Origin: a bacterium
GTDB lineage: Bacteria; Myxococcota; UBA727; JAUIJE01
Direction: 5' to 3'
Assembly (NCBI GenBank): GCA_030431455.1
Contig: JAUIJE010000015.1
Coordinates: 1-64,000, forward strand
DNA length: 64,000 nt
In this document: piece after piece, positions 1-64,000 of the stretch
Layout: every line of letters starts with the position of its first letter
Position numbering within the stretch: the stretch's first letter is position 1
Notes under the pieces: model-generated
Seen by the model: only the letters and a program-made list of their open reading frames with translations
Told to the model about the DNA's origin: nothing
Database searches by the model: none
Made by a program: the position numbers and the translations under genes

Positions 1-121
1 TACGGTCCTACAGGACGCTCGTCGAGTCCGTTCGCCTCGTCATGTCGTGCCGGCGACTTGAGCAGAGCCCTCGGACACGCGAAGCCCTCTCTCTCAAAGA
101 AACAGGCGCCCCAGGCGTCAT
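1..121. other. Partial cassette spacer at the window edge
   Basis: Sequence left of the first visible repeat, probably the end of another cassette whose remainder lies outside the window. I see no credible coding frame with a start and ribosome-binding site. The array therefore probably continues leftward. Confidence 0.4.
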
Positions 122-397
122 ACAATGTCCCAGAATAGCCGGCCGGAGCCAGGCAGACTCGTTCCTAGGGCCTCATTGTAGCCCGAAGGGCCTTCAACCC
201 CAATCTCGCCCTGGCGTAGGCCCCCGAGCGTCCCCCGGCCCGCCAGAGCGCCCTGGGAGAGCGCGCCTTTAGCGTCATTCGGAAGGCGCGCGTACATGGT
301 TCAGCGCTCTGGCGGGCATCCGCGCACGGTTTCGCTGAGTCCAGTCTGGACCCGTACGGCGCGTGAAGCGAGGGGCTCAGCGGCTATTCTCTATTGG
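122..397 (-). repeat. attC-like repeat R1 (divergent)
   Basis: The most distal repeat. Left end is degenerate (CAAT, then TCCC-AGAATAGCCG). Left arm is class A-like. The right-arm tip reads GCGCGCCTT/AAGGCGCGC, a fully compensated variant not found elsewhere in the array. Confidence 0.8.
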
Positions 398-434
398 CTG
401 ACTGGGACGAAGTGCGAAAAGCACCCAGAATGGC

Positions 435-794
435 TCAATTGCTCCCGGTCGCTATGCAGGCGGGAATGTCCTCGGCAGAATCCCCATCAATCTCGCAGGT
501 TGAGCACGCGCCTTCTCGGCACTCTGCGCGTATATCGCGGCAACGGCAGATGGTTTGCTCTGCCGGTTGGACGCAGTTGAGGTCGGCGATGTCTTGCCTG
601 TACTGGCCGAGCGCTGCCGAGGCGAGCGCATGGTTTGGGCAGTTGCAACCGGCCTGAGGGCAGCTCCCAGAAACCACGGAACAGTCTTCATCAACCTCGC
701 AGGCCGTGTCGTACGCCGACATCGTGACGCCCTGGGGGCCAGGGTCGCAGGCTGCCGTGACGAGTAAAAGAAGGAGCAATAGATGGCATTTCAT
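435..794 (-). CDS. Cys-rich putative lipoprotein (cassette gene)
   Basis: A 119 aa protein starting MKCHLLLLLLL with a short hydrophobic signal and a lipobox ending TAAC, so probably lipidated and exported. The mature part is rich in cysteine (CEVDEDC, CPQAGCNC, CRCRD, CSTC) without a family I recognise; paired cysteines suggest disulfide stabilisation outside the cytoplasm. I chose the internal Met directly before the hydrophobic stretch rather than one six codons upstream. The gene fills its cassette and reads away from the recombinase, the orientation expected for integron cassettes. No function is assigned. Confidence 0.65.
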   Translation of the reverse strand: MKCHLLLLLLLVTAACDPGPQGVTMSAYDTACEVDEDCSVVSGSCPQAGCNCPNHALASAALGQYRQDIADLNCVQPAEQTICRCRDIRAECREGACSTCEIDGDSAEDIPACIATGSN

Positions 795-825
795 CGCATC
801 GTTCGAAACCACAGTCCCCAGTCTG

Positions 826-1115
826 CCAATGCTCCCGAATAGCCGACCGTAGCCCGCCCGGGTGTCGCTTGCATCTCGGCTTCACCGGAGCGCGCAGCGC
901 GAAGCAAGCGAATCTCCCCAACACTACCAGGCGGAGGTCCCCGAGCGTCCATTGGCCCGCCAGGTCGCAATCGGAAGAGCGCCCCTTTAGTGCAGTCGGA
1001 AGGGGCGCCTCCGTGGTCCAGCGGCCTGGCGGGCATCCGCGCACGGTTTTCGCTCAGTTTGTTTGGCTCGTGTACGAGCCGGGAAGCGAGGGGCTCAGCG
1101 GCTATTCTTTATTGG
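826..1115 (-). repeat. attC-like repeat R2 (divergent)
   Basis: The longest and most divergent copy. Its left arm has an unrelated sequence, while the right-arm tip is GCGCCCCTT/AAGGGGCGC, again base-paired. The end reads TATTCTTTATTGG instead of TATTCTCTATTGG. Confidence 0.85.
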
Positions 1116-1301
1116 CGGACACCCACCCATGGTCTTTGAGCCCGTCCCAACGAACATTCGCCCCAACGTCGCGAGCGCGACTGCGCGAGGCGCGAATCGT
1201 CCTGGGCACGTCAGGGCCTGGCTCTTTTCACTTCAACCCGTCTCCGGAAACAACGAACTCTTCGCAGCTTTGCATCCCGGACCAGAGCTCGAGGGTGTCC
1301 T
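1116..1301. other. Short cassette spacer without a recognisable gene
   Basis: At 186 bp this is the smallest spacer. Its ends are complementary with one mismatch (ATTGGCGGACACC against GGTGTCCTCCAAT). I see no start codon with a ribosome-binding site and no long frame confined to the spacer. Confidence 0.5.
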
Positions 1302-1580
1302 CCAATGCTCCAGAATAGCTGTCCGGAGCCAGGCACCAGAATCGCTACGAACTGATCGTAGCCCGAAGGGCCTTCAACCCCAATCTTGCCCTGGCGGAGG
1401 ACCCCGAGCCGCGCTGTGGCCCGCCAGGCCGCAATCGGCTGAGCGCCCTTTTAGCGCCATTCGGAAAGGGCGCCTGCATGACGCAGCGGCCTGGCGGGCA
1501 TCCGCGTACGGTATGTGGTTGGATTTGCTTCGCTTTTGAGCGGTTTGGTAGGCCGGGGCTCAGCAGCTATTCTCTATTGG
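1302..1580 (-). repeat. attC-like repeat R3
   Basis: Left arm class A. The right-arm tip is the private variant GCGCCCTTT/AAAGGGCGC, and the 3' linker (ATGTGGTTGGATTTGC...) differs from other copies. Confidence 0.88.
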
Positions 1581-1629
1581 ATGCCATCAATGTGCGGGCA
1601 GGTGTGAGAAGTTGAAGAAAGGACCGGCG

Positions 1630-2175
1630 GTGAAACCTCCCCCAACATGCTTCGTGAGCTACTCTCATGAAACAGACGATCATAAGGCTTGGGTTAGAAA
1701 GCTCGCTGAGGCGCTATCGGGGAAGCACGTGGTGGTCCGTCTCGACCAGTACGACCTAAAGCCTGGCCACGACCTCGCGCACTATATGGAATCAGCGGTG
1801 CGCGAGACCGACTTCGTCCTGCAGGTCTGCACTCCGGCCTACGCTGAGAAGGCGAACAGCAATAGTGGTGGGGTCGGGTATGAGAAGGGAGTGATTACCG
1901 GCGAGATTGTGTCGGCGACACCAGGCTTCCGCGAGAAATTCATTCCACTCCTTCGCAGTGGCTCACACGCAGAGGCGGTCCCGAGCTTTCTCAAGAACCG
2001 AGTTTTCGTCGATTTTCGTGACGATAGTGACGACGCATTCGAGAAATCCGTGGAGGAGTTGGCCCATGTGCTCCACGGGGTACCGATACATGACCGACCC
2101 CCGTTGGGGGCCCGCCCGAGTTTCGCTACCGAGGAGGCGGACGGAAAAAAGGCCGAGCCCGACCCCGAAAGCTAG
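1630..2175 (+). CDS. TIR/SEFIR-domain protein, zero-frame product
   Basis: A 181 aa protein that is nearly all one TIR-like domain: the opening strand is CFVSYSHE at residues 7-14, followed by RLDQYDLKPGHDL and VLQVCTPAYAEKA, then GYEKGVITGEI where the Glu could be the catalytic residue seen in NAD-cleaving TIR domains. TIR/SEFIR domains of this kind act in bacterial immunity and signalling, often by consuming NAD or making cyclic ADP-ribose-type signals. I chose GTG at 1630, preceded by AAAGGA six bases upstream; TTG at 1612 is an alternative. The C-terminal tail carries a -1 frameshift signal (next entries), so this may be only the short form of a membrane-anchored protein. The gene lies on the plus strand, against the usual cassette direction. 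Confidence 0.8.
   Translation: MKPPPTCFVSYSHETDDHKAWVRKLAEALSGKHVVVRLDQYDLKPGHDLAHYMESAVRETDFVLQVCTPAYAEKANSNSGGVGYEKGVITGEIVSATPGFREKFIPLLRSGSHAEAVPSFLKNRVFVDFRDDSDDAFEKSVEELAHVLHGVPIHDRPPLGARPSFATEEADGKKAEPDPES
2132..2151 (+). promoter_or_regulatory. Putative programmed -1 frameshift site
   Basis: The heptamer A_AAA_AAG (2145-2151) sits in the TIR reading frame exactly as in the Escherichia coli dnaX slippery site. AGGAGG (2132-2137), an internal Shine-Dalgarno stimulator, precedes it by 7 nt. A GC-rich stretch follows. Slipping back one base enters a frame that stays open to 3092. Confidence 0.6.
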
Positions 2176-2195
2176 CGGCTGGCGTACTTGTCGCA

Positions 2196-3092
2196 TTGCT
2201 CGTCGGCGCGGTGGTCGGGACACTGAGTTGGACATCGAGGCAAAAGCCATCACGACTGACAGAGGACCGACGTCCCCAAGGGCCGGTCTCGATCGAGACA
2301 ACGGCGGTAGACTCTCTCGCGTTTCGAGTACGAGGCGAGTGGAGGGCGAAGGAAAGCGACCCTTACGGAGAGGTGACAGTCGGCTCAGGAGGAGGGTGGA
2401 TCCGCAGCGGCGGACGGGAAATCGCCTTTTCATTAGAGTCCACGGCGGTCGTCGGGAGGGAGAATCGCGGTGCAGACGGTGAATGGAGGACCGTTCGATT
2501 TGAGCTGAACGCAATTGACCTTGACGCGATGGGCCGCATTACGATCGAAAAGCTGCGGCAGGTAGAATCGCTTGAACTTCGACTACGGGACGCACTCCGC
2601 GGCATTGGGTTGGTGGGCGAAACCGCTTCGCCATGGTTGGACGTCACACTGGTCGCCAACGATTCCGTTGCGCTTACAACGCGCTTGGACGCAAGTAGCC
2701 CGCTGCTCCTTTTTGACGAGGCAATCGTTGTCGATGTACAGCGCGCATTTCGGGCAGCGCCGGAGATGTACGAGCTGACGAGCACATCCGGTGGCCACGT
2801 GATGCCTGCGCTGAACCGCTGGGTAGCAGGCGAAGAAGATGTTCGGTGGGTGATGAAGAAGCTGGACGACCTCGAGGGTAAGGGCAAGTGCGTTGCGGTT
2901 CCTGCAACCGTTTCGGCGCTCATTGCACAGCCGGTCCTTGGACGACGAACGAGAATCGACGAGACGGATGTCGGGGATCTGAGGCGGATCGTTCGATCGA
3001 TGGTGAAGAGCGGGAGCGGGCCATTCGCACTATCGGTGGTGACGCACGCAACCACGGTGCGCAAGGGAATGAGCTGGACGTGCACAAGGTAG
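2196..3092 (+). CDS. Membrane-anchored C-terminal frame of the TIR cassette
   Basis: This 298 aa frame has its first possible start at TTG 2196, but it is open from the slippery site at 2145. In the frameshifted product it begins KLAAGVLVALLVGAVVG, a complete transmembrane helix that a TTG start would cut in half. The remaining roughly 270 residues form a soluble domain with no family I recognise (GEWRAKESDPYGEV..., LFDEAIVVDVQRAF...). A -1 shift would give a TIR-TM-domain protein of about 487 aa. Alternatives are a separate coupled gene or a broken fusion gene. The precise slippery heptamer plus internal Shine-Dalgarno makes programmed frameshifting my preferred reading. Confidence 0.6.
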   Translation: MLVGAVVGTLSWTSRQKPSRLTEDRRPQGPVSIETTAVDSLAFRVRGEWRAKESDPYGEVTVGSGGGWIRSGGREIAFSLESTAVVGRENRGADGEWRTVRFELNAIDLDAMGRITIEKLRQVESLELRLRDALRGIGLVGETASPWLDVTLVANDSVALTTRLDASSPLLLFDEAIVVDVQRAFRAAPEMYELTSTSGGHVMPALNRWVAGEEDVRWVMKKLDDLEGKGKCVAVPATVSALIAQPVLGRRTRIDETDVGDLRRIVRSMVKSGSGPFALSVVTHATTVRKGMSWTCTR

Positions 3093-3119
3093 TAGCATTA
3101 CGAACTGCCGTGATGGCAT

Positions 3120-3398
3120 CCAATGCTCCAGAATAGCTGTCCGGAGCGGGCCCGGATGTCGCTACAAGCTGATTCTGGCCCGAAGGGCCTTCAACCACAA
3201 CTCTGACTTCCGCGCAGGACCCCGAGCCGCCGATGTGGCCCGCCAGGACGCATTGGTAGAGCGCCTCTTTAGCTCGAATCGGAAGAGGCGCGTACGTGGC
3301 GCAGCGTCCTGGCGGGCATCCGCGCACGCTATGTGCGCAGTTTTGTTCAGTTTTTAGACAGTCCCGTAGGCCGGGGCTCAGCAGCTATTCTCTATTGG
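3120..3398 (-). repeat. attC-like repeat R4
   Basis: Left arm class C, right arm class I. It borders the TIR cassette on one side and a family B spacer on the other. Confidence 0.9.
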
Positions 3399-3833
3399 GC
3401 GACACGAATCGCCAGAGTGTCCCAGGTGGTCGCATTCGGGTCCGCGACATCCAGCTTTACGTCGTGGGTCACGAAATCCTTCGCGCCGAGGTCCTTCCGT
3501 AGGCTTCCCAAGCCCTCCCGGGTCTTCTGGTCGCCCGGACGCAAACCTCGGGTCGTTTCGACCAGAACCTGTCCGGAGAGGCCAGGAGCGTGCGGCCCTG
3601 GGCAGCGGCCCTCCTAGACGAAAAGAAGTCTTCCAAAACCGGCGACCCGCGCTGACTGATGGACCGAGGCGAAGCGACGACCGGCTCCGGTGATTGAGAA
3701 GAACCCCAACCTTTAGCAGGAAACGAAGTGGCACAGATAGAGGATCACAAAGTGAGCCGGAGGAGCGCCCGAAGACAGACCTTCGGGTTTTGAAGACGAA
3801 TGAACCTTCTCAAACGAAAGAATGTTCTGTCGC
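3399..3833. repeat. Family B spacer, copy 1
   Basis: ORF-poor 435 bp spacer, closely similar to 16863-17300. Its first 110 bases resemble family A (CGAATCGCCAGAGTGTCCCAGGTGG...), so A and B share an ancestor. It contains an intrinsic terminator hairpin near its recombinase-proximal end. No coding frame is convincing. Confidence 0.7.
3768..3791 (+). terminator. Intrinsic terminator inside family B spacer
   Basis: Stem CCCGAAG/CTTCGGG with a 6-nt loop, followed by TTTT on the plus strand. The same hairpin is kept in the second family B copy at 17,225-17,248, so it may end a plus-strand transcript or insulate the cassette. Confidence 0.6.
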
Positions 3834-4112
3834 CCAATGCTCCAGAATAGCTGTCCGGAGCGGACCCGAACGTAGCTACAAGCTGATTCTGGCCCGAAGG
3901 GCCTTCAACCACAACTCCAACTTCCGCGGAGGACCCCGAGCCGCCGATGTGGCCCGCCAGGACGCATTGGTAGAGCGCCTCTTTAGCTCGAATCGGAAGA
4001 GGCGCGTACGTGGCGCGGCGTCCTGGCGGGCATCCGCGCACGATATGTGCTCAGTTTTGTTCAGTTTTTGGAGAGTCCTGTAGGCCGGGGCTCAGCAGCT
4101 ATTCTCTATTGG
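3834..4112 (-). repeat. attC-like repeat R5
   Basis: Left arm class C, right arm class I. This copy shows all structural elements clearly and is a good reference for folding. Confidence 0.92.
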
Positions 4113-4249
4113 GCGACAACAGGTATCGCCTCGGTACGCAAAACAGCTTCCCAGGCGTCTGCGCTCCACAATCCGTCGGGAGAGCGCAGCCCGACGGTCG
4201 CGGCAGATGATTTCGATATTGTCTCCAGCCCCCGAGCGGAGCGTTTGAG

Positions 4250-4690
4250 CTACCTGCCAACTTCCGGGCGTGCCAGGCCGACAGCGAAGGCAATTAGGTT
4301 CAAAAATGCTGAGAAAAGCTCGTCAGGCGAAAACGTGAGAAGCACCCGAGCGGGCCGCTCAGGAAGAAGGTCATGAACGCAGACTTGGCATGATCCACCG
4401 GCTTGTTTGAACAACAGCTCCGAAGTCATCTCATGGATCGGTACGTTCGTCCACCATCCATCGTCAATGTTGCCGTCGATGAACTCAGCTGCCGCCTCCA
4501 GCAGGAACAAGACGTCCTCGCCTGTATCCATCTTGGCGGCATATCCACCGAACTCGATTGTCCAGTTCATGATCGCTCGGTCGAACTCGAGAATTCGGAC
4601 AAGTTCTTCAGGTCCGACCTGTCTGAACCAATCGACAGCGACCTGGACACCAGCGTGAGAGGAGTTCGAGAATCGATGCTTGGCGTCCAT
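4250..4690 (-). CDS. Hypothetical protein (cassette gene)
   Basis: A 146 aa soluble acidic protein starting MDAKHRFSNSSHAGVQVAVD, with an amphipathic body (FDRAIMNWTIEFGGYAAKM, WWTNVPIHEMTSELLF) and a hydrophobic C-terminal stretch (LFSAFLNLIAFAVGLA). No signal peptide and no domain I recognise. It has the canonical cassette orientation and ends well before the repeat. The balanced composition and single uninterrupted frame favour a real gene. The spacer's private ends (GACAAC/GTTGTC next to the R boxes) are perfectly complementary. Confidence 0.65.
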   Translation of the reverse strand: MDAKHRFSNSSHAGVQVAVDWFRQVGPEELVRILEFDRAIMNWTIEFGGYAAKMDTGEDVLFLLEAAAEFIDGNIDDGWWTNVPIHEMTSELLFKQAGGSCQVCVHDLLPERPARVLLTFSPDELFSAFLNLIAFAVGLARPEVGR

Positions 4691-4860
4691 CAGAGTTTCC
4701 CTTCACCCTCGTAGAATGCTGGTCGCGGTACGTCGAATATATAGGGGTAGGTGTTGTGGTGCGAAGTCGGAGCCAGGGGCGGCGCAGGCACCGGAACCGC
4801 ACGAGCCATAAGCAGCGAACTCAAACTATCGCCTCCAGTCAAGCCGGAATGCGTTGTCGC

Positions 4861-5135
4861 CCAATGCTCCAGAATAGCTGTCCGGAGCCGGCCCCAGACA
4901 CCTCTTCAGCCCAAATGTAGCGCGAAGCGCTCTTAACCCCAATGCCGCTTCCGGCGTAGGACCCCGAGCGTGTTTCGGCCCGCCAGGTCGCCGTGAAAGA
5001 GCGCCACTTTAGCGCGAATCGGAAGTGGCGCTTGCTGTCCAGCGGCCTGGCGGGCATCTGCGCACAGGATGTGCTGAGTTCATTTGGTTCATGGACGATT
5101 CAGAAGCGAGGGGCTCAGCAGCTATTCTCTATTGG
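4861..5135 (-). repeat. attC-like repeat R6
   Basis: Left arm class B, right arm class II; joined to a family A spacer. Confidence 0.92.
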
Positions 5136-5599
5136 GCGACAGCGAGTCGCCACAGTGTCCCAGGTGGTTGTATTCGCGTTCGCTGACCTGCGTTTGTCGT
5201 CGTGGGAGCTGAAATCGCTCGCGCCGAGGGCGTCTCGTAGCCCTTCCGAGTGACCCGCCTCTTCGGGGCTCCCCCGGCCGCTTCAAACCCGTCAGCCCGA
5301 ACAAACCCGCAGTACGGAGGGCCCTGGGCGCAGGGAGGCCGCGGGCGGCTCGCCCGAAAGCGCGGGGCAGGGCTCTCCGACCAATCCTCGGCCGCAAGCC
5401 GCCGCGAGCCCGCAAGATGACCGCGCCGCCGGGGCTGCCGGTGGACTCCGAAGGCCAGCGGCCATTCCCCCTGAATCAAGAATCCAATCCAAACCCGGCG
5501 GTCTGCGCTGACCTGAGGCCCGAGGCAAACGAAGAAAGGGTGCGGAGACCCCGCTGACCTGAGGCCCACCCCTTCCGATCAAAACCGATGATCCTGTCG
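5136..5599. repeat. Family A spacer, copy 1
   Basis: 464 bp. Starts with the hairpin GGCGAC-AGCGA-GTCGCC directly after the repeat and ends CTGTCGCCCAAT. It contains the family's 16-bp direct repeat CGCTGACCTGAGGCCC twice. Minus-strand open frames exist, but frame and length differ between copies. Confidence 0.85.
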
Positions 5600-5879
5600 C
5601 CCAATGCTCCAGAATAGCTGTCCGGAGCCAGGCGCCGGAATCGCTTTAGCCCGATTGTAGCCCGAAGGGCCTTCAACCCCAATCTTGCCCTGGCGGAGGA
5701 CCCCGAGCCGCCGATGTGGCCCGCCAGGACGCACTGGTAGAGCGCCCCTTTAGCTCGAATCGGAAGAGGCGCGTACGTGGCGCAGCGTCCTGGCGGGCAT
5801 CCGCGCACAGTATGCGCTCAGTTTTGTTCAGCTTTTGGACAGTCCCGTAGGCCGGGGCTCAGCGGCTATTCTCTATTGG
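5600..5879 (-). repeat. attC-like repeat R7
   Basis: Left arm class A, right arm class I with one unpaired change in the tip (GCGCCCCTT against AAGAGGCGC). Confidence 0.9.
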
Positions 5880-6644
5880 ACGACTCGACCTCGGCGATGT
5901 GCCCGGGTCCGCGAAGCGAGGGCGGCCAGTCTCCTGCAGCTCCGCCACAAGGTTTGCGACAAGCGTGGTTCGGTCGTAGACAACCGGACTCAATCGTTCC
6001 GGTTTCACCTTGGCCGTTGAGTGCACGATGGGGTCAGCCGGCAAGTCTGGGTCGTAGAGACGAAGGTCAGGCGGGACGAGCGCCGATTTGACGGGTTGAT
6101 GTTGAGCCCACAGGCGAGGTGACGAACAAGCCGGCACGTAGCGGAGGGCGCGCAAAATAGCGGAGCTGCGATGAGTCTGGCGAAGCGTGGAGGTTCCACC
6201 GACCTCATGGAAGACATCGCGGCCCTCACAGGTGAGCGAGGTTCGAGTGGCGGTGGACAGGCCGGAGAAGTGCTTGGGCTCGGTTTCTGAAAGGGTATCG
6301 AGGCTCTGGGCGAACTCCGCGCGGACGACGGCTGCCTGCGCTCCCACTAGGAGGAGCACGTAGGGCACGGATTGACCGCCGGCGACCTCCGGGATGGTCT
6401 GGCCGACCACTACCAGGCGCGAACCCGACCAAGCGAGCGAGGCGAACCCCTGGTAGGTGGGCGCGAGGCCGCAACCGCCCACACGGTGGCGCACGACGAT
6501 GAAGGCGAAGCCCGTCTCAGACGTGGCAAGGCAACGGGCTGAGAGGTCGGGGATGTCGTGGGGCAGGGGCTCTCGCTGACTCGCCGCTGACGTTGGCTGA
6601 GCCCCGAGCAGAGCGAAAAGAGCTGGGAGACATAGGGGCCGCAC
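5859..6644 (-). CDS. Secreted hypothetical protein (cassette gene)
   Basis: A 261 aa protein with a cleavable signal peptide (MRPLCLPALFALLGAQPTSA), so exported. The mature part is a beta-rich sequence (GFAFIVVRHRVGGCGLAP, SGSRLVVVGQTIPEV, VPYVLLLVGAQAAVV) without a recognised family. The last codons run into repeat R7, ending RPIENSR, so the stop codon is supplied by the attC-like site; this happens when a cassette has no stop of its own. It reads away from the recombinase. The spacer ends form a 20-bp perfect inverted match, the longest in the array. Confidence 0.65.
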   Translation of the reverse strand: MRPLCLPALFALLGAQPTSAASQREPLPHDIPDLSARCLATSETGFAFIVVRHRVGGCGLAPTYQGFASLAWSGSRLVVVGQTIPEVAGGQSVPYVLLLVGAQAAVVRAEFAQSLDTLSETEPKHFSGLSTATRTSLTCEGRDVFHEVGGTSTLRQTHRSSAILRALRYVPACSSPRLWAQHQPVKSALVPPDLRLYDPDLPADPIVHSTAKVKPERLSPVVYDRTTLVANLVAELQETGRPRFADPGTSPRSSRPIENSR

Positions 6645-6698
6645 GGACGCAAAAACAAGCCAAGGATGCGGTGTATTCCGCTTCCGAGGTCGAGTCGT

Positions 6699-6972
6699 CC
6701 AATGCTCCAGAATAGCTGTCCGGAGCCAGGCACCAGAACCGCTACAGCCCGATTGTAGCCCGAAGGGCCTTCAACCCCAATCTTGCCCTGGCGGAGGACC
6801 CCGAGCGTGTTTCGGCCCGCCAGGTCGCCGTGAAAGAGCGCCACTTTAGCGCGAATCGGAAGTGGCGCTTGCTGTCCAGCGGCCTGGCGGGCATCCGCGT
6901 ACAAGATGCGCTGAGTTCATTTGGTTCGCGAACGATTCAGAAGCGAGGGGCTCAGCAGCTATTCTCTATTGG
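6699..6972 (-). repeat. attC-like repeat R8
   Basis: Left arm class A, right arm class II; joined to a family A spacer. Confidence 0.92.
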
Positions 6973-7438
6973 GCGACAGCGAGTCGCCACAGTGCTCCAG
7001 GTGGTTGTATTCGCGTTCGCTGACCTGCGTTCCTCGTCGTGGGAGCCGAAATCGCTCGTGCCGAGGGCGTCTCGTAGGCATCTCGAGCTACCCGGCCCTT
7101 CGGGGCTCCCCCGGCCGCTCCAAACCGGTCAGCCCGACCAAACCCGCTCTACGGAGGCCCCTGAGCGCGCGGAGGCCGCCAGCGGCTCGCCCGAAAGCGC
7201 GGGGCAGGGCTCACCGACCAATCCTCGGCCGCAAGCCGCCGTAAGTCCGCAAGATGGCGGCTCCGCTGGGGGCTGCCTGCGGACTCCGAAGGCCAGCGGC
7301 CACTTCCCCTGAACCAAGAATCCAATCCAAACCCGGCGGTCTTCGCTGACCCGAGGCCCGAGGCAAACGAAGAAAGGGTGCGGAGACCCCGCTAACCTGA
7401 GGCCCACCCCTTTCGATCAAAACCGATGATCCTGTCGC
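6973..7438. repeat. Family A spacer, copy 2
   Basis: 466 bp; differs from copy 1 by scattered substitutions and small indels, including CATCTCGAGCTACCCGGCC in its first third. No conserved frame. Confidence 0.85.
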
Positions 7439-7717
7439 CCAATGCTCCAGAATAGCTGTCCGGAGCCAGGCGCCGGAGCCGCTACAACCCGATTGTAGCC
7501 CGAAGGGCCTTCGACCCCAATCTTGCCCTGGCGGAGGACCCCGAGCCGCCCCCGTGGCCCGCCAGGACGCATTGGTAGAGCGCCTCTTTAGCGCGAATCG
7601 GAAGAGGCGCGTACGTGGCGCAGCGTCCTGGCGGGCATCCGTGCACGATATGTGCTCAGTTTTGTTCAGTTTTTGGACGATTCCGTAGGCCGGGGCTCAG
7701 CAGCTATTCTCTATTGG
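7439..7717 (-). repeat. attC-like repeat R9
   Basis: Left arm class A, right arm class I; lies between a family A spacer and the first macro-domain cassette. Confidence 0.92.
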
Positions 7718-7793
7718 GCGAAAGCGGGTCGCCCGGATCTCCGGGTAGGCCGGCGAGCCATCCTGATGCCAGGGCCTGTTGTAGTCTCGGCAC

Positions 7794-8402
7794 ATGATGA
7801 ACCTTTCTGTCCGGCTCAGAGATCGCAACGCTCCCATCACGTCTGCGTGGACAAAGCACTTTGCGGGGTTAGCGAATGTCGAGATTTCGACCGGTGACAT
7901 CTTTGACATCACAGCCGACGCGATCGTCAGCCCTGCGAATAGCTTCGGCTTCATGGATGGAGGTATCGACCTGGTGTACAGCCAGCGATTTGGGTGGGAG
8001 CTGCAGGAGCGACTGCAGGAAAAGATTCGTGAAGAGCACTACGGTGACCTACCGGTGGGGCACGCCGTTGTTGTGGCAACGTATGATGATGAAATTCCGT
8101 TTCTCGTGTCGGCGCCGACCATGCGTATCCCGATGGACGTCTCGAAAACAATCAACGCATATCTGGCGTTCAAGGCGGCACTCGAAAGTGTCCGACGTTT
8201 CAACGCACAGAAGCCGGACACCCCGATTCGAACCCTGCTGTGCCCGGGCTTGGGGACCGCTGTCGGAAGGATGAAAGCTGAGGACTGCGCAAAGCAGATG
8301 GCGGCTGCCTATGCAGCCGTAGCCTTGTGTCACGTAGCGAATCCGCCAAACCTTGGGAGCGCGGTGGATGAGCACTATCGGCTAATCCCGAACGCACGAT
8401 AA
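7794..8402 (+). CDS. Macro-domain protein (plus-strand paralogue)
   Basis: A 202 aa single-domain protein. The core GDIFDITADAIVSPANSFG followed by MDGGID matches the ADP-ribose-binding loop of macro domains, which bind or hydrolyse ADP-ribose and its derivatives. Later segments (PTMRIPMDVSKTINAYLAF, CPGLGTAVGRM) match the usual C-terminal half of the fold. It is a clear paralogue of 23168-23785 but lies in the opposite orientation relative to its repeat. An upstream spacer of 76 bases may hold its own promoter. A role in reversing or sensing ADP-ribosylation, perhaps in defence, is inference. Confidence 0.85.
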   Translation: MMNLSVRLRDRNAPITSAWTKHFAGLANVEISTGDIFDITADAIVSPANSFGFMDGGIDLVYSQRFGWELQERLQEKIREEHYGDLPVGHAVVVATYDDEIPFLVSAPTMRIPMDVSKTINAYLAFKAALESVRRFNAQKPDTPIRTLLCPGLGTAVGRMKAEDCAKQMAAAYAAVALCHVANPPNLGSAVDEHYRLIPNAR

Positions 8403-8425
8403 TCACCCGCCCGACGTTCTTTCGC

Positions 8426-8701
8426 CCAATGCTCCAGAATAGCTGTCCGGAGCCGGCCCCAGACACCTCTTCAGCCCAAATGTAGCGCGAAGCGCTCTCA
8501 ACCCCAATGCCGCTTCCGGCGTAGGACCCCGAGCGTGTTTTGGCCCGCCAGGTCGCCGTGAAAGAGCGCCACTTTAGCGCGAATCGGAAGAGGCGCCTGC
8601 TGTCCAGCGGCCTGGCGGGCATTTGGGTACAGGATGCGCTGAGTTCATTTGGCTTGTGTACGAGCCGTGAAGCGAGGGGCTCAGCAGCTATTCTCTATTG
8701 G
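8426..8701 (-). repeat. attC-like repeat R10
   Basis: Left arm class B. Right arm class II backbone, but the tip pairs GCGCCACTT with AAGAGGCGC, a mix of II and I that leaves one mismatch; possibly a recombinant or an intermediate. Confidence 0.9.
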
Positions 8702-9166
8702 GCGACAGCGAATCGCCACAGTGCCCCAGGTGGTTGTATTCGCGTTCGCTGACTTGCGTTCCTCATCGTGGGAGCCGAAATCGCTCGCGCCGAGGGCGCC
8801 TCGTAGGCCTCTGGGGTCACCCGACCCTCCGGGGCTCCCCCCGGCCGCTTCAAACCCGTCAGCCTGACCAATCCCGCTCTGCGGAGGCCCTGGGCGCACG
8901 GAAGCCGCCAGCGGCTCGCTTGAAAGCACGGGCAGGGCTCTCCGACCAATCCTTTGCCGCAAGCCGTCGTGAGCCCGCAGGATGAGCGCTCCGCCGGGGG
9001 CTGTCGCTGGACTCCGAAGGCCTGCGGCCACTTCCCCTGAACCGAGAATCCAATCCAAACCCGGCGGTCCGTGATGAACTGAGGCCCGAGGCAAACGAAG
9101 AAGGGGTGCGGAGACCCCGCTGACCTGAGGTCCACCCCTTCCGATCAAAACCGATGATCCTGTCGC
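8702..9166. repeat. Family A spacer, copy 3
   Basis: 465 bp with more drift than other copies in the last third (CGGTCCGTGATGAACTGAGG). Starts with the variant hairpin GGCGACAGCGAATCGCC. Confidence 0.85.
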
Positions 9167-9445
9167 CCAATGCTCCAGAATAGCTGTCCGGAGCCAGGCA
9201 CCAGATTCGCTACGAGCTGATTGTAGCCCGAAGGGCCTTCAACCCCAATCTTGCCCTGGCGGAGGACCCCGAGCCGCCCCCGTGGCCCGCCAGGACGCAC
9301 TGGTAGAGCGCCTCTTTAGCTCGAGTCGGAAGAGGCGCGCACATGACGCAGCGTCCTGGCGGGCATCCGCGCACAATATGTGCTTAGTTTTGTTCAGTTT
9401 TTTGGCGATTTCGTAGGCCGGGGCTCAGCAGCTATTCTCTATTGG
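9167..9445 (-). repeat. attC-like repeat R11
   Basis: Left arm class A, right arm class I. Its end supplies the last codons of the DUF695/RraB gene. Confidence 0.92.
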
Positions 9446-10352
9446 ACGACGTCGTTCCTGCATTCTGGCGCGTCCGCACCTCGCAACCCCACCCGTCGTA
9501 AGATCCGCCGTGGCGTTCCGCGAGCTTTGTGAGCTCCATGACGACCGCGTGGATGTGATCAAGGGTCACGGCCTCCGTACGTACTGCCTGCACGCCCAGA
9601 GAACCTGGCTCTTCGCCCGCGGGAAGGTTCGTAGTCTCGAAACCGAGGGCCTTCGCGCTCGCTGTAAACTGTGCCCGGAGTCCAGCATCGGAAAAGTACG
9701 CGAAGTGGTCGACAGGACGTAAAACGTCATGTGCATCACCTCGAGCCGCAAGCGCGTCGACCACTTCTCGATCGAGCATCCAGCGGCGGCGCTCCGGGTC
9801 GGGGAGGAGAGACTCGCGAAAGGTCTGCCAGTTCGGGTCGGAGCGGGACTCGATATCGACGAGGTCTCGGAACTCATTGGGAAGGCGTTCGCGGAGTTCC
9901 GACGCCGACGCCGACGAGGGGGCGTAGATGAACCATTGCCACCGTCCGCAATTCCTGAGTCGCCCAACGTAGTGGAGACGGCTCTGGCTGCCTCCGCGGA
10001 GCCACGCGTCCTCCAGTGGCGCGACGCGATTCATCTCGCTGGTCTCACCCAAACCATTGGGGCCGCCGGCCTCCATTGAAAGAGTCAACACAAGCAACGT
10101 GGGGTAGCCCGGGAGCGGAGCTGTGGGCCAGTACGCCAGGTTCAGAAGGATGGATGCCGGTGCGTCCTCGACGCGCGACACGTAATAGTCCCACTCCCCC
10201 GGAGCGTCCGCCGCGTCTTGGGACGCAGGGAGTGCGAACCAGACTAGCGCACCGATGAACAGGGCCAGCGGAAGAAGGGGGGCCATGCCGAACCAAACCG
10301 GCCGCGGCGGTGTGTCTTCTTGATGTCTCGGTGTTGGCAAGGTCGCGTTCAC
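9432..10352 (-). CDS. Membrane-anchored DUF695/RraB-like protein
   Basis: A 306 aa protein: a short cytoplasmic N-terminus, one transmembrane helix (residues about 23-42, GMAPLLPLALFIGALVWFAL), a DUF695-like region starting GEWDYYVSRVEDAPASI, and a C-terminal RraB-like domain (RPVDHFAYFSDAGLRAQF ... HGGSYDGWGCEV). RraB proteins are small regulators that bind RNase E; DUF695 is often fused to such domains, with unknown function. The single N-terminal helix would tether both domains. It reads in cassette direction and terminates inside repeat R11 (final residues TSSNRE). The spacer ends match over 13 bp. Confidence 0.75.
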   Translation of the reverse strand: MNATLPTPRHQEDTPPRPVWFGMAPLLPLALFIGALVWFALPASQDAADAPGEWDYYVSRVEDAPASILLNLAYWPTAPLPGYPTLLVLTLSMEAGGPNGLGETSEMNRVAPLEDAWLRGGSQSRLHYVGRLRNCGRWQWFIYAPSSASASELRERLPNEFRDLVDIESRSDPNWQTFRESLLPDPERRRWMLDREVVDALAARGDAHDVLRPVDHFAYFSDAGLRAQFTASAKALGFETTNLPAGEEPGSLGVQAVRTEAVTLDHIHAVVMELTKLAERHGGSYDGWGCEVRTRQNAGTTSSNRE

Positions 10353-10378
10353 TGTTTTCGAGTCAACTCAGACGTCGT

Positions 10379-10657
10379 CCAATGCTCCAGAATAGCTGTC
10401 CGGAGCGGGCCCGAACGTAGCTACAAGCTGATTCTGGCCCGAAGGGCCTTCAACCTCAACCGTCTCTTCCGCGGAGGACCCCGAGCCGCCGATGTGGCCC
10501 GCCAGGACGCATTGCTAGAGCGCCTCTTTAGCGCGAATCGGAAGAGGCGCGTACATGGCGTAGCGTCCTGGCGGGCATCCACGCACGATATGTGCTTGGT
10601 TTTGTTTAGTTTTTGGGCAGTCCCGTAGGCCGGGGCTCAGCAGCTATTCTCTATTGG
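10379..10657 (-). repeat. attC-like repeat R12
   Basis: Left arm class C, right arm class I. Confidence 0.92.
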
Positions 10658-10678
10658 ATGACAGGGCTATTCGGCAGC

Positions 10679-11110
10679 TCATTCACTCGCCTCGCGCGAG
10701 ACGACAGCTGCGCCAAGCCTGGCGATACCGAACGTCGCGAAGCTGCCAACAGCGCGCGTATCCGTGAGCTCGTCACCCAGGTCCAGTTTGAATGGCCCCA
10801 CATCAATGATGGTTGGCTGAATCCGAAGTATCTGGCCGCCGGCCGAGTAGTCCCAGGTGCCGCGGAGCTGTTCAAGGAACGTCTGCTTGTCTGGAGGAGG
10901 GCCGAAGTTCCCCGTATCCCAGGCAAGCGCCGGCCGCGCTTCCAGAATCGACAACGCTGCCACGAACCGGTCGCCGGGACTCACGTTCACCAGCTCATCC
11001 ATGACCGTGACATGCGTGCCGCCCACCTCGAGAACTGCTTCGAGATACGGGCCGTCCGTCTTGACGAGAGTAGCTGGCGTACACGTACTGGGGTCTTTCA
11101 GCATGCGCAT
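10679..11110 (-). CDS. Hypothetical protein (cassette gene)
   Basis: A 143 aa soluble protein. The frame stays open into the repeat upstream, so I placed the start at the first Met inside the spacer (MRMLKDPSTCTPATLV). Segments such as GGTHVTVMDELVNVSPGDRF and LRIQPTIIDVGPFKLDLGDE suggest a beta-rich fold, but no family is recognised and there is no signal peptide. It has the cassette orientation. The spacer ends are complementary over 14 bp (ATTGGATGACAGGG/CCCTGTCATCCAAT). Confidence 0.6.
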   Translation of the reverse strand: MRMLKDPSTCTPATLVKTDGPYLEAVLEVGGTHVTVMDELVNVSPGDRFVAALSILEARPALAWDTGNFGPPPDKQTFLEQLRGTWDYSAGGQILRIQPTIIDVGPFKLDLGDELTDTRAVGSFATFGIARLGAAVVSREASE

Positions 11111-11130
11111 TCGCCTCGCTGCCCTGTCAT

Positions 11131-11406
11131 CCAATGCTCCAGAATAGCTGTCCGGAGCCGGCCCCAGACACCTCTTCAGCCCAAATGTAGCGCGAAGCGC
11201 TCTCAACCCCAATGCCGCTTCCGGCGCAGGACCCCGAGCGTGTTTTGGCCCGCCAGGTCGCCGTGAAAGAGCGCCACTTTAGCGCGAATCGGAAGTGGCG
11301 CTTGCTGTCCAGCGGCCTGGCGGGCATCTGCGCACGGGATGCGCTGAGTTCGTTTAGCTATTGTACGAGCCGTGAAGCGAGGGGCTCAGCAGCTATTCTC
11401 TATTGG
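11131..11406 (-). repeat. attC-like repeat R13
   Basis: Left arm class B, right arm class II; joined to a family A spacer. Confidence 0.92.
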
Positions 11407-11877
11407 GCGACAGCGAGTCGCCACGGTGTCCCAGGTGGTTGTATTCGCGTTCGCTGACCTGCGTTCGTCGTCGTGGGAGCCGAAATCGCTCGCGCCGAGG
11501 GCGTCTCGTAGGCCTCTCGGGCCACCCGGCTCTCCGAGGCTCCCCCGGCCGTTTCAAACCCGTCAGCCCGAGCAAACCCGTTCTACGGAGGCCCCTTGGC
11601 GCACGGAGACCGCCAGCGGCTCGCCCGAGGGCACGAGGCAGGGCGTCCGACCAACCCTCGGCCGCAAGCCGTGGTGAGCCCGCAGGATGACCGCTGCGCT
11701 GGCGGCTGCCTGCGGACTCCGAAGGCCAGCGGCCATTCCCCTGAACCAAGAACCCAATCCAACCCGGCGGTCTGCGCTGAGCCGGGGCCCGAGGCAAAAG
11801 AAGAAAGGGCACGAAGACCCCGCCGACCTGAGGCCAACCCCTCCTCCAAACAACCAGCAAGCGGAGCGTCCTGTCGC
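11407..11877. repeat. Family A spacer, copy 4
   Basis: 471 bp. Its recombinase-proximal end differs (CTCCAAACAACCAGCAAGCG in place of the usual CGATCAAAACCGATGATC), a variant shared with copy 7. Confidence 0.85.
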
Positions 11878-12156
11878 CCAATGCTCCAGAATAGCTGTCC
11901 GGAGCCAGGCACCGGAATCGCTACGAGCTGATTGTAGCCCGAAGGGCGTTCAACCCCAATCTTGCCCTGGCGGAGGACCCCGAGCCGCCCCCGTGGCCCG
12001 CCAGGACGCATTGATAGAGCGCCTCTTTAGCTCGAATCGGAAGAGGCGCGTACGTGGCGCAGCGTCCTGGCGGGCATCCGCGCACGATATGTGCTCAGTT
12101 TTGTTCGGTTTTTAGACAGTCCCGTAGGCCGGGGCTCAGCAGCTATTCTCTATTGG
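11878..12156 (-). repeat. attC-like repeat R14
   Basis: Left arm class A, right arm class I. Confidence 0.92.
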
Positions 12157-12192
12157 CCGACAACAAAAGAGTCCAAGTGACGCCGGCTCGCC

Positions 12193-12693
12193 CTACGCGG
12201 GCTCCACGCTCCCCGACCACAGGGACGTGTCTGGGTCCTGTCGTACGTGAAGATCAAAGCAGTGCGTACCGATGCAGATTCGGTGCTTGCTCGGACGGTA
12301 GTCAAGAAGCCCGAGGTTCATGAGCGATACAGACGCCGCGAATGCGGCAGTTGCATGCGTGGCCAAGGCAATCCCGGGAGCGAGAATCTTCGCAGAAAGC
12401 TGCTCGCGGGATTGCACAAAGTCGGTGAGTAAAAGGAGCTCGCCGAAAGAAGAGCTGAGCGCCCGTTTTGCAGGGGTGTTGAAGCCAGCCTCCAAAACGT
12501 TGACCAGAACGAAGCTCGCGGACCCAACACGAGATTGAATGGCCTCGTGCACGCCTGGTTGCATGAGTGCGGCACGCCAGAACCCGTGAAACTCTAGAAC
12601 TTGACCCTCGGAGTTTAGAATCAGCTTCGCGTCGGTCACGAAGGCCTCGGAGAACTGCTCGGCCATCCGCGGAGAATACCATGGTTGGGTCAT
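12193..12693 (-). CDS. Hypothetical protein (cassette gene)
   Basis: A 166 aa protein starting MTQPWYSPRMAEQFSEAF, the first Met within the spacer. The first two-thirds look alpha/beta (DAKLILNSEGQVLEFHGFWR, ASFVLVNVLEAGFNTPAKRA), followed by a hydrophobic segment (ATHATAAFAASVSLMNLGLL) and a Cys/His tail (RICIGTHCFDLHV). No recognised family; the hydrophobic segment is borderline for membrane insertion. Canonical cassette orientation, with spacer ends complementary over 13 bp. Confidence 0.6.
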   Translation of the reverse strand: MTQPWYSPRMAEQFSEAFVTDAKLILNSEGQVLEFHGFWRAALMQPGVHEAIQSRVGSASFVLVNVLEAGFNTPAKRALSSSFGELLLLTDFVQSREQLSAKILAPGIALATHATAAFAASVSLMNLGLLDYRPSKHRICIGTHCFDLHVRQDPDTSLWSGSVEPA

Positions 12694-12748
12694 GGACGGA
12701 CTTGAGGCCTGATAGCGGCCGGTTGGGACGTTCGAACCACGTTGTCGG

Positions 12749-13027
12749 CCAATGCTCCAGAATAGCTGTCCGGAGCCAGGCACCAGAACCGCTACAGCCC
12801 GATTGTAGCCCGAAGGGCCTTCAACCCCAATCTTGCCCTGGCGGAGGACCCCGAGTCGCCCCCGTGGCCCGCCAGGACGCACTGGTAGAGCGCCTCTTTA
12901 GCTCGAATCGGAGGAGGCGCGTACGTGGCGCAGCGTCCTGGCGGGCATCCGCGTGCGATATGTGCTCAGTTTTGTTCAGTTTTTGGATAGTGCCGTAGGC
13001 CGGGGCTCAGCAGCTATTCTCTATTGG
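12749..13027 (-). repeat. attC-like repeat R15
   Basis: Left arm class A, right arm class I, with one loop change (ATCGGAGGAGGCGC). Confidence 0.92.
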
Positions 13028-13106
13028 CTGACGTCGATCTGCGAGCCTGTCGGAACCTGCGTGGGACCCAACGAAGCGGGAGCCCCGGGCCAGGAACTGC
13101 TAGGAT

Positions 13107-13487
13107 ATGGGAATGCCAGGGCTACATGACCGCGTTGGAGCAGTTTCGGCAGCCATCCCCAGTTGGGTCGGTCGAACAATAGCTGCCACATGGATGGCAT
13201 TCACGGTCGTGCCGGCGGGCTGCGGAACCGAGCCACCGCCGTGTGTCTGTCGGCAAGCCCAAGATGTGCTGGACGATGCTGCCGACGAGTGTTCAGCATC
13301 ATCGCGGGTGGACCTGCAATGTAATGTCCTCCAGGACGGATGTGCCTCCTGCGACAGGTATTACGCATTCATTCGCGACCACGCGAAGTGTGAGGATGGG
13401 GCTATGAACGTGGGCGATGTCCCTGATGACATCTGCGACGACGATCCTCCTGACATGTGCCGGCTTGGAGCTGACGGATGTTCATGA
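13107..13487 (+). CDS. Cys-rich putative lipoprotein (plus-strand cassette gene)
   Basis: A 126 aa protein with a hydrophobic segment ending in a lipobox-like VPAGC at residues 35-39, then a mature domain with about ten cysteines (CVCRQAQDVLDDAADEC, CASCDRYYAF, DICDDDPPDMC). The long N-terminus before the hydrophobic segment is unusual; GTG or ATG codons nearer the segment could be the true start. No family recognised. It resembles 435-794 in style but not in alignable sequence. It lies against the usual cassette direction, so it must rely on its own promoter. Confidence 0.6.
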   Translation: MGMPGLHDRVGAVSAAIPSWVGRTIAATWMAFTVVPAGCGTEPPPCVCRQAQDVLDDAADECSASSRVDLQCNVLQDGCASCDRYYAFIRDHAKCEDGAMNVGDVPDDICDDDPPDMCRLGADGCS

Positions 13488-13544
13488 CCCTTGCCCATAA
13501 AGCGCTGAGTACGCAAGAGAGCCGTACACGTCTGAAGACGTCAG

Positions 13545-13823
13545 CCAATGCTCCAGAATAGCTGTCCGGAGCCAGGCACCAGATTCGCTACGACCCGATT
13601 GTAGCCCGAAGGGCCTTCAACCCCAATCTTGCCCTGGCGGAGGACCCCGAGCCGCCGATGTGGCCCGCCAGGACGCATCGGTAGAGCGCCTCTTTAGCTC
13701 GAATCGGAAGAGGCGCGTACGTGGCGCAGCGTCCTGGCGGGCATCCGCGTGCGATATGTGCTCAGTTTTGTTCAGTTTTCGGGCGATTCCGTAGGCCGGG
13801 GCTCAGCAGCTATTCTCTATTGG
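13545..13823 (-). repeat. attC-like repeat R16
   Basis: Left arm class A, right arm class I. Confidence 0.92.
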
Positions 13824-13859
13824 ATGACGAGACTTGGGGCGCACGGGGCCACCTCAGAC

Positions 13860-14852
13860 TCACAGCGGCGACAGATACCAGGGTGGAAACGTGTTGTTCT
13901 GCTTGAATGGCCTTTGCCAGCGGCAGGCCTCGGCGATTCGTGAGAGGGATGAACCGAGGCCTGCAATGTTGAACGAGATATTCTGCGGGGAACTGCTGAA
14001 CGGCGTGAATCGAAAGAGCATGGTTCGGTGCATCGTCGCGCGGCGCATGAAACCTTCAGGGTCGGGTAGGAAGAATGCGTGGCCGCTGGTGCTTTCGTTC
14101 GTGTTGAGCGTGACGGCAGCCTCTTTGTCAAATCTGACCGTGACGGTCGCTCCGTCGTAGTTCCCGGATTCGGTGTGTTGAGAATGGCCTGTAACAACAT
14201 AAGCCTCCGTCTCGCCTTCCAAACACCGGAGGAAAAGGGTCGGCCTATAGGCACGGCCGAGACTGCCGATGAGCTTAGTATTGGCATCAAGAGAAAGGGT
14301 GACGGTCGGTGAGTCGTCGATTTGCGAGCGCCCGGTCGTCAGCTTCCACCGCCCAGCTACAGCTCGAACCGTGCGTCGCTGGAACCCTTCTCGTTCAGCA
14401 AAGTCATCGAAGCACTTGCCACGGGCCGCCTTTCGCTTGATGTCGACACAAGTCTGGAAATCTGTGTGTGCGGTTTCGGAGAAGGTGGGCACAGAGGCGA
14501 GCGCCCCTTCCGTGGAGGAGCCCGTTTGCCAAGGAAGATAAGGAGCTACCTTGGGGTTGCGACAGTGCTTCTCGGTACAGAAGAGCCCCGACAGACATTC
14601 TGAGTTGACCGTACAATCGGAGAACTCCGCGAGCGATCCTGGAGGCGCGAGACACTTGCCGTTCGTGCAAGACTGACCATTCGCGCACAGCTTGCCCTCA
14701 ATGCACTCGCCACCGTAAACGGAGCAGACTTCCTCGAGGCAGATGTACCCCGCGCCGCACTCGCCGACAGCCTCGCAGCTTTCGCCGAGCGTGCGCGACC
14801 CCAGCGGAAAGGAAGGAAGCAACAACGCGAACGCGAGAAGGCTTACGATCAT
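13860..14852 (-). CDS. Secreted Cys-rich protein with VasI-like domain
   Basis: A 330 aa secreted protein. A signal peptide (MIVSLLAFALLLPSFPLG) is followed by a disulfide-rich module of Dickkopf style (CEAVGECGAGYICLEEVC, CANGQSCTNGKC), then from about residue 130 a VasI-like region (TCVDIKRKAARGKCFDDFAE ... SPTVTLSLDAN ... PTLFLRCLEGETEAYV). VasI/TagO proteins accompany type VI secretion systems, but none of the other system genes are here, so a different role is likely. Cassette orientation; the longest single gene in a minus-strand cassette. The stop lies close to repeat R16. Confidence 0.7.
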   Translation of the reverse strand: MIVSLLAFALLLPSFPLGSRTLGESCEAVGECGAGYICLEEVCSVYGGECIEGKLCANGQSCTNGKCLAPPGSLAEFSDCTVNSECLSGLFCTEKHCRNPKVAPYLPWQTGSSTEGALASVPTFSETAHTDFQTCVDIKRKAARGKCFDDFAEREGFQRRTVRAVAGRWKLTTGRSQIDDSPTVTLSLDANTKLIGSLGRAYRPTLFLRCLEGETEAYVVTGHSQHTESGNYDGATVTVRFDKEAAVTLNTNESTSGHAFFLPDPEGFMRRATMHRTMLFRFTPFSSSPQNISFNIAGLGSSLSRIAEACRWQRPFKQNNTFPPWYLSPL

Positions 14853-14925
14853 CGGCGCCTACCAGTTTGGGTTCTGTCCTGGGAAGACTACGCTGAGTCG
14901 GCTCCGGGAGTCATTCTCTCGTCAT

Positions 14926-15205
14926 CCAATGCTCCAGAATAGCTGTCCGGAGCCAGGCACCAGAATCGCTACAAGCTGATTGTAGCCCGAAGGGCCTTCA
15001 ACCCCAATCTTGCCCTGGCGGAGGACCCCGAGCCGCCCCCGTGGCCCGCCAGGACGCATTGGTTAGAGCGCCTCTTTAGCTCGAATCGGAAGAGGCGCGT
15101 ACGTGGCGCAGCGTCCTGGCGGGCATCTGCGCACGGTATGTGCTCAGTTCTGTTCAGCTTTTGAGCGATTGAGTAGGCCGGGGCTCAGCAGCTATTCTCT
15201 ATTGG
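14926..15205 (-). repeat. attC-like repeat R17
   Basis: Left arm class A, right arm class I with one inserted T (TTGGTTAGAGC). Confidence 0.92.
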
Positions 15206-15215
15206 AGGACACCGG

Positions 15216-15806
15216 TCACTCGCCACATTCGCACGACCTGGCGTCGCCTGGCGGAAAGCGCTCGGGTGGGTCGTTTGGCGGAAACCCTGCTTGAACGAAC
15301 CTTCGTTCAGCTGTTTCCTCGTCTTGCCCGATGAGGCAGCTCGGGAACACGACCCGTTCAGCAATGAACGGCGGCCTGCCGTCGGCGTCGAGAACTCTTT
15401 GGGGCGTCGCACGGTAGATTCGAAAGAAGCCTCTCTCGGGTAGCAAGAGTGTCTCCGGCAGCATGGCGTGTATGCGCGTCCCGTCGTCAACGTCGGTGAC
15501 CCAACTTTGGTGAACCTGGAGCCAGCCAGAAATGATGATGGCGGTGCCGGAGTTGATGACGCCGCCGGAACCGGGTGGGCACTCACAGGGCTCCAGGGAA
15601 CCATCCGGCAGGCCGCCGTCGGGAATGGGGGAAATCGCCGCGCCCAGCACCTCGTCTCCCTCGCCGAGAACCAGGGCGTCGCCCGCTGCGTGAGCTTGAA
15701 CCAGCACTTGGTGGCAGTCCTCCGGCGGCGGACTAATGGGGCCATCAGCCGCGCCGGACCCGAGTAGGTAGCAGCCGTGCAGTGCGAAGCCCAACAGTCC
15801 TAGCAA
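15216..15806 (-). CDS. Putative lipoprotein (cassette gene)
   Basis: A 196 aa protein with a short signal (MLGLLGFALHGC) whose Cys could be the lipidation site. The mature part has a probable beta-sandwich look (VLGEGDEVLGAAISPIPDGG, SGTAIIISGWLQVHQSW) with scattered cysteines (CECPPG, SCECGE). The last residues end just at the repeat. No recognised family. An alternative start upstream of this Met is possible, because the signal peptide is very short and lacks basic residues. Cassette orientation, spacer ends complementary over 13 bp. Confidence 0.6.
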   Translation of the reverse strand: MLGLLGFALHGCYLLGSGAADGPISPPPEDCHQVLVQAHAAGDALVLGEGDEVLGAAISPIPDGGLPDGSLEPCECPPGSGGVINSGTAIIISGWLQVHQSWVTDVDDGTRIHAMLPETLLLPERGFFRIYRATPQRVLDADGRPPFIAERVVFPSCLIGQDEETAERRFVQAGFPPNDPPERFPPGDARSCECGE

Positions 15807-15843
15807 TAAACGGCCAGTACGAAGCGAAAGAAACAGGTGTCCT

Positions 15844-16118
15844 CCAATGCTCCAGAATAGCTGTCCGGAGCGGGCCCGAACGTAGCTACGAGCTGATTCT
15901 GGCCCGAAGGGCCTTCAACCACAACTCCGGCTTCCGCGTAGGACCCCGAGCGTGTTTCGGCCCGCCAGGTCGCCGTGAAAGAGCGCCACTTTAGCGCGAA
16001 TCGGAAGTGGCGCTTGCTGTCCAGCGGCCTGACGGGCATCCGCGCACAAGATGCGCTGAGTTCATTTGGTTCGTGTACGAGCCGTGAAGCGAGGGGCTCA
16101 GCAGCTATTCTCTATTGG
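15844..16118 (-). repeat. attC-like repeat R18
   Basis: Left arm class C, right arm class II, with one unpaired change in the closing stem (CCTGACGGGC); joined to a family A spacer. Confidence 0.92.
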
Positions 16119-16583
16119 GCGACAGCGAGTCGCCACAGTGCCCCAGGTGGTTGTATTCGCGTTCGCTGACCTGCGTTTGTCGTCGTGGGAGCCGAAATCG
16201 CTCGCGCCGAGGGCGTCTCGTAGGCCTGTCGGGCCACCCGGCTCTCCGGGGCTCCCCCGGCCGCTCCAAACCGGTCTGCCCGACCAAACCCGCTCGTCGG
16301 AGGCCCCTGAGCGCACGGAGGCCGCCAGCGGCTCGCCCGAAAGCGCGGGGCAGGGCTCACCGACCAATCCTCGCCGCAAGCCGCCGTAAGCCCGCAAGAT
16401 GGTCGCTCTGCTGGGGGCTGCCTGCGGACGCCGAAGGCCAGCGGCCAACTCCCCTGAACCAGGAATCCAATCCAAACCCGGCGGTCTTCGCTGACCCGAG
16501 GCCCGAGGCAAACAAAGAAAGGGTGCGGAGACCCCGCTGACCTGAGGCCCACCCCTTCCGATCAAAACCGATGATCCTGTCGC
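16119..16583. repeat. Family A spacer, copy 5
   Basis: 465 bp. On the minus strand a 155-codon frame with a TTG start crosses it, ending GASDFGSHDDKRRSANA; the same end frame is alignable to family B (GANDFGTHDEELDVADP). This is the only hint of past coding. Confidence 0.85.
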
Positions 16584-16862
16584 CCAATGCTCCAGAATAG
16601 CTGTCCGGAGCCAGGGGCCGAATCCGCTACGAGCTGATTGTAGCCCGAAGGGCCTTCAACCCCAATCTTGCTCTGGCGGAGGACCCCGAGCCGCCGATGT
16701 GGCCCGCCAGGACGCATTGGTAGAGCGCCTCTTTAGCGCGAGTCGGAAGAGGCGCGTACGTGGCGCAGCGTCCTGGCGGGCATCTGAGCACGATATGTGC
16801 TCAGTTTTGTTCAGTTTTCTGACGGTGCCGTAGGCCGGGGCTCAGCAGCTATTCTCTATTGG
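16584..16862 (-). repeat. attC-like repeat R19
   Basis: Left arm class A with small changes (CAGGGGCCGAATCC), right arm class I. Confidence 0.92.
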
Positions 16863-17300
16863 GCGACACGATTCGCCACAGTGTCCCAGGTGGGTCGCAT
16901 TCGGGTCTGCGACATCCAGTTCCTCGTCGTGGGTCCCGAAATCGTTCGCGCCGAGGTCCTTCCGTAGGCTTCCCACGCCCTCCCGGCTCTTCGGGGGGCT
17001 GCCCGGCCGCCAAACCCGGCTCGCTCCGACCAAACCTGTCCGGCGAGGCCAGGAAGCGTGGGGCGCTGGGCGGCGGCCTTCCTGAACCAAGAGAGTCCTC
17101 GAGTACCGGCGACCCGCGCTGACAAATGGACCGAGGCGAAGCGACTACCGGCTCCACCGATTGAGAAGAACCCCAACCTTTAGAAGGAAACGGAGTGGCG
17201 TAGATAGAGGATCACAAAGTGAGCCGGAGGAGCGCCCGAAGACAGACCTTCGGGTTTTGAAGACGAATGAACCTTCTCAAACGAAAGAATGTCCTGTCGC
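16863..17300. repeat. Family B spacer, copy 2
   Basis: 438 bp. Nearly identical to copy 1 over its last 130 bases, including the CCCGAAG/CTTCGGG-TTTT hairpin; more divergent in the GC-rich middle. It sits directly between family A copies 5 and 6. Confidence 0.7.
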
Positions 17301-17575
17301 CCAATGCTCCAGAATAGCTGTCCGGAGCCAGGCACCAGATTCGCTACGAGCTGATTGTAGCCCGAAGGGCCTTCAACCCCAATCTTGCCCTGGCGTAGGA
17401 CCCCGAGCGTGTTTTGGCCCGCCAGGTCGCCGTGAAAGAGCGCCACTTTAGCGCGAATCGGAAGTGGCGCTTGCTGTCCAGCGGCCTGGCGGGCATCCGC
17501 GCACAAGATGCGCTGAACTCATTTGGTTTATGTACGAGTCGTGAAGCGAGGGGCTCAGCAGCTATTCTCTATTGG
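17301..17575 (-). repeat. attC-like repeat R20
   Basis: Left arm class A, right arm class II; joined to a family A spacer. Confidence 0.92.
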
Positions 17576-18041
17576 GCGACAGCGAGTCGCCAAGGTGCCC
17601 CAGGTAGTTGTATTCGAGTTCGCTGACCTGCGTTTGTCGTCGTGGGAGCCGAAATCGCTCGCGCCGAGGGCGTCTCGTAGGCTTCTCGGGCCACCCGGCC
17701 GTCCGGGGCTCCCCTGGCCGCTACAAACCGACCAGCCTGACCAAACCCGCTTTCTACGGAGGCCCCTGGGCGCACGGAGGCCGCCAGCGGCTCCCCCGAA
17801 AGTGCGGGGCAGGGCTCACCGACCAATCCTTGGCCGCGAGCCGGCGTGAGCCCGCAAGATGACCGCTCCGCTGGGGCTGCCGGTGGACTCCGAAGGCCAG
17901 CGGCCATTCCCCATGAACGAAGAACCCAATCCAAACCGGCGGTCTGCGCTGACCTGAGGCCCGAGGCAAACGAAAAAGGGGTGCGGAGACCCCGCTGACC
18001 TGAGGCCCGCCCCTTCCGATCTAAACCGATGATCCTGTCGC
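17576..18041. repeat. Family A spacer, copy 6
   Basis: 466 bp. Shares several unusual substitutions with copy 8 (CCTGGCCGCTACAAACCG, TTTCTACGGAGG), suggesting one was copied from the other recently. Confidence 0.85.
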
Positions 18042-18320
18042 CCAATGCTCCAGAATAGCTGTCCGGAGCTAGGCACCGGAATAGCTTCGAGCTGATTGTA
18101 GCCCGAAGGGCCAACAACCCCAATCTTGCCCTGGCGGAGGACCCCGAGCCGCCCCTGTGGCCCGCCAGGACGCACTGGTAGAGCGCCTCTTTAGCTCGAA
18201 TCGGAAGAGGCGCGTACGTGGCGCAGCGTCCTGGCGGGCATCCGCGCACGGTATGTGCTCAGTTTTGTTCGGTTTTTGGATATTCCCGTAGGCCGGGGCT
18301 CAGCAGCTATTCTCTATTGG
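18042..18320 (-). repeat. attC-like repeat R21
   Basis: Left arm class A (with GGGCCAACAACC in place of GGGCCTTCAACC), right arm class I. Confidence 0.92.
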
Positions 18321-18434
18321 GTGACACGGTCCGCATGTTGCCACCTCAAATGGCACCGCCATGCACCCCGGTAGCTTCATGGCCGCTACGGCGCGTGGTA
18401 TGAATCGGAAGGCCAATCGAACCTGGGGAACCGA

Positions 18435-18659
18435 ATGAACGCCATCCTCCACAACTACGGCACGGGATGGGTCGGAGTCTCGCTCGCATTGAAGAGTGAG
18501 GAGATCGACGAACTGTGCCGTCGCCTGCGCCAGCTACAGAACGGTGAGGTCGGCCACTTCCACCTAAGGTGTGACGACCTCGAAGGACAGGAGGGCTTGG
18601 CGGACGTCTCGATAAGTACCCAGGGCCCCGACGAGCTGGACAACATGGTGGTCGAATAG
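18435..18659 (+). CDS. Small Imm32-like protein (cassette gene)
   Basis: A 74 aa acidic protein (MNAILHNYGTGWVGVSLALK...) with GGGGAA upstream of the ATG. The pattern of a beta-strand pair, a helix with SEEIDELCRRLRQLQNG, and a C-terminal DVSISTQGPDELDNMVV resembles Imm32-type immunity proteins, which neutralise polymorphic toxins. No toxin is adjacent, so it could be an orphan immunity gene protecting against neighbours. The family call rests on pattern only. It is co-oriented with, and 89 bases upstream of, an Xre-type regulator. Confidence 0.6.
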   Translation: MNAILHNYGTGWVGVSLALKSEEIDELCRRLRQLQNGEVGHFHLRCDDLEGQEGLADVSISTQGPDELDNMVVE

Positions 18660-18748
18660 CGTCTGGAGCCGCCGGTATCGAACAAGTGGCCAGGACCGAC
18701 GGCCGCCAGCGGACCGTCGAACATGTGGATGCAGTCGAGGGGCAGACA

Positions 18749-19057
18749 GTGCACGCAAGCAAGAGGAAGAGACTTGAAACGACCGGATGGCGAGTGGGAG
18801 ACGGGGCTGACTTCCTGAAGCTCTCCGATGAGGAGGTGTCCTATGTGGAACTCAAGTCCGCCCTCGTCGTGTCGCTTCGATCGAAGCGAGCGGAGTTGGG
18901 GCTGACGCCGAGCGGGGTCGTTGGTCTGATAGAATCCTGCCGACCGCGAGTCGCAACGATGGAGGCCGGCGAGAGCACGGCGTCAGCTGAAATGCTCGTC
19001 GAGAGGCTGCTCGTTCTGGGAGTTACGCGAAAGGAAATCGCGAAGCTCATTGGATAG
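18749..19057 (+). CDS. Xre-type helix-turn-helix protein
   Basis: A 102 aa protein. I chose GTG at 18749 (GAGGGG six bases upstream), giving VHASKRKRLETTGWRVGDG, the usual N-terminus of this antitoxin-like family. The helix-turn-helix spans LVVSLRSKRAELGLTPSGVV and SCRPRVATMEAGE. In related proteins the turn reads LTQ...SQSRVAKME; here LTP and SCRPRVATME are slightly changed. Such proteins act as transcription regulators or as the antitoxin of HigBA-like pairs, but no toxin-like partner lies in the cassette; the partner is the Imm32-like gene. Confidence 0.75.
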   Translation: MHASKRKRLETTGWRVGDGADFLKLSDEEVSYVELKSALVVSLRSKRAELGLTPSGVVGLIESCRPRVATMEAGESTASAEMLVERLLVLGVTRKEIAKLIG

Positions 19058-19085
19058 ATGTCTTCGAACCCAGAATGAGTGTCAC

Positions 19086-19361
19086 CCAATGCTCCAGAAT
19101 AGCTGTCCGGAGCCGGCCCCAGACACCTCTTCAGCCCAAATGTAGCGCGAAGCGCTCTCAACCCCAATGCCGCTTCCGGCGTAGGACCCCGAGCGTGTTT
19201 CGGCCCGCCAGGTCGCCGTGAAAGAGCGCCACTTTAGCGCGAATCGGAAGTGGCGCTTGCTGTCCAGCGGCCTGGCGGGCATCCGCGCACAAGATGCGCT
19301 GAGTACATTTGGTGCATGTACGAGCCGTGAAGCGAGGGGCTCAGCAGCTATTCTCTATTGG
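19086..19361 (-). repeat. attC-like repeat R22
   Basis: Left arm class B, right arm class II; joined to a family A spacer. Confidence 0.92.
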
Positions 19362-19832
19362 GCGACAGCGAATCGCCACAGTGCTCCAGGTGGTTGTATT
19401 CGCGTTCGCTGACCTACGTTTGTCGTCGTGGGCGTCGAAATCGCTCGTGCCGAGAGCGTCTCGTAGGCTTCTCAAGCTACCCGGCCCTTCGGGGCTCCCC
19501 TGGCCGCTCCAAACCCGTCAGCCCGACCAAACCCGCTCTCCGAAGGCCCCTGGGCGCACGGAGGCCGCCAGCGGCTCGCCCGAAAGCGTGGGGCAGGGCT
19601 TCCGACCAACCCTCGGCCGCAAGCTGCCGTGAGCCCGCAAGATGACCGCTGCGGCGGGGGCTGTCGGTGGACTCCGAAGGCCTGCGGCCATTCCCCCTGA
19701 ACGAAGAACCCAATCCAAACCGGCGGTCTCCGCTGACGAGAGGCCCGAGGCAAACGAAGAAGGGGTGCGGAGAGTTGGCTGACCCGAGCCCAAACTCTTC
19801 TTCAACAACCAGCAAGCGAAGCGTCCTGTCGC
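19362..19832. repeat. Family A spacer, copy 7
   Basis: 471 bp. Has the alternative recombinase-proximal end (TTCAACAACCAGCAAGCG) seen in copy 4, and unusual TCAAGCTACCCGGCCC in its first third. Confidence 0.85.
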
Positions 19833-20108
19833 CCAATGCTCCAGAATAGCTGTCCGGAGCCGGCCCCAGACATCTCTTCAGCCCAAATGTAGCGCGAAGC
19901 GCTCTCAACCCCAATACCGCTTCCGGCGGAGGACCCCGAGCGTGTTTCGGCCCGCCAGGTCGCCGTGAAAGAGCGCCACTTTAGCGCGAATCGGAAGTGG
20001 CGCTTGCTGTCCAGCGGCCTGGCGGGCATCTGCGAACAGCATGCGCTGAGTTCATTTGGCTTGTGTGCGAGCCGTGAAGCGAGGGGCTCAGCAGCTATTC
20101 TCTATTGG
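19833..20108 (-). repeat. attC-like repeat R23
   Basis: Left arm class B, right arm class II; flanked by family A spacers on both sides. Confidence 0.92.
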
Positions 20109-20575
20109 GCGACAGCGAATCGCCACAGTGCCCCAGGTAGTTGTATTCGCGTCCGCTGACTTGCGTTTGTCGTCGTGGGAGCCGAAATCGCTCGCGCCGA
20201 GGGCGTCCCGTAGGCCTCTCGGGCCACCCAGCCGTCCGGGGCTCCCCTGGCCGCTACAAACCGGTCAGCCTGACCAAACCCGCTTTCTACGGAGGCCCCT
20301 GGGCGCACGGAGGCCGCCAGCGGCTCGCCCGAAAGCGCGGGGCAGGGCTCACCGACCAATCCTTGGCCGCGAGCCGCCGTGAGCCCGCAAGATGACCGCT
20401 CCGCTGGGGGCTGCCGGTGGACTCCGAAGGCCAGCGGCCATTCCCCCTGAACGAAGAACCCAATCCAAACCGGCGGTCTGCGCTGACCTGAGGCCCGAGG
20501 CAAGCGAAGAAAGGGTGCGAAGACCCCGTCAACCTGAGGCCCACCCCTTCCGATCAAAACCGATGATCCTGTCGC
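20109..20575. repeat. Family A spacer, copy 8
   Basis: 467 bp, closest to copy 6. Part of a run of three adjacent family A cassettes (copies 7-9). Confidence 0.85.
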
Positions 20576-20850
20576 CCAATGCTCCAGAATAGCTGTCCGG
20601 AGCCAGGCACCAGAATCGCTACAGCCCGATTGTAGCCCGAAGGGCCTTCAACCCCAATCTTGCCCTGGCGGAGGACCCCGAGCGTGTCTCGGCCCGCCAG
20701 GTCGCCGTGAAAGAGCGCCACTTTAGCGCGAATCGGAAGTGGCGCTTGCTGTCCAGCGGCCTGGCGGGCATCCGCGTACAAGATGCGCTGAGTTCAGTTG
20801 GTTTGTGTACGAGCTGTGAAGCGAGGGGCTCAGCAGCTATTCTCTATTGG
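20576..20850 (-). repeat. attC-like repeat R24
   Basis: Left arm class A, right arm class II; flanked by family A spacers on both sides. Confidence 0.92.
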
Positions 20851-21319
20851 GCGACAGCGAGTCGCCACAGTGCTCCAGGTGGTTGTATTCGCGTTCGCTG
20901 ACCTGCGTTTGTCGTCGTGGGAGCCGGATTCCTTCGCGCCGAGGGCGTCTCGTAGGCTTCTCGGGCCACCCAGCCGTCCGGGGCTCCCCCGGGCCGCTCC
21001 CAAACCCGTCAGCCCGACCAATCCCGCTCTGCGGAGGGCCGCTGGGCGCACGGAGGCCGCCAGCGGCTCGCCCGACAGAGCGGGGGAGGGCTCTCTGACC
21101 AACCCTCGGCCGCAAGCCGCCGTAAGACCGTAGGATGGCCGCTGCGCTAGGGGCTGCCTGCGGACTCCGAAGGCCTGCGGCCATTCCCCTTGAACCAAGA
21201 ATCAAATCCAAACCCGGCGGTCTGCGCTGACCTGAGGCCCGAGGCAAAAGAAGAAAGGGTGCGGAGACCCCGCTGACCTGAGGCCCACCCCTTCCGATCA
21301 AAACCGATGATCCTGTCGC
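20851..21319. repeat. Family A spacer, copy 9
   Basis: 469 bp. Middle part (CCGTAAGACCGTAGGATGGC) is shared with copy 10 rather than with its neighbours. Confidence 0.85.
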
Positions 21320-21598
21320 CCAATGCTCCAGAATAGCTGTCCGGAGCGGGCCCGAACGTGGCTACAAGCTGATTCTGGCCCGAAGGGCCTGCAACCACAA
21401 CTGTCGCTTCCGCGGAGGACCCCGAGCCGCCGATGTGGCCCGCCAGGACGCACTGATAGAGCGCCTCTTTAGCTCGAATCGGAAGAGGCGCGTACGTGGC
21501 GCAGCGTCCTGGCGGGCATCTGCGTACGCTATGTGCTCAGCTTTGTTCAGTTCTTGGACAGTTCCGTAGGCCGGGGCTCAGCAGCTATTCTCTATTGG
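21320..21598 (-). repeat. attC-like repeat R25
   Basis: Left arm class C, right arm class I. Confidence 0.92.
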
Positions 21599-21766
21599 CC
21601 GACAGCGCGTCGCCCCGTCCCACGAGTATAGGTACATACCGCGCGAACCCAGCCGGACCCAAGGACTGCTCCGGTTGGAGGCGGGCTGAGGCTCAGTCGC
21701 AAGCCACCGGTGCCGAAGGCTGGCGTAGGTGCGCTGCCGTGGGCCTGAGGTTGCGAGAACCGAACG

Positions 21767-22846
21767 ATGTTGCTAAATGACCTACGTGATGTTGCTAAAA
21801 CGACGGATTTGTTGCATATGCGTGAAAAGACGAGACATATTAGGGGGTTCATTCTCGCCAACGTTGATGCCCACCCTCAGGAAATCGCCAGAGTAACGGC
21901 AGATTTCTTCTCCATTAGTCGGCAGGCTGTGCAGCGGCACCTTCGCGCGCTGGTCGATGTCGGCCTGTTGCGCACCAGCGGAAAGACGCGGTCACGTAGG
22001 TGGATCCGCAACGCCAGCGACGCCTTTACGGTCGACCTGGCGGAAGCCGAGGAAGACAAGGTCTGGCGCCTGAGGATTCTGCCCCTTCTTCCAGACCGGA
22101 TGACGCAGGAGGCAAGGGCGCGTCTTGAGTTCGCCTTCACAGAAATCATGAACAATGCGATCGACCATTCCGAGACGACTGAAGCTGAGATCCTTGCTTA
22201 TGAATCGGAAGAACTTTTCACCGTAAGCGTGAAGGACAAAGGCGTCGGCATCTTCGCGAAAATCCAGCGAGATAAGGGGCTTGAGGACGAGCGACACGCG
22301 CTCCTCGAATTGTCGAAGGGTAAGCTCACCACCGATGAAGAGAATCACTCGGGTGAAGGGATCTTCTTCAGTTCTCGAGCGGCTGACTACTTCACGATCG
22401 TCTCTCACGATCTGAACTACATCTCGCATGATGGGCAGGACAACGACTTCCTTCTCCACCGAGACGCTGACAAGTACCAGGAGGGAACGAGCGTCATCAT
22501 GCGCGTCGCATTGGACGGAAAACAGACGATGAAAGAGATCTTTGACGAGTTTGCAATGCCCGAAGAGTATACGTTTGCAAAGACCATTGTGCCCGTTCGG
22601 CTGGCAACCTACGAGGGTACATCCCTCGTGAGTCGTTCCCAGGCGAGACGACTGCTCGCCCGCGTGAACCAGTTTCGCGTAGCCATTCTAGATTTCGAAG
22701 GCGTCGACATGGTCGGGCAGGCGTTCGCGGACGAGGCATTTCGTGTCTTCGCCGCGGGCCATCCAGAAACGGAACTAGTTCCCGTCAACATGACCAGCCA
22801 GGTGGAAGACATGGTTGAACGTGCGCTCCGGCAGCGGCAAGGATAA
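21767..22846 (+). CDS. Winged-helix / HATPase / STAS-like (DUF4325) regulator
   Basis: A 359 aa three-part protein. Residues about 20-85 look like a winged helix (FFSISRQAVQRHLRALVDVG). Residues about 110-245 form a histidine-kinase-type ATPase with N-box EIMNNAIDHS, G1 box VKDKGVGIF and G2-like GEGIFFSSRA. The C-terminal 90 residues (YEGTSLVSRSQARRLLARV ... FADEAFRVFA) match the STAS-like DUF4325 domain. No histidine phospho-acceptor domain is seen, so it resembles an anti-sigma-type or switch regulator. The start is uncertain: GATGTTGCTAAA is duplicated at the 5' end and Met18 is an alternative. Plus strand, against the usual cassette direction, with 168 bases of possible promoter upstream. 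Confidence 0.75.
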   Translation: MLLNDLRDVAKTTDLLHMREKTRHIRGFILANVDAHPQEIARVTADFFSISRQAVQRHLRALVDVGLLRTSGKTRSRRWIRNASDAFTVDLAEAEEDKVWRLRILPLLPDRMTQEARARLEFAFTEIMNNAIDHSETTEAEILAYESEELFTVSVKDKGVGIFAKIQRDKGLEDERHALLELSKGKLTTDEENHSGEGIFFSSRAADYFTIVSHDLNYISHDGQDNDFLLHRDADKYQEGTSVIMRVALDGKQTMKEIFDEFAMPEEYTFAKTIVPVRLATYEGTSLVSRSQARRLLARVNQFRVAILDFEGVDMVGQAFADEAFRVFAAGHPETELVPVNMTSQVEDMVERALRQRQG

Positions 22847-22871
22847 CTCAACCGACCGACAGTTCTGTCGG

Positions 22872-23151
22872 CCAATGCTCCAGAATAGCTGTCCGGAGCC
22901 AGGCACCAGAATCGCTACGAGCTGATTGTAGCCCAAAGGGCCTTCGACCCCCAATCTTGCCCTGGCGGAGGACCCCGAGCCGCCGATGTGGCCCGCCAGG
23001 ACGCCTTGGTAGAGCGCCTCTTTAGCTCGAATCGGAAGAGGCGCGTACGTGGCGCAGCGTCCTGGCGGGCATCCGCGCACGATATGTGCTTAGTTTTGTT
23101 CAGTTTTCGGACAGTTCCGTAGGCCGGGGCTCAGCAGCTATTCTCTATTGG
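22872..23151 (-). repeat. attC-like repeat R26
   Basis: Left arm class A (with AAAGGGCC in the inner hairpin), right arm class I. Confidence 0.92.
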
Positions 23152-23167
23152 ACGTCAGCGGGTCGCC

Positions 23168-23785
23168 TCAGGTGTCGGGTTTGCCGCGGCTGAGTGCGAT
23201 GTGCATCTCAAAGGCTGAAAGCGTCGAGTCGGGCCGGATAGGTTTGCCGCCCACAATCGCGTCGTAGCCGCGGCGTAGTTGGACAGCAGACACCAGTGGG
23301 TCCATCTGACCGGCAGCGGTCCCGAAACCAGGGGAAAGCAAGGAGCCTATTTGGCGACCGCCGTCTGCCTCGCGATTGAACCGCCGTACTGCGAGCAATG
23401 CTGCCCGAAACGCTAGGTACGCATTGACCGTTCGTTGGATGTTTAGAGGCACCCGCATCGTTGGGCTACAAACGAGGAACGGAATCGAGTGGTGCTCTGT
23501 GTCGAGAACAAAAGCTGAACCAACAGCGAGCTCCCCGTCGAATCGGTCTCGGATGACGGCTTGGACTCGCGGCTGAAGGGCAGTCCCGAACTTCATGAGA
23601 TAGACCGCGTCGATCCCGCCGTCCATGAAGCCAAAACTATTCGCCGGGCTCAGCACGGCATCCGCCGTCAAGTCGAAGATGTCGCCACAGGACACATCGA
23701 CGGCATCGACATCTTCGAAGGAACGGGTGAGCGCGTCCGCGACCGCCGGGTCTTTGTCGCGGAACTGAATGGTCAGGTCCATCAT
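23168..23785 (-). CDS. Macro-domain protein (minus-strand paralogue)
   Basis: A 205 aa single-domain protein with GDIFDLTADAVLSPANSFG and MDGGID, the ADP-ribose-binding loop, followed by FLVCSPTMRVPLNIQRTVN and LSPGFGTAAGQM. It aligns end to end with 7794-8402 but is clearly diverged. Here the gene reads in cassette direction. It is the second cassette from the recombinase, close to where new cassettes would enter. ADP-ribose binding is well supported; substrate and biological role are not. Confidence 0.85.
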   Translation of the reverse strand: MMDLTIQFRDKDPAVADALTRSFEDVDAVDVSCGDIFDLTADAVLSPANSFGFMDGGIDAVYLMKFGTALQPRVQAVIRDRFDGELAVGSAFVLDTEHHSIPFLVCSPTMRVPLNIQRTVNAYLAFRAALLAVRRFNREADGGRQIGSLLSPGFGTAAGQMDPLVSAVQLRRGYDAIVGGKPIRPDSTLSAFEMHIALSRGKPDT

Positions 23786-23801
23786 CCCCTTCTCCTGACG
23801 T

Positions 23802-24076
23802 CCAATGCTCCAGAATAGCTGTCCGGAGCGGGCCCGGATGTCGCTACAAGCTGATTCTGGCCCGAAGGGCCTTCAACCACAACTCCGTCTTCCGCGGAGG
23901 ACCCCGAGCGTGTTTTGGCCCGCCAGGTCGCCGTGAAAGAGCGCCACTTTAGCGCGAATCGGAAGTGGCGCTTGCTGTCCAGCGGCCTGGCGGGCATCTG
24001 CGCACAAGATGTGCTGAGTTCATTTGGTTCATGTACGAGCCGTGAAGCGAGGGGCTCAGCAGCTATTCTCTATTGG
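23802..24076 (-). repeat. attC-like repeat R27
   Basis: The repeat nearest the recombinase. Left arm class C, right arm class II; joined to a family A spacer. Confidence 0.92.
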
Positions 24077-24540
24077 GCGACAGCGAGTCGCCAAAGTGCC
24101 CCAGGTGGTTGTATTCGTGTTCGCTGACCTGCGTTCGTCGTCGTGGGAGCCGAAATCGCTCGCGCCGAGGGCGTCTCGTAGGCTTCTGACCCCACCCGAC
24201 CCTCCGGGGCTCCCCGGGCCGCTTCAAACCTGTCAGCCCGACCAAACCCGCTCTCCGTAGGGCCCTGGGTGCACGGAGGCCGCCAGCGGCTCGCCCGAAA
24301 CCGCGAGGCAGGGCGTCCGACCAACCCTCGGCCGCAAGCCGCCGTAAGACCGTAGGATGGCCGCTGCGCTAGGGGCTGCCTGCGGACTCCGAAGGCCAGC
24401 GGCCATTCCTCCTGAACCAAGAATCCAATCCAAACCCGGCGGTCTGCGGCGAGCTGAGGCCCGAGGTAAACGAAGAAGGGGCGCGGAGACCCCGCAAACC
24501 CGGGGCCCACCCCTTCCGATCAAATCCGATGATCCTGTCG
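24077..24540. repeat. Family A spacer, copy 10 (recombinase-proximal cassette)
   Basis: 464 bp. It abuts the presumed primary recombination site, so it would be the newest insertion if the array follows integron polarity. Confidence 0.85.
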
Positions 24541-24580
24541 CCCAATGCAATTATGGACGACTTTGCTGTCCGTTGACCAG
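24536..24580 (-). other. Putative attI-like primary recombination site
   Basis: The last box GTCGCCCAAT is not followed by the repeat's GCTCCAGAATAGCTG but by GCAATTATGGACGAC and the small hairpin GGAC-N9-GTCC. The box at a junction with non-repeat sequence beside the recombinase gene is what an attI site would look like. It lies at the 3' end of the recombinase gene, not at the 5' end as in most integrons. Confidence 0.6.
24550..24579 (-). promoter_or_regulatory. Candidate cassette promoter
   Basis: On the minus strand TGGTCA, 18 bases, CATAAT gives a moderate sigma70-type match inside the putative attI site and pointing into the array, where an integron Pc promoter would be useful. Based on consensus only. 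Confidence 0.35.
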
Positions 24581-24603
24581 TGTATGGGCGTGGTAGATGT
24601 CGG

Positions 24604-25815
24604 CTATGCAGTGAGATCGGCCACGGCGGAGCGGAGCCACGCGAAGAAGCGCGGGGAGACGACGTAGGCCCGTTCGTGGGGTGGGGCGGTGGCGAAGGCG
24701 GTGGCCCAGCGGTCGAGGGTTGGCAAGGTCATGCCGATGCCGTCATCGGTGCGGACGAGTTCGATGCCGGTCAGTTGTGTGTTTGACCCGAGCAAGACGA
24801 CGGCGGACCCTTTGCCCTCCGATTGCCAGATGACCTGGAGCGAGGCGGCCGGATGGGGAGCCAGCTGTCGGGGGCCCGGCGGTGAGGGGGCGAGGGCGTC
24901 GAGCGGGCTGCGCACCTTGAGCTTCTCGCGTTTGGCGACGTGGGTGTAGATCGTGGTCGTGTCGAGGCGTACGTGCCCGAGAAGTTCTTGGATGTAGCGG
25001 ATGTCGGTGCCGGCCTCGAGCATGTGCGTGGCGAAGGAGTGCCGCAGGCTGTGGCAGGAGTACTCGGGACGGAGGCCGGCGAGGTAGACCGCGCGTTCGA
25101 ACCCGCGCTGCAGGGTGCGGGGGCTGATGTGGCGCCCGGGGTGGCGGCTCGACGGGAACAACCAATCGTCGGTGGCGCCCTGGAGGAGCTCGTCGAACAG
25201 CGGGCGCAGCCGGTCGGGCAACAACACGAGCCGGTCCTTTCGGCCTTTGCCGTCCTTGACGAAGATGTAGCCGTTTTGGCTGTCGATGTCGCCGCGCTGG
25301 AGGCGGACGGTTTCGCCGACGCGCAGCCCGGAGGCGTACATGAGCGCAAACGCGAAGCGGTCTCGGAGGGCGGGGGCGGCGGTGAGCAGGCGCACGACCT
25401 CGCCGCGGGCCATGACCTTGGGCAGGCGGCGGGGACGACGAGGGGTGCGGAAATTCTGGGTGAGGTGCCGGCCGGCGAGTTTGTCGAAGGCGGTCCGGAG
25501 AGCGGATAGGTAGAGCGACACCGTGGCGGACGCGCGTCCGGCGTCGACGAGCATGAGGAGGTAGTCGCGCACGTCCTCCTCGGCAATGTCGCGGGGACGG
25601 AGTGCGCGCCAATGGAGAAACGTCTTGAGCGCCTTGACGTAGTTGCGGAGGGTTTTCTCTCGGTAGAAGCGCAGGCGGAGCTCTTCGCTGACCCACTCCA
25701 CAAACTCGCGGGGCGTGGGGTCCCAATCGGCAAATACGTCAGGGGCTTCCTGCGGCGGCGGTTGGCCGGGGACGTAGCGGGGCAGGGGGCGGAGCGCGGG
25801 GGGTTCGTCGGACAT
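24604..25815 (-). CDS. IntI-like tyrosine recombinase with C-terminal extension
   Basis: A 403 aa site-specific recombinase. Residues about 33-115 are the SAM-like DNA-binding domain (FYREKTLRNYVKALKTFL). The catalytic domain has Arg165 (ASGLRVGETVRL), a beta-hairpin Lys near 190-193 (KDGKGRKDRL), His255/Arg258 (CHSLRHSFATHM), His281 (ELLGHVRLDTTT) and nucleophile Tyr290. The GRHISPRTLQRGFERAVYLAG stretch (patch III region) and the ending VRSPLD resemble integron integrases more than XerC/D, though the IntI-specific insertion is short. About 95 residues follow (PHPAASLQVIWQSEG ... FAWLRSAVADLTA), not part of usual integrases. I chose ATG at 25815; a TTG seven codons upstream is possible. Gene and array share one direction, with the gene's 3' end at the array. 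Confidence 0.85.
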   Translation of the reverse strand: MSDEPPALRPLPRYVPGQPPPQEAPDVFADWDPTPREFVEWVSEELRLRFYREKTLRNYVKALKTFLHWRALRPRDIAEEDVRDYLLMLVDAGRASATVSLYLSALRTAFDKLAGRHLTQNFRTPRRPRRLPKVMARGEVVRLLTAAPALRDRFAFALMYASGLRVGETVRLQRGDIDSQNGYIFVKDGKGRKDRLVLLPDRLRPLFDELLQGATDDWLFPSSRHPGRHISPRTLQRGFERAVYLAGLRPEYSCHSLRHSFATHMLEAGTDIRYIQELLGHVRLDTTTIYTHVAKREKLKVRSPLDALAPSPPGPRQLAPHPAASLQVIWQSEGKGSAVVLLGSNTQLTGIELVRTDDGIGMTLPTLDRWATAFATAPPHERAYVVSPRFFAWLRSAVADLTA

Positions 25816-26078
25816 GCCGGGGGACAACGGCAACATTCATGCCCGGCCAGGAAGCAAAAAAGAGATGGGGCCGTGCCGGGGGCGGTCTGCATGGCACAGA
25901 GGGTTTCGGTCCGGTGCCCGCAATCTCACCGCGGCGTCGCGTGTGTGGTTCGTGAGCATTGTGAAGGGCCGGGCTGGTACGCTGATGCCGGGCGCGGTCT
26001 GGGCCGGCGGTGCGAACCTGCGGGCAGGCCGTCGGCCGGGCGGGCCGTCGACGCGGTCGGCGCCGGAGGGTGAAACGG

Positions 26079-26756
26079 ATGAACACGTGGCGGGGGCGAG
26101 ACGCTCTTGGTCGTCGAGCGCGGGACCGGGTGACGTCGAGCCCGGGGGGGATGGGCGTGATGGTGGGGTTGGCGGTGATGGTGGGGTTGGCGGTGATGGT
26201 GGGGTTGGCGGTGATGACCGCCTGCGACGAGCCGCGGCCCACCCGCTTGCCGGCCACGCCGTCGGCCGGGTGTCCCACCGACGACGCGCTGACCGCGGCG
26301 TTGGATGTCCGGGACGCGTCTGGGCGACCGCGCGCGATCCGGGTGCCGTCCGCGGCGCTGTCGGTCGACCTCTTGCTGCTCGGGGGGCGCGAGCAAATCG
26401 TGGATGAGAGCTGCGAGGCGGCCACGAACTGCGATCAGTCTGTGCGTGGCTGCGCGTTGGCGCTGTCGGTGGATGCTGCCAGTACAGTGACATTGGAGTG
26501 GGCGCTCGCGAACGTGGGCGGGGCCACGGCCCATCTGTGGGACGGAACATGGGAGACCACGTGTCCGTCCGTGTCGTCCGAAGGCCGCATGTTCGAGGAC
26601 ATCCCCGGCTCGCTCTACCTCGAGGGGGGAGATGTTTATGCATTCGATGTGGTCGCGGACGTGGGCGAGGACGCGTGCACCCTGACGTTGGTGTTCACCT
26701 TCGAGGAGCACGCCGACATCACGGTCGATCTGGTGCTCGAGCCCGCGGGACCGTGA
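26079..26756 (+). CDS. Putative lipoprotein with repeated signal peptide
   Basis: A 225 aa protein whose hydrophobic signal core consists of MVGLAV repeated three times, followed by the lipobox MTAC. The mature domain has paired cysteines (GCPTDDAL, ESCEAATNCDQSVRGC) and ends in a beta-rich segment (ACTLTLVFTFEEHADITV) without a recognised family. ATG 26079 was chosen as the start after the basic GRAGRRRGR-coding stretch; a later Met (MGVMVGLAV) is equally possible. First of three consecutive plus-strand surface-protein genes beyond the recombinase. Confidence 0.7.
   Translation: MNTWRGRDALGRRARDRVTSSPGGMGVMVGLAVMVGLAVMVGLAVMTACDEPRPTRLPATPSAGCPTDDALTAALDVRDASGRPRAIRVPSAALSVDLLLLGGREQIVDESCEAATNCDQSVRGCALALSVDAASTVTLEWALANVGGATAHLWDGTWETTCPSVSSEGRMFEDIPGSLYLEGGDVYAFDVVADVGEDACTLTLVFTFEEHADITVDLVLEPAGP
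26160..26213 (+). repeat. 18-bp tandem repeat in a signal peptide
   Basis: Three perfect copies of ATGGTGGGGTTGGCGGTG encode MVGLAV. Copy-number change would keep the frame and alter signal-peptide length. Confidence 0.9.
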
Positions 26757-26936
26757 CCTCGCCCCGCGGCGGTGACCCGCGGGCGATGGTCCAGAACACG
26801 GAGGGAACTCGCGGGTACTGCTGTCGTCGGCGACCGCTCGTCGTCGGCCTGGCGCGGCGGGTGGCGGATCTGGGGTCTCGTGCGAGACTGAACCAGCGTC
26901 GTCCACGCGCGGGATTCGCAGGCAGGGGAGCCAGAC

Positions 26937-27821
26937 ATGAAACAGTGGAGGTTGGCGCTCGGCCCGGCGGTGATCGGTGCGGTGTTGGCGTACGGGCACG
27001 CGGGGGCGGCGTGGTCCTGTGTGCAGATCGAGCGGTGGGGGGCGTCGGTGCCGATCGATCGGGTGGACGACGCCGACGGCGACGCGTTGTGGGGCAGTCC
27101 CCCTGAGGTGACACAGGCGCCGCCTGACGGGGTGTGGTGGACCACCGACCGCAGTGTGCCGCTGGGCGACCTGTCGCCGCGCGACGGCAACACCTCGGCC
27201 GTCGACCTGCCCACGACCATCCACACCGACGGCGTGAGCACGGCGGTGCGGGTGCCGGACGACGCCGCGCCCGGGGATGCCTGGCAGAGCTCCAGCGGAA
27301 CGTTGCTGACCGTGATCGAGGGCGAGGTGTCGCGCGACGAATCGGCGGACGGTGCACTGCGGCTTTCCGGGCAGAAGGTGGTTGAAGTCGATCAGCCCGA
27401 CGATTGGTGCGCGGTTGTGGCGCCGCTGTATCGAACGTTGGAGCTGCACTCGCGGTTCTTGTTCCCCGGCGGAGAGCGCTTCTTGTACGACGTGTGGGTC
27501 AGCGCCGACCCCACCACCGAGGGGCCCGGTGACGCGCCTCCGGGAGGCAGCCTGCTCTCGGCGGAGACGTTCCCCGATCCATTTGTGGTGCGCGACGCGG
27601 GCACGTTCGTGCTGTGGGTGTCGCCGCTCGATCGGTTCACGGGGGAGCGTGGACGGTTGGTGTCGTTCACCCTCGGCAATGAGTTTGAGAAGGTCCAGGT
27701 GGGGACCTACCACGGCCCGGGATGCGATGTCGTCGGCGCCGGGGGCGCGAGCTGGTTGGCCATCACCCTGCTCATCGGCCTGTTCGTTCGTCGTCGAACG
27801 CGCGGGGGATCGAGCGAATGA
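26937..27821 (+). CDS. Secreted protein with MYXO-CTERM-like tail
   Basis: A 294 aa protein. It has an N-terminal signal peptide (MKQWRLALGPAVIGAVLAYG ... AAWSC) and a C-terminal sorting-like tail: GC, a hydrophobic helix (SWLAITLLIGLFV) and a basic end (RRRTRG). This Cys-helix-Arg layout resembles MYXO-CTERM signals of myxobacterial surface proteins. The middle is beta-rich (TLELHSRFLFPGGERFLYDV, DAGTFVLWVSPLDRF) with no recognised enzyme motif. Its stop overlaps the next start (ATGA), so the two are probably translationally coupled. Confidence 0.75.
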   Translation: MKQWRLALGPAVIGAVLAYGHAGAAWSCVQIERWGASVPIDRVDDADGDALWGSPPEVTQAPPDGVWWTTDRSVPLGDLSPRDGNTSAVDLPTTIHTDGVSTAVRVPDDAAPGDAWQSSSGTLLTVIEGEVSRDESADGALRLSGQKVVEVDQPDDWCAVVAPLYRTLELHSRFLFPGGERFLYDVWVSADPTTEGPGDAPPGGSLLSAETFPDPFVVRDAGTFVLWVSPLDRFTGERGRLVSFTLGNEFEKVQVGTYHGPGCDVVGAGGASWLAITLLIGLFVRRRTRGGSSE

Positions 27822-28768
27822 CGGCGGGGTGTGACGGACATCGGTGCCGGCGCCTGGTGGGTGCCGGGTCGTTCCCGTTCGCCATGGTCGCGGCGATGGC
27901 CGTGGGGGTGTGGGCGTGCGGGCCGGCCCAACACCGATGTCGCTACAGCGGCGACAACGCTCCTGGGGAGGAGGAGGGGTGTGCCTGGGACGACGACGCG
28001 GACATCTGCGTCGACGTGGTGGCGTGTGCAGACTGGTCAGGTCAGGAAAGCTGCGAAGACTTCGTGCTCCCGGGTGCTGCCTCCATCGAGACTGCCGACG
28101 ACTACATCATTCCCGGCGAATGCCAGCCCTACAACGGGGACCCCGCCGACGGGTGGACGCACGAGTGTTCCCTGGACCTGGGAGGCCGCGTGGTGTGGAT
28201 GGAGGTCGATGACAATGGGTTGCCGCTGCGGTCCGAAGAGTGGAACGGCGAGGCGTCCTTGGACGCGATGACCTTTGTGCACGATGAGGAAGGTCGGTTG
28301 CTCGAGGTCCATTGGCGGCGATCCAATGCCCAGGGGGAGTTTCAGGTGCGGGACGCCACGTTTGCGTATGCGACGGGCGTCTTGACCCCATTGACGCGCA
28401 CTCTGGTCGTGCGCGAGCCCGATTGGTGGGTACAGCAAGGGTGCAGCGAGGCCAGCTGCCCTTCGTTTATCGATGGGCACCACAGTGCGGGGTATGAATC
28501 GCATTGGGACGAACAGGGTCGCCAGACGATGTCATCGAATTGGAGCGGTACCGATGACTGCCCCACCGCGACAAGTTGGTGGTACGTCGACGAAGACGAG
28601 TTTCCCGATGGCATGAGCCGCGGCGATTGCGAGGAGATGGTCAGCGGGGCCCTCGATTTGGCCGCGCCGAACGCAACCTACGGCGTGTTGGTCCCTGAGG
28701 ACGGCGGGCCCGGCCAGGTGCTCGCCGACCGTTGCTGCGGCCTGTGCGAGGAAGTGCGGTATCCGTAG
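27818..28768 (+). CDS. Putative Cys-rich lipoprotein
   Basis: A 316 aa protein starting MTAGCDGHRCRRLVGAG at the ATGA overlap with the preceding gene. A hydrophobic segment (FPFAMVAAMAVGVWAC) ends in a lipobox. The mature part contains YD/RHS-like turns (WMEVDDNGLPLRSEEWN, FVHDEEGRLLEVHWR, SHWDEQGRQTMSSNW), suggesting a beta-repeat fold, and cysteine pairs (CCGLCEEV). No recognised enzyme. Co-transcription with the MYXO-CTERM-like gene implies a shared cell-surface role. Confidence 0.7.
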   Translation: MTAGCDGHRCRRLVGAGSFPFAMVAAMAVGVWACGPAQHRCRYSGDNAPGEEEGCAWDDDADICVDVVACADWSGQESCEDFVLPGAASIETADDYIIPGECQPYNGDPADGWTHECSLDLGGRVVWMEVDDNGLPLRSEEWNGEASLDAMTFVHDEEGRLLEVHWRRSNAQGEFQVRDATFAYATGVLTPLTRTLVVREPDWWVQQGCSEASCPSFIDGHHSAGYESHWDEQGRQTMSSNWSGTDDCPTATSWWYVDEDEFPDGMSRGDCEEMVSGALDLAAPNATYGVLVPEDGGPGQVLADRCCGLCEEVRYP

Positions 28769-28790
28769 AGGCTGATGTTGGCCTGAGCGG

Positions 28791-29298
28791 TCATTTGCGC
28801 TTGGCCGCGAAGTCGTCGGTCCAGGAGAACGCGGCGCGTCCCTCGTCGCCGAGGGCGTTCCAATCGTGCTCGTGGACTTGGTGCCGGTCGAGCTTGGTGA
28901 GCAGTTCGGTGAGCCGCTCCCGGGCTTCAGCGTCCTTGACGGCCCCGTCGGGCAGGGCGCCCGCGTCGCCTTGGGTGAGCGCGGCGTGCAGGCGCGCGAT
29001 GGACGGCACCTTTGCGCCCGATGAGGTGACCGCGCATCATCAGATAGACGATGCGGGGCTCGCGCAGGAGACCGTGGACGAGCGCCTCGTCGACGGCCGG
29101 TCCTTTGGCGCGGGCGAGCACGTCGTACAGCTCGGCGAGGAAGTCCTGGTGGGGGCGGTTGCGCACCGCGGGGGCGGACAGCGCGCGCACCATCGCCTCG
29201 ACGTGGTCGTCGTCGAGGGTCGCGGGCAGGGCCTCGAGGGCGGCGAACCGTTTGCCGATGGTCTTGTGGGTGAGCTCGTCGAACAGCGCGTCGCTCAT
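28791..29298 (-). pseudogene. Frameshifted hypothetical gene
   Basis: The first part reads MSDALFDELTHKTIGKRFA to REPRIVYLM in one frame, and the rest reads CAVTSSGAKVPSIARLHAAL to FAAKRK in another. Dropping one base in TATCTGATGATGCGC would join them into one protein of about 168 aa. Both parts have natural protein composition, so this is either a recent mutation or an assembly error. No family recognised. It lies downstream of the lipoprotein genes on the opposite strand, and just downstream of no other minus-strand gene. Confidence 0.6.
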
Positions 29299-29347
29299 GG
29301 CGCCTCCCGCCGCACGCCCCCACCCCCAGGAGGTTGGCCGGCGGTGG

Positions 29348-30769
29348 TCAGAACTGGAAGTAGATGAAGGGTTGGACCTCGAACGAGGACACCTCTTTGA
29401 TGCACAGGGCGATGACCACCAGGCTGACCGCCCGGGCGGGGATGGGCACGGCGATGAACCATTGGGCCATGCGCTCGTACATCTTGTGGGTCATCAGATG
29501 GCCGGCGATGGCGAGCACCATGACCGTGAGCACCAGGGGGGTGAGGTTGGGGGCGGCGAAGCTCCATTTCCATTGTTCGAGGAAGAAGCGCCAGGCCATG
29601 CTGATGTCCGGGGCCCGGAACACCACCCGCGCCTCCATCACGATGAAGAACGTGGCCGCCCAGGACAGCAGCGTGATGTAGAGGGGGCGCTCGCCGGGCT
29701 TGGGTTTGCCGAAGGTCCACCACAGAATGCGATTGCAGATGAGGACCACGCCGTGGATCACGCCCCAGACCACGAAGCGCCAGTCTGCGCCGTGCCACAC
29801 ACTGCCGAGGATCATCACCACCCAGAGGTTCCAGAGGGTGAAGATCTTGCCCTTCTTGTTGCCCCCCAGGGGCACGTACAGGTAGTCGAACAGCCAACGG
29901 CCGAGGGAGATGTGCCAGCGCCGCCAGAACTCGAACAAATTGGTGGATAGGTAGGGCTTATCGAAGTTTTCTTTGATGTAGAAGCCGAACAACGCCGCGG
30001 CCCCGATGGCGATGTCGGAGTAGGCGGAGAAGTCGTAGTAGATCTGTAAGGTGTAGGCGAGGGCGGCGGCCCAGACCTCGATCCCGGTGTAGTTGTCGGG
30101 CTGGGCGAACACCCGGTCGACGATGTTGGCCGCGAGCAGGTCGGCGATGACCAGCTTCTTGAACATGCCCGAGGCGATGCGGAACAGGGCACGGGCCCCG
30201 TCGTTCTCGTTGAGCTCCGGGGTCTTGTCGAGTTGGGGCAGAAAGTCGGCCGCGCGCACGATGGGGCCGGCCACGATCTGGGGGAAGAACGAGATGAAGA
30301 GCACCACCTCGAGCCAGGATTCGCGGGGCTCCAGCTCGTTGCGGTACACGTCGATGGTGTAGCTCAGACACTGGAACACCACGAACGACAGGCCCACGGG
30401 GAGGATGAGGCCGAGGGGCTGGTAGACGAGTTCGACCCCGAAGTAGCCGGCGGCGTCGACCACGCTCTTGGTGATCCAGTCCGCGTACTTGAACACCCCG
30501 AGCACCGAGAGGTTGTTGGTCACGCTGACGGTGACGAGGAACTTGCGCCACCGCGGTGATTCGGTACGCACCATCAACCGCGCGAGGGCGTAGTCGACGG
30601 TGGAGAGGTAGAGGATGAGCACCACCGGCGCGGGGTTCCACGCCATGTAGAAGGTGAAGCTCGCGATGAGGAGCAGCACCTGACGGGCGCGGCGGTGTTG
30701 GTGAATCGACCAATACAGGGCGAACACCAACGGCAGGAACAGCAAGAACTGAAGCGAATGAAACAGCAT
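29348..30769 (-). CDS. MBOAT-family membrane O-acyltransferase (AlgI-like)
   Basis: A 473 aa polytopic membrane protein with about ten helices. The family motif WRRWHISLGRWLFDYLYVPL with GGNKKG, and later ILGSVWHGADWRFVVWG carrying the conserved active-site His, identify the MBOAT family that moves acyl (usually acetyl) groups from the cytoplasm to extracellular polysaccharide or peptidoglycan. The alginate acetylase AlgI and the DltB/PatA proteins are relatives. It lies three bases downstream of a periplasmic SGNH-type protein, the usual partner that receives the acyl group and transfers it to the polymer. The polymer is unknown. Confidence 0.88.
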   Translation of the reverse strand: MLFHSLQFLLFLPLVFALYWSIHQHRRARQVLLLIASFTFYMAWNPAPVVLILYLSTVDYALARLMVRTESPRWRKFLVTVSVTNNLSVLGVFKYADWITKSVVDAAGYFGVELVYQPLGLILPVGLSFVVFQCLSYTIDVYRNELEPRESWLEVVLFISFFPQIVAGPIVRAADFLPQLDKTPELNENDGARALFRIASGMFKKLVIADLLAANIVDRVFAQPDNYTGIEVWAAALAYTLQIYYDFSAYSDIAIGAAALFGFYIKENFDKPYLSTNLFEFWRRWHISLGRWLFDYLYVPLGGNKKGKIFTLWNLWVVMILGSVWHGADWRFVVWGVIHGVVLICNRILWWTFGKPKPGERPLYITLLSWAATFFIVMEARVVFRAPDISMAWRFFLEQWKWSFAAPNLTPLVLTVMVLAIAGHLMTHKMYERMAQWFIAVPIPARAVSLVVIALCIKEVSSFEVQPFIYFQF

Positions 30770-30772
30770 GGC

Positions 30773-33730
30773 TTAGCTCTTGTCCCCTTTCTTCTGGGGC
30801 GCGGCGGGCGGGTTGGCGCCGGGGGCGGGGGGGGCCTTGGCGATGTTGTTGCGGTCGATCTCGGCCGCTTGTTCGGCCTCGGCGTCGCGCACCGCTTTTT
30901 CCCGGGCGTAGTCGAGGAACGACAACAGGTCGTGGGCGAGCGCGTCCCCCACCAGCTGCAGCCCCGCCGGGGACAGGCCTTCGCCGTCGACGAACACCGG
31001 GGCCTGCCCATCGGGGCGCGCGGCCCGGGTGAGGGCGCGCCGGGGCGAGAAGTGTGCGCACTCCATTTCCTCGGCCACGCTGGCTTGCACCACCGCGACC
31101 AGAGACTCGTCGTTTTCGTCTGGGCCTTGCGGGAACGGGCCCACCAACACACAGGCCGCGTGGGGGGACGACTTCTTGAGCGTGGCCACCGTGCGCCGGT
31201 AGTGATGGCGGTAGGTGACCTCATCGAGGCCCGGGATGCGCTCTTCCACCGCCCCCCAGCCGAGCACCAACAGGTTGTAGTCGCGGGCCTCGGCTTGGTC
31301 GAGCAAGAGGTCCTGCTGCCACCGCTGCATGGTCATGCCCGTGGCCGAGGCCAGGCCCACCGCGTCCACGACCACGCCCGGGCGGTCGAGTTCTTGGGCC
31401 ACGCTCAACAATGTCACAGGAAGGTTGTCGTCCTCGTTGGGCACCTGGATCGTGACCCGGTGCCGCTCGCCCCGCACCGGGACGGTGAGGACCTGCACAT
31501 CGCTGTCGCGGCGGGTGCGTTGGTCGGGCTCGATGGTGCCCACCTCGACGTCGTTGACCAGGACCACCGCCTTGCCCATGTCGGGGGTGTACAGCCAGCT
31601 CACGTCGAGCCGGCCCTTGGGCAGGACCGGGGATTTGCGGCAGCCGTCGCAGAACCGCAGCTCGAGTTTGGCCCCGGGCTGCAGCTGGGTGGAGGTGCCG
31701 AACAGACTCATCGCCCCCCCGAGCACCACGTCCCGGCCGTCGACGATGTTGTGCGGCCCGCGCAGGCGGCGCACCACCCGGGCGGTGAGCAGGCGGGGAT
31801 CGTGATCGCCAATCCCCACCAAGCCGCGGCCCCGGTCCCCGACGCGCTCGGCGAGGCGGGTCTTGAGCCGGTCGGCGAACAGCTGGCCCTCGACGTGTTC
31901 GTCCCCGAACATGCCCACCGCGACCCGGCCTTGGCCCTTGCGGCGCTCGGCTTGGTTGAACGCGCTGATCACCGGCGCCAACGGGTGCTCGTCGAGGGGG
32001 GCGGTGCGCTCGACCCCGGGGAAGCTCAAGCCCGCGAACGCGGGGAACACCAGGCGGCGGCGCTTCTCTTTTTTGACCTGGGGGCGCGGGGTGGCGAGGT
32101 AGTTGGCGAACAGGCCATCGGCGATGAACTCACCGAGCACGTCGCCGCCTTTGCCCTTGGGGTGGACGAGATCGTCGTTGACGAACCCGGCGCGATGGAA
32201 CCGGTGCAGTGACCCTTTGGCCCCCATCGCTTGCCACAGATTGAAGAACGCGCACCCCTTCTCGAGCGCAATCTCGCGCTCGAGGGCGACGACGGAGGCG
32301 ACTTCCTTCCGGGTGGTGAGCTGGGCGCCCGCGGCGGTGGCCTTGGCCGCGTCGATGGGCGCCACCGCGAGGCAGCTGGCGTCGGGGAGCGCGTCCTGCA
32401 CCCGGTCGATCAAGGTGCTGTAGTGTTTGCGGACCTCTTCGAGGGTGGTCCAGCCGAACGCGAGGGAGCGGATTTCGTTGCCCCCGACCATGACCACCAC
32501 GAGGTTGGGATCGCGCTCTTTCAGTTGGCGCTGGAAAATGCCCGGGTCGGCTTTGGTCACGTACATTTCCGCGTCGGACGCGGGCACCCCGATGGTGTCC
32601 CAGCTGACCCCGGGCCGGTCGCCGGTGAGCGACACGCCGTACAGGACCACGCCTTTGCCGTCGGCGACGACCGAAAGCTTCTTGGCGTCGTCGGGCAGGT
32701 CGAACGTGAGCACGCGGTCGGAGGGCTCGTCGGGGCTTTGGGACGCGACCTTCTCGATGGTCTTGCCGTCGACCTGGACCCGGAAGGACGCGGCTTTTTT
32801 GTGGTCGAGGAAAAACAGCTTCGCCTCGGTGGCGCCCCTCGTCGACCAGGACACGCGATCGCCCTTGCGGGTCGATTCGTGGTGGCTGCCGGTGAACCCG
32901 AAGTGGGCGCGCTTGGGCGGTTTTTGGGCAAAGGTGTTGATGCGCCAGCCCGGCGTGCTTCGGCCGGTGCGGACCCGGCGGCCGGCCACCTTGGACAGGC
33001 GGTCGGGGAGCAGAAAGCCGCGGCCCCCGTCGCCGAAGGTCTCGACCAGGCGTTCGCGCACGATGTCGGTGACGTGGTCGGAGGCGATGAGGGAGTTGCC
33101 GAGGGTGAGCACGCTGGCGTGGGACCCGGGAACACCCGCGGCGACGTCGTCGAGCGCCCCATAAAACGCGTCCATCGCGGTCTCGAGACAGCCGGCGGCG
33201 TTTTGTTGCACGCAGGGGTTGTCGACGTCGGCGCCGGGGGCCTTGAGGGCTTTGGCGATGCGACGGAGACGCTTGACCTCGGCGGTCGCTTCGAGGTCTC
33301 GCCGGGGACGGCTGGGATCGCGGACGCGGTCTTGCGGCACCACCGAGACGAGCACGGGCGCGGGCGGCGGCAGCACGTCGGGGGAGGCCTTGTCTTCGGC
33401 GGGGGCCTCGGTGGGTTCGGCGTCGGGAATGGTGAAGGTCATCTTCGGCTGGCGCAGGACCCGGTCGATCATCGCGGTGACCGACTCCGGGCTGCGCAGG
33501 TCCACCGGACGCACGACCTCGTCGAAGTCGAGGCCCGGGCTGTCCCAGCCAAGCTTCTCCAACGCGCGCTTGACACTTCCCTCGGGGGTCCAGGCCGGGA
33601 GGTGGGGCAAAGACCCCAACGCGGCACACAAGCCGATGAACAGCACGGTGGTCAGCCCGGTGGCGTGCCGGTGCACAAACCGCGGGTGGCTGTCGCCGGT
33701 CGACCCCTCGGGGCGCTTTTGGACTCCCAT
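30773..33730 (-). CDS. Exported protein with tandem SGNH-hydrolase-like domains
   Basis: A 985 aa protein. The N-terminus (MGVQKRPEG ... TGLTTVLFIGLCAALGSL) is a membrane anchor or signal. The first SGNH-like domain has LGNSLIASDH (block I Ser), VGGNEIRS (block III Asn) and DDLVHPKGKG (block V Asp-x-x-His), spread over residues about 210-620, with a carbohydrate-binding-like beta insert. The second (about 640-950) keeps the layout but has lost the catalytic residues: FGDEHVEG, LGWGAVEE and DGEGLSPAG. Partner MBOAT protein follows immediately, so the pair probably O-acylates a surface polymer, with the second domain perhaps binding substrate. I placed the start at ATG 33730. Confidence 0.78.
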   Translation of the reverse strand: MGVQKRPEGSTGDSHPRFVHRHATGLTTVLFIGLCAALGSLPHLPAWTPEGSVKRALEKLGWDSPGLDFDEVVRPVDLRSPESVTAMIDRVLRQPKMTFTIPDAEPTEAPAEDKASPDVLPPPAPVLVSVVPQDRVRDPSRPRRDLEATAEVKRLRRIAKALKAPGADVDNPCVQQNAAGCLETAMDAFYGALDDVAAGVPGSHASVLTLGNSLIASDHVTDIVRERLVETFGDGGRGFLLPDRLSKVAGRRVRTGRSTPGWRINTFAQKPPKRAHFGFTGSHHESTRKGDRVSWSTRGATEAKLFFLDHKKAASFRVQVDGKTIEKVASQSPDEPSDRVLTFDLPDDAKKLSVVADGKGVVLYGVSLTGDRPGVSWDTIGVPASDAEMYVTKADPGIFQRQLKERDPNLVVVMVGGNEIRSLAFGWTTLEEVRKHYSTLIDRVQDALPDASCLAVAPIDAAKATAAGAQLTTRKEVASVVALEREIALEKGCAFFNLWQAMGAKGSLHRFHRAGFVNDDLVHPKGKGGDVLGEFIADGLFANYLATPRPQVKKEKRRRLVFPAFAGLSFPGVERTAPLDEHPLAPVISAFNQAERRKGQGRVAVGMFGDEHVEGQLFADRLKTRLAERVGDRGRGLVGIGDHDPRLLTARVVRRLRGPHNIVDGRDVVLGGAMSLFGTSTQLQPGAKLELRFCDGCRKSPVLPKGRLDVSWLYTPDMGKAVVLVNDVEVGTIEPDQRTRRDSDVQVLTVPVRGERHRVTIQVPNEDDNLPVTLLSVAQELDRPGVVVDAVGLASATGMTMQRWQQDLLLDQAEARDYNLLVLGWGAVEERIPGLDEVTYRHHYRRTVATLKKSSPHAACVLVGPFPQGPDENDESLVAVVQASVAEEMECAHFSPRRALTRAARPDGQAPVFVDGEGLSPAGLQLVGDALAHDLLSFLDYAREKAVRDAEAEQAAEIDRNNIAKAPPAPGANPPAAPQKKGDKS

Positions 33731-33878
33731 CGCGCACATTGGAGCCGCTTCTTTGGGCAAAAGCAATTTCGTGACCCAAATTCGTGCGCCCGGCCCGGGG
33801 AGGGCGGACAACCGGCTTGATCGGGGCCAGGCCCCAGCGGTACAACCCCTGCGACGCCGGAGTGCGCAGGAGGCCCCC

Positions 33879-34178
33879 GTGAAGATCGACATGAGCATTG
33901 AGAAGGATCCCCGCGTTCGCGAAGTAGACGGTTGGTACGACGACTTCGAAGACCTTCCCCAGGCTTTTGGTCTGTTCTTCTTCGTCGACGACAACACCGA
34001 CGTGAAGTTCGTCGGGATCTGCAAGCGGCCGACCATGCAAGAGGAGGCCAAGGCGGCCTACGACGCTGGCAAAGGCAAGGGCGCGACCAAAATCGGCTAC
34101 GTGCGGACCTTCTCCGTCGAGAAAGCCGAAGCCCTCTACGACGAGGTGGTCAAGAAGTACAACCCGCCCAACAATTGA
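33879..34178 (+). CDS. Small conserved-looking hypothetical protein
   Basis: A 99 aa acidic/basic mixed protein: VKIDMSIEKDPRVREVDGWY, then FFFVDDNTDVKFVGICKRPT and a C-terminal helix EKAEALYDEVVKKYN. GTG start chosen because AGGAGG lies five bases upstream. No signal peptide. The family is not recognised; the compact alternation of charged helices and strands and the strong ribosome-binding site suggest an abundant cytoplasmic protein. An intrinsic terminator follows. Confidence 0.75.
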   Translation: MKIDMSIEKDPRVREVDGWYDDFEDLPQAFGLFFFVDDNTDVKFVGICKRPTMQEEAKAAYDAGKGKGATKIGYVRTFSVEKAEALYDEVVKKYNPPNN

Positions 34179-34235
34179 GGGGCGGACCGCGTCTGCGCGG
34201 CGGACCGCGTCTGAGCGGCACCCCGCGCGGTGGGC

Positions 34236-34266
34236 AAAGGCCCGGCACACCCGTGCCGGGCTTTTG
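34236..34266 (+). terminator. Intrinsic terminator after the small protein gene
   Basis: Stem GCCCGGCA/TGCCGGGC with loop CACCCG, flanked by AAAG and CTTTT. It lies 58 bases after the stop codon, behind a duplicated 14-mer GCGGACCGCGTCTG. Confidence 0.8.
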
Positions 34267-34416
34267 CATTGGTACCGAGCAGTACTGGGCCCGGCCCGAC
34301 CTGGGGCTTTTGGCCCAAGCCTGGGTCAGCGCGCCCTTGTCTTGGTCGTCGGACGACACCGGCCCGCGGTGGGAGCCGGGCCCACCCTGCGGCACCGCTT
34401 TTGCACAACCGGGGGC

Positions 34417-35244
34417 ATGCTGACCTCTGCTGTGCTCGCCCTGTTGTTGATCGCGCCCTCGGCCGCCCCCGGCCCCATCGTCGTGCACCAGGGGGGCAAG
34501 CGCGTGACCCGATCCCTGACCGACGGGGCCGAGACGCGCTCGCTCCTCGACATGCAAGCGGGGGTGACCCGCACCGTCACCGGCGTGCCCCTCGACCGGC
34601 TGGTCCGCGCCCCGTCGGGGCAGCTGATCGTCCTGCGGTTCGACAACGGGGTGATCGTGCCCGTGCAGGCGGCGCACGCGGGCGAGGTGTTCATCGCGAC
34701 GAGCTGGACCCGCGCCGACGGTGTGGTCGAGAAGACCTTTCCGCCCGTGCCGCGCGCGCCGGAGTTCAACCTCGACCCGCGCCCGGTGACGTTCGCCCAC
34801 AACAAGGCGGTGGTGAGCAAAGGCAACGCCGGCGGTCTGCCCGCGCCGGTGGGCCATGGCTTCACCCCGTGGTCGCGCACGTCGAGTCTCGTCGAGGCGC
34901 GGGTGATGAGCCCGCGGGCGTTCGTGGACCGGATCGCCCCGAAGAAGGCGCCGGCCGAGGGCGCGACCGCGGCCCGCACGGGGCAGGATCTGTTCGTGCG
35001 GCGCTGCGTGTACTGCCACGGAGTGAACGACGTGGGCGCGTCCTTCGGCACCGACGTGCTGGTGGGCGTCCCGCTCGCCGACCGCTACACCGTCGAGAGC
35101 CTGCAGGCGCAGGTCGCGACCCACAAGCTCGACGACTACCAAGCGGGCCTGATGATGCCGCCCCAGCACGACTTGACCCGGGCCGAGGCGCGCCAACTCC
35201 ACACATTTTTTCGGGCGCTGAAGGCTGCGCCCCCGACGAGGTGA
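34417..35244 (+). CDS. Exported cytochrome c-domain protein
   Basis: A 275 aa protein with a signal peptide (MLTSAVLALLLIAPSAAPG), a beta-rich N-terminal half and a C-terminal class I cytochrome c domain: haem-binding CVYCH and probable axial Met in AGLMMPPQH. It would act in periplasmic electron transfer. I took the Met at the signal peptide as start, ignoring in-frame codons upstream. Four bases separate it from the next gene, a membrane protein, so they probably share a transcript. The haem domain is clear; the N-terminal domain (FDNGVIVPVQAAHAGEVF) is not recognised. Confidence 0.85.
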   Translation: MLTSAVLALLLIAPSAAPGPIVVHQGGKRVTRSLTDGAETRSLLDMQAGVTRTVTGVPLDRLVRAPSGQLIVLRFDNGVIVPVQAAHAGEVFIATSWTRADGVVEKTFPPVPRAPEFNLDPRPVTFAHNKAVVSKGNAGGLPAPVGHGFTPWSRTSSLVEARVMSPRAFVDRIAPKKAPAEGATAARTGQDLFVRRCVYCHGVNDVGASFGTDVLVGVPLADRYTVESLQAQVATHKLDDYQAGLMMPPQHDLTRAEARQLHTFFRALKAAPPTR

Positions 35245-35248
35245 CGCG

Positions 35249-36613
35249 ATGACCGTGCTGCCGGTGTGTCTCGGTGCCCTGCTGCTGACCAGCGGCTTGG
35301 CCGACCCCCCCGCCGGGGAGGGTCCGCCCCTTCCCCCCGCGCCCGCATCCTCGCCAGACGCGGCCGCGCCCGCCGACGACCCCGGGCCCCCCCCCGCGGC
35401 GAGGGACGGGGAAGCAGAGACATTGCCAGAATCGCCCGCCCCCGCGGACGAGGCCCCCCCCGCGGCGCTGGCCCTCGACCGCTGCCTCAATCCCGCGTCC
35501 CCGGATCTGGACGTGCGCGGCTGTCTCCGCGCCGTGCAGCAGGATTACCCAGGGACATTGGAGGCGAACCAAGCGGGCACCGCCCTGCGGGTGCTCGACG
35601 TGGCCCAGCCTCGCAGCACCCTCGCGCCCTCGTTGATGCCGTCCTTTCTGAAGCCCGGGTACCTCGAGCTCGCCACCGTGAGCGGCGTGTACGGGGTGTG
35701 GGCCGGGGTCACCGGCGGCATCCTGGCCATGACCAACGCCGACCAATACATGCTGCGCGTCGACCCCTGGGCCATCATCCTCGGCACGGGGGTGAGCGCG
35801 GTGGCCCTCGGCGTGGCCGGGGCGGGCGCGGGCTACGTCGTGGCCGACCAGGTGCACATCGACCGGGGCTATGCCTGGTCGTTCACCGCGGGCATGACCT
35901 GGGGCCTGTCCTATGCGATCTCGACGCTGCCCGCGGTCTACGACCTGGTGAACGTGCCTTGGTACATCGAAGACGAGCTGACCTTCGGCCTGCCCCTGCT
36001 CGGCGGGGGCCTCGGCGCGCTCACCGGGTTTGGCCTCGCCCACCTGGTGCGACCGGACATCGCCGAGGTCTCGATGATGAACACCGGGGGCTGGATCGGG
36101 GGCGTGGCCGGGCTCATCGTGGGCATCGACATCGCCACCTGGGGGCCGCGCAACCTGAAGGTCGGGTTGTTGAACGCGAGCACCTATGGCCTTGGCAAGA
36201 GCATTGGGTTGCTGGCGGGGGCGGGGGCCTCGCAGTTGCTCGGGTACACCTGGGGCGAGACCCTGCTCGGCGACTTTGGCGCGGTGCTGGGCATCATCTT
36301 GTTCGGGGCCACGTCGGTGGCGTACCTGACCTCGCCGGTGGCCGAGCCTTGGCTGTATGCGGTGCTGGGCACCAAGGACGAGGAGCTGTTCGGCAAGATG
36401 GCGACCACCACCGTCTCGGTGGCGGTGGCCGCGGGCATGGGCGCGGGCCTTTTGACCACCACCGCGGGGCTGTTGGTCTGGCACGAACTCACCGGTGCGC
36501 CGGTGATGCGCACAGACACATTGCCGGTGGACGTGGCCCCCGCGGTGTCGTTTGTGCCCTCCCGCGACGGGCGCGACTTGGCTCCGGTGTACGGGGTGGC
36601 GGCGACATGGTGA
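35249..36613 (+). CDS. Polytopic membrane protein with Pro-rich N-terminus
   Basis: A 454 aa protein. A signal-like start (MTVLPVCLGALLLTSGLA) leads to a Pro/Ala-rich low-complexity linker to about residue 75, a short Cys-containing segment (DRCLNPASPDLDVRGC), then about eight Gly-rich helices (AIILGTGVSAVALGVAGAGA, LGTKDEELFGKM). No transporter or enzyme family recognised. It sits between a cytochrome c protein and a beta-propeller lipoprotein whose start overlaps its end by seven bases, suggesting a membrane-associated complex. Confidence 0.75.
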   Translation: MTVLPVCLGALLLTSGLADPPAGEGPPLPPAPASSPDAAAPADDPGPPPAARDGEAETLPESPAPADEAPPAALALDRCLNPASPDLDVRGCLRAVQQDYPGTLEANQAGTALRVLDVAQPRSTLAPSLMPSFLKPGYLELATVSGVYGVWAGVTGGILAMTNADQYMLRVDPWAIILGTGVSAVALGVAGAGAGYVVADQVHIDRGYAWSFTAGMTWGLSYAISTLPAVYDLVNVPWYIEDELTFGLPLLGGGLGALTGFGLAHLVRPDIAEVSMMNTGGWIGGVAGLIVGIDIATWGPRNLKVGLLNASTYGLGKSIGLLAGAGASQLLGYTWGETLLGDFGAVLGIILFGATSVAYLTSPVAEPWLYAVLGTKDEELFGKMATTTVSVAVAAGMGAGLLTTTAGLLVWHELTGAPVMRTDTLPVDVAPAVSFVPSRDGRDLAPVYGVAATW

Positions 36614-38526
36614 CCCGGCTTTTGTCCCTGTCCCTGCTCGGGGCGGGCTTGGCCTGCGCCCCCACCCCGGATGTCGCGCCCCGGGTGCGCACCGGGCCGA
36701 CGTTGGTGCCGGTGGGGGATTGTGACGAGGTGTTCGCCACGTTCGTCGAGCGGTTGACCCGGGACACTGACGACCGGGTGCTGGCCAATGCCTATGCAGA
36801 CATGGAGGCGGGGCTGTTCGGCCCGTCCGGCCCCCCGCTGTATGTGGAAGAACCCTACGCGGTGGCGATGCCCCCCGGGGGCGCCGTCCCCGGGGTGTCG
36901 CCGTTTTGGAGCGATGGGGCCCGGGTCTTCGCCGCCGGTGACCTCGATGTGTTCCTGTTCGACGTCGACGCCGGCGGCCTCGGCCCCCTCGTGCGCATCC
37001 CGGTGTACGACGCCACGTTGTGGGGCACGGTGCAAGGCTTCGTGGTCGGTCCGGACGGCACCGTGTACGTCATCAGCACCACCGTGATCACCACCGCGAG
37101 CGGGCGTGACGACAGCTCGGTCAAGGGCTACAGCCCGGGCACGGTGACCGTGGTCGACGTGCTCGACCCCGCCGGCGCCGCGCTGGTGGACGCCCGGCGC
37201 TGGGTGATCACCGGCGAGCTGCGCGCGGTGGACGCCACCGACGAGGGCCTGACCGTGGTCACCGAGTACCTGCCGTCGCTGCCCCCGTTGGATTTTTCGC
37301 CTCGGTACGAGGGCTTGTTCGGGGTGGGGGGAACCGCCCAGGCGGTGATCAACACCCAGAGCAAAAACCACCTCGCGCTCGCCACCGTGACCCGCGACCA
37401 GGTGTTGCCGCGGGTGGCGTCCGCCCTGGATGAACTCGACGCGGCGGTGCCGGAGTCGTGCAACAACATTGACTCGACCCGGGACAGCACCGGCTACCGG
37501 TATGTGACGTTTGCCCGGCTGCCCGCGGAGGGGGGCCCGGTGTCCACTGACCACGTGCTCACCGAATCGGCCACCCTGGGCCGGGTGGGCGAAGACTGGG
37601 TGATGGTCACCGCGGCCCAAGGCCCGTCGTGGCACCTGGGCACCGACGAGCCGCCCATGAGCAACCTGCACGAAGTCACCCTGGACGACGACGATCTCTC
37701 CGCGCGCAACCACCGCCAAGAGGGCTGGGCCGCGTGGCGCGAGGTCCTGGTCGTGGCCGGCCGCCCCGCGGTGTTGCTGTCGACCGGGCAACGATCTGTG
37801 TACAGCTACGCGCTGGCCGACCCCGCGTTGGTGTGGCTCGACCGCGCGCCCACCCCGTACCCGTTGCTGCGGCCCCTGGCCGCGCCGACCTACGCGGTGG
37901 GCACGGGCCACAGCGCGGTGGTGGGGTTTGACCTCGGCGCGCCGGTGCGCATGGCGGTCGAGAGCGACGCTCTGGTGCCCCGGCCGCTCCCCCCGGGGGC
38001 GCTGTCGTTCGCGGCCGAGCTGTCCCCCGACCGGCTCTTGACCGTGTCCCGGCTCCCCGACGGCGGTCTGCGGGCGGCGGTGGTCGACGACGACGGGGTG
38101 GCGTTGAGCGAGGCGGAGGTGTTCACCGCCGAGACCGCCGCGCCCACCCCCGGCCCCGAAGAGCCCGTGGCGGTGGTGGACGTCTACGACGTGACCGCGG
38201 TGGGGCCGCGCTACGACGAAGCCCACGGGCTTTTGTTGTACCCGTTGAGCGTGTTCACGTTCGACGAAGTGGCCCAGGTGGGGCTCGAAGAGCACAGCTT
38301 GGTGGTGATCCAGGTCGAGGGCGAGACCTTGACCCGCCTGGGGGCGGTGTCCCCCGCGACCAGTGCCAGCGACCGCGCGCCCATCGTGGCGTACTTCTTG
38401 ACTGAGGACGCGCTGTATGTGCGCACCTATGCCCAATTGGCCGTGTACGGCCTTGAGGACCTCGCGCTCATCGACGCGGCGGAGCTGCCCCAGACGGTGC
38501 CGATCGCCCCTGAACCGGTGCGGTGA
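36607..38526 (+). CDS. Beta-propeller-type lipoprotein
   Basis: A 639 aa protein with a lipoprotein signal (MVTRLLSLSLLGAGLAC). The mature part has repeated beta-sheet blades (ARVFAAGDLDVFLFDVDAGG, ALYVRTYAQLAVYGLEDLAL) like the bacterial beta-propeller lipoprotein family. It includes a distinctive insertion with NNIDSTRDSTGYRYVT. No catalytic motif; likely a surface or periplasmic binding scaffold. Its ATG overlaps the previous gene (translational coupling). A bidirectional terminator follows. Confidence 0.78.
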   Translation: MVTRLLSLSLLGAGLACAPTPDVAPRVRTGPTLVPVGDCDEVFATFVERLTRDTDDRVLANAYADMEAGLFGPSGPPLYVEEPYAVAMPPGGAVPGVSPFWSDGARVFAAGDLDVFLFDVDAGGLGPLVRIPVYDATLWGTVQGFVVGPDGTVYVISTTVITTASGRDDSSVKGYSPGTVTVVDVLDPAGAALVDARRWVITGELRAVDATDEGLTVVTEYLPSLPPLDFSPRYEGLFGVGGTAQAVINTQSKNHLALATVTRDQVLPRVASALDELDAAVPESCNNIDSTRDSTGYRYVTFARLPAEGGPVSTDHVLTESATLGRVGEDWVMVTAAQGPSWHLGTDEPPMSNLHEVTLDDDDLSARNHRQEGWAAWREVLVVAGRPAVLLSTGQRSVYSYALADPALVWLDRAPTPYPLLRPLAAPTYAVGTGHSAVVGFDLGAPVRMAVESDALVPRPLPPGALSFAAELSPDRLLTVSRLPDGGLRAAVVDDDGVALSEAEVFTAETAAPTPGPEEPVAVVDVYDVTAVGPRYDEAHGLLLYPLSVFTFDEVAQVGLEEHSLVVIQVEGETLTRLGAVSPATSASDRAPIVAYFLTEDALYVRTYAQLAVYGLEDLALIDAAELPQTVPIAPEPVR

Positions 38527-38554
38527 CCACGGTCTGTCCCGTTCGGCACAAACA

Positions 38555-38580
38555 AAAACGCCCCCCAACGGGGGCGTTTT
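38555..38580. terminator. Bidirectional intrinsic terminator
   Basis: AAAACGCCCCC-CAAC-GGGGGCGTTTT between convergent genes: it can stop the beta-propeller transcript on the plus strand and the carboxylase operon on the minus strand. Confidence 0.9.
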
Positions 38581-38598
38581 GTCGTCGCGGGGCGAAGG

Positions 38599-39141
38599 CT
38601 ATTCGATGATCACCAGCGAGGTGCCCGCGTCCACCGCCTGGCCTTCGTTGACCTTCACCGACGTGACCGTGCCCGCCTTCGGGCTCTTCAGCTCGTTTTC
38701 CATTTTCATGGCCTCGACCACGACCACGCCCTGGCCTTCTTCGACCTCGTCGCCCTCTTTGACCAGCATTTTGAACACCTTGCCCGGCATCGGGCTCTCG
38801 ATGTTCACCACCCCGGATTGGCTGAGGTGGGCGGTGGCCGCTTCTTTCATCTTCTTGCGGCGCTCGGACAGAATGTCGAGGTTGACCACCCGGCCCCGGA
38901 CCCGGACCTTCATCCGGCCGTCGAGGGTGTCGTCGAGCTTGCCCGACTTCTCGATGTCCACGTCATAGCTCTTGTGATCGATGAGCACCGACACGATGTG
39001 GGACCGCAAGAGCTGCGCGTCCACCTCGTGGCGCTCGCCGTCGACGACCATGGTGTAGTAGCCGTCGTCGGCGCCGTGGTTGTCGACCTCGATGGTGTGG
39101 GACCGGCCGCCGATCTCGGCGATGAACTTCATGCTGCGCAT
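38599..39141 (-). CDS. Acyl-CoA carboxylase biotin carrier subunit
   Basis: A 180 aa protein with the biotinyl domain at its C-terminus. The biotin-accepting Lys is in VEAMKMENEL near residue 147, preceded by the usual SPMPGKVFKMLVKEGDEV. The N-terminal 100 residues (IEVDNHGADDGYYTMVVDGE) form the linker/BT-like region found in propionyl- and related acyl-CoA carboxylases. It carries the carboxybiotin between the two catalytic subunits encoded directly upstream (nine bases away). Third gene of a three-gene operon. Substrate specificity is not readable from this subunit. Confidence 0.9.
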   Translation of the reverse strand: MRSMKFIAEIGGRSHTIEVDNHGADDGYYTMVVDGERHEVDAQLLRSHIVSVLIDHKSYDVDIEKSGKLDDTLDGRMKVRVRGRVVNLDILSERRKKMKEAATAHLSQSGVVNIESPMPGKVFKMLVKEGDEVEEGQGVVVVEAMKMENELKSPKAGTVTSVKVNEGQAVDAGTSLVIIE

Positions 39142-39150
39142 CGTCGTCTC

Positions 39151-40692
39151 CTACCAGCGAAACGGGGGACGAACCCCGACACTGCGTTGCCAGGCGTGAA
39201 GGTCGCGCCCCGAGGTCCCGGTGCCTTGGCCGGTGACCACCCGCGCGCCTTTGCGCTGCTCTTCTTCAAACAGGAAAAAGGCCGCCGCCATCATCGCCAC
39301 CTGCTCGTGCTCCTCGGTGAACCACTGGGGTTGCTCGTCTTGGAAGCGCTGGATGATGCCGGTGTCGTAGTGACCCTCCTTGAACTCTTTGTACTGGAGG
39401 ATCTGTCGCAAGAACTGCGAGTTGACGGTGATGCCTTTGACCGTGAACTCGGCCAGGGCCCGGTCCAGCCGCTGGATCGCGGTCTGGCGGTCGGGGCCCC
39501 AAGCGATGACCTTGGCGATCATCGGGTCGTAGTCCATGGACACCTCGAACCCGCGGTACACCCCAGTATCATTGCGGACGTACGGCCCCTCCGCGGTGCG
39601 GAAGTGCCGGATGACGCCGGGGGTGGGCACGAAGTTGTTCATCGCGTCTTCGGCGCAGACCCGGGCCTCCACCGCCCAGCCGCGTTGGCTTTGCGGTTGG
39701 TTGCCCCAGGGCAGCGCCTCGCCGCGGGCCACGCGGATTTGGGCCTCCACGAGGTCAAAGCCGGTGATCATCTCGGTCACCGGGTGCTCGACTTGGAGAC
39801 GGGTGTTCATCTCCATGAAGTAGAAGTTGCGGTGCGCGTCGACGAGGAACTCCACCGTGCCGGCGCCGAGGTAGTTCACCGCGCGGGCCGCGCGACAGGC
39901 GACCTCGCCCATCTCCTTGCGCATCTCGGGGGTGACGAAGGGGCTCGGGGCCTCTTCGATGAGCTTTTGGTGACGACGCTGCACCGAGCACTCGCGCTCG
40001 AACAGGTGGTGCACGTTGCCGTGCCCGTCGGCGAACACCTGAATCTCGATGTGACGCGGCTTCTCGAGGAACTTCTCGATGTACACCTCGTCGTTGCCGA
40101 AGGACTTGGCCGCTTCACTGCGGGCCGCCCGCCACGCGGAGGCGAAATCTTCGGCGCGGTCGACCTTGCGCATGCCCTTGCCGCCGCCGCCGGCGGAGGC
40201 CTTGAGCATCACCGGGAACCCGATCTTCACCGCGTAGGCTTTGGCTTCGGCCTCGTCGTCGATGCCCTCTTCGAGGCCGGGCACGATGGGCACGTCGGCC
40301 TTGGCCATCAGCTGCCGGGCCATGGTCTTGGTCGCCATCGCGTCCATCGCCTCGGGGGGCGGGCCGATGAAGGTCAGGCCCGCGTCGGCCACCGCCCGGG
40401 CGAACTCGCTGTTCTCCGAGAGGAAACCGTAGCCGGGGTGAATGGCGTCCGCCCCCGAACGTTTGGCCACGTCGAGGAGCTTGTCGATGCGCAGGTAGCT
40501 CTCCGACGGGGAGGCGGGGCCGATGTGATACGCCTCGGTGGCGTAGCGGGTGTGCAGCGCGACCCGGTCGGGGTCGGAATAGACCGCGACGGTGGGGATG
40601 CCCATTTCGCGGCAGGTGCGCATGACCCGCACCGCGATCTCGCCGCGGTTGGCGACGAGCACTTTGGTGACCTTGGGTTGACCGTTCTTCAT
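39151..40692 (-). CDS. Biotin carboxylase subunit
   Basis: A 513 aa ATP-grasp enzyme that carboxylates biotin using ATP and bicarbonate. N-terminal VLVANRGEIAVRVMRTC and HPGYGFLSENSEFA are the biotin-carboxylase signatures; the ATP-binding loop is KASAGGGGKGMR near residue 165, and EMNTRLQVEHPVTE holds the metal-binding and catalytic residues. Lies between the carboxyltransferase (26 bases) and the carrier gene, completing an acetyl/propionyl-CoA carboxylase. Length is about 50 residues longer than free AccC, mostly at the C-terminus, as in acyl-CoA carboxylase alpha chains. Confidence 0.93.
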   Translation of the reverse strand: MKNGQPKVTKVLVANRGEIAVRVMRTCREMGIPTVAVYSDPDRVALHTRYATEAYHIGPASPSESYLRIDKLLDVAKRSGADAIHPGYGFLSENSEFARAVADAGLTFIGPPPEAMDAMATKTMARQLMAKADVPIVPGLEEGIDDEAEAKAYAVKIGFPVMLKASAGGGGKGMRKVDRAEDFASAWRAARSEAAKSFGNDEVYIEKFLEKPRHIEIQVFADGHGNVHHLFERECSVQRRHQKLIEEAPSPFVTPEMRKEMGEVACRAARAVNYLGAGTVEFLVDAHRNFYFMEMNTRLQVEHPVTEMITGFDLVEAQIRVARGEALPWGNQPQSQRGWAVEARVCAEDAMNNFVPTPGVIRHFRTAEGPYVRNDTGVYRGFEVSMDYDPMIAKVIAWGPDRQTAIQRLDRALAEFTVKGITVNSQFLRQILQYKEFKEGHYDTGIIQRFQDEQPQWFTEEHEQVAMMAAAFFLFEEEQRKGARVVTGQGTGTSGRDLHAWQRSVGVRPPFRW

Positions 40693-40718
40693 GTCGTTTT
40701 TGTCTCGTACGCCAAAAA

Positions 40719-42326
40719 TCAGAGGGGGATGTTGCCGTGCTTTTTGGGCGGCAACTCGTCGCGTTTGTTCTTGAGCATCATCAAGCTTTGGCAGAGCCGG
40801 GGCCGGAGGTTCTCGGGGACGATGACCTCGTCGATGTAGCCGAGCTCGGCGGCCTTGTACGGATTTTGGAACTTGTCCGCGTAGTCGTCGGACAGCTCCT
40901 TCAGCTTCGCTTCGGGGTCCTTGGCCCCTTTGAGCTCGCCGCGCATCACGATGTTGACCGCGCCGGACGCGCCCATCACCGCAATTTCCGCGGTGGGGAG
41001 GGCCAGGTTGACGTCGGCCCGCAGGTGCTTGGGCGCCATCACGCAGTACGCGCCGCCGTAGGCTTTGCGCAAAATGACGGTGAGCTTGGGCACGGTGGCT
41101 TCGGCGTAGGCGTAGAGCAGCTTGGCCCCGTGGCGGATGATGCCGCCGTACTCTTGCCGGGTGCCGGGCAAGAAGCCGGGCACGTCGACGAGGGTGATGA
41201 GGGGGATGTTGAAGCTGTCGCAGAAGCGCACGAAGCGCGCGGCCTTGTCCGAGGCGTCGATGTCGAGGGCGCCGGCGAGCACTTGGGGCTGGTTGGCGAC
41301 CACCCCCACGGACTGGCCGTTGAGGCGGGCAAAGCCGATGACGACGTTCTGCGCGAAATGCGACTGCACCTCGAAGAAGTGGCGGTCGTCGACGATGGGC
41401 TTGATCACTTCCCGCACGTCGTAGGGCTTGTTGCTGTTGGTGGGGATGATGGTGCGGAGCACGTCATCCCGGCGCTCGGGGTCGTCTTGGCAGATGACCT
41501 CAGGCGGGTTCTCGGAGTTGTTGTTCGGAATGTAGCTGAGAAGCTGTCGCAGGGTGGTGATGGCGCGGGCGTCGTCGTCAACCGCGAAGTGGGCGACCCC
41601 GCTTTGGCGGTTGTGGGTGAGGGCGCCGCCGAGCTCTTCCATGGTGACCTCTTCATGGGTCACGGTCTTGATCACGTCGGGACCGGTGAGGAACATGAAG
41701 GAGGTGTCCTTCACCATCATCACGAAGTCGGTGAGGGCGGGGCTGTACACCGCGCCCCCGGCGCAGGGCCCGAGGATGACGGAGAACTGGGGGATGACCC
41801 CCGAGGCCAGGGTGTTGGCGCAGAAGATGTCGGCGTAGCCCGCGAGGGACGCGACCCCTTCTTGGATGCGCGCGCCGCCGGAGTCGTTGAGCCCGATGAC
41901 GGGGGCGCCGACCTTCATGGCCAGGTCGTAAATCTTGCAGATCTTCTGGGCCACGGTCTCGGACAGCGAGCCCCCGAACACGGTGAAGTCCTGGGCGAAC
42001 ACGAACACCTGGCGGCCGTCGATTTGCCCGTACCCGGTGACCACGCCGTCGCCGGGGTGGTGCTTTTTGTCCATGCCGAAGTCGCGGCAACGGTGCACGC
42101 GGAGGCGGTCGACCTCCACAAAGCTGCCGGGGTCGAGCAGCAGCTCGATGCGCTCCCGGGCGGTGAGCTTGCCCGCGGCGTGTTGTTTTTCGATGCGGTC
42201 GCCACCGCCCCCTTCGAAGGCAGACTCATTGAGGCCGTCGAGGCGGTCGCGTTGTTGTTGGCGCACGTGTTCGGCCGGGTCTTTGTCCTGGGTCGAGGCG
42301 GCGGCCGTGGCGGGATTGGCGGGCAT
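40719..42326 (-). CDS. Acyl-CoA carboxylase carboxyltransferase subunit (PccB-like)
   Basis: A 535 aa crotonase-fold carboxyltransferase that moves CO2 from carboxybiotin to acyl-CoA. Motifs include [33 protein letters not shown] and the second-half oxyanion region [20 protein letters not shown] with [10 protein letters not shown]. Most similar in layout to propionyl-CoA carboxylase beta chains and methylmalonyl-CoA decarboxylase alpha chains; with a biotin carboxylase in the operon, carboxylase is preferred. First gene of the operon; 177 bases separate it from a divergent gene, so a shared regulatory region is likely there. Confidence 0.92.
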
Positions 42327-42503
42327 ACGAGCTCCTGGTCGTCGTCAGCTGATCGGCGGGACGCTATGCGGGCCTATCGCGCGGTGTCAAAGCCCATGCG
42401 GGGGAAAATGCGGACTTTTTAGGGAGTTGGACAATCGTTCCTAACGCGCCGCGTTGTGACGGATAGACCGCGTGCCCACGCGCTCCGATGATACATTCGC
42501 GGC

Positions 42504-43151
42504 ATGGCCCGTGACATCTTCGCCCCGACCACGCCCCCGCCCCCGTTCCGCGCCCCGGCTTCGCGGCTGATGCGTTTTCTCCGGCCACGCCTGTACGGCT
42601 CGACCAACCTGTGGCTGGTGATCGTCACCCTCGCCACGCTGGGCGTCTGTCTGGCCGGCGGATTTGTGTGGCTCATGCCGTGGGTGCTCGGTCCCGCCCT
42701 CGGGGCGTTCCTTCTGCCCCCGACGTTCAAGGACACGCGGGCGCTGGCGTTGTCCGGGATGTTCTGCGTCGGCGGTTGCCTGGCGTTCGCGGCCACCCTG
42801 ACCGCGGACGAAGAGGTCACCGCCGAGCGCACGGTGTACGTCGAGGCGCTCGATCACACGGTGGTGATCCAATCGGTGCAGACCAGTTACATGCCGAACA
42901 CGCAGTTTGTGGTCTACCCCGGCACGCCGGGCGCGCGCTTTTGGCGACCGGGAGATGACGCCAAGCGGTTCGAGGCGTCCGACCCCGCGGACTACGCGGT
43001 GGGCGCGCACCAAGGACACCTGTGGGCGGTCACTTGCGATGGTGAGCTGTACGGCCGCCACTATGATCCGGTCCAGGAGCATTGGTTGACGGCCACGTTC
43101 CGGGCCTCGGGGGCCGAGGAGGCCCGGGCCGCCTTGTGTGGACGTGACTAA
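42504..43151 (+). CDS. Hypothetical membrane protein
   Basis: A 215 aa protein with a Pro-rich cytoplasmic start (MARDIFAPTTPPPPFRAPA), three hydrophobic segments between residues about 35 and 100 (LWLVIVTLATLGVCLAGGF, VLGPALGAFLL, LSGMFCVGGCLAFAATL), then a soluble C-terminal domain with two cysteines (VTCDGELYGR, AALCGRD). No recognised family. Divergent from the carboxylase operon and followed by a terminator, so it is separate from the RiPP operon behind it. Confidence 0.75.
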   Translation: MARDIFAPTTPPPPFRAPASRLMRFLRPRLYGSTNLWLVIVTLATLGVCLAGGFVWLMPWVLGPALGAFLLPPTFKDTRALALSGMFCVGGCLAFAATLTADEEVTAERTVYVEALDHTVVIQSVQTSYMPNTQFVVYPGTPGARFWRPGDDAKRFEASDPADYAVGAHQGHLWAVTCDGELYGRHYDPVQEHWLTATFRASGAEEARAALCGRD

Positions 43152-43194
43152 GGCCACGTTCGTTCACGCCCGCACCCAAGTTTGAACTGTCACC

Positions 43195-43213
43195 AGCCCC
43201 TTTTAGGGGCTTT
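43195..43213 (+). terminator. Intrinsic terminator before the RiPP operon
   Basis: AGCCCC-TTTTA-GGGGCTTT, a compact hairpin with a short T tail. It isolates the precursor genes from upstream transcription. Confidence 0.7.
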
Positions 43214-43239
43214 GCGTTGTTGCCCCGCGACGCGCTGGC

Positions 43240-43292
43240 ACTCTTTTGTTCGAGGTCATTCGGCCTCGCGTTCAACAAAGGAGAGAGTCGCC
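43240..43292 (+). promoter_or_regulatory. Leader region of precursor gene 1
   Basis: Contains an inverted repeat CGAGG-TCATTCGG-CCTCG and a strong ribosome-binding site AAAGGAGA eight bases before the ATG. The GGCCTC...AAC stretch recurs before precursor gene 2. A promoter must lie here, after the terminator, but I cannot fix its boxes. Confidence 0.45.
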
Positions 43293-43430
43293 ATGCAAAC
43301 GCAACAACAAGACGTGACCCATCAAACCCCCGCCCAAGGCCCGGCCAAGAAGCCGGTGATCATCGCGCTGCCGGAGACGGACCTCGACGACATCTTCGGC
43401 GCGGGTCGTTGCCCGCCGAAGGTGCGCTGA
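43293..43430 (+). CDS. RiPP precursor peptide 1
   Basis: A 45 aa peptide: a Gln/Thr/Pro-rich start (MQTQQQDVTHQTP), then the conserved block KPVIIALPETDLDDIFGA and a C-terminal GRCPPKVR. The block matches the double-glycine leader consensus cut by C39 proteases (Leu-12, Asp-8, Leu-7, Ile-4, Gly-2, Ala-1). That gives an eight-residue core GRCPPKVR with one Cys, two Pro, one Lys and two Arg. A second gene, 210 bases on, encodes the same leader end and a near-identical core. Downstream genes supply a PqqD-like recognition protein, modifying enzymes and a C39 exporter. Strong ribosome-binding site supports expression. Confidence 0.85.
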   Translation: MQTQQQDVTHQTPAQGPAKKPVIIALPETDLDDIFGAGRCPPKVR

Positions 43431-43558
43431 CGCCGGTCGCGGTTTGACCCTGACCCTCCGGGTTCGCCGCGGCGGTTCCGGAGTGTTCATGGGGGGACGT
43501 GCACAGGCGCCACCCGGTGCGCAGCGTACGTGTTCGTTTCGTTTCTTTCAGAACCTTT

Positions 43559-43578
43559 CCATCGCCGTGCGGCGATGG
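43559..43578 (+). promoter_or_regulatory. Hairpin between precursor genes
   Basis: Perfect inverted repeat CCATCGCC-GTGC-GGCGATGG, not followed by T residues; may stabilise the upstream precursor mRNA rather than terminate it. Confidence 0.5.
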
Positions 43579-43640
43579 AGCACCAAGTTCTGTTCCTGGC
43601 CGTGTTGGCCTCAACCAAGAAAAGAAAAGGGAGATTTGCC

Positions 43641-43781
43641 ATGCAAACCCGTCAACAAGAGAAGCCCCAAACCACCACCGCCACCGTCGAGAACACGGTG
43701 AAGCGGCCGGTGATCATCGCGATGCCCGAGACCGACCTCGATGACATCTTCGGCGCCGGCCGTTGCCCGCCCAAGATGTGA
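43641..43781 (+). CDS. RiPP precursor peptide 2
   Basis: A 46 aa paralogue of precursor 1. The start (MQTRQQEKPQTT) and middle differ, but KRPVIIAMPETDLDDIFGA and the core beginning GRCPPK are kept; the core ends in Met (GRCPPKM), losing the final Val-Arg. Conservation is highest across the leader-core junction, as expected for a protease and recognition site. AAAAGGGAGA precedes the ATG. Thirty-nine codon changes elsewhere versus near-identity here argue for selection on the peptide. Confidence 0.85.
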   Translation: MQTRQQEKPQTTTATVENTVKRPVIIAMPETDLDDIFGAGRCPPKM

Positions 43782-43801
43782 TCGCGGATCGCATCTGACC
43801 A

Positions 43802-43836
43802 GGACCTCTCAGGAGTCGCAGATTTCTGAGGGGTCC
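43802..43836 (+). terminator. Partial terminator between precursors and enzyme genes
   Basis: Stem GGACCTCTCAG/CTGAGGGGTCC (one G-T pair) with a 13-nt loop, followed by AGTTTCCCC, a weak T tail. Likely lets a fraction of transcription pass, keeping precursor mRNA more abundant than enzyme mRNA. Confidence 0.6.
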
Positions 43837-43855
43837 AGTTTCCCCGAGAGCAGCC

Positions 43856-44635
43856 ATGACCCTTTCGTCCCCCGATGCAAGCCGCGATGCCGTGTTCCGA
43901 GAAGCCTGGGCCTACGACCTGGCGTTCGCGTGGGACATCGACGCCGACCTTCAGCTCGCCGCGCGCTTGGCCGAGGTGGCGCCGCCCGCGCGGGTGCTCG
44001 TGCCCGCGTGCGGGACCGGGCGCTATGCCCTGGGCTTGGCCGAGCGCGGCTTTGTCGTCGAGGCGTCCGACCTCGAGCCCAACATGGTGCGGTTCGCGCG
44101 CGCCCACCGCGCCCACCCCGGGGTGGCGTATCGGGTGGGCGACATGCGCGACGACCTCGGGGACGAGACCGTCGATGCGGCGTTCACGTTCTGCAACTCG
44201 TTTCGGTATTTGGCCACCGGCGAGGACGCCTCCCGCCACCTCCAGGCGGTGCGCCGCCGGCTCAAGCCGCGTGGCGTCTACGTGATGGAGTTGGCCTTGC
44301 ATCCGCGCCCGCCCGTGCCCCCGGCGCGCAATGGGTGGCAGGTGCACCATGAGCATTGTCTGGTCACCGCGCTGTGGACGGTGGACCGGGTGACCGCGGA
44401 GCACGCGTTTGAGCGGGCCACGATCTCGGTCCAACCCCACGACCAAAGCGAGCCCGAGCGATTTGTCGCCGAGCAACCCCAGCGGCTCTGGACCGCCTCG
44501 AGCCTGGGCGCGGCGGCCCACGCCGCGGGGTTTGACGACCTCGTCCTCTTCGACCGCACCGGCCAGGTCCGCGCCGGCGACGTCACCGGACGCTACTTCG
44601 CGCGGCTGCGCGCTGGGAGCACCCCATGCAACTGA
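43856..44635 (+). CDS. SAM-dependent methyltransferase 1 (RiPP tailoring)
   Basis: A 259 aa class I methyltransferase. SAM-binding motif I is VLVPACGTGRYALGLAERG, with acidic motif II EASDLEPNMVRFAR. First enzyme gene after the precursors; its end overlaps the radical SAM start by ten bases. A likely target is the peptide core (N-terminus, Lys or Cys side chain), but the substrate cannot be told from sequence. It resembles methyltransferase 2 in overall layout (same Asp-Leu motif, similar C-terminal beta-rich half), so the two may have arisen by duplication. Confidence 0.82.
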   Translation: MTLSSPDASRDAVFREAWAYDLAFAWDIDADLQLAARLAEVAPPARVLVPACGTGRYALGLAERGFVVEASDLEPNMVRFARAHRAHPGVAYRVGDMRDDLGDETVDAAFTFCNSFRYLATGEDASRHLQAVRRRLKPRGVYVMELALHPRPPVPPARNGWQVHHEHCLVTALWTVDRVTAEHAFERATISVQPHDQSEPERFVAEQPQRLWTASSLGAAAHAAGFDDLVLFDRTGQVRAGDVTGRYFARLRAGSTPCN

Positions 44636-45984
44636 ACCCCGCCTTCACCTTTTTGCACAACCGCAAGACCCGCGTCGGGTACGTGATCGCCCACAACGGG
44701 GCCACCGCGCTGGTCAACGACGACGCCATGGACCTGTTGCTGGAACCCGGCCTCGCGTCGGTTCATGAACCCGCGTACCAGCCCTTCTTCGCCCAGGCCC
44801 AAGCCGCGGGGTGGGTGTTGCCCGCCCCCAGCGACGCGGCGGCCACGGTTCGAATCGTGGACAGCGAGCCCCACCTCACGCGCATCCAGGTGGAGCTGAA
44901 CCTGGTGTGCAACCTGGAGTGCGCCCATTGTTATTGCAGCTCGTCGCCCCGGGCGGCCGCGGGCCGAGAGACGTCGTTCTTTGCGTCTCTCCTGGACCAG
45001 GCCGCGGACATGGGCGTGATCCACGTGGACTTCACCGGGGGCGAACCCCTCATCCGCAAGGACCTCGAGGACTTGATCGGGCAAAGCCGCGGTCGCGGCA
45101 TGGTCCCCACCATTCACACCAACGGCACCCTCGTGACCGAGGCCCGGGCCCGCGCGTTGCGCGACGCGGGCTTGGCCGAGGCGCTGGTCTCCGTCGACGC
45201 CGCGACCCCCGCGCTGCACGACGCGTTCCGCGGCAAGGCCGGGGCCTTTGTCCGCACCATGGCCGGCATCCGCGCGTTTCAGACCGTGGGCGTCCCCGTC
45301 GGGGTCAACGTGTGCCTCAACCGCCAGAACGCCGGCGAGGTACACGACATTGTGCGGCTGTTCCGCGACGAGCTGCAGGTGCCGTTTCACTTCGACCGGG
45401 TGATCCCCGCGGGGCGCACCACCGAAAGCGAAGACCCCATCGCCTTGTCCAATGCCGATTACTTCGCCCTGATGCGCGAGGTGTTCGGGCAGGGCTCGGC
45501 CTTGGCCACCAAAAAGGCGTGTGACGCGGGCAACCGCCACGCCCGGGCCGCGCGCATCGACCCGTTCTGCGGGGTGGGGGCCAACTACGCCTTCATCAAA
45601 CACAACGGGACGTTGGCGCTGTGCCCCACAATGACCGAGGCCGAAAGCACCGCGTTCGCCCACGCCGACCTCGTCGACCAGGGCCTGCGGGAGGCGTGGG
45701 AACAACACCCCACGTTTGTGCGCACCCGCCACATGCAGTGCGAAAATGTGTCGGTGTGCCCCTCGGGCGCCGACTGCGGGGGAGGTTGCCGATCCAACGC
45801 CTACCTCTTGCACGGGCGGCTCGACTCCCCGGACGAGATGTATTGCAACCTCAACAAGAACGAGGGGGACGAGTACGTCCCCATGCTCGCCCGCTACGAG
45901 GACATGCGGGCCCGGGGCGAGCTTCCGCCCCGCCCCGCGCCTTTGCCGCGTGCCGCGCCGCGGGCGTTGACGGTGTTGGCGTGA
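44626..45984 (+). CDS. SPASM-domain radical SAM peptide maturase
   Basis: A 452 aa enzyme. The radical SAM cluster ligands are in CNLECAHCYC near residue 94 (CX3CX2C), with FTGGEPLIRKDL following. The C-terminal SPASM domain carries two further Fe-S clusters: CGVGANY ... LALC, then CENVSVCPSGADCGGGC and MYC. This layout is found in maturases that make thioether, C-C or other crosslinks on RiPP precursors. With a single Cys in the core, a Cys-to-carbon thioether is one possibility; modification at Arg, Pro or Lys is another. Translationally coupled to the arginase-like gene (GTGA overlap). Confidence 0.88.
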   Translation: MQLNPAFTFLHNRKTRVGYVIAHNGATALVNDDAMDLLLEPGLASVHEPAYQPFFAQAQAAGWVLPAPSDAAATVRIVDSEPHLTRIQVELNLVCNLECAHCYCSSSPRAAAGRETSFFASLLDQAADMGVIHVDFTGGEPLIRKDLEDLIGQSRGRGMVPTIHTNGTLVTEARARALRDAGLAEALVSVDAATPALHDAFRGKAGAFVRTMAGIRAFQTVGVPVGVNVCLNRQNAGEVHDIVRLFRDELQVPFHFDRVIPAGRTTESEDPIALSNADYFALMREVFGQGSALATKKACDAGNRHARAARIDPFCGVGANYAFIKHNGTLALCPTMTEAESTAFAHADLVDQGLREAWEQHPTFVRTRHMQCENVSVCPSGADCGGGCRSNAYLLHGRLDSPDEMYCNLNKNEGDEYVPMLARYEDMRARGELPPRPAPLPRAAPRALTVLA

Positions 45985-46742
45985 GCGCGCCGTCGCCCAT
46001 CCTGGTGGCGGGCTACGACGGCACCTCGCGGGTGCCGGGCGCAGCCGCCGGCGCGGTCCTGCTCTACCGCCGCCTGCGCACCTTGTGGCCCCGGGCGGCG
46101 GAGACCGCGCCGCTGGTGTTGTCGGGGCCGAGCAAAAGTTCGCAGGTGTGGGGCCACCGGCTGTACCGGGCGGCGCGGGACCACGCCCCCCGGTTGATGC
46201 TCGGCGGCGATCATTTCGTGACTTTCCCACGCATCGAAGCGTTGCGGCAGAGCCACCCCGATGTGCGGTTGGTGGTCCTCGATGCCCATCACGATGCCTA
46301 CGACGCGCCCACGTTGTCGCATTACTCGGTGCTCGGCTTCGTCGCCCAAGACCTGCGCATCCCGACGATGGTGGTGGGGGTGCGCAAGGACCTCGACCAG
46401 GCCGGCGACGGGGTGCAGACCATCCGCGCCGCCGCGGTGCGCGACGACCTGGCCGGGACCCAGGCCGCGCTCGACGCGTTCTGTGGTGACGCCCCGGTGT
46501 ACCTGAGCATCGACGTCGACGTGCTCGAGCCCGATGTGTTCGCGCACGTGTCCGACCCGGTGGCGAACGGGCTCGACATGGACGCGGTGTGTGCGTTGGT
46601 GCGGGCCCGCTTGCGGACCGGCCACGTGGTGGCCGCCGACGTGGTCGAGTTCAACGCGATGCGCGAGGGCGTGACCCAAGCCGCGGCCCAGGTCGCGGTG
46701 TTGGACCCCTTGCTGGAGGAGGTGGCGGCATGGCTCGGGTGA
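45981..46742 (+). CDS. Arginase-family enzyme, putative peptide arginase
   Basis: A 253 aa ureohydrolase-fold protein with the two-manganese site residues in place: GGDHFVTFPR, LDAHHDAYDA (DAHxD) and LSIDVDVLEPD. Free arginases and agmatinases share these. Inside a RiPP operon the best parallel is the peptide arginase of landornamide-type clusters (OspR), which converts Arg in a precursor to ornithine. Both cores here contain one Arg at position 2. GTG start overlaps the preceding stop (GTGA). It is shorter than most agmatinases. Function on the peptide is inference; free guanidino substrates remain possible. Confidence 0.8.
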   Translation: MSAPSPILVAGYDGTSRVPGAAAGAVLLYRRLRTLWPRAAETAPLVLSGPSKSSQVWGHRLYRAARDHAPRLMLGGDHFVTFPRIEALRQSHPDVRLVVLDAHHDAYDAPTLSHYSVLGFVAQDLRIPTMVVGVRKDLDQAGDGVQTIRAAAVRDDLAGTQAALDAFCGDAPVYLSIDVDVLEPDVFAHVSDPVANGLDMDAVCALVRARLRTGHVVAADVVEFNAMREGVTQAAAQVAVLDPLLEEVAAWLG

Positions 46743-46939
46743 GGCGAACCAAGGGGGTGTGCGTGGATCGGCAATACCGCGGCGCGGTGTTGTTGCGCGG
46801 CATAGAGCTGCTGCACGTCGACGAGCGGTGTGCGCGGGTGTTGGACGACATCCACGAGGGGTGGTCGACGGTGGACGCCCATGACCCCGACGGCCTCGCC
46901 GCCCTCGCCGCCGCCGGCGTGGTCGAGGTGGAATCATGA
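46730..46939 (+). CDS. PqqD-like RiPP recognition protein
   Basis: A 69 aa protein: VDRQYRGAVLLRGIELLHVD, ERCARVLDDIHEGWSTVD, then a C-terminal helix and strand (GLAALAAAGVVEV). Length, the beta-turn-beta plus three-helix layout and position match PqqD-type recognition elements, which hold leader peptides for radical SAM enzymes. Overlaps both neighbours (13 bases upstream, ATGA downstream), fixing its place in the operon. Sequence similarity to PqqD is weak, so the call depends on context. Confidence 0.65.
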   Translation: MARVRRTKGVCVDRQYRGAVLLRGIELLHVDERCARVLDDIHEGWSTVDAHDPDGLAALAAAGVVEVES

Positions 46940-47742
46940 TGCACGCCCTGCCCCACGATCGCATCTACGACGAGGCCCCGCTGTACGACCTCGCGTTCAG
47001 CTACCGGGACATCCCCGCCGAGGTCGACTTCATCGAGGCGGCGTACGCCGAGGCCACGGGATCGGCCCGGCCCCGGCGCATGGTGGAGCTCGCCAGCGGA
47101 CCGGGCCGCCACGCCCAAGAGTTCGCGCGCCGGGGGGTGTCGGCGCACGCGGTGGACCTGGCCCCGGCGATGGTGGCCTTCGGCCAACAATCCGCGCAGA
47201 CCGCCGGCGTCCACGTGCAATATCATTGCGGTGATATGCGGGACATCCGCCTGCAGCCCCCGGCCGACCTGGTGGTGTGCATGCTGTGTTCGGCGGGCTA
47301 CCTCGTCGAGGAGGACGACCTCGCCCGTCATCTGCGCACCGTGCGCGACCTCCTGCGCCCGGGCGGCTTGTACCTGGCCGAGCTCGCGCACCCCGGCGAC
47401 ATCCCCGCCGACGCCGACGGGGGCCGCACCCAGAACGAGTGGACCATGGACGGCCCCGACGGGGTGCTCGACGTGTCCTGGGCCGAGGCCCCGGACGCCG
47501 AAAGCCCCGGGGAGCGCACCGTCATCGCCCAGGCCCGGTTGACCTGGACCCCGCGCGACGGGGCGCCCCGGGTGGTGGAGGCGAACTCGGCCCAGCGGGT
47601 GTACGAAGAGCGCGAGTGGCGCCACCAGGTCGCGGCCTGTGATGGCCTTTCATTTGTGAACAGCTGGGGGGCCTTCGACCCCCACGTGGGGGTCAACGCC
47701 CCCGAGGCGTGGCGCATGATCGTCGCGGTGAGGCGGTCATGA
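46936..47742 (+). CDS. SAM-dependent methyltransferase 2 (RiPP tailoring)
   Basis: A 268 aa class I methyltransferase with MVELASGPGRHAQEFARRG (motif I), HAVDLAPAMVAFGQQ (motif II) and VVCMLCSAGYLVEEDDLARH. The C-terminal third is beta-rich, as in peptide- or small-molecule N/O-methyltransferases. Two distinct methyltransferases in one small-core operon suggest two methylated positions or two substrates. Its ATG overlaps the PqqD-like stop, and its stop overlaps the HlyD start. Confidence 0.82.
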   Translation: MMHALPHDRIYDEAPLYDLAFSYRDIPAEVDFIEAAYAEATGSARPRRMVELASGPGRHAQEFARRGVSAHAVDLAPAMVAFGQQSAQTAGVHVQYHCGDMRDIRLQPPADLVVCMLCSAGYLVEEDDLARHLRTVRDLLRPGGLYLAELAHPGDIPADADGGRTQNEWTMDGPDGVLDVSWAEAPDAESPGERTVIAQARLTWTPRDGAPRVVEANSAQRVYEEREWRHQVAACDGLSFVNSWGAFDPHVGVNAPEAWRMIVAVRRS

Positions 47743-48671
47743 GCGACCCGCGGTTTGCGAAGTTTCGCCCCGAGGCGGTGGCGTACATGCTCGAGGGGCG
47801 CGAGGCCCATGGCCCGGCGTTTGTGCCCGAGCCGCCGGGGCTGCGCACCGGGTACCAGGCGTGCCTGGTGCTGGCCTTCGGCATCGCACTGGTCGCGCTG
47901 GTGGGCAGGGTCGGCGACGACGCGGTGGGGCAAGGGGTGGTGCACCAGCCGAGCCGCCGGTTGGTGGCCGCCCGCACCGACGGCCACGTCGAGCAAGTCC
48001 ATGTGCGGGTGGGCCAAGGGGTCAAGGCCGGCGACGTGATGGTGAGCTTGGACCGGCGCGAACAAATGGCACTGGTTCGACGCCACCAACGCGAGCAGGA
48101 GGCGCTGCTGGCCAAAATCCTCGTGGTGCCGTCCGATGACGAGGCCCGGGCGGACCTGGCGCGGGTCAACGCCGACCTCGAGGCGGCGAAGCTCCGCCTC
48201 GACGCGCGGACCCTGCGCTCGCCCGTCGATGGCAGGGTCACCGACCTCGCGGTGCACGTGGGCCAGCCCGTGACCCAAGGCCAGCGGTTGGCCTGGGTCG
48301 ACCCCGGCACCGCCGGGCACATCTTGGTCGCGGCGGTTCCCGGCGATTACCGCCCCCACCTGCGCGCGGGGCAGCCGGTGCGGGTGGAGTTCGCGGGGTT
48401 TCCCGACGCGGTCCAAAGCCTGGTCACCGCCGAGGTGGGCGGGCTGGTGATGGCGCCGGAGGAGGCCGCGCGCATCCTCGGCCGGGGCACCGCGGCGGTG
48501 CAGTTGCATGGGCCGCAGACCCAGGTGGTGGTCAAGTTGCCGCCCCACTTCGAAAGCCGTGGGCAACAAATTGAGCTCTACGACGGCATGCAAGCCAAGG
48601 TCATGGTCCAGGCCCGGCGCGAGCGCGTGATCGAGGCGCTCATTCCCTGGACGAAGAAAGCAGGGCTGTGA
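47739..48671 (+). CDS. HlyD-family membrane fusion protein 1
   Basis: A 310 aa periplasmic adaptor with one N-terminal transmembrane helix (ACLVLAFGIALVALVG, residues about 44-59). A lipoyl/hairpin half-site (LVAARTDGHVEQVHVRVGQ, VMVSLDRREQMALVRR) is followed by a short coiled coil, then the second half-site SPVDGRVTDLAVHVGQPV. Such proteins link an inner-membrane exporter to the outer membrane. Short hairpin compared with classic HlyD. Directly precedes the C39 ABC exporter gene (one base apart). Confidence 0.85.
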   Translation: MSDPRFAKFRPEAVAYMLEGREAHGPAFVPEPPGLRTGYQACLVLAFGIALVALVGRVGDDAVGQGVVHQPSRRLVAARTDGHVEQVHVRVGQGVKAGDVMVSLDRREQMALVRRHQREQEALLAKILVVPSDDEARADLARVNADLEAAKLRLDARTLRSPVDGRVTDLAVHVGQPVTQGQRLAWVDPGTAGHILVAAVPGDYRPHLRAGQPVRVEFAGFPDAVQSLVTAEVGGLVMAPEEAARILGRGTAAVQLHGPQTQVVVKLPPHFESRGQQIELYDGMQAKVMVQARRERVIEALIPWTKKAGL

Positions 48672-48672
48672 C

Positions 48673-50853
48673 ATGAGTGCCCAGACGACGCTTCGTGATG
48701 TGTTCGAGCGGATCCGCCCGGTCCCCTACGTCGAGCAGGTCAACCAAGCCGAGTGCGGCGTGGCCAGCTTGGCCATGGTGCTCGCCCACTTCGGACGCAA
48801 GACGCGCCTCGACGAGATCCGGGAGCAGATGAGCTTCGGGGTCTCGGGGTTGGCCGCCCGCACCATTCTCGAGGCCGCGCGCCGGTTCGGGCTTCAGTCC
48901 CGGGGCGTGCGCATTGACCTCGAGCACCTCGACGCGCTGCCCCGCGCGTCGATCCTGCACTGGGAGTTCAACCACTACGTGGTGTTTGATCGGGTCAACC
49001 GGGACGGCTCGGTGGTGATCAACGATCCGCGGGCCGGCCGGGTGGTGCTCCCCCCCGACGAGGTGAGCAAACGCTTCACCGGGATCGCGCTCACCTTCGA
49101 GCCCTCCGCCACCCTCGAGCGGCGGCGCTTGCCCAACGCCACGTGGCACCTGCTGCGCCAGGTGCTCACCGGCGAGCCCCTGGTGCGGCGGGTGTTGCTG
49201 CTCTCGTTGGTGATCGAAGCGGTCTCGTTGACCCTGCCCCTGGTCACCGGACTGGTGGTGGACCGGTTGTTGCCCCACAACGATCACGACCTGTTTCGGG
49301 TGATGACGGTGGGCGCGGTGGCGTTGGCGTCGTACTACTGCGCGCTGGTGTACGTGCGCGAACAGCTCATGGTGGTCCTGCGGGTACGATTCGATGCTTC
49401 GTTGACCATGGGATTGTTTGAGCACCTGATGTCGTTGCCGTTTTCGTACTTTCAGGCCCGGGACACAGCCCACCTCGCGCACCGGTTTCACTCCACCGCG
49501 TGGATTCGCGACGCGATCTCCGCGGGGGTGACCGCGGGGTTGCTCGACGCGGTGTTCGCGGTCGTCGCGTTGGTGGCGTTGTTTGGGGTCCAGCCGTTCA
49601 TGGGCTTGGTGGCCCTCGGGGCCGGAGCGGTGCAGGTCGGCATCCTCGTCGGCATCCGCGGGCGCCTGATGGCGACGTGGCGCCAAGACCTCGAGCTGAT
49701 GATGAAGTCCCAAGGGGTACTGATGGAGTTCATCGGCGGCATCGAGACGATCAAACTCGCGGGGGCCGAGGGACGCGCGTTCAGCGATTGGGCCAACCTC
49801 TACACCGCCACCGCCAACAACCTCGCCCGGCGCGGGGGCCTCGAAGCCATGCTCGCCGCGACCAAGCTTGCCCTCGGGTTCCTCGGGCCCATCGCCGTGC
49901 TCCTCGCGGGGGGCTGGGTGGTGATGCACAACGAGGTGTCGGTGGGCACGATGCTCGCGGCCAGCGCGATGGGGGTCGCGTTCTTGAATCCCCTCGGCCA
50001 CGCCGCGATGGAGCTGATGCAACTCGGGGCGCTCAAGATCCACGCCGAGCGCCTCGACGACGTGTTCAGCCAACCCCGGGAACGCAAGACCGGCGAGACC
50101 AAGGCCCCGGTCGATCTCCAGGGGGGCGTTTGTCTCTCCCAGGTGTCGTACCGCTATTCACCCGACCTCCCCGAGGTGCTGCAGGACGTGTCACTCGACG
50201 TGGCCCCGGGATCGTTCGTGGCCATCGTGGGACCCACCGGAAGCGGCAAGACCACCCTGGGCCGGGTGCTCGCGGGCCTGGTCGAACCCTCGGCGGGCAC
50301 GGTGCGCTACGACGGCCACCGCGCCGAAGACCTCGACCTCGCGTCGTTGCGCCACCAAGTCGCGGCGGTGACGCAACACACCCGGCTGTTCGCCCGGACG
50401 GTGCGCGACAATGTCACGCTGCTCGACGACTCCGTCCCCCTCGAGCAGGTCGAGACCGCGCTGCGGCACGCGCTGTTGTGGGACGAAGTCCAGCGGCTGC
50501 CCACCGGGGTGCACACCGAGATCGCCGAGGACGGCCGGAGCCTGAGCGGGGGCCAGCGTCAACGGCTGGCCGTGGCCCGCGCGCTGCTCCGCCGCCCCAA
50601 GGTCTTGCTCCTCGACGAGGCCACATCGGCGCTGGACACCGACACCGAGCGGCGGCTGCAAAAGAACCTCGACGACTACGCGTGCACCAAGGTGGTGATC
50701 GCCCACCGGCTGTCCACGGTCAAACACGCCGATCGCATCGTCGTGCTCGACGCCGGGCGCATCGTGGCCGAAGGCACCCACGCCGAGCTGGTGGCCGCCG
50801 GTGGCATCTACGCCGACCTCGTCGAAGCCCAGCTCAGCGCGGAGGCGTCATGA
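48673..50853 (+). CDS. C39-peptidase ABC exporter (bacteriocin/RiPP type)
   Basis: A 726 aa exporter. Residues about 15-140 form a C39 cysteine protease with catalytic Cys in NQAECGVASLAMVLAHFG, His in HWEFNHYVVFD and Asp in INDPRAG; this domain cuts double-glycine-type leaders such as those of the two precursors. Six transmembrane helices follow (about 165-450), then the ATPase: Walker A GPTGSGKTT, signature LSGGQRQR, Walker B KVLLLDEATSALD. Overlaps the second HlyD gene by four bases. The complete machinery for leader removal and export is therefore encoded here. Confidence 0.93.
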   Translation: MSAQTTLRDVFERIRPVPYVEQVNQAECGVASLAMVLAHFGRKTRLDEIREQMSFGVSGLAARTILEAARRFGLQSRGVRIDLEHLDALPRASILHWEFNHYVVFDRVNRDGSVVINDPRAGRVVLPPDEVSKRFTGIALTFEPSATLERRRLPNATWHLLRQVLTGEPLVRRVLLLSLVIEAVSLTLPLVTGLVVDRLLPHNDHDLFRVMTVGAVALASYYCALVYVREQLMVVLRVRFDASLTMGLFEHLMSLPFSYFQARDTAHLAHRFHSTAWIRDAISAGVTAGLLDAVFAVVALVALFGVQPFMGLVALGAGAVQVGILVGIRGRLMATWRQDLELMMKSQGVLMEFIGGIETIKLAGAEGRAFSDWANLYTATANNLARRGGLEAMLAATKLALGFLGPIAVLLAGGWVVMHNEVSVGTMLAASAMGVAFLNPLGHAAMELMQLGALKIHAERLDDVFSQPRERKTGETKAPVDLQGGVCLSQVSYRYSPDLPEVLQDVSLDVAPGSFVAIVGPTGSGKTTLGRVLAGLVEPSAGTVRYDGHRAEDLDLASLRHQVAAVTQHTRLFARTVRDNVTLLDDSVPLEQVETALRHALLWDEVQRLPTGVHTEIAEDGRSLSGGQRQRLAVARALLRRPKVLLLDEATSALDTDTERRLQKNLDDYACTKVVIAHRLSTVKHADRIVVLDAGRIVAEGTHAELVAAGGIYADLVEAQLSAEAS

Positions 50854-51782
50854 CACCCCGGGTGATCCTGCTCTGTTCGGTGACCCTGCTCGTCATTGCC
50901 GGCGTCGTCGAGGTGGTGGAACAGACCCGCCCGGCCCCGACGTACGCCCCTCCCGAGGTGGTCGCGTCGCCGGCGCCGGTGCCCCTCGCGCCCCGCTTCG
51001 TGGGCGTGCTCACCGGGGGGGCGCGGGACATCCCCAACCACGAGGCGGGCCGGGTGCTGTCGGTGCTGGTGCGGCCGGGCGACGTGGTCGAGGCCAACGC
51101 CCCGTTGATCCAGCTCGACGACCAAGACATCCGCTTGGCCCAAAAGGCAGCCCTGGCCGAGGTGGACGCGGCCGACGCGGACGTGCGGTTACGCCAGGCG
51201 CGTCTGGCCGAGGCCCGGGATCTGTACAACCAGGCGGTGGCGCTCAAGGCACACACGCCCGCGGCGCGGCGCCGGTCGGCGGCGCGGGCGGTGCAGGCCG
51301 CGCGGTCCGCGCTGTCGTTGGCCAAGAGCACGCTCGCGCAACGAAAGGCGGCGGCCGAGCTGTTCGCGCTGCGCCTCGAGCAGCGGGTGGTGCGCACCGA
51401 CCGGGCCGGCACGGTGATGGCGGTGTTGGTGTCCGAGGGCGCGCACATCGATCAAGGCACATTGGTGGTGCGCATGGCCTACGAAGCAGCCCACACCGTC
51501 AAGGTCGCGGTGCCCGGCGATCAGGTGGGGACGCTCACCGTGGGGCAGAGCCTGCGGCTCACCCAGGGCGACGTGCTCGCGCGCGCGGTGATCGAGAATG
51601 TGCCCCCCGGGGTCGACCCCTCGACCGGGCACCAGGTGGTGGAGGCCAAAGTTACTGGACCCCAAGCGGGGCTGGTCCCCGGGGTGCCGCTGCAGGTCGA
51701 AGCCGAGACCCCGGTGGAGGTGACCTCGACGACCGCGGTCCGTTGTTGCGACGCCGAGGGCGGCGTGCCCTTCGGCGGCTGA
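50850..51782 (+). CDS. HlyD-family membrane fusion protein 2
   Basis: A 310 aa adaptor with a signal/anchor (MTPRVILLCSVTLLVIAGVV), first half-site FVGVLTGGARDIPNHEAGRV, a predicted long coiled coil (residues about 90-170, rich in Ala, Arg and Leu: ADADVRLRQARLAEARDLYN) and second half-site RTDRAGTVMAVLVSEGAHID. Ends in a Cys pair (RCCDAEGG). Different from HlyD 1, so the exporter may use two adaptors with distinct roles. ATG overlaps the exporter stop; last clearly coupled gene of the operon. Confidence 0.85.
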   Translation: MTPRVILLCSVTLLVIAGVVEVVEQTRPAPTYAPPEVVASPAPVPLAPRFVGVLTGGARDIPNHEAGRVLSVLVRPGDVVEANAPLIQLDDQDIRLAQKAALAEVDAADADVRLRQARLAEARDLYNQAVALKAHTPAARRRSAARAVQAARSALSLAKSTLAQRKAAAELFALRLEQRVVRTDRAGTVMAVLVSEGAHIDQGTLVVRMAYEAAHTVKVAVPGDQVGTLTVGQSLRLTQGDVLARAVIENVPPGVDPSTGHQVVEAKVTGPQAGLVPGVPLQVEAETPVEVTSTTAVRCCDAEGGVPFGG

Positions 51783-51791
51783 ACGAACCCG

Positions 51792-52691
51792 TTAGGCCGC
51801 GGCCGCGGTGGCGGGGGGACACAAGGCCCGGGCCCGGGCCACGTCGAGCAGCGGGATCGGGGTCTGGTTGCGGTACAGGCCGGGGACCACCGCGGCCAAG
51901 AACGCGGCCCGCTGCGCGAAGGTGACCCGGCCCTCGTCGAGCACGATGGCGGGTTCACGCGCACCTTCGATGCCGTCGCGTTCGAGCTCAAACGCAAAGC
52001 TCATGCGCGTGTCAGGGGTGAAGTTCTTGCCGCCCCAATGAACGATCGCTTGGTTGAAACACACCAGCGAGCCCGCGGGCACGGGCAATGCCCGGATGTC
52101 GCGCAGGTCGCCGATGGCCAGCGTGGCCAGCTCGTCGGGGAAGTGCGGATCGGCCGAGGCGGGCAGCACCGACAGGCAGGCACGCTCCGCGGGCACGTCG
52201 GTGAGCGACACCCAGGTGGTGAGCATCTTGGGCAGACCCTGGTCGTCGACCGGGTCCGTCCAACGATCGCGGTGGGGGCCAAAGCCCGCGTCCCCGCCGG
52301 GCACCACGTTGACGAAGGGGAGCGGCACCGCCCGGCACCCCGGGCCCAGCAAACGCCGCAGCAGGGGGCGAAGCTGGCCCAGCAGACGCCAAGGCTCGTC
52401 GTAGAGGAGGGCGAACACCTCATGCACGCCCTGGCCCCGGAGCTGATCGATGCCGGTGCGCAGCGCGCGGGCGGGGCCGTCGTCCCACAGGCGGGGGAGC
52501 GCGAACACGCCGTCGGCGCACATGTCATCTTGGGCGCCATCGAGCACCGCCGTCGACAGCCGGTGGTGGAGCCCGTCGTCGAACGACACCTCGGGAGACA
52601 GCGTCAGCGCCGGGGCCAGCCCGCGCCAATGGGCCGCGGTCTGCACCGCTTCGGGGTCAGAGAGCGCGGGAAGATCGGGAATGTCACGCAT
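51792..52691 (-). CDS. 2OG/Fe(II)-dependent oxygenase (phytanoyl-CoA dioxygenase-like)
   Basis: A 299 aa protein with the 2-His-1-carboxylate site: GFGPHRDRWTD supplies His-x-Asp, and NQAIVHWGGKNFTPDTRMSF supplies the distal His and the 2-oxoglutarate-binding Arg. Such enzymes hydroxylate peptides or small molecules. It is convergent with the RiPP operon, starting from a Met (MRDIPDLPALSDPEA) 200 bases from the next minus-strand gene. It could hydroxylate Pro, Lys or ornithine in the core, or belong to unrelated metabolism; the gap of nine bases to the operon is suggestive. Confidence 0.8.
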   Translation of the reverse strand: MRDIPDLPALSDPEAVQTAAHWRGLAPALTLSPEVSFDDGLHHRLSTAVLDGAQDDMCADGVFALPRLWDDGPARALRTGIDQLRGQGVHEVFALLYDEPWRLLGQLRPLLRRLLGPGCRAVPLPFVNVVPGGDAGFGPHRDRWTDPVDDQGLPKMLTTWVSLTDVPAERACLSVLPASADPHFPDELATLAIGDLRDIRALPVPAGSLVCFNQAIVHWGGKNFTPDTRMSFAFELERDGIEGAREPAIVLDEGRVTFAQRAAFLAAVVPGLYRNQTPIPLLDVARARALCPPATAAAA

Positions 52692-52756
52692 GGTGTGACC
52701 GTACCCGTCGTCGAGCCAAGGCCAACGGAAAGAACCCAAAAGGTCCTGAATCTGGT

Positions 52757-54325
52757 TCAGGCCGGCGCGGGCCAGGCCCGGTACGGCACCAACGGCTCGC
52801 TCTTGCCCTTGAGCTGCAGCGCGTCGAGGGCGGTCGACCTCAGCGGCGTGCGGCCGGCGTCGACGAGCTGGGCGCAGGTGGGGTTGAGCCACACTTCCCC
52901 CGCGGGGGCCGAGCCGCACAGCCGTGCAGCGACATTGACGGTGTCGCCGATCACGGTGTACTCCATTTGCCGCGACGCATCCCCGACGTTGCCCGCGACC
53001 ATGTTGCCGGTGGCGATGCCCACCCCGACCTCGAGCTCACCGATCTCGGGGAACGCCCCCTTGGCGTTCATCTCGGTGATGGCCTTTTGCATCTCGATGG
53101 CACAACGCACCGCCCGGCTGGCGTGGTCGACCTGGGCCACCGGCGCGTTCCACACCACCACCACCGCGTCCCCGATGAACTTGTCAAGATACCCGTCGTG
53201 CTCGTCGATGACCTCGGTGACACGCGCGTAATAGCGGTTGAGCAGCCCGAGCACCGCGTCGGGGGACAGCTTTTCGCTCATCGAGGTGAAGCCGCGAATG
53301 TCCGCGAACAGCACCGAGGCGTGGACTTGGCGCGCGGTGATCACCGCCTGGCCGTGTTGGGCCCGGATCTGTTCGAGCACCGACTTGCTCACGTAGGTGC
53401 CGAAGGCGCGCTCCATGCGCTCGGCCATGCGCAGCGACGACACCATGTCATTGAAGTGGTCCACCAGCTCTTCGATGTCCCGGCTCTTGCCGGCTTCGAC
53501 CTTCACGTGGCGGTCGCCTTGGGCCACGCGGTCGAAGGCCTCGCCCAAGGGCTCGAGGTCTTCGACCACCGACGCGGCGAGCTTGTCGATGGCGGCCAGC
53601 GCCGCGGGCAGGGCGAGCAGGAACGACACGATGTGCGCGCCGAGGGAAATGCGCAGGAGGTTGCCGTCGAGAAAGTCCCGCGCGAGCTTGAGCTCCTCGA
53701 GCTCGAAGAAGTCTTGGAACGGGTGGATGTCCGAGTGGGACCACCAATCGAGCTGGGCCCGGAGCAGCTCGATCAGGCTGGTCGAGAAGAACGCGGTGAG
53801 CAGCGCAATGGTGCCGAGCCCGAGCACGACGAAGAGCACCCGGTCGCGCAACAGCGGGCGGAACAGCCCGATGAAGCGGTCCATGGTCAGCACCACCATC
53901 GAGCCCGCGCACGCGGCCGAGAACCACAGGCCCCCGAAGAACACCTGCACCGGCTGGGCGCTGTCGACCTGCACCTGGTGCAACAAGAAGATGATCACCG
54001 AACCGAGGGCCACGGTGAGCACGGGCACGAACAGCGCGGCGAGGCCGGTGATGGCCAACCGGCGCCAGTACACCCAATGGGCAAAGCGGTAAAAGAACCG
54101 CTGCTCGGCGTGGCGGGCGAGGGCGAACCAGCCGAACAGCGCCGCGAGCAACAACAACCCGGTGGGGATGCCGAACAGCGAGACCCCGGTCCAGGCCAGG
54201 AGCACGTCGATGGTGAGCGAAGCCCCCGCGACGTACAGCGGCCAGCGCGGCCATTCCAGCCCGGTGCGCGGGGCGGTGCGGATGACCTCGAGCTCGGGCG
54301 TGGTCAGAAGACGCGGCCGGTTCAT
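52757..54325 (-). CDS. Membrane adenylate/guanylate cyclase with HAMP domain
   Basis: A 522 aa class III nucleotide cyclase. Six hydrophobic segments in residues about 27-250 form an integral membrane input region, then a HAMP-like linker (GEAFDRVAQGDRHVKVEAG), then the catalytic domain from about residue 310 (HASVLFADIRGFTSMSEKL with the metal-binding Asp residues, and YLDKFIGDAVVVVWNAP). EYTVIGDTVNVAARL is the conserved transition-state region. It probably makes cAMP or cGMP in response to membrane signals. Separate from the RiPP operon by orientation. Confidence 0.9.
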   Translation of the reverse strand: MNRPRLLTTPELEVIRTAPRTGLEWPRWPLYVAGASLTIDVLLAWTGVSLFGIPTGLLLLAALFGWFALARHAEQRFFYRFAHWVYWRRLAITGLAALFVPVLTVALGSVIIFLLHQVQVDSAQPVQVFFGGLWFSAACAGSMVVLTMDRFIGLFRPLLRDRVLFVVLGLGTIALLTAFFSTSLIELLRAQLDWWSHSDIHPFQDFFELEELKLARDFLDGNLLRISLGAHIVSFLLALPAALAAIDKLAASVVEDLEPLGEAFDRVAQGDRHVKVEAGKSRDIEELVDHFNDMVSSLRMAERMERAFGTYVSKSVLEQIRAQHGQAVITARQVHASVLFADIRGFTSMSEKLSPDAVLGLLNRYYARVTEVIDEHDGYLDKFIGDAVVVVWNAPVAQVDHASRAVRCAIEMQKAITEMNAKGAFPEIGELEVGVGIATGNMVAGNVGDASRQMEYTVIGDTVNVAARLCGSAPAGEVWLNPTCAQLVDAGRTPLRSTALDALQLKGKSEPLVPYRAWPAPA

Positions 54326-54441
54326 GGGGCGAGGTTAGCCCAGCGCAGGGCGCGATGGCGCACGATTCAGCCCCGGCCCGCTTTTGGGCGTGGGGCGCGC
54401 AGGGGAGGGGCCAAGCCGCGCGCGGCGCGGTACAAGCAAGC

Positions 54442-55998
54442 GTGCCCCCGCCCGTGGACGTAACCCTGACGCTCCCCCTCGACGAAGCCGAGGACCCGGC
54501 CGCGCTCGCCCGCCGCTTGGCCCAAAAACTCGGGCGAACGGTGGACGACCTGCCCGCGGGCTGGGGCGTGCGCAAGCGCAGCATCGATGCCCGCAAGGGC
54601 AAGGTGCGGTTTGTGTATGTGGTGCGGCTGGGACCCGATGACACCGCCCCCTTGCCCGGGCTGCAGGAAGCGAAAGGGGGGCCGCCGGTGCTCATCGTGG
54701 GCGCGGGTCCGGCCGGCCTTTTTTGTGCCTATGCATTGGCGCGGCGGGGCATCCCCGCGGTGGTGCTCGAGCGGGGCAAAAAGGTCCAGCCCCGGCGCAG
54801 AGACCTGAACCTCGTGAACCAAAAGGGACAGGTCGACGCCGAGAGCAACTACTGCTTCGGGGAGGGGGGCGCGGGCACCTACAGCGACGGCAAGCTCTAC
54901 ACCCGGTCGGACAAACGCGGCGACGTCCAGGACGTGTTGCGCATCCTGGTCGACTGCGGGGCCACGGCGGACATCCTCGTCGACGCCCGCCCCCACATCG
55001 GCAGCAACAAGCTGCCCCGGGTGGTCACCACCCTGCGCGAACGGCTCGAGGCGGTGGGGGTCCAGTTCAGGTTCGGGACCCGGGTCACGGGCGTGGCCAA
55101 ACAAGGTGACGCCGTGACCGGGGTGGAACTCGCCGACGGCACCGTGCTCGACGGGCGCGCGGTGGTGATCGCCACCGGACACTCCGCGCGGGACGTGCAC
55201 CACATGCTGCTTCGTGCAGGGGCATTGCTGGAGCCCAAGCCGTTCGCGCTGGGGGTGCGCATCGAACACCCCCAGCCCATCATCGACGCCATCCAGTACG
55301 GCCAGAGCGCGGGCCACGAAAAGCTCCCCGCCGCGGCTTACCGCCTCGCCCACACCGAGGACGGACGGGGCACGTTTTCGTTCTGCATGTGTCCCGGCGG
55401 CTTCATCGTGCCCGCGAACACCGCCGCCGGCGAAGTGGTGGTGAACGGCATGTCGCCCTCGCTGCGCAACAGCCGCTACGCCAACTCCGGCATCGTGGCC
55501 GCCATCTCCCCTGACCAGGTCGCCGCCGCCGGCTATACAGGCCCATTGGCGGGGGTGGCCTACCAGGCCCGGGTCGAGCAGCTCGCGTTCACCGAGGGGG
55601 GCGGGGGCTTTCGTGCCCCCGCGGCCCGGGTCACGGATTTTCTCCGCCGCCGGGTCTCGCGTGACCTGCCGTCCACCAGCTACCAACCGGGCCTGGCCGC
55701 GGCCGACCTCGAGCCGGTGCTCGACGGGGCGGGGGTGCCGGTGGCCGACGCGCTCCGCCGGGGCCTGGCCGCGTTCGGCGAGAAGATGCGCGGCTTTGTC
55801 ACCGGTGACGCGGTGGTGGTCGCCACCGAGTCGCGCACCAGCTCGCCGGTGCGCATCGTGCGCGACAAGGAATCATGGCAAGCGCCGGGTCTTCAGGGGC
55901 TCTACCCCTGCGCGGAGGGCGCCGGCTACGCCGGCGGCATCGTGAGCGCGGCCATCGACGGCATGAAGGTGGCCGACCGCATCGCGCGCGGCGGTTGA
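54442..55998 (+). CDS. FAD-dependent oxidoreductase (NAD(P)/FAD family)
   Basis: A 518 aa flavoprotein. The N-terminal 75 residues (VDVTLTLPLDEAEDPAALAR ... GVRKRSIDARKGKVRFVY) match the extra domain of this uncharacterised dehydrogenase family. The FAD-binding motif is PPVLIVGAGPAGLFCAYALA near residue 78. A later GEGGAGTYSDGKLYTRSDKR is characteristic of the family. C-terminal GLYPCAEGAGYAGGIVSAA completes the FAD site. I chose GTG 54442; an ATG 29 codons upstream adds a low-complexity tail. The substrate is unknown. Confidence 0.85.
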   Translation: MPPPVDVTLTLPLDEAEDPAALARRLAQKLGRTVDDLPAGWGVRKRSIDARKGKVRFVYVVRLGPDDTAPLPGLQEAKGGPPVLIVGAGPAGLFCAYALARRGIPAVVLERGKKVQPRRRDLNLVNQKGQVDAESNYCFGEGGAGTYSDGKLYTRSDKRGDVQDVLRILVDCGATADILVDARPHIGSNKLPRVVTTLRERLEAVGVQFRFGTRVTGVAKQGDAVTGVELADGTVLDGRAVVIATGHSARDVHHMLLRAGALLEPKPFALGVRIEHPQPIIDAIQYGQSAGHEKLPAAAYRLAHTEDGRGTFSFCMCPGGFIVPANTAAGEVVVNGMSPSLRNSRYANSGIVAAISPDQVAAAGYTGPLAGVAYQARVEQLAFTEGGGGFRAPAARVTDFLRRRVSRDLPSTSYQPGLAAADLEPVLDGAGVPVADALRRGLAAFGEKMRGFVTGDAVVVATESRTSSPVRIVRDKESWQAPGLQGLYPCAEGAGYAGGIVSAAIDGMKVADRIARGG

Positions 55999-56008
55999 CG
56001 ACCCGGGC

Positions 56009-58531
56009 TCAACCCCGCGGCGAGGCCGGCAACCCCTCGCGGTGGGCGAACAGGGCCAGCGCGTCGTCGTCGACCCCGAGGGCTCGGGCCACGGCCGAGC
56101 CCAAGCTTCTGCGGTCGGTGGCCGAGCCTTTCGCCAGCGGGACAAACGTCAGGTCCCAGGCGTAGAGCGCGCACAGACCGGCCAACCGCTGCGCGACCAT
56201 ACGTTCTTCGGCCGCGGCCTCGGCGGGGTCGGGGCCGGGCTCGACCACCACGTGCAGTGACATCGGGGTGGTGTGGGCCCCATCGGGTCCGCGCTCCACC
56301 ACCGGGCCGGGCCCGGCCACCCGGGGGCCCCCGGCGTAGGCGGCCACCAAGCGCGGGCCGAGCAAATCCGCGAACACGTCTTGGGCCCGTTCGTGCACCT
56401 CGGGGACCAGGCCGACCACCGGGCGGGGGGTGGACCCGCCCGCGCCCCAAAGGTGCACGTGGCCGCGGGCGGCGGCGAGCGTCGCCGCGTCTTTTTGTGT
56501 ATAGCGGCCCTCGGGCAGCGCCCGGCCGGAGGCCATCGCCACCCGCCACGCCCCGAACCGGGCCGGGGTGCTGCGCCGGTAGATGCGGTCGGCCAACGCT
56601 TCACACTCCATGAACGGGCGCACGATGCCCGACCAGGCCCGGGGCTCGAGACCGGGCAGGCGGGGCAAGAGCCGGCGCCACACCTCGTCAAATCGCGCGC
56701 CGGCGGCGCGATGCCGCGCCGGAATCGACACCCCGTCGCGCACAAGTCGTTCGTGGGGGCGCGGGGCCTTCTGCCCCAGCGCGTCGAGGTACCGGGGGGC
56801 GTAGCGTTCCCACTCGTAGAGTGGCTCGCGGACTTTTTGGTCCCAGAACGCAAACACCACATCGTCGGGACCGCGGGGTTTGCGCAGCTGGCGGAAGGCG
56901 TCGACGAGGGGGCGCAGCGACCGGCGGCCGAGGGCGAGGACCGCGTCTTCGTCGAGCCCGAGGTACAGGGCCAGCGCGGCCGCGGCCCCCTCGGTGTAGC
57001 CCGCGTCGAACCCGCGCAACATCTTTTGAAGATGCGCGGCGGTGACCGCCTTTGACCAGCCAAACACCCGGGCCAGAATCTGGACCAGGCCGCGCACGTG
57101 TCCGCGGTGGGCCACGCGGGCTTCGCGCACCCGGCGGTTTTGGTTCATGTACACAAAGTCGGTGACGTACCGGTCCATGAACCGCACGGTGGAAAAATCG
57201 AGCAGGTGGCCGTCGACGCGCACGTTGCCCACGGTGGGGTTGAAGCATTGGATGTTCAGGGCGTCGGCCCGGCCGGTGTCGCGTCCCAGTGTCTCTGCAA
57301 AGACCCGGCACAGCCGCCGCAGGCTGCGCTCGGTGGGGCGCAGCCAGGACAGGTGGGGATCGGTGTCGGCGATGTGTTGCACCAGGGCCAAGAACGCGTC
57401 GCGGTCGTCGGAGAAGTACAGCAGGTGCCCGAGCCGGTGGTGGCTGGTGGCGGCCCGCAGCGCCACCGCCGCGGGCCACTCGAGGTCGGTCTGGTCGACG
57501 GTGCGCTGGCCCGGTGCCGAGGCGATGGCCCAGACCTCGGGCACGTCAAAGCCGAGGCGCAGCAGCTCGTCACAAATGGACGTCTCCCAGAGGGTGCGCG
57601 GGAACGAGACCAGGCCGTCTTCGTGGTAGGGGTTGCCGGTCCACTTGAGGGGGGTGGGACCGCAGCCCTTGGCCATCAGGGACCGGCCGAGGGCGTGGCC
57701 CACCAGCACCGAGCGGCCGTCGCCCTGAGCGAAGCCTTCGCCCTTGCCGGGGGCGTCTTGGTAGCGGGTCGCGGGCAAGGTCCGATCGCGCCGCGGCCCA
57801 AATGTGACTTGATTGGTCAGGGCGAACAGCTGGTCTTTGGACAAGAACGCGCGGTGCCGCACCCGGGCGGTGCGGTTTTCCCAGAGCAGCTGGGCATCGG
57901 GGTGCGGACCGCAGGGCACCTCGACGTGGAACCGTCCGCTCGGGGGCAGGTGGGGGCGGGTGGGGCGCGCCGCGGAGAACGTCTGCCGGCGCCAGGCGAG
58001 ATAGGTCTCGAGGGCGGCGGGGACCTGGTCTGGCCGCTGCACCTCGCCGAACAGCGGCGCGTCGAGGCGGCGGCCGAGGTCAAACAGCCACAGCCGGGCG
58101 TGGTCCTCGTCCCACCACAGGTTGGCGGGGGAGAAGTCGAGGGGGAAGCCCAATGTGGCTTGGTGGGTGCGGGCCTCGCCCAGGGCCTGAAAAAAGATCG
58201 AAGAAAGCCGCGCGTCGTCGAGGGGCAGCCGCGCCAACAGGGGCGGCCCCGGGACGTGATCGCGCACCAGCGCGCGGGGGTCGTGCGCCCGCAAGCGCGG
58301 CCAACAAAGCGCCCGGCCCTTAGGGCCGAGGGTGGTGAAGGCCTGGATCTCGTCGCCCAGCCGGGCGCGGTCCCGGTCGGAATTGTGAGCGATCTTGACC
58401 ACATAGCGGCCGGCGCGGCGGACCTGGGCCGCGGTCCCGACCCCGATCAGGGGCAAGCGGTCCTGGACCGTGGGATCCAGCAGACGGGCCACACCGGGCG
58501 GCACGGGGACGGGCTGGGACGGCTTTGTCAC
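56009..58531 (-). CDS. Large kinase-like / SelO-like (MchC-type) protein
   Basis: An 840 aa protein. The first 190 residues look like an atypical kinase: VGTAAQVRRAGRYVVKIAHN (ATP-binding loop and Lys), FPLDFSPANLWWDEDHARLW (catalytic-loop-like Asp...Asn) and LFDLGRR (DFG-like). Residues about 265-500 resemble SelO/YdiU protein-AMPylases: QGDGRSVLVGHALG, AKGCGPTPLKWTGNPYHEDG, TSHHRLGHLLYFS and LLDFSTVRFMDRYVTD. The remaining part (to residue 840) is unknown. MchC, of microcin H47 gene clusters, is a SelO-like relative known near peptide secretion genes; the RiPP operon lies about 4 kb away. Enzymatic activity is inferred. Confidence 0.6.
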   Translation of the reverse strand: MTKPSQPVPVPPGVARLLDPTVQDRLPLIGVGTAAQVRRAGRYVVKIAHNSDRDRARLGDEIQAFTTLGPKGRALCWPRLRAHDPRALVRDHVPGPPLLARLPLDDARLSSIFFQALGEARTHQATLGFPLDFSPANLWWDEDHARLWLFDLGRRLDAPLFGEVQRPDQVPAALETYLAWRRQTFSAARPTRPHLPPSGRFHVEVPCGPHPDAQLLWENRTARVRHRAFLSKDQLFALTNQVTFGPRRDRTLPATRYQDAPGKGEGFAQGDGRSVLVGHALGRSLMAKGCGPTPLKWTGNPYHEDGLVSFPRTLWETSICDELLRLGFDVPEVWAIASAPGQRTVDQTDLEWPAAVALRAATSHHRLGHLLYFSDDRDAFLALVQHIADTDPHLSWLRPTERSLRRLCRVFAETLGRDTGRADALNIQCFNPTVGNVRVDGHLLDFSTVRFMDRYVTDFVYMNQNRRVREARVAHRGHVRGLVQILARVFGWSKAVTAAHLQKMLRGFDAGYTEGAAAALALYLGLDEDAVLALGRRSLRPLVDAFRQLRKPRGPDDVVFAFWDQKVREPLYEWERYAPRYLDALGQKAPRPHERLVRDGVSIPARHRAAGARFDEVWRRLLPRLPGLEPRAWSGIVRPFMECEALADRIYRRSTPARFGAWRVAMASGRALPEGRYTQKDAATLAAARGHVHLWGAGGSTPRPVVGLVPEVHERAQDVFADLLGPRLVAAYAGGPRVAGPGPVVERGPDGAHTTPMSLHVVVEPGPDPAEAAAEERMVAQRLAGLCALYAWDLTFVPLAKGSATDRRSLGSAVARALGVDDDALALFAHREGLPASPRG

Positions 58532-58609
58532 ACAAATGACCTCGTGGCCGACGCCGAAAACGGGAGCTGGCTGCTATAGACGGGGCGAACCTGCAGGAGG
58601 GCTTGATCC

Positions 58610-59746
58610 ATGGGTGTCATTCTCAATACCGCGAAAAACCTCGCGCGCGACGGCGTGCTGTCCACCCGCGAAATCGGCGAGCTGGTTTCCAAATCGCTCG
58701 AAGACGGCAAGCTCTCGCGCTCCGAGGCCGCCGACCTGCGCAAGGTGCAAAATGACCTCTACAACGAGCTCACCCCCGAGGCCCGCCGCGCGATCAGCAA
58801 CTTCCTGAGCCTGGGCAGCAGCTTCGAGCCCAACCTCGCGGGCCAAATCTTCGGTGTGTCCGACCAGGTCGGGGACCAGCTCGAGGCCCAGGGCATCCGC
58901 ACCGCCGCGGCCTTGCTCGCCGAGACCCGCACCGACACCGACCGGAAAAATCTCGCCACCGCCGCGGGCCTCGACAAGGCGCTGGTCACGACGTTGGCCG
59001 AGCACGCCGACCTCGCCCGCACCGTCGGCGTGGGCATGAAGTACGCCGCGGTGCTCAACAAAATCGGCATCAACGACGTGCAGGAGCTCGCCACCCAAAA
59101 CGGCGTGGCCCTTCGCCGCCAAATCACCTCGTTCCTCAACACCACCGAGGGCCGCACCATCACCAGCCGCCGCCCGAGCCTGGCCTCGGTGAAGTCCTGG
59201 ATCGAAAACGCCAAGACCCTCCCCCGCATGCTCCGTCACGTGGGCGATGCCGGGGCGGACTTCAACAAGGACGTGTTCGACGGGCTCAACAACACCCAAA
59301 AACACCTCTTGCTGCAGGGCATCGACGTGCGCCTCGGGGACGGCTTCCTCCTCGACGCCGACCAGCTCGACATCAGCGTGGTCCGGCGCCGGACCTCGGG
59401 CCTCAAAGACAGCATGGACCTGCTCGAGAGCACCAACTTCAACGCGACCTATGAATCGGTCGAAGCCCAGAACGTGGAGCGCATCAAGGTGGGCGACGAC
59501 GTGCTCGGGTACCGGGCCACCTACGAGGTCACCCTCACCGTGGGCGGGGACTCCGAGCTCGCCATCGCCGCCGACTCCGAGGCCGGCGGGAGCCTCAGCG
59601 TCATCGACGTGGCCGGTCCCCCGGACACCGAGGGGGGCCTGCCCGCGATGCGGTTGCGCGGCACCGTGGACGTGACCTTCGACGAGGACGGCAAGATCCT
59701 CGGCACCAATGAGCTGCTCGACTACGATTTTTTCAATCACGAGTGA
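58610..59746 (+). CDS. DUF4332-like helix-hairpin-helix protein
   Basis: A 378 aa protein with a helical N-terminus (MGVILNTAKNLARDGVLSTR) followed at residues about 85-190 by a DUF4332-like tandem helix-hairpin-helix region (QLEAQGIRTAAALLAETRTD, ARTVGVGMKYAAVLNKIGIN, DVQELATQNG). Such modules bind nucleic acid or mediate protein contacts. The C-terminal third is acidic and beta-rich (GYRATYEVTLTVGGDSEL). GGAGG lies upstream of the ATG, and an intrinsic terminator follows the stop, so it is a single-gene unit. Confidence 0.75.
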   Translation: MGVILNTAKNLARDGVLSTREIGELVSKSLEDGKLSRSEAADLRKVQNDLYNELTPEARRAISNFLSLGSSFEPNLAGQIFGVSDQVGDQLEAQGIRTAAALLAETRTDTDRKNLATAAGLDKALVTTLAEHADLARTVGVGMKYAAVLNKIGINDVQELATQNGVALRRQITSFLNTTEGRTITSRRPSLASVKSWIENAKTLPRMLRHVGDAGADFNKDVFDGLNNTQKHLLLQGIDVRLGDGFLLDADQLDISVVRRRTSGLKDSMDLLESTNFNATYESVEAQNVERIKVGDDVLGYRATYEVTLTVGGDSELAIAADSEAGGSLSVIDVAGPPDTEGGLPAMRLRGTVDVTFDEDGKILGTNELLDYDFFNHE

Positions 59747-59760
59747 GCCGGCGGTTCACG

Positions 59761-59791
59761 AAAAGGGCCCCGCTTCGTCGGGGCTTTTTTT
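59761..59791 (+). terminator. Intrinsic terminator after the DUF4332-like gene
   Basis: AAAAGG-GCCCCG-CTTCGT-CGGGGC followed by TTTTTTT; a strong rho-independent terminator. Confidence 0.92.
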
Positions 59792-59827
59792 GTGGCTGGC
59801 CTTTTTGTGCCAAGCGAACGCGACAAC

Positions 59828-60823
59828 ATGACCCCGCTGTACTTCCCCCGCCACATCAACATCGAGACCAGCGACCACTGCAACCGGGGCTGTGCGTTCT
59901 GCCCGGTGCAGCGCGACCGGCCCGCCCACCCGCCTCGGCTCCTCGACCTCGGGCTGTTCGAGCGGGCCCTCGACGACATCGCCCGGGCCCCGGTCCCGGT
60001 GAAGCTCTCGCTCCAGTGGATCGATGAGCCGCTCACCAATCCCGCGTTCTTCGACTACGCGGCCCTGGCCCGGTCCCGCTGCCCCGAGGTGCGGCTCTTG
60101 GTCCAGACCAATGGGGACTTTCTCGACGAGGACAAGGCCCGGCGGCTCGCCCAGAGCTTCGACGCGGTGGCGGTGAATCTGTACACTGAGAGCGCTCACC
60201 GGGCGTTTGCGAAGCGCCGCCTGGATATTGTGCAGAGCGGGGCGGGCCACCTCATCGCCATGCCGGGCCGGCTGCGCAAGCCGGCGATGCCCGACGGGCG
60301 AGAGCACGAGGCGGTCTGGCACATCAACGAGAAGTTTCATGACCAGGACTGGGTCGAAGACTACAGCCAGCCCAGCCAACCTGCGGACGCGCCCTGCCAT
60401 CGCCTGTGGACCCAGGCCGCGATCGCGTTCAACGGGGATGTGCACATCTGTTGTCGCGACAACGAAAAGCGGCACCCGGTGGGCAACCTCGCCGACATGT
60501 CACTGTTCGAGGCGTACAACCACCCCGCGGCCCGGGCCCTGCGCGCGAAGATGCAGCAGGGGCGGCGGGACCAGATCGCGATGTGCCACGTGTGCGAGAA
60601 GGCCGCGGTGGAGCCGTTCGTGGCCCTGGGGCGCAGCGATGCAGAGACATGGGCGGCCCGGGGGGGCAGGTCCCGGACGTGGCCCCCGTCGTCGAGGACG
60701 AGGGCCATCAGCTCCCGTGGGGCACGTACGACTACGAGACCGCGCGGGCGGCGGCGATGGCCCGCGGCCACGTCGTGCTCCCGGGCTATTTGCCCTGGCG
60801 CTATGAGGTGGTGGTGGGCCTGA
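59828..60823 (+). CDS. Radical SAM protein with SPASM-like C-terminus
   Basis: A radical SAM enzyme starting MTPLYFPRHINIETSDHC. Cluster ligands CNRGCAFCP are at residues about 18-26. A later segment (HICCRDNEKRHPVGNLADMS and MCHVCEKAAVEPF) forms a short SPASM-like site. After residue about 280 (ALGRSDAETWAARGG) the frame becomes Arg/Ser-rich with no natural protein character, which coincides with a run of seven G at 60660-60666. One more G would join this frame to the following nucleotidyltransferase-like gene. So the natural protein is either about 285 residues or a larger fusion. Confidence 0.75.
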   Translation: MTPLYFPRHINIETSDHCNRGCAFCPVQRDRPAHPPRLLDLGLFERALDDIARAPVPVKLSLQWIDEPLTNPAFFDYAALARSRCPEVRLLVQTNGDFLDEDKARRLAQSFDAVAVNLYTESAHRAFAKRRLDIVQSGAGHLIAMPGRLRKPAMPDGREHEAVWHINEKFHDQDWVEDYSQPSQPADAPCHRLWTQAAIAFNGDVHICCRDNEKRHPVGNLADMSLFEAYNHPAARALRAKMQQGRRDQIAMCHVCEKAAVEPFVALGRSDAETWAARGGRSRTWPPSSRTRAISSRGARTTTRPRGRRRWPAATSCSRAICPGAMRWWWA

Positions 60824-61611
60824 CCGAGGCGGCGGCGCGCCGCGCGGTGGACGAGGTGCGGGGGGCGCTGAACGGCGCGCTGGCCGGCATGTGGGTGTGT
60901 GGGTCACGGGTGGTGACCCGCCAGCGCCTCAAGCGCATCGACCCCGGTGTGTTCGCCGACCATGCAGGTACATTGCGGGTGGGGGGCAAGGGGCGCCTGC
61001 GCGAGTTGGGCAAGGACCCGCGCACGAGCTCCGACTTAGACATCAAGATCTTGGTCCGGGCCGGGGCCCTCGACGAGCGGGCCCGCGGGCGCCTCGCCCG
61101 GGACCTCGGGGTGGTGCTCGAGGACCTCGACCCCCACATCCCGGTGTCCGGCCATGTGCGCCCGGTGGTGCAGCTTTTGGAAGTGCCCGCCGAATGCGCC
61201 GGCGCACGGGCGGCGTTCGACGACTACAACGCCCGGCGGATGGCGCTGCTGGGCAAAGGCCGGTTGAGCCTGGAGTACGTTCAGCTGCTCTACGATCCCG
61301 CGGCCGCCGATCCCGACGAGGTGTTCGGCGCGGGGGCGGTCCGGGCCGCGATCCGGGCGCGCATGGTCCCCGCCCCGGCGGCGCCGGGGCCGCAGCTTGG
61401 GCCCCCCGCGGACAAACACGAGCTCGGGCGGCGCCTCCGCACCGTGATCGACGAGGTCAGCGTGCACCAATGGATCGGGGCGTTGGCCGACGAGCCCGGC
61501 CTGGTGCCGCGGCGGTTGCTCGACGGCAGCGACGACGAACGGCGGTTGCTCGGGTGGGCGGTGGGACAAGCCCGCGGCCGGGCTGTGTCCGAGCGAGGCA
61601 CCAAGGCCTGA
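60649..61611 (+). CDS. Nucleotidyltransferase-like protein, possibly the C-terminal half of a radical SAM fusion
   Basis: A 320 aa frame if started at ATG 60649, inside the radical SAM gene. It contains a nucleotidyltransferase-like core: MWVCGSRVVTRQRLKRID, then SSDLDIKILVRAG with the Asp-x-Asp signature. The following domain (HIPVSGHVRPVVQLLEVP ... VQLLYDPAAADPDEV) and the helical end (SVHQWIGALADEPGLVPRRL) are not recognised. No ribosome-binding site is obvious at 60649, so fusion to the upstream gene, by frameshift or because of a sequence error in the G run, is at least as likely as an independent start. Confidence 0.6.
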   Translation: MGGPGGQVPDVAPVVEDEGHQLPWGTYDYETARAAAMARGHVVLPGYLPWRYEVVVGLTEAAARRAVDEVRGALNGALAGMWVCGSRVVTRQRLKRIDPGVFADHAGTLRVGGKGRLRELGKDPRTSSDLDIKILVRAGALDERARGRLARDLGVVLEDLDPHIPVSGHVRPVVQLLEVPAECAGARAAFDDYNARRMALLGKGRLSLEYVQLLYDPAAADPDEVFGAGAVRAAIRARMVPAPAAPGPQLGPPADKHELGRRLRTVIDEVSVHQWIGALADEPGLVPRRLLDGSDDERRLLGWAVGQARGRAVSERGTKA

Positions 61612-61650
61612 ACGTGGCCGGGCGTGGTGGCCGGGCGGTACCCTGGCTGC

Positions 61651-64000
61651 ATGAGGGAACGCATCGGGTGGCGAACAGCGGCGTGGCTGGCCCTGCTTTT
61701 GGGGCTGGCGGCGGCGTGCGATTGCGGCGGGGTGGTGAGCCCCGACGCGGGCTCTGGCGACGGCGACGGCGACGGTGACGGCGACGGCGACGGCGACGGT
61801 GACGGTGATGGCGACGGGGATGGGGATGGCGACGGCGACCTCTGCGGCAACGGGGTCGTCGACGACGGGGAGCTTTGCGACGACGGGGAGAACATCGGCG
61901 CCTATGACGGGTGCGGCGTCGGGTGCGACAACCTCGGGCCCACCTGCGGCGACGGGGTGCGCAACGGCGACGAGGTGTGTGACGACGGACAGAACGCGGG
62001 CGGGTTTGGTTTGTGCGAGCCGGGGTGCGGATCGGTCGCGCCCCCCGCGCAGGTGCGCCTGAGCGAGATCATGTACCACGCGGTCCTCGACGAGGGCGAC
62101 GAGGAGCGGGACGAGTGGGTCGAGCTGCACAACCGCGAGGCGGTGGCCGTCGACGTCAGCGGGTGGGACATCAACGGGGTCGACTTCACCTTCGGCCCGG
62201 ACACGGTGATGCCCGCGGGGGCGTACTGGGTGGTGGCCAAAGATCCGGCACGGTTGATCGCGCTGTTTCCGGCCCTGGACGCGGCCGCGGTGGTGGGCAC
62301 CTTCGCGGGCCGGCTGCGCAACGGGGGCGAGACCCTCGAGCTGCGGCTCCCGGACGGCACGGTGGTGGACCGGGTGGCGTACGAGGACGCGTTCCCCTGG
62401 CCGCTCGGTCCAGATGCATTGGGCGCGGGCACGTCCTGGCTGGACCCGGCCTTGCTGCCCTTGGCCGACCACGCGGGAAAAGGGCACAGCCTCGAGCGGG
62501 TGAGCTTCACCGTCGACGGCGCCGCGGTGGAAAACTGGGCCCCGTCTCCGCTCGATGGCGCCACCCCCGGTGGGCCCAACGCGGGGGCCCGCGACGTGCC
62601 CCGGGACATCGTGCTCGGGCTCGAGACCGGCCCGGAGGGCGGGGTCACGTTCCCCGACGACATCGTGCGCGAGACGGATCCGGTGCGGGTGGAGGTCACG
62701 TTCTCCGACCGGGGGGCGGTCACCGACGCGGTCCTGGCCTGGTTTGTCGACGACCTTGCCACCCCCGGCGAGGCGGTCACCGAGACCCCGCTGCTCGACG
62801 ACGGGGTCGCCCCCGACCTGCTCGCCGGTGACCGCGTCTTCACCGCGGTGCTCCCCGCCCAAGCCGCGGCGTCCATCCTGCGCCTCCAGGTCCGCGCGGA
62901 TGTTGACGGCGCCGGGGTGGCGGCGATCAGCCCGCGCCCCACCGATCCCATGCGGTACCACAGCCGCTACGTGAGCCCCGACCTCGGCACCGCCACCCGC
63001 ACCTACGAGCTGCACATCGATCCCGCCCAGTGGACCACGATGTACGAAAACGTCGACAACGGCCGGGTCGCGGGCTGCGACATCCGCCCGGAATGGAACG
63101 CGGAGGTCCCCGCGGTGTTCGTGCACCAAGGCCGGGTGCACGACGTGTTCGTCCGCTACCAAGGCAGCCGCTACCAGCGCGCCAACGGCACCAACATCGG
63201 CAGTTGGCCGGCGCCCGGCCCCGCGGCCCCGTCCCCGCTCAAGGCGCTGTCTTGGCGGGTCTCCTTCCCCCGCTATGCCCGGTTCGACGAGCGCCGCGTC
63301 ATCTTGCTCAACAAGCTCAAGCAGACCTGCCCCGGCACCGAAGCCGGGCTCGGCTTTTCCCTGTTTCGCAACGCGGGGGTCCCGGCCCCCGAGCACGTTC
63401 GGTTCGCCCGCTTTCACATCAACGGCGGCTACTACAACCACGCGCTGGAGCTCGACCGCATGGGCGAGGTCATGATCGAGCGCTTCTTGGCCGGCGAGGC
63501 CGCCGCCGCCGGCACCGAGCCTGAGCCCCTGGGCAACCTCTACAAGGTCAAGGGCCTGTTCGGCGATGAGGGCCCATGGGGACCGGGCAACGGCAGCGTG
63601 CTGCCCGATTCCTGCGGCTACCCCGCGGCCGAGCGCTACGCCTACACCTACGATCGCACCACCCGCACCTTCGGCGACAACACCGAGCTCATCACCCTCA
63701 TCGAGGAGATGAACCTCGCCCGGGCCCAAGACCGGCTCGCCTTGCGCGACTTCATACAACAACATTTCGACATCGAGCGGACGCTCAACTACCTCGCGGT
63801 GCGGCAGTTCTCCGCGCCCTGGGACGACAGCATCCACAACTATTTCCTCTACCAAAGCGGGGCCACCGGCAAATGGTCGCTGTTCGGCTGGGACCTCGAC
63901 CTGTCCTTCGGGCGGCAAGGCAAAAGCCGCCCCGAGAGCTCTCCCTACGTGGGCGAGGTGGGCAACCCTTGGAACCAAAATGGCAACGTGACCAACCTGT
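61651..64000 (+). CDS. Lamin-tail/CotH-type surface lipoprotein (partial, cut by window end)
   Basis: At least 783 residues, no stop in the window. It starts with a lipoprotein signal (MRERIGWRTAAWLALLLGLA ... AAC), a Gly-Asp repeat linker, and two DUF4215-type Cys repeats (CGNGVVDDGELCDDGEN, CGDGVRNGDEVCDDGQN). A lamin-tail domain follows (VRLSEIMYHAV ... DEWVELHNREAVAVDVSGWD), then from about residue 450 a CotH kinase-like domain (VFVRYQGSRYQRANG, NLYKVKGLFG, SAPWDDSIHNYFLYQ, LFGWDLDLSFG with the Asp-x-Asp). CotH proteins phosphorylate surface proteins in spores. This domain set is frequent in myxobacteria. Probably anchored to the cell surface. Confidence 0.85.
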   Translation, partial: MRERIGWRTAAWLALLLGLAAACDCGGVVSPDAGSGDGDGDGDGDGDGDGDGDGDGDGDGDGDLCGNGVVDDGELCDDGENIGAYDGCGVGCDNLGPTCGDGVRNGDEVCDDGQNAGGFGLCEPGCGSVAPPAQVRLSEIMYHAVLDEGDEERDEWVELHNREAVAVDVSGWDINGVDFTFGPDTVMPAGAYWVVAKDPARLIALFPALDAAAVVGTFAGRLRNGGETLELRLPDGTVVDRVAYEDAFPWPLGPDALGAGTSWLDPALLPLADHAGKGHSLERVSFTVDGAAVENWAPSPLDGATPGGPNAGARDVPRDIVLGLETGPEGGVTFPDDIVRETDPVRVEVTFSDRGAVTDAVLAWFVDDLATPGEAVTETPLLDDGVAPDLLAGDRVFTAVLPAQAAASILRLQVRADVDGAGVAAISPRPTDPMRYHSRYVSPDLGTATRTYELHIDPAQWTTMYENVDNGRVAGCDIRPEWNAEVPAVFVHQGRVHDVFVRYQGSRYQRANGTNIGSWPAPGPAAPSPLKALSWRVSFPRYARFDERRVILLNKLKQTCPGTEAGLGFSLFRNAGVPAPEHVRFARFHINGGYYNHALELDRMGEVMIERFLAGEAAAAGTEPEPLGNLYKVKGLFGDEGPWGPGNGSVLPDSCGYPAAERYAYTYDRTTRTFGDNTELITLIEEMNLARAQDRLALRDFIQQHFDIERTLNYLAVRQFSAPWDDSIHNYFLYQSGATGKWSLFGWDLDLSFGRQGKSRPESSPYVGEVGNPWNQNGNVTNL
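61757..61839 (+). repeat. Gly-Asp (GACGGC) hexamer repeat
   Basis: About fourteen GGYGAY units encode a Gly-Asp linker between the lipobox and the first Cys repeat. Prone to length change in multiples of six without loss of frame. Confidence 0.9.

What the first reader, a model, noticed from the sequence alone, without database searches (positions are those of the whole stretch)
43293..46742. Arginase-fold enzyme inside the RiPP operon points to ornithine in the core
Metal ligands GGDH, DAHHD and DVDVLEPD are intact. Both cores carry an Arg next to the Cys. Peptide arginases that make ornithine in RiPPs are known from landornamide-type clusters. Here one would act with a SPASM radical SAM enzyme and two methyltransferases, a combination I do not recognise.
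Basis: partly seen in the sequence, partly recalled or inferred. Interest (0 to 1): 0.85.

Follow-up and report, generated by a model that had tools for sequence, protein, structure and literature searches.

The report
Enteropeptin-like peptide pathway, Gram-negative variant
A bacterium, probably a Gram-negative myxobacterial relative, carries a small gene cluster that looks built to make a tiny ring-containing peptide with ornithine, by the same chemical logic as the enteropeptins of enterococci and streptococci, which suggests that this chemistry reaches beyond Gram-positive bacteria.

Summary
In detail: two near-identical precursor genes, a SPASM radical SAM gene and an arginase-family gene with all metal-ligand motifs form one operon with two methyltransferases, a small protein, two HlyD-like proteins and a C39-peptidase ABC exporter. 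[quoted passage not shown] The cores match: enteropeptin A is MKGRCPPS, D is LKGRCPPSV; here they are GRCPPKVR and GRCPPKM once the exporter peptidase cuts after a double-glycine-type GA site. So I expect ornithine only after thiomorpholine formation; the proposed precursor-plus-arginase test could fail falsely. Differences: paired class I methyltransferases instead of the reported Fe-S-dependent enzyme, C39 export, two precursors, a probably Gram-negative host. No orthologous cluster was found in 195 genomes of the phylum. New variant of a known kind.

The parts
43293..43430 (+). Precursor peptide 1: leader MQTQQQDVTHQTPAQGPAKKPVIIALPETDLDDIFGA, predicted core GRCPPKVR
   Evidence: Sequence; AAAGGAG upstream; double-Gly-type site with L-12, L-7, I-4, G-2, A-1; core GRCPP identical to enteropeptins A and D
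43641..43781 (+). Precursor peptide 2: leader MQTRQQEKPQTTTATVENTVKRPVIIAMPETDLDDIFGA, predicted core GRCPPKM
   Evidence: Sequence; 68% identical to precursor 1; 6 synonymous against 1 non-synonymous change in the conserved half
43856..44635 (+). Class I SAM methyltransferase MT1 (candidate ornithine or N-terminal N-methyltransferase)
   Evidence: PF08241/PF13649; PDB hits include CalS10, aminosugar N,N-dimethyltransferases and cypemycin N-terminal methyltransferase; weak daptide MTase hit, below cut-off
44626..45984 (+). Radical SAM/SPASM maturase, proposed to form Cys-S to Arg-Calpha thioether (six-membered thiomorpholine)
   Evidence: PF04055 E 6.9e-21, PF13186 SPASM E 1.8e-4; CNLECAHC and SPASM cysteines; NCBIfam scores below equivalog cut-offs, so an uncharacterised subfamily
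45981..46742 (+). Arginase-fold ureohydrolase (pfam00491), proposed peptidyl-Arg to Orn, KgrD-like in role
   Evidence: PF00491; metal ligands intact; AlphaFold model mean pLDDT 71.8, pTM 0.79; best fold match E. coli agmatinase, TM 0.70
46730..46939 (+). Small 69-aa protein, candidate stand-alone RiPP recognition element
   Evidence: Overlaps the arginase and MT2 genes; PqqD-like only by eye: no Pfam/NCBIfam/PHROG match; model too poor to judge (pLDDT 49)
46936..47742 (+). Class I SAM methyltransferase MT2, paralogue of MT1
   Evidence: PF13649 E 6.7e-17; 35% identical to MT1 over 210 aa, E 1e-22; PDB hits include N-methyltransferases
47739..48671 (+). HlyD-family membrane fusion protein 1
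   Evidence: PF13437/PF13533
48673..50853 (+). ABC exporter with N-terminal C39 peptidase; proposed to cut the leader and export
   Evidence: PF03412 E 2.7e-31, PF00664, PF00005; candidate catalytic residues in QAECG, HY and NDP present; best NCBIfam hit NHLM_micro_ABC1, below cut-off
50850..51782 (+). HlyD-family membrane fusion protein 2
   Evidence: PF13437

Best explanation
The operon makes two very small sactipeptide-type products by enteropeptin logic. (1) The SPASM radical SAM enzyme abstracts the alpha hydrogen of the Arg before Cys and joins Cys sulfur to that carbon, giving a thiomorpholine ring (-2.016 Da). (2) The pfam00491 arginase hydrolyses that modified Arg to Orn and urea (-42.022 Da). 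(3) One or both methyltransferases N-methylate, most simply the ornithine side chain (+14.016 Da each). (4) The C39 peptidase of the ABC exporter cuts after GA and exports GRCPPKVR and GRCPPKM in modified form (predicted [M+H]+ 882.498 and 758.369 with one methyl). Shown: the genes, motifs, operon layout, double-Gly-type site and the GRCPP identity with enteropeptins A and D. Inferred: every reaction, their order, and the product masses.
For: Enzyme set SPASM rSAM + pfam00491 arginase + methyltransferases in one operon with the precursors. Core GRCPP is identical to enteropeptin D LKGRCPPSV (PMC12445099) and to A, assembled as Met-Lys-Gly-Orn(Me)-Cys-Pro-Pro-Ser (PMC12973295). Given an RC pair, chance G..PP flanks have probability about 2e-4 at this residue composition. 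[quoted passage not shown] Leader positions -12, -7, -4, -2, -1 fit a C39 double-glycine site and give 7-8 residue cores, like the 7-9 residue enteropeptins. Few amino-acid but several synonymous changes between the two precursors. Arginase metal ligands intact, fold nearest agmatinase. The summed shift -30.022 Da of ring, ornithine and one methyl equals the shift reported for enteropeptin D.
Against: No Kgr protein sequence could be fetched, so homology of the enzymes was not tested. Lys before Gly in the KGR motif is Ala here and would be cut off with the leader. The reported enteropeptin methyltransferase is Fe-S dependent; here there are two class I enzymes. The arginase is a long branch and groups with no RiPP arginase with support. 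The loop between DAHHD and the active-site His is shorter than in agmatinases and poorly modelled.
Confidence: 0.72

Rival explanations
1. Ornithine is formed, but the radical SAM enzyme installs a different link (for example Cys S to beta or gamma carbon, or to another residue), and the GRCPP likeness is convergence.
For: The SPASM enzyme falls below all NCBIfam equivalog cut-offs, so its chemistry is not fixed by sequence. It could not be compared with KgrC. Its best PDB match is cytosylglucuronate decarboxylase, with SkfB next.
Against: The only Cys lies directly after Arg in both precursors, and the identical GRCPP core is known to take the S-Calpha ring.
Confidence: 0.13
2. OspR/landornamide-like route: the arginase acts on linear Arg independently of the radical SAM enzyme.
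For: OspR-type arginases tolerate many linear precursors (PMC12703449).
Against: [quoted passage not shown] The only pfam00491 peptide arginase described in the papers read needs the thiomorpholine first.
Confidence: 0.08
3. The arginase-fold enzyme is a metabolic agmatinase or arginase that happens to lie in a RiPP operon.
For: Best sequence and fold matches are agmatinases at 25-30% identity.
Against: The gene overlaps its neighbours in the middle of the operon. It has lost the GTGTP loop (HVSDP instead) and has a shortened N-terminal region compared with agmatinases. The genome has a separate, stronger PF00491 gene elsewhere, G000:C4.
Confidence: 0.05
4. The arginase is a dead paralogue or acts as a binding partner only.
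For: Catalytically degenerate arginase-fold proteins occur in another RiPP-like locus of this phylum (L031).
Against: All six metal-ligand positions and the Glu of DVVEFN are intact here.
Confidence: 0.02

Closest known systems
Enteropeptins A-D (KGR subfamily of RaS-RiPPs; Enterococcus cecorum, Streptococcus thermophilus)
   Same: GRCPP core with Arg before Cys; SPASM radical SAM enzyme; pfam00491 arginase; methyltransferase; 7-9 residue products
   Different: Here: probably Gram-negative host, two precursors, double-Gly leader with C39 exporter and HlyD proteins, two paralogous class I methyltransferases rather than the reported Fe-S-dependent one, Ala-Gly rather than Lys-Gly before Arg; enzyme homology untested
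Landornamide / OspR-type peptide arginases (pfam12640)
   Same: Ureohydrolase superfamily enzyme in a RiPP operon, Arg to Orn
   Different: Different Pfam family and motifs; proteusin or other precursors; acts on linear peptide
Classical sactipeptides (SkfB, subtilosin, thuricin maturases)
   Same: SPASM radical SAM, Cys to alpha-carbon thioether (inferred here)
   Different: Macrocyclic thioethers, often several, and no arginase or ornithine (and general knowledge)
Bacterial agmatinase (E. coli SpeB)
   Same: Nearest sequence and fold match of the arginase
   Different: 253 aa, 27-28% identity to agmatinases over the alignment, GTGTP loop lost, different N-terminal region

Membership tests
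Enteropeptin (KGR) RaS-RiPP | Core with Arg immediately before Cys in the GRCPP context | tested here: met
   Both precursors GAGRCPPK; enteropeptins A and D from papers
Enteropeptin (KGR) RaS-RiPP | KGR motif with Lys two before Arg | tested here: not met
   AGR instead of KGR
Enteropeptin (KGR) RaS-RiPP | SPASM radical SAM maturase in the operon | tested here: met
   44626-45984, PF04055 + PF13186
Enteropeptin (KGR) RaS-RiPP | pfam00491 arginase in the operon | tested here: met
   45981-46742, PF00491 99.6 bits
Enteropeptin (KGR) RaS-RiPP | Fe-S-dependent N-methyltransferase | tested here: not met
   Two class I SAM methyltransferases instead; no Fe-S domain found in them
Enteropeptin (KGR) RaS-RiPP | Sequence homology of the enzymes to Kgr proteins | not testable with these tools
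   No Lactobacillales genome could be reached by the search tools; genome-contig scan spent
Enteropeptin (KGR) RaS-RiPP | Thiomorpholine and N-methylornithine in the product | not testable with these tools
   Needs mass spectrometry and NMR
OspR-type peptide arginase (pfam12640) | pfam12640 match and motifs EEH(N/H)EAF, LDIDLDYFSC | tested here: not met
   Only PF00491 found; motifs absent from sequence; motifs defined
Sactipeptide | Cys S to alpha-carbon thioether made by a SPASM radical SAM enzyme | tested here: inconclusive
   Enzyme class present; reaction not shown
Double-glycine leader / C39 exporter peptide | Hydrophobic residues at -12, -7, -4 and GG/GA at -2/-1, with a C39-ABC exporter nearby | tested here: met
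   L/M-12, L-7, I-4, G-2, A-1 in both precursors; C39 domain E 2.7e-31
Stand-alone RRE (PqqD-like) | Match to PqqD or the RRE winged-helix fold | tested here: inconclusive
   No Pfam match up to E 10; model pLDDT 49

The most novel reading that the evidence does not exclude
An independent (convergent) Gram-negative system that arrived at the same GRCPP thiomorpholine-ornithine product as the enteropeptins with unrelated enzymes, and adds a second N-methylation (dimethylated ornithine side chain, or an N-methylated N-terminus) by its paralogous methyltransferase pair.
Probability: 0.15. Interest if true: 0.8.

Novelty: new variant of a known kind. Interest (0 to 1): 0.56.

Why it matters
Enteropeptins are documented only from Enterococcus and Streptococcus in the papers available here, and their role is unclear. 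The same GRCPP core in a probably Gram-negative host with its own exporter would show that the thiomorpholine-ornithine motif is used far outside the Bacillota, give a second arginase and two alternative N-methyltransferases for the same chemistry, and allow a comparison that shows which core residues matter (GRCPP kept, Lys dropped).

Tried and rejected
Arginase scan of about 85,000 genome representatives: only 4 agmatinase-like hits at 30-33% identity. Arginase and radical SAM searches of 195 phylum genomes: no orthologue at E 1e-14 and 1e-40. Precursor profile over the same genomes: only weak hits (E 0.006-0.05), none with a DDIF...GRC precursor by inspection. The weak third hit in the own genome lies in an OmpA-like gene. 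Viral and plasmid searches for the precursor found nothing relevant. Plasmid radical SAM hits (best bit score: Paenibacillus polymyxa pSb31l) have no annotated arginase in the neighbourhood of that best hit. Resemblance of LDDIF to the DD(I/V)LF orphan RiPP family was considered and dropped: there the motif is C-terminal and the arginase is pfam12640. Arginase tree: window row is a long branch with no supported partner, so no claim of shared descent with other RiPP arginases. No Rfam search was made.
Full report
What was claimed and whether it is there. All of that is present. The ORF at 45981-46742 encodes 253 residues and matches Pfam PF00491 at 99.6 bits against a cut-off of 22. GGDH, DAHHD and DVDVLEPD are at residues 75, 101 and 178, with LSHYS at 112 and DVVEFN at 220. 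The precursor genes at 43293-43430 and 43641-43781 encode MQTQQQDVTHQTPAQGPAKKPVIIALPETDLDDIFGAGRCPPKVR and MQTRQQEKPQTTTATVENTVKRPVIIAMPETDLDDIFGAGRCPPKM. Over the shared half from PVIIA to RCPP the two copies differ at six synonymous codons and one non-synonymous (L to M) codon, which points to selection on the peptide itself.

The operon is larger than the given range. Reading downstream: MT1 43856-44635, radical SAM/SPASM 44626-45984, arginase 45981-46742, a 69-residue protein 46730-46939, MT2 46936-47742, HlyD 47739-48671, C39-peptidase ABC exporter 48673-50853, HlyD 50850-51782. From MT1 on, neighbouring genes overlap by a few bases or abut, which is the layout of one transcription unit. 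The radical SAM enzyme has CNLECAHC and a SPASM cysteine set. MT1 and MT2 are paralogues, 35% identical over 210 residues; solved relatives include aminosugar N,N-dimethyltransferases and, for MT1, the cypemycin N-terminal methyltransferase. That suggests N-methylation but does not fix the target.

The combination is known. [quoted passage not shown] KgrD needs the thiomorpholine. PMC10028609 says the same of its restricted substrate. PMC12445099 gives enteropeptin D as LKGRCPPSV with a mass shift of -30.0218 and says that the link in enteropeptins joins Cys 5 sulfur to the alpha carbon of Arg 4. PMC12973295 describes enteropeptin A as an octapeptide whose assembly corresponds to Met-Lys-Gly-Orn(Me)-Cys-Pro-Pro-Ser. 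The window cores share GRCPP exactly. With the residue frequencies of this region, the G..PP flanks around a given RC pair have a chance of about 2e-4. Together with the matching enzyme set this is hard to ascribe to chance, although chance is not formally excluded.

Where the core begins. Counting back from GA|GRCPP, positions -12, -7, -4, -2 and -1 are L/M, L, I, G and A, the pattern of double-glycine leaders (general knowledge of the C39 family). The exporter in the operon carries a C39 peptidase domain at E 2.7e-31 with QAECG, HY and NDP in place. The predicted cores, GRCPPKVR and GRCPPKM, have 8 and 7 residues, as the enteropeptins have 7 to 9. Predicted [M+H]+ for ring plus ornithine plus one methyl are 882.498 and 758.369.

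What the arginase is and is not. It is pfam00491, and the motifs that define OspR-type pfam12640 peptide arginases are absent, so landornamide is not the right model. Its nearest solved relatives by sequence and by fold are agmatinases (AlphaFold model pLDDT 71.8, pTM 0.79). It differs from agmatinases by a shorter, different N-terminal region, HVSDP in place of the GTGTP loop, and a shortened loop after DAHHD. The L. brevis arginase that lies beside a YcaO gene shows a similar loss (AVSYP) and a similar EFN motif (DFVEFN), but the tree does not join the two with support. The genome has a second, stronger PF00491 gene elsewhere, which makes a housekeeping role for this one less likely.

Distribution. 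No second copy was found in 195 genomes of the phylum with the arginase (E 1e-14), the radical SAM enzyme (E 1e-40) or the precursors, and the scan of genome representatives with arginase octapeptides gave only four agmatinase-like proteins. That scan needs an exact shared octapeptide and would miss a diverged orthologue. The host is the only member of its family in the data; its phylum is probably Myxococcota, which I infer from the genome sizes of its relatives, not from a tool.

What is shown and what is inferred. Shown: gene content, motifs, conservation of the precursor, a fitting C39 site, and GRCPP identity with published enteropeptins. Inferred: all reactions, their order, the methylation target, the small protein as an RRE (no family match, poor model), and the host's phylum. 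Not tested: homology of the enzymes with Kgr proteins, since no Lactobacillales genome could be reached.

Verdict. I file it as working like an enteropeptin pathway; membership is not claimed, because the KGR lysine and the Fe-S methyltransferase are missing and homology is untested. It is a new variant of a known kind.

Noticed in passing
L031 (G057:C1:4928500-4948000), 7852-18869 (-): Another RiPP-like locus in the same phylum: candidate precursor ending LELAGRCNGRCDAQVERSVE, a radical SAM protein, two intact arginases each next to a catalytically degenerate arginase with an extra N-terminal domain, and two cupin_8/JmjC-like proteins.
   Followed up: partly
L022 (Levilactobacillus brevis plasmid pBRV479), 5656-9832: YcaO gene followed by a pfam00491 arginase with an extra N-terminal domain and an MFS transporter: a possible third kind of arginase-bearing RiPP locus.
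   Followed up: partly
L028 (G040:C142), 1344-3909 (-): Arginase of 425 aa with an extra N-terminal domain, near a cupin/JmjC-like protein (by eye); in the tree it groups with L029, L035 and the degenerate arginases of L031, which also bear extra N-terminal domains.
   Followed up: partly
window 51792-52919 (-): PhyH-family oxygenase gene convergent with the end of the operon; probably not part of it, but a possible tailoring enzyme.
   Followed up: no
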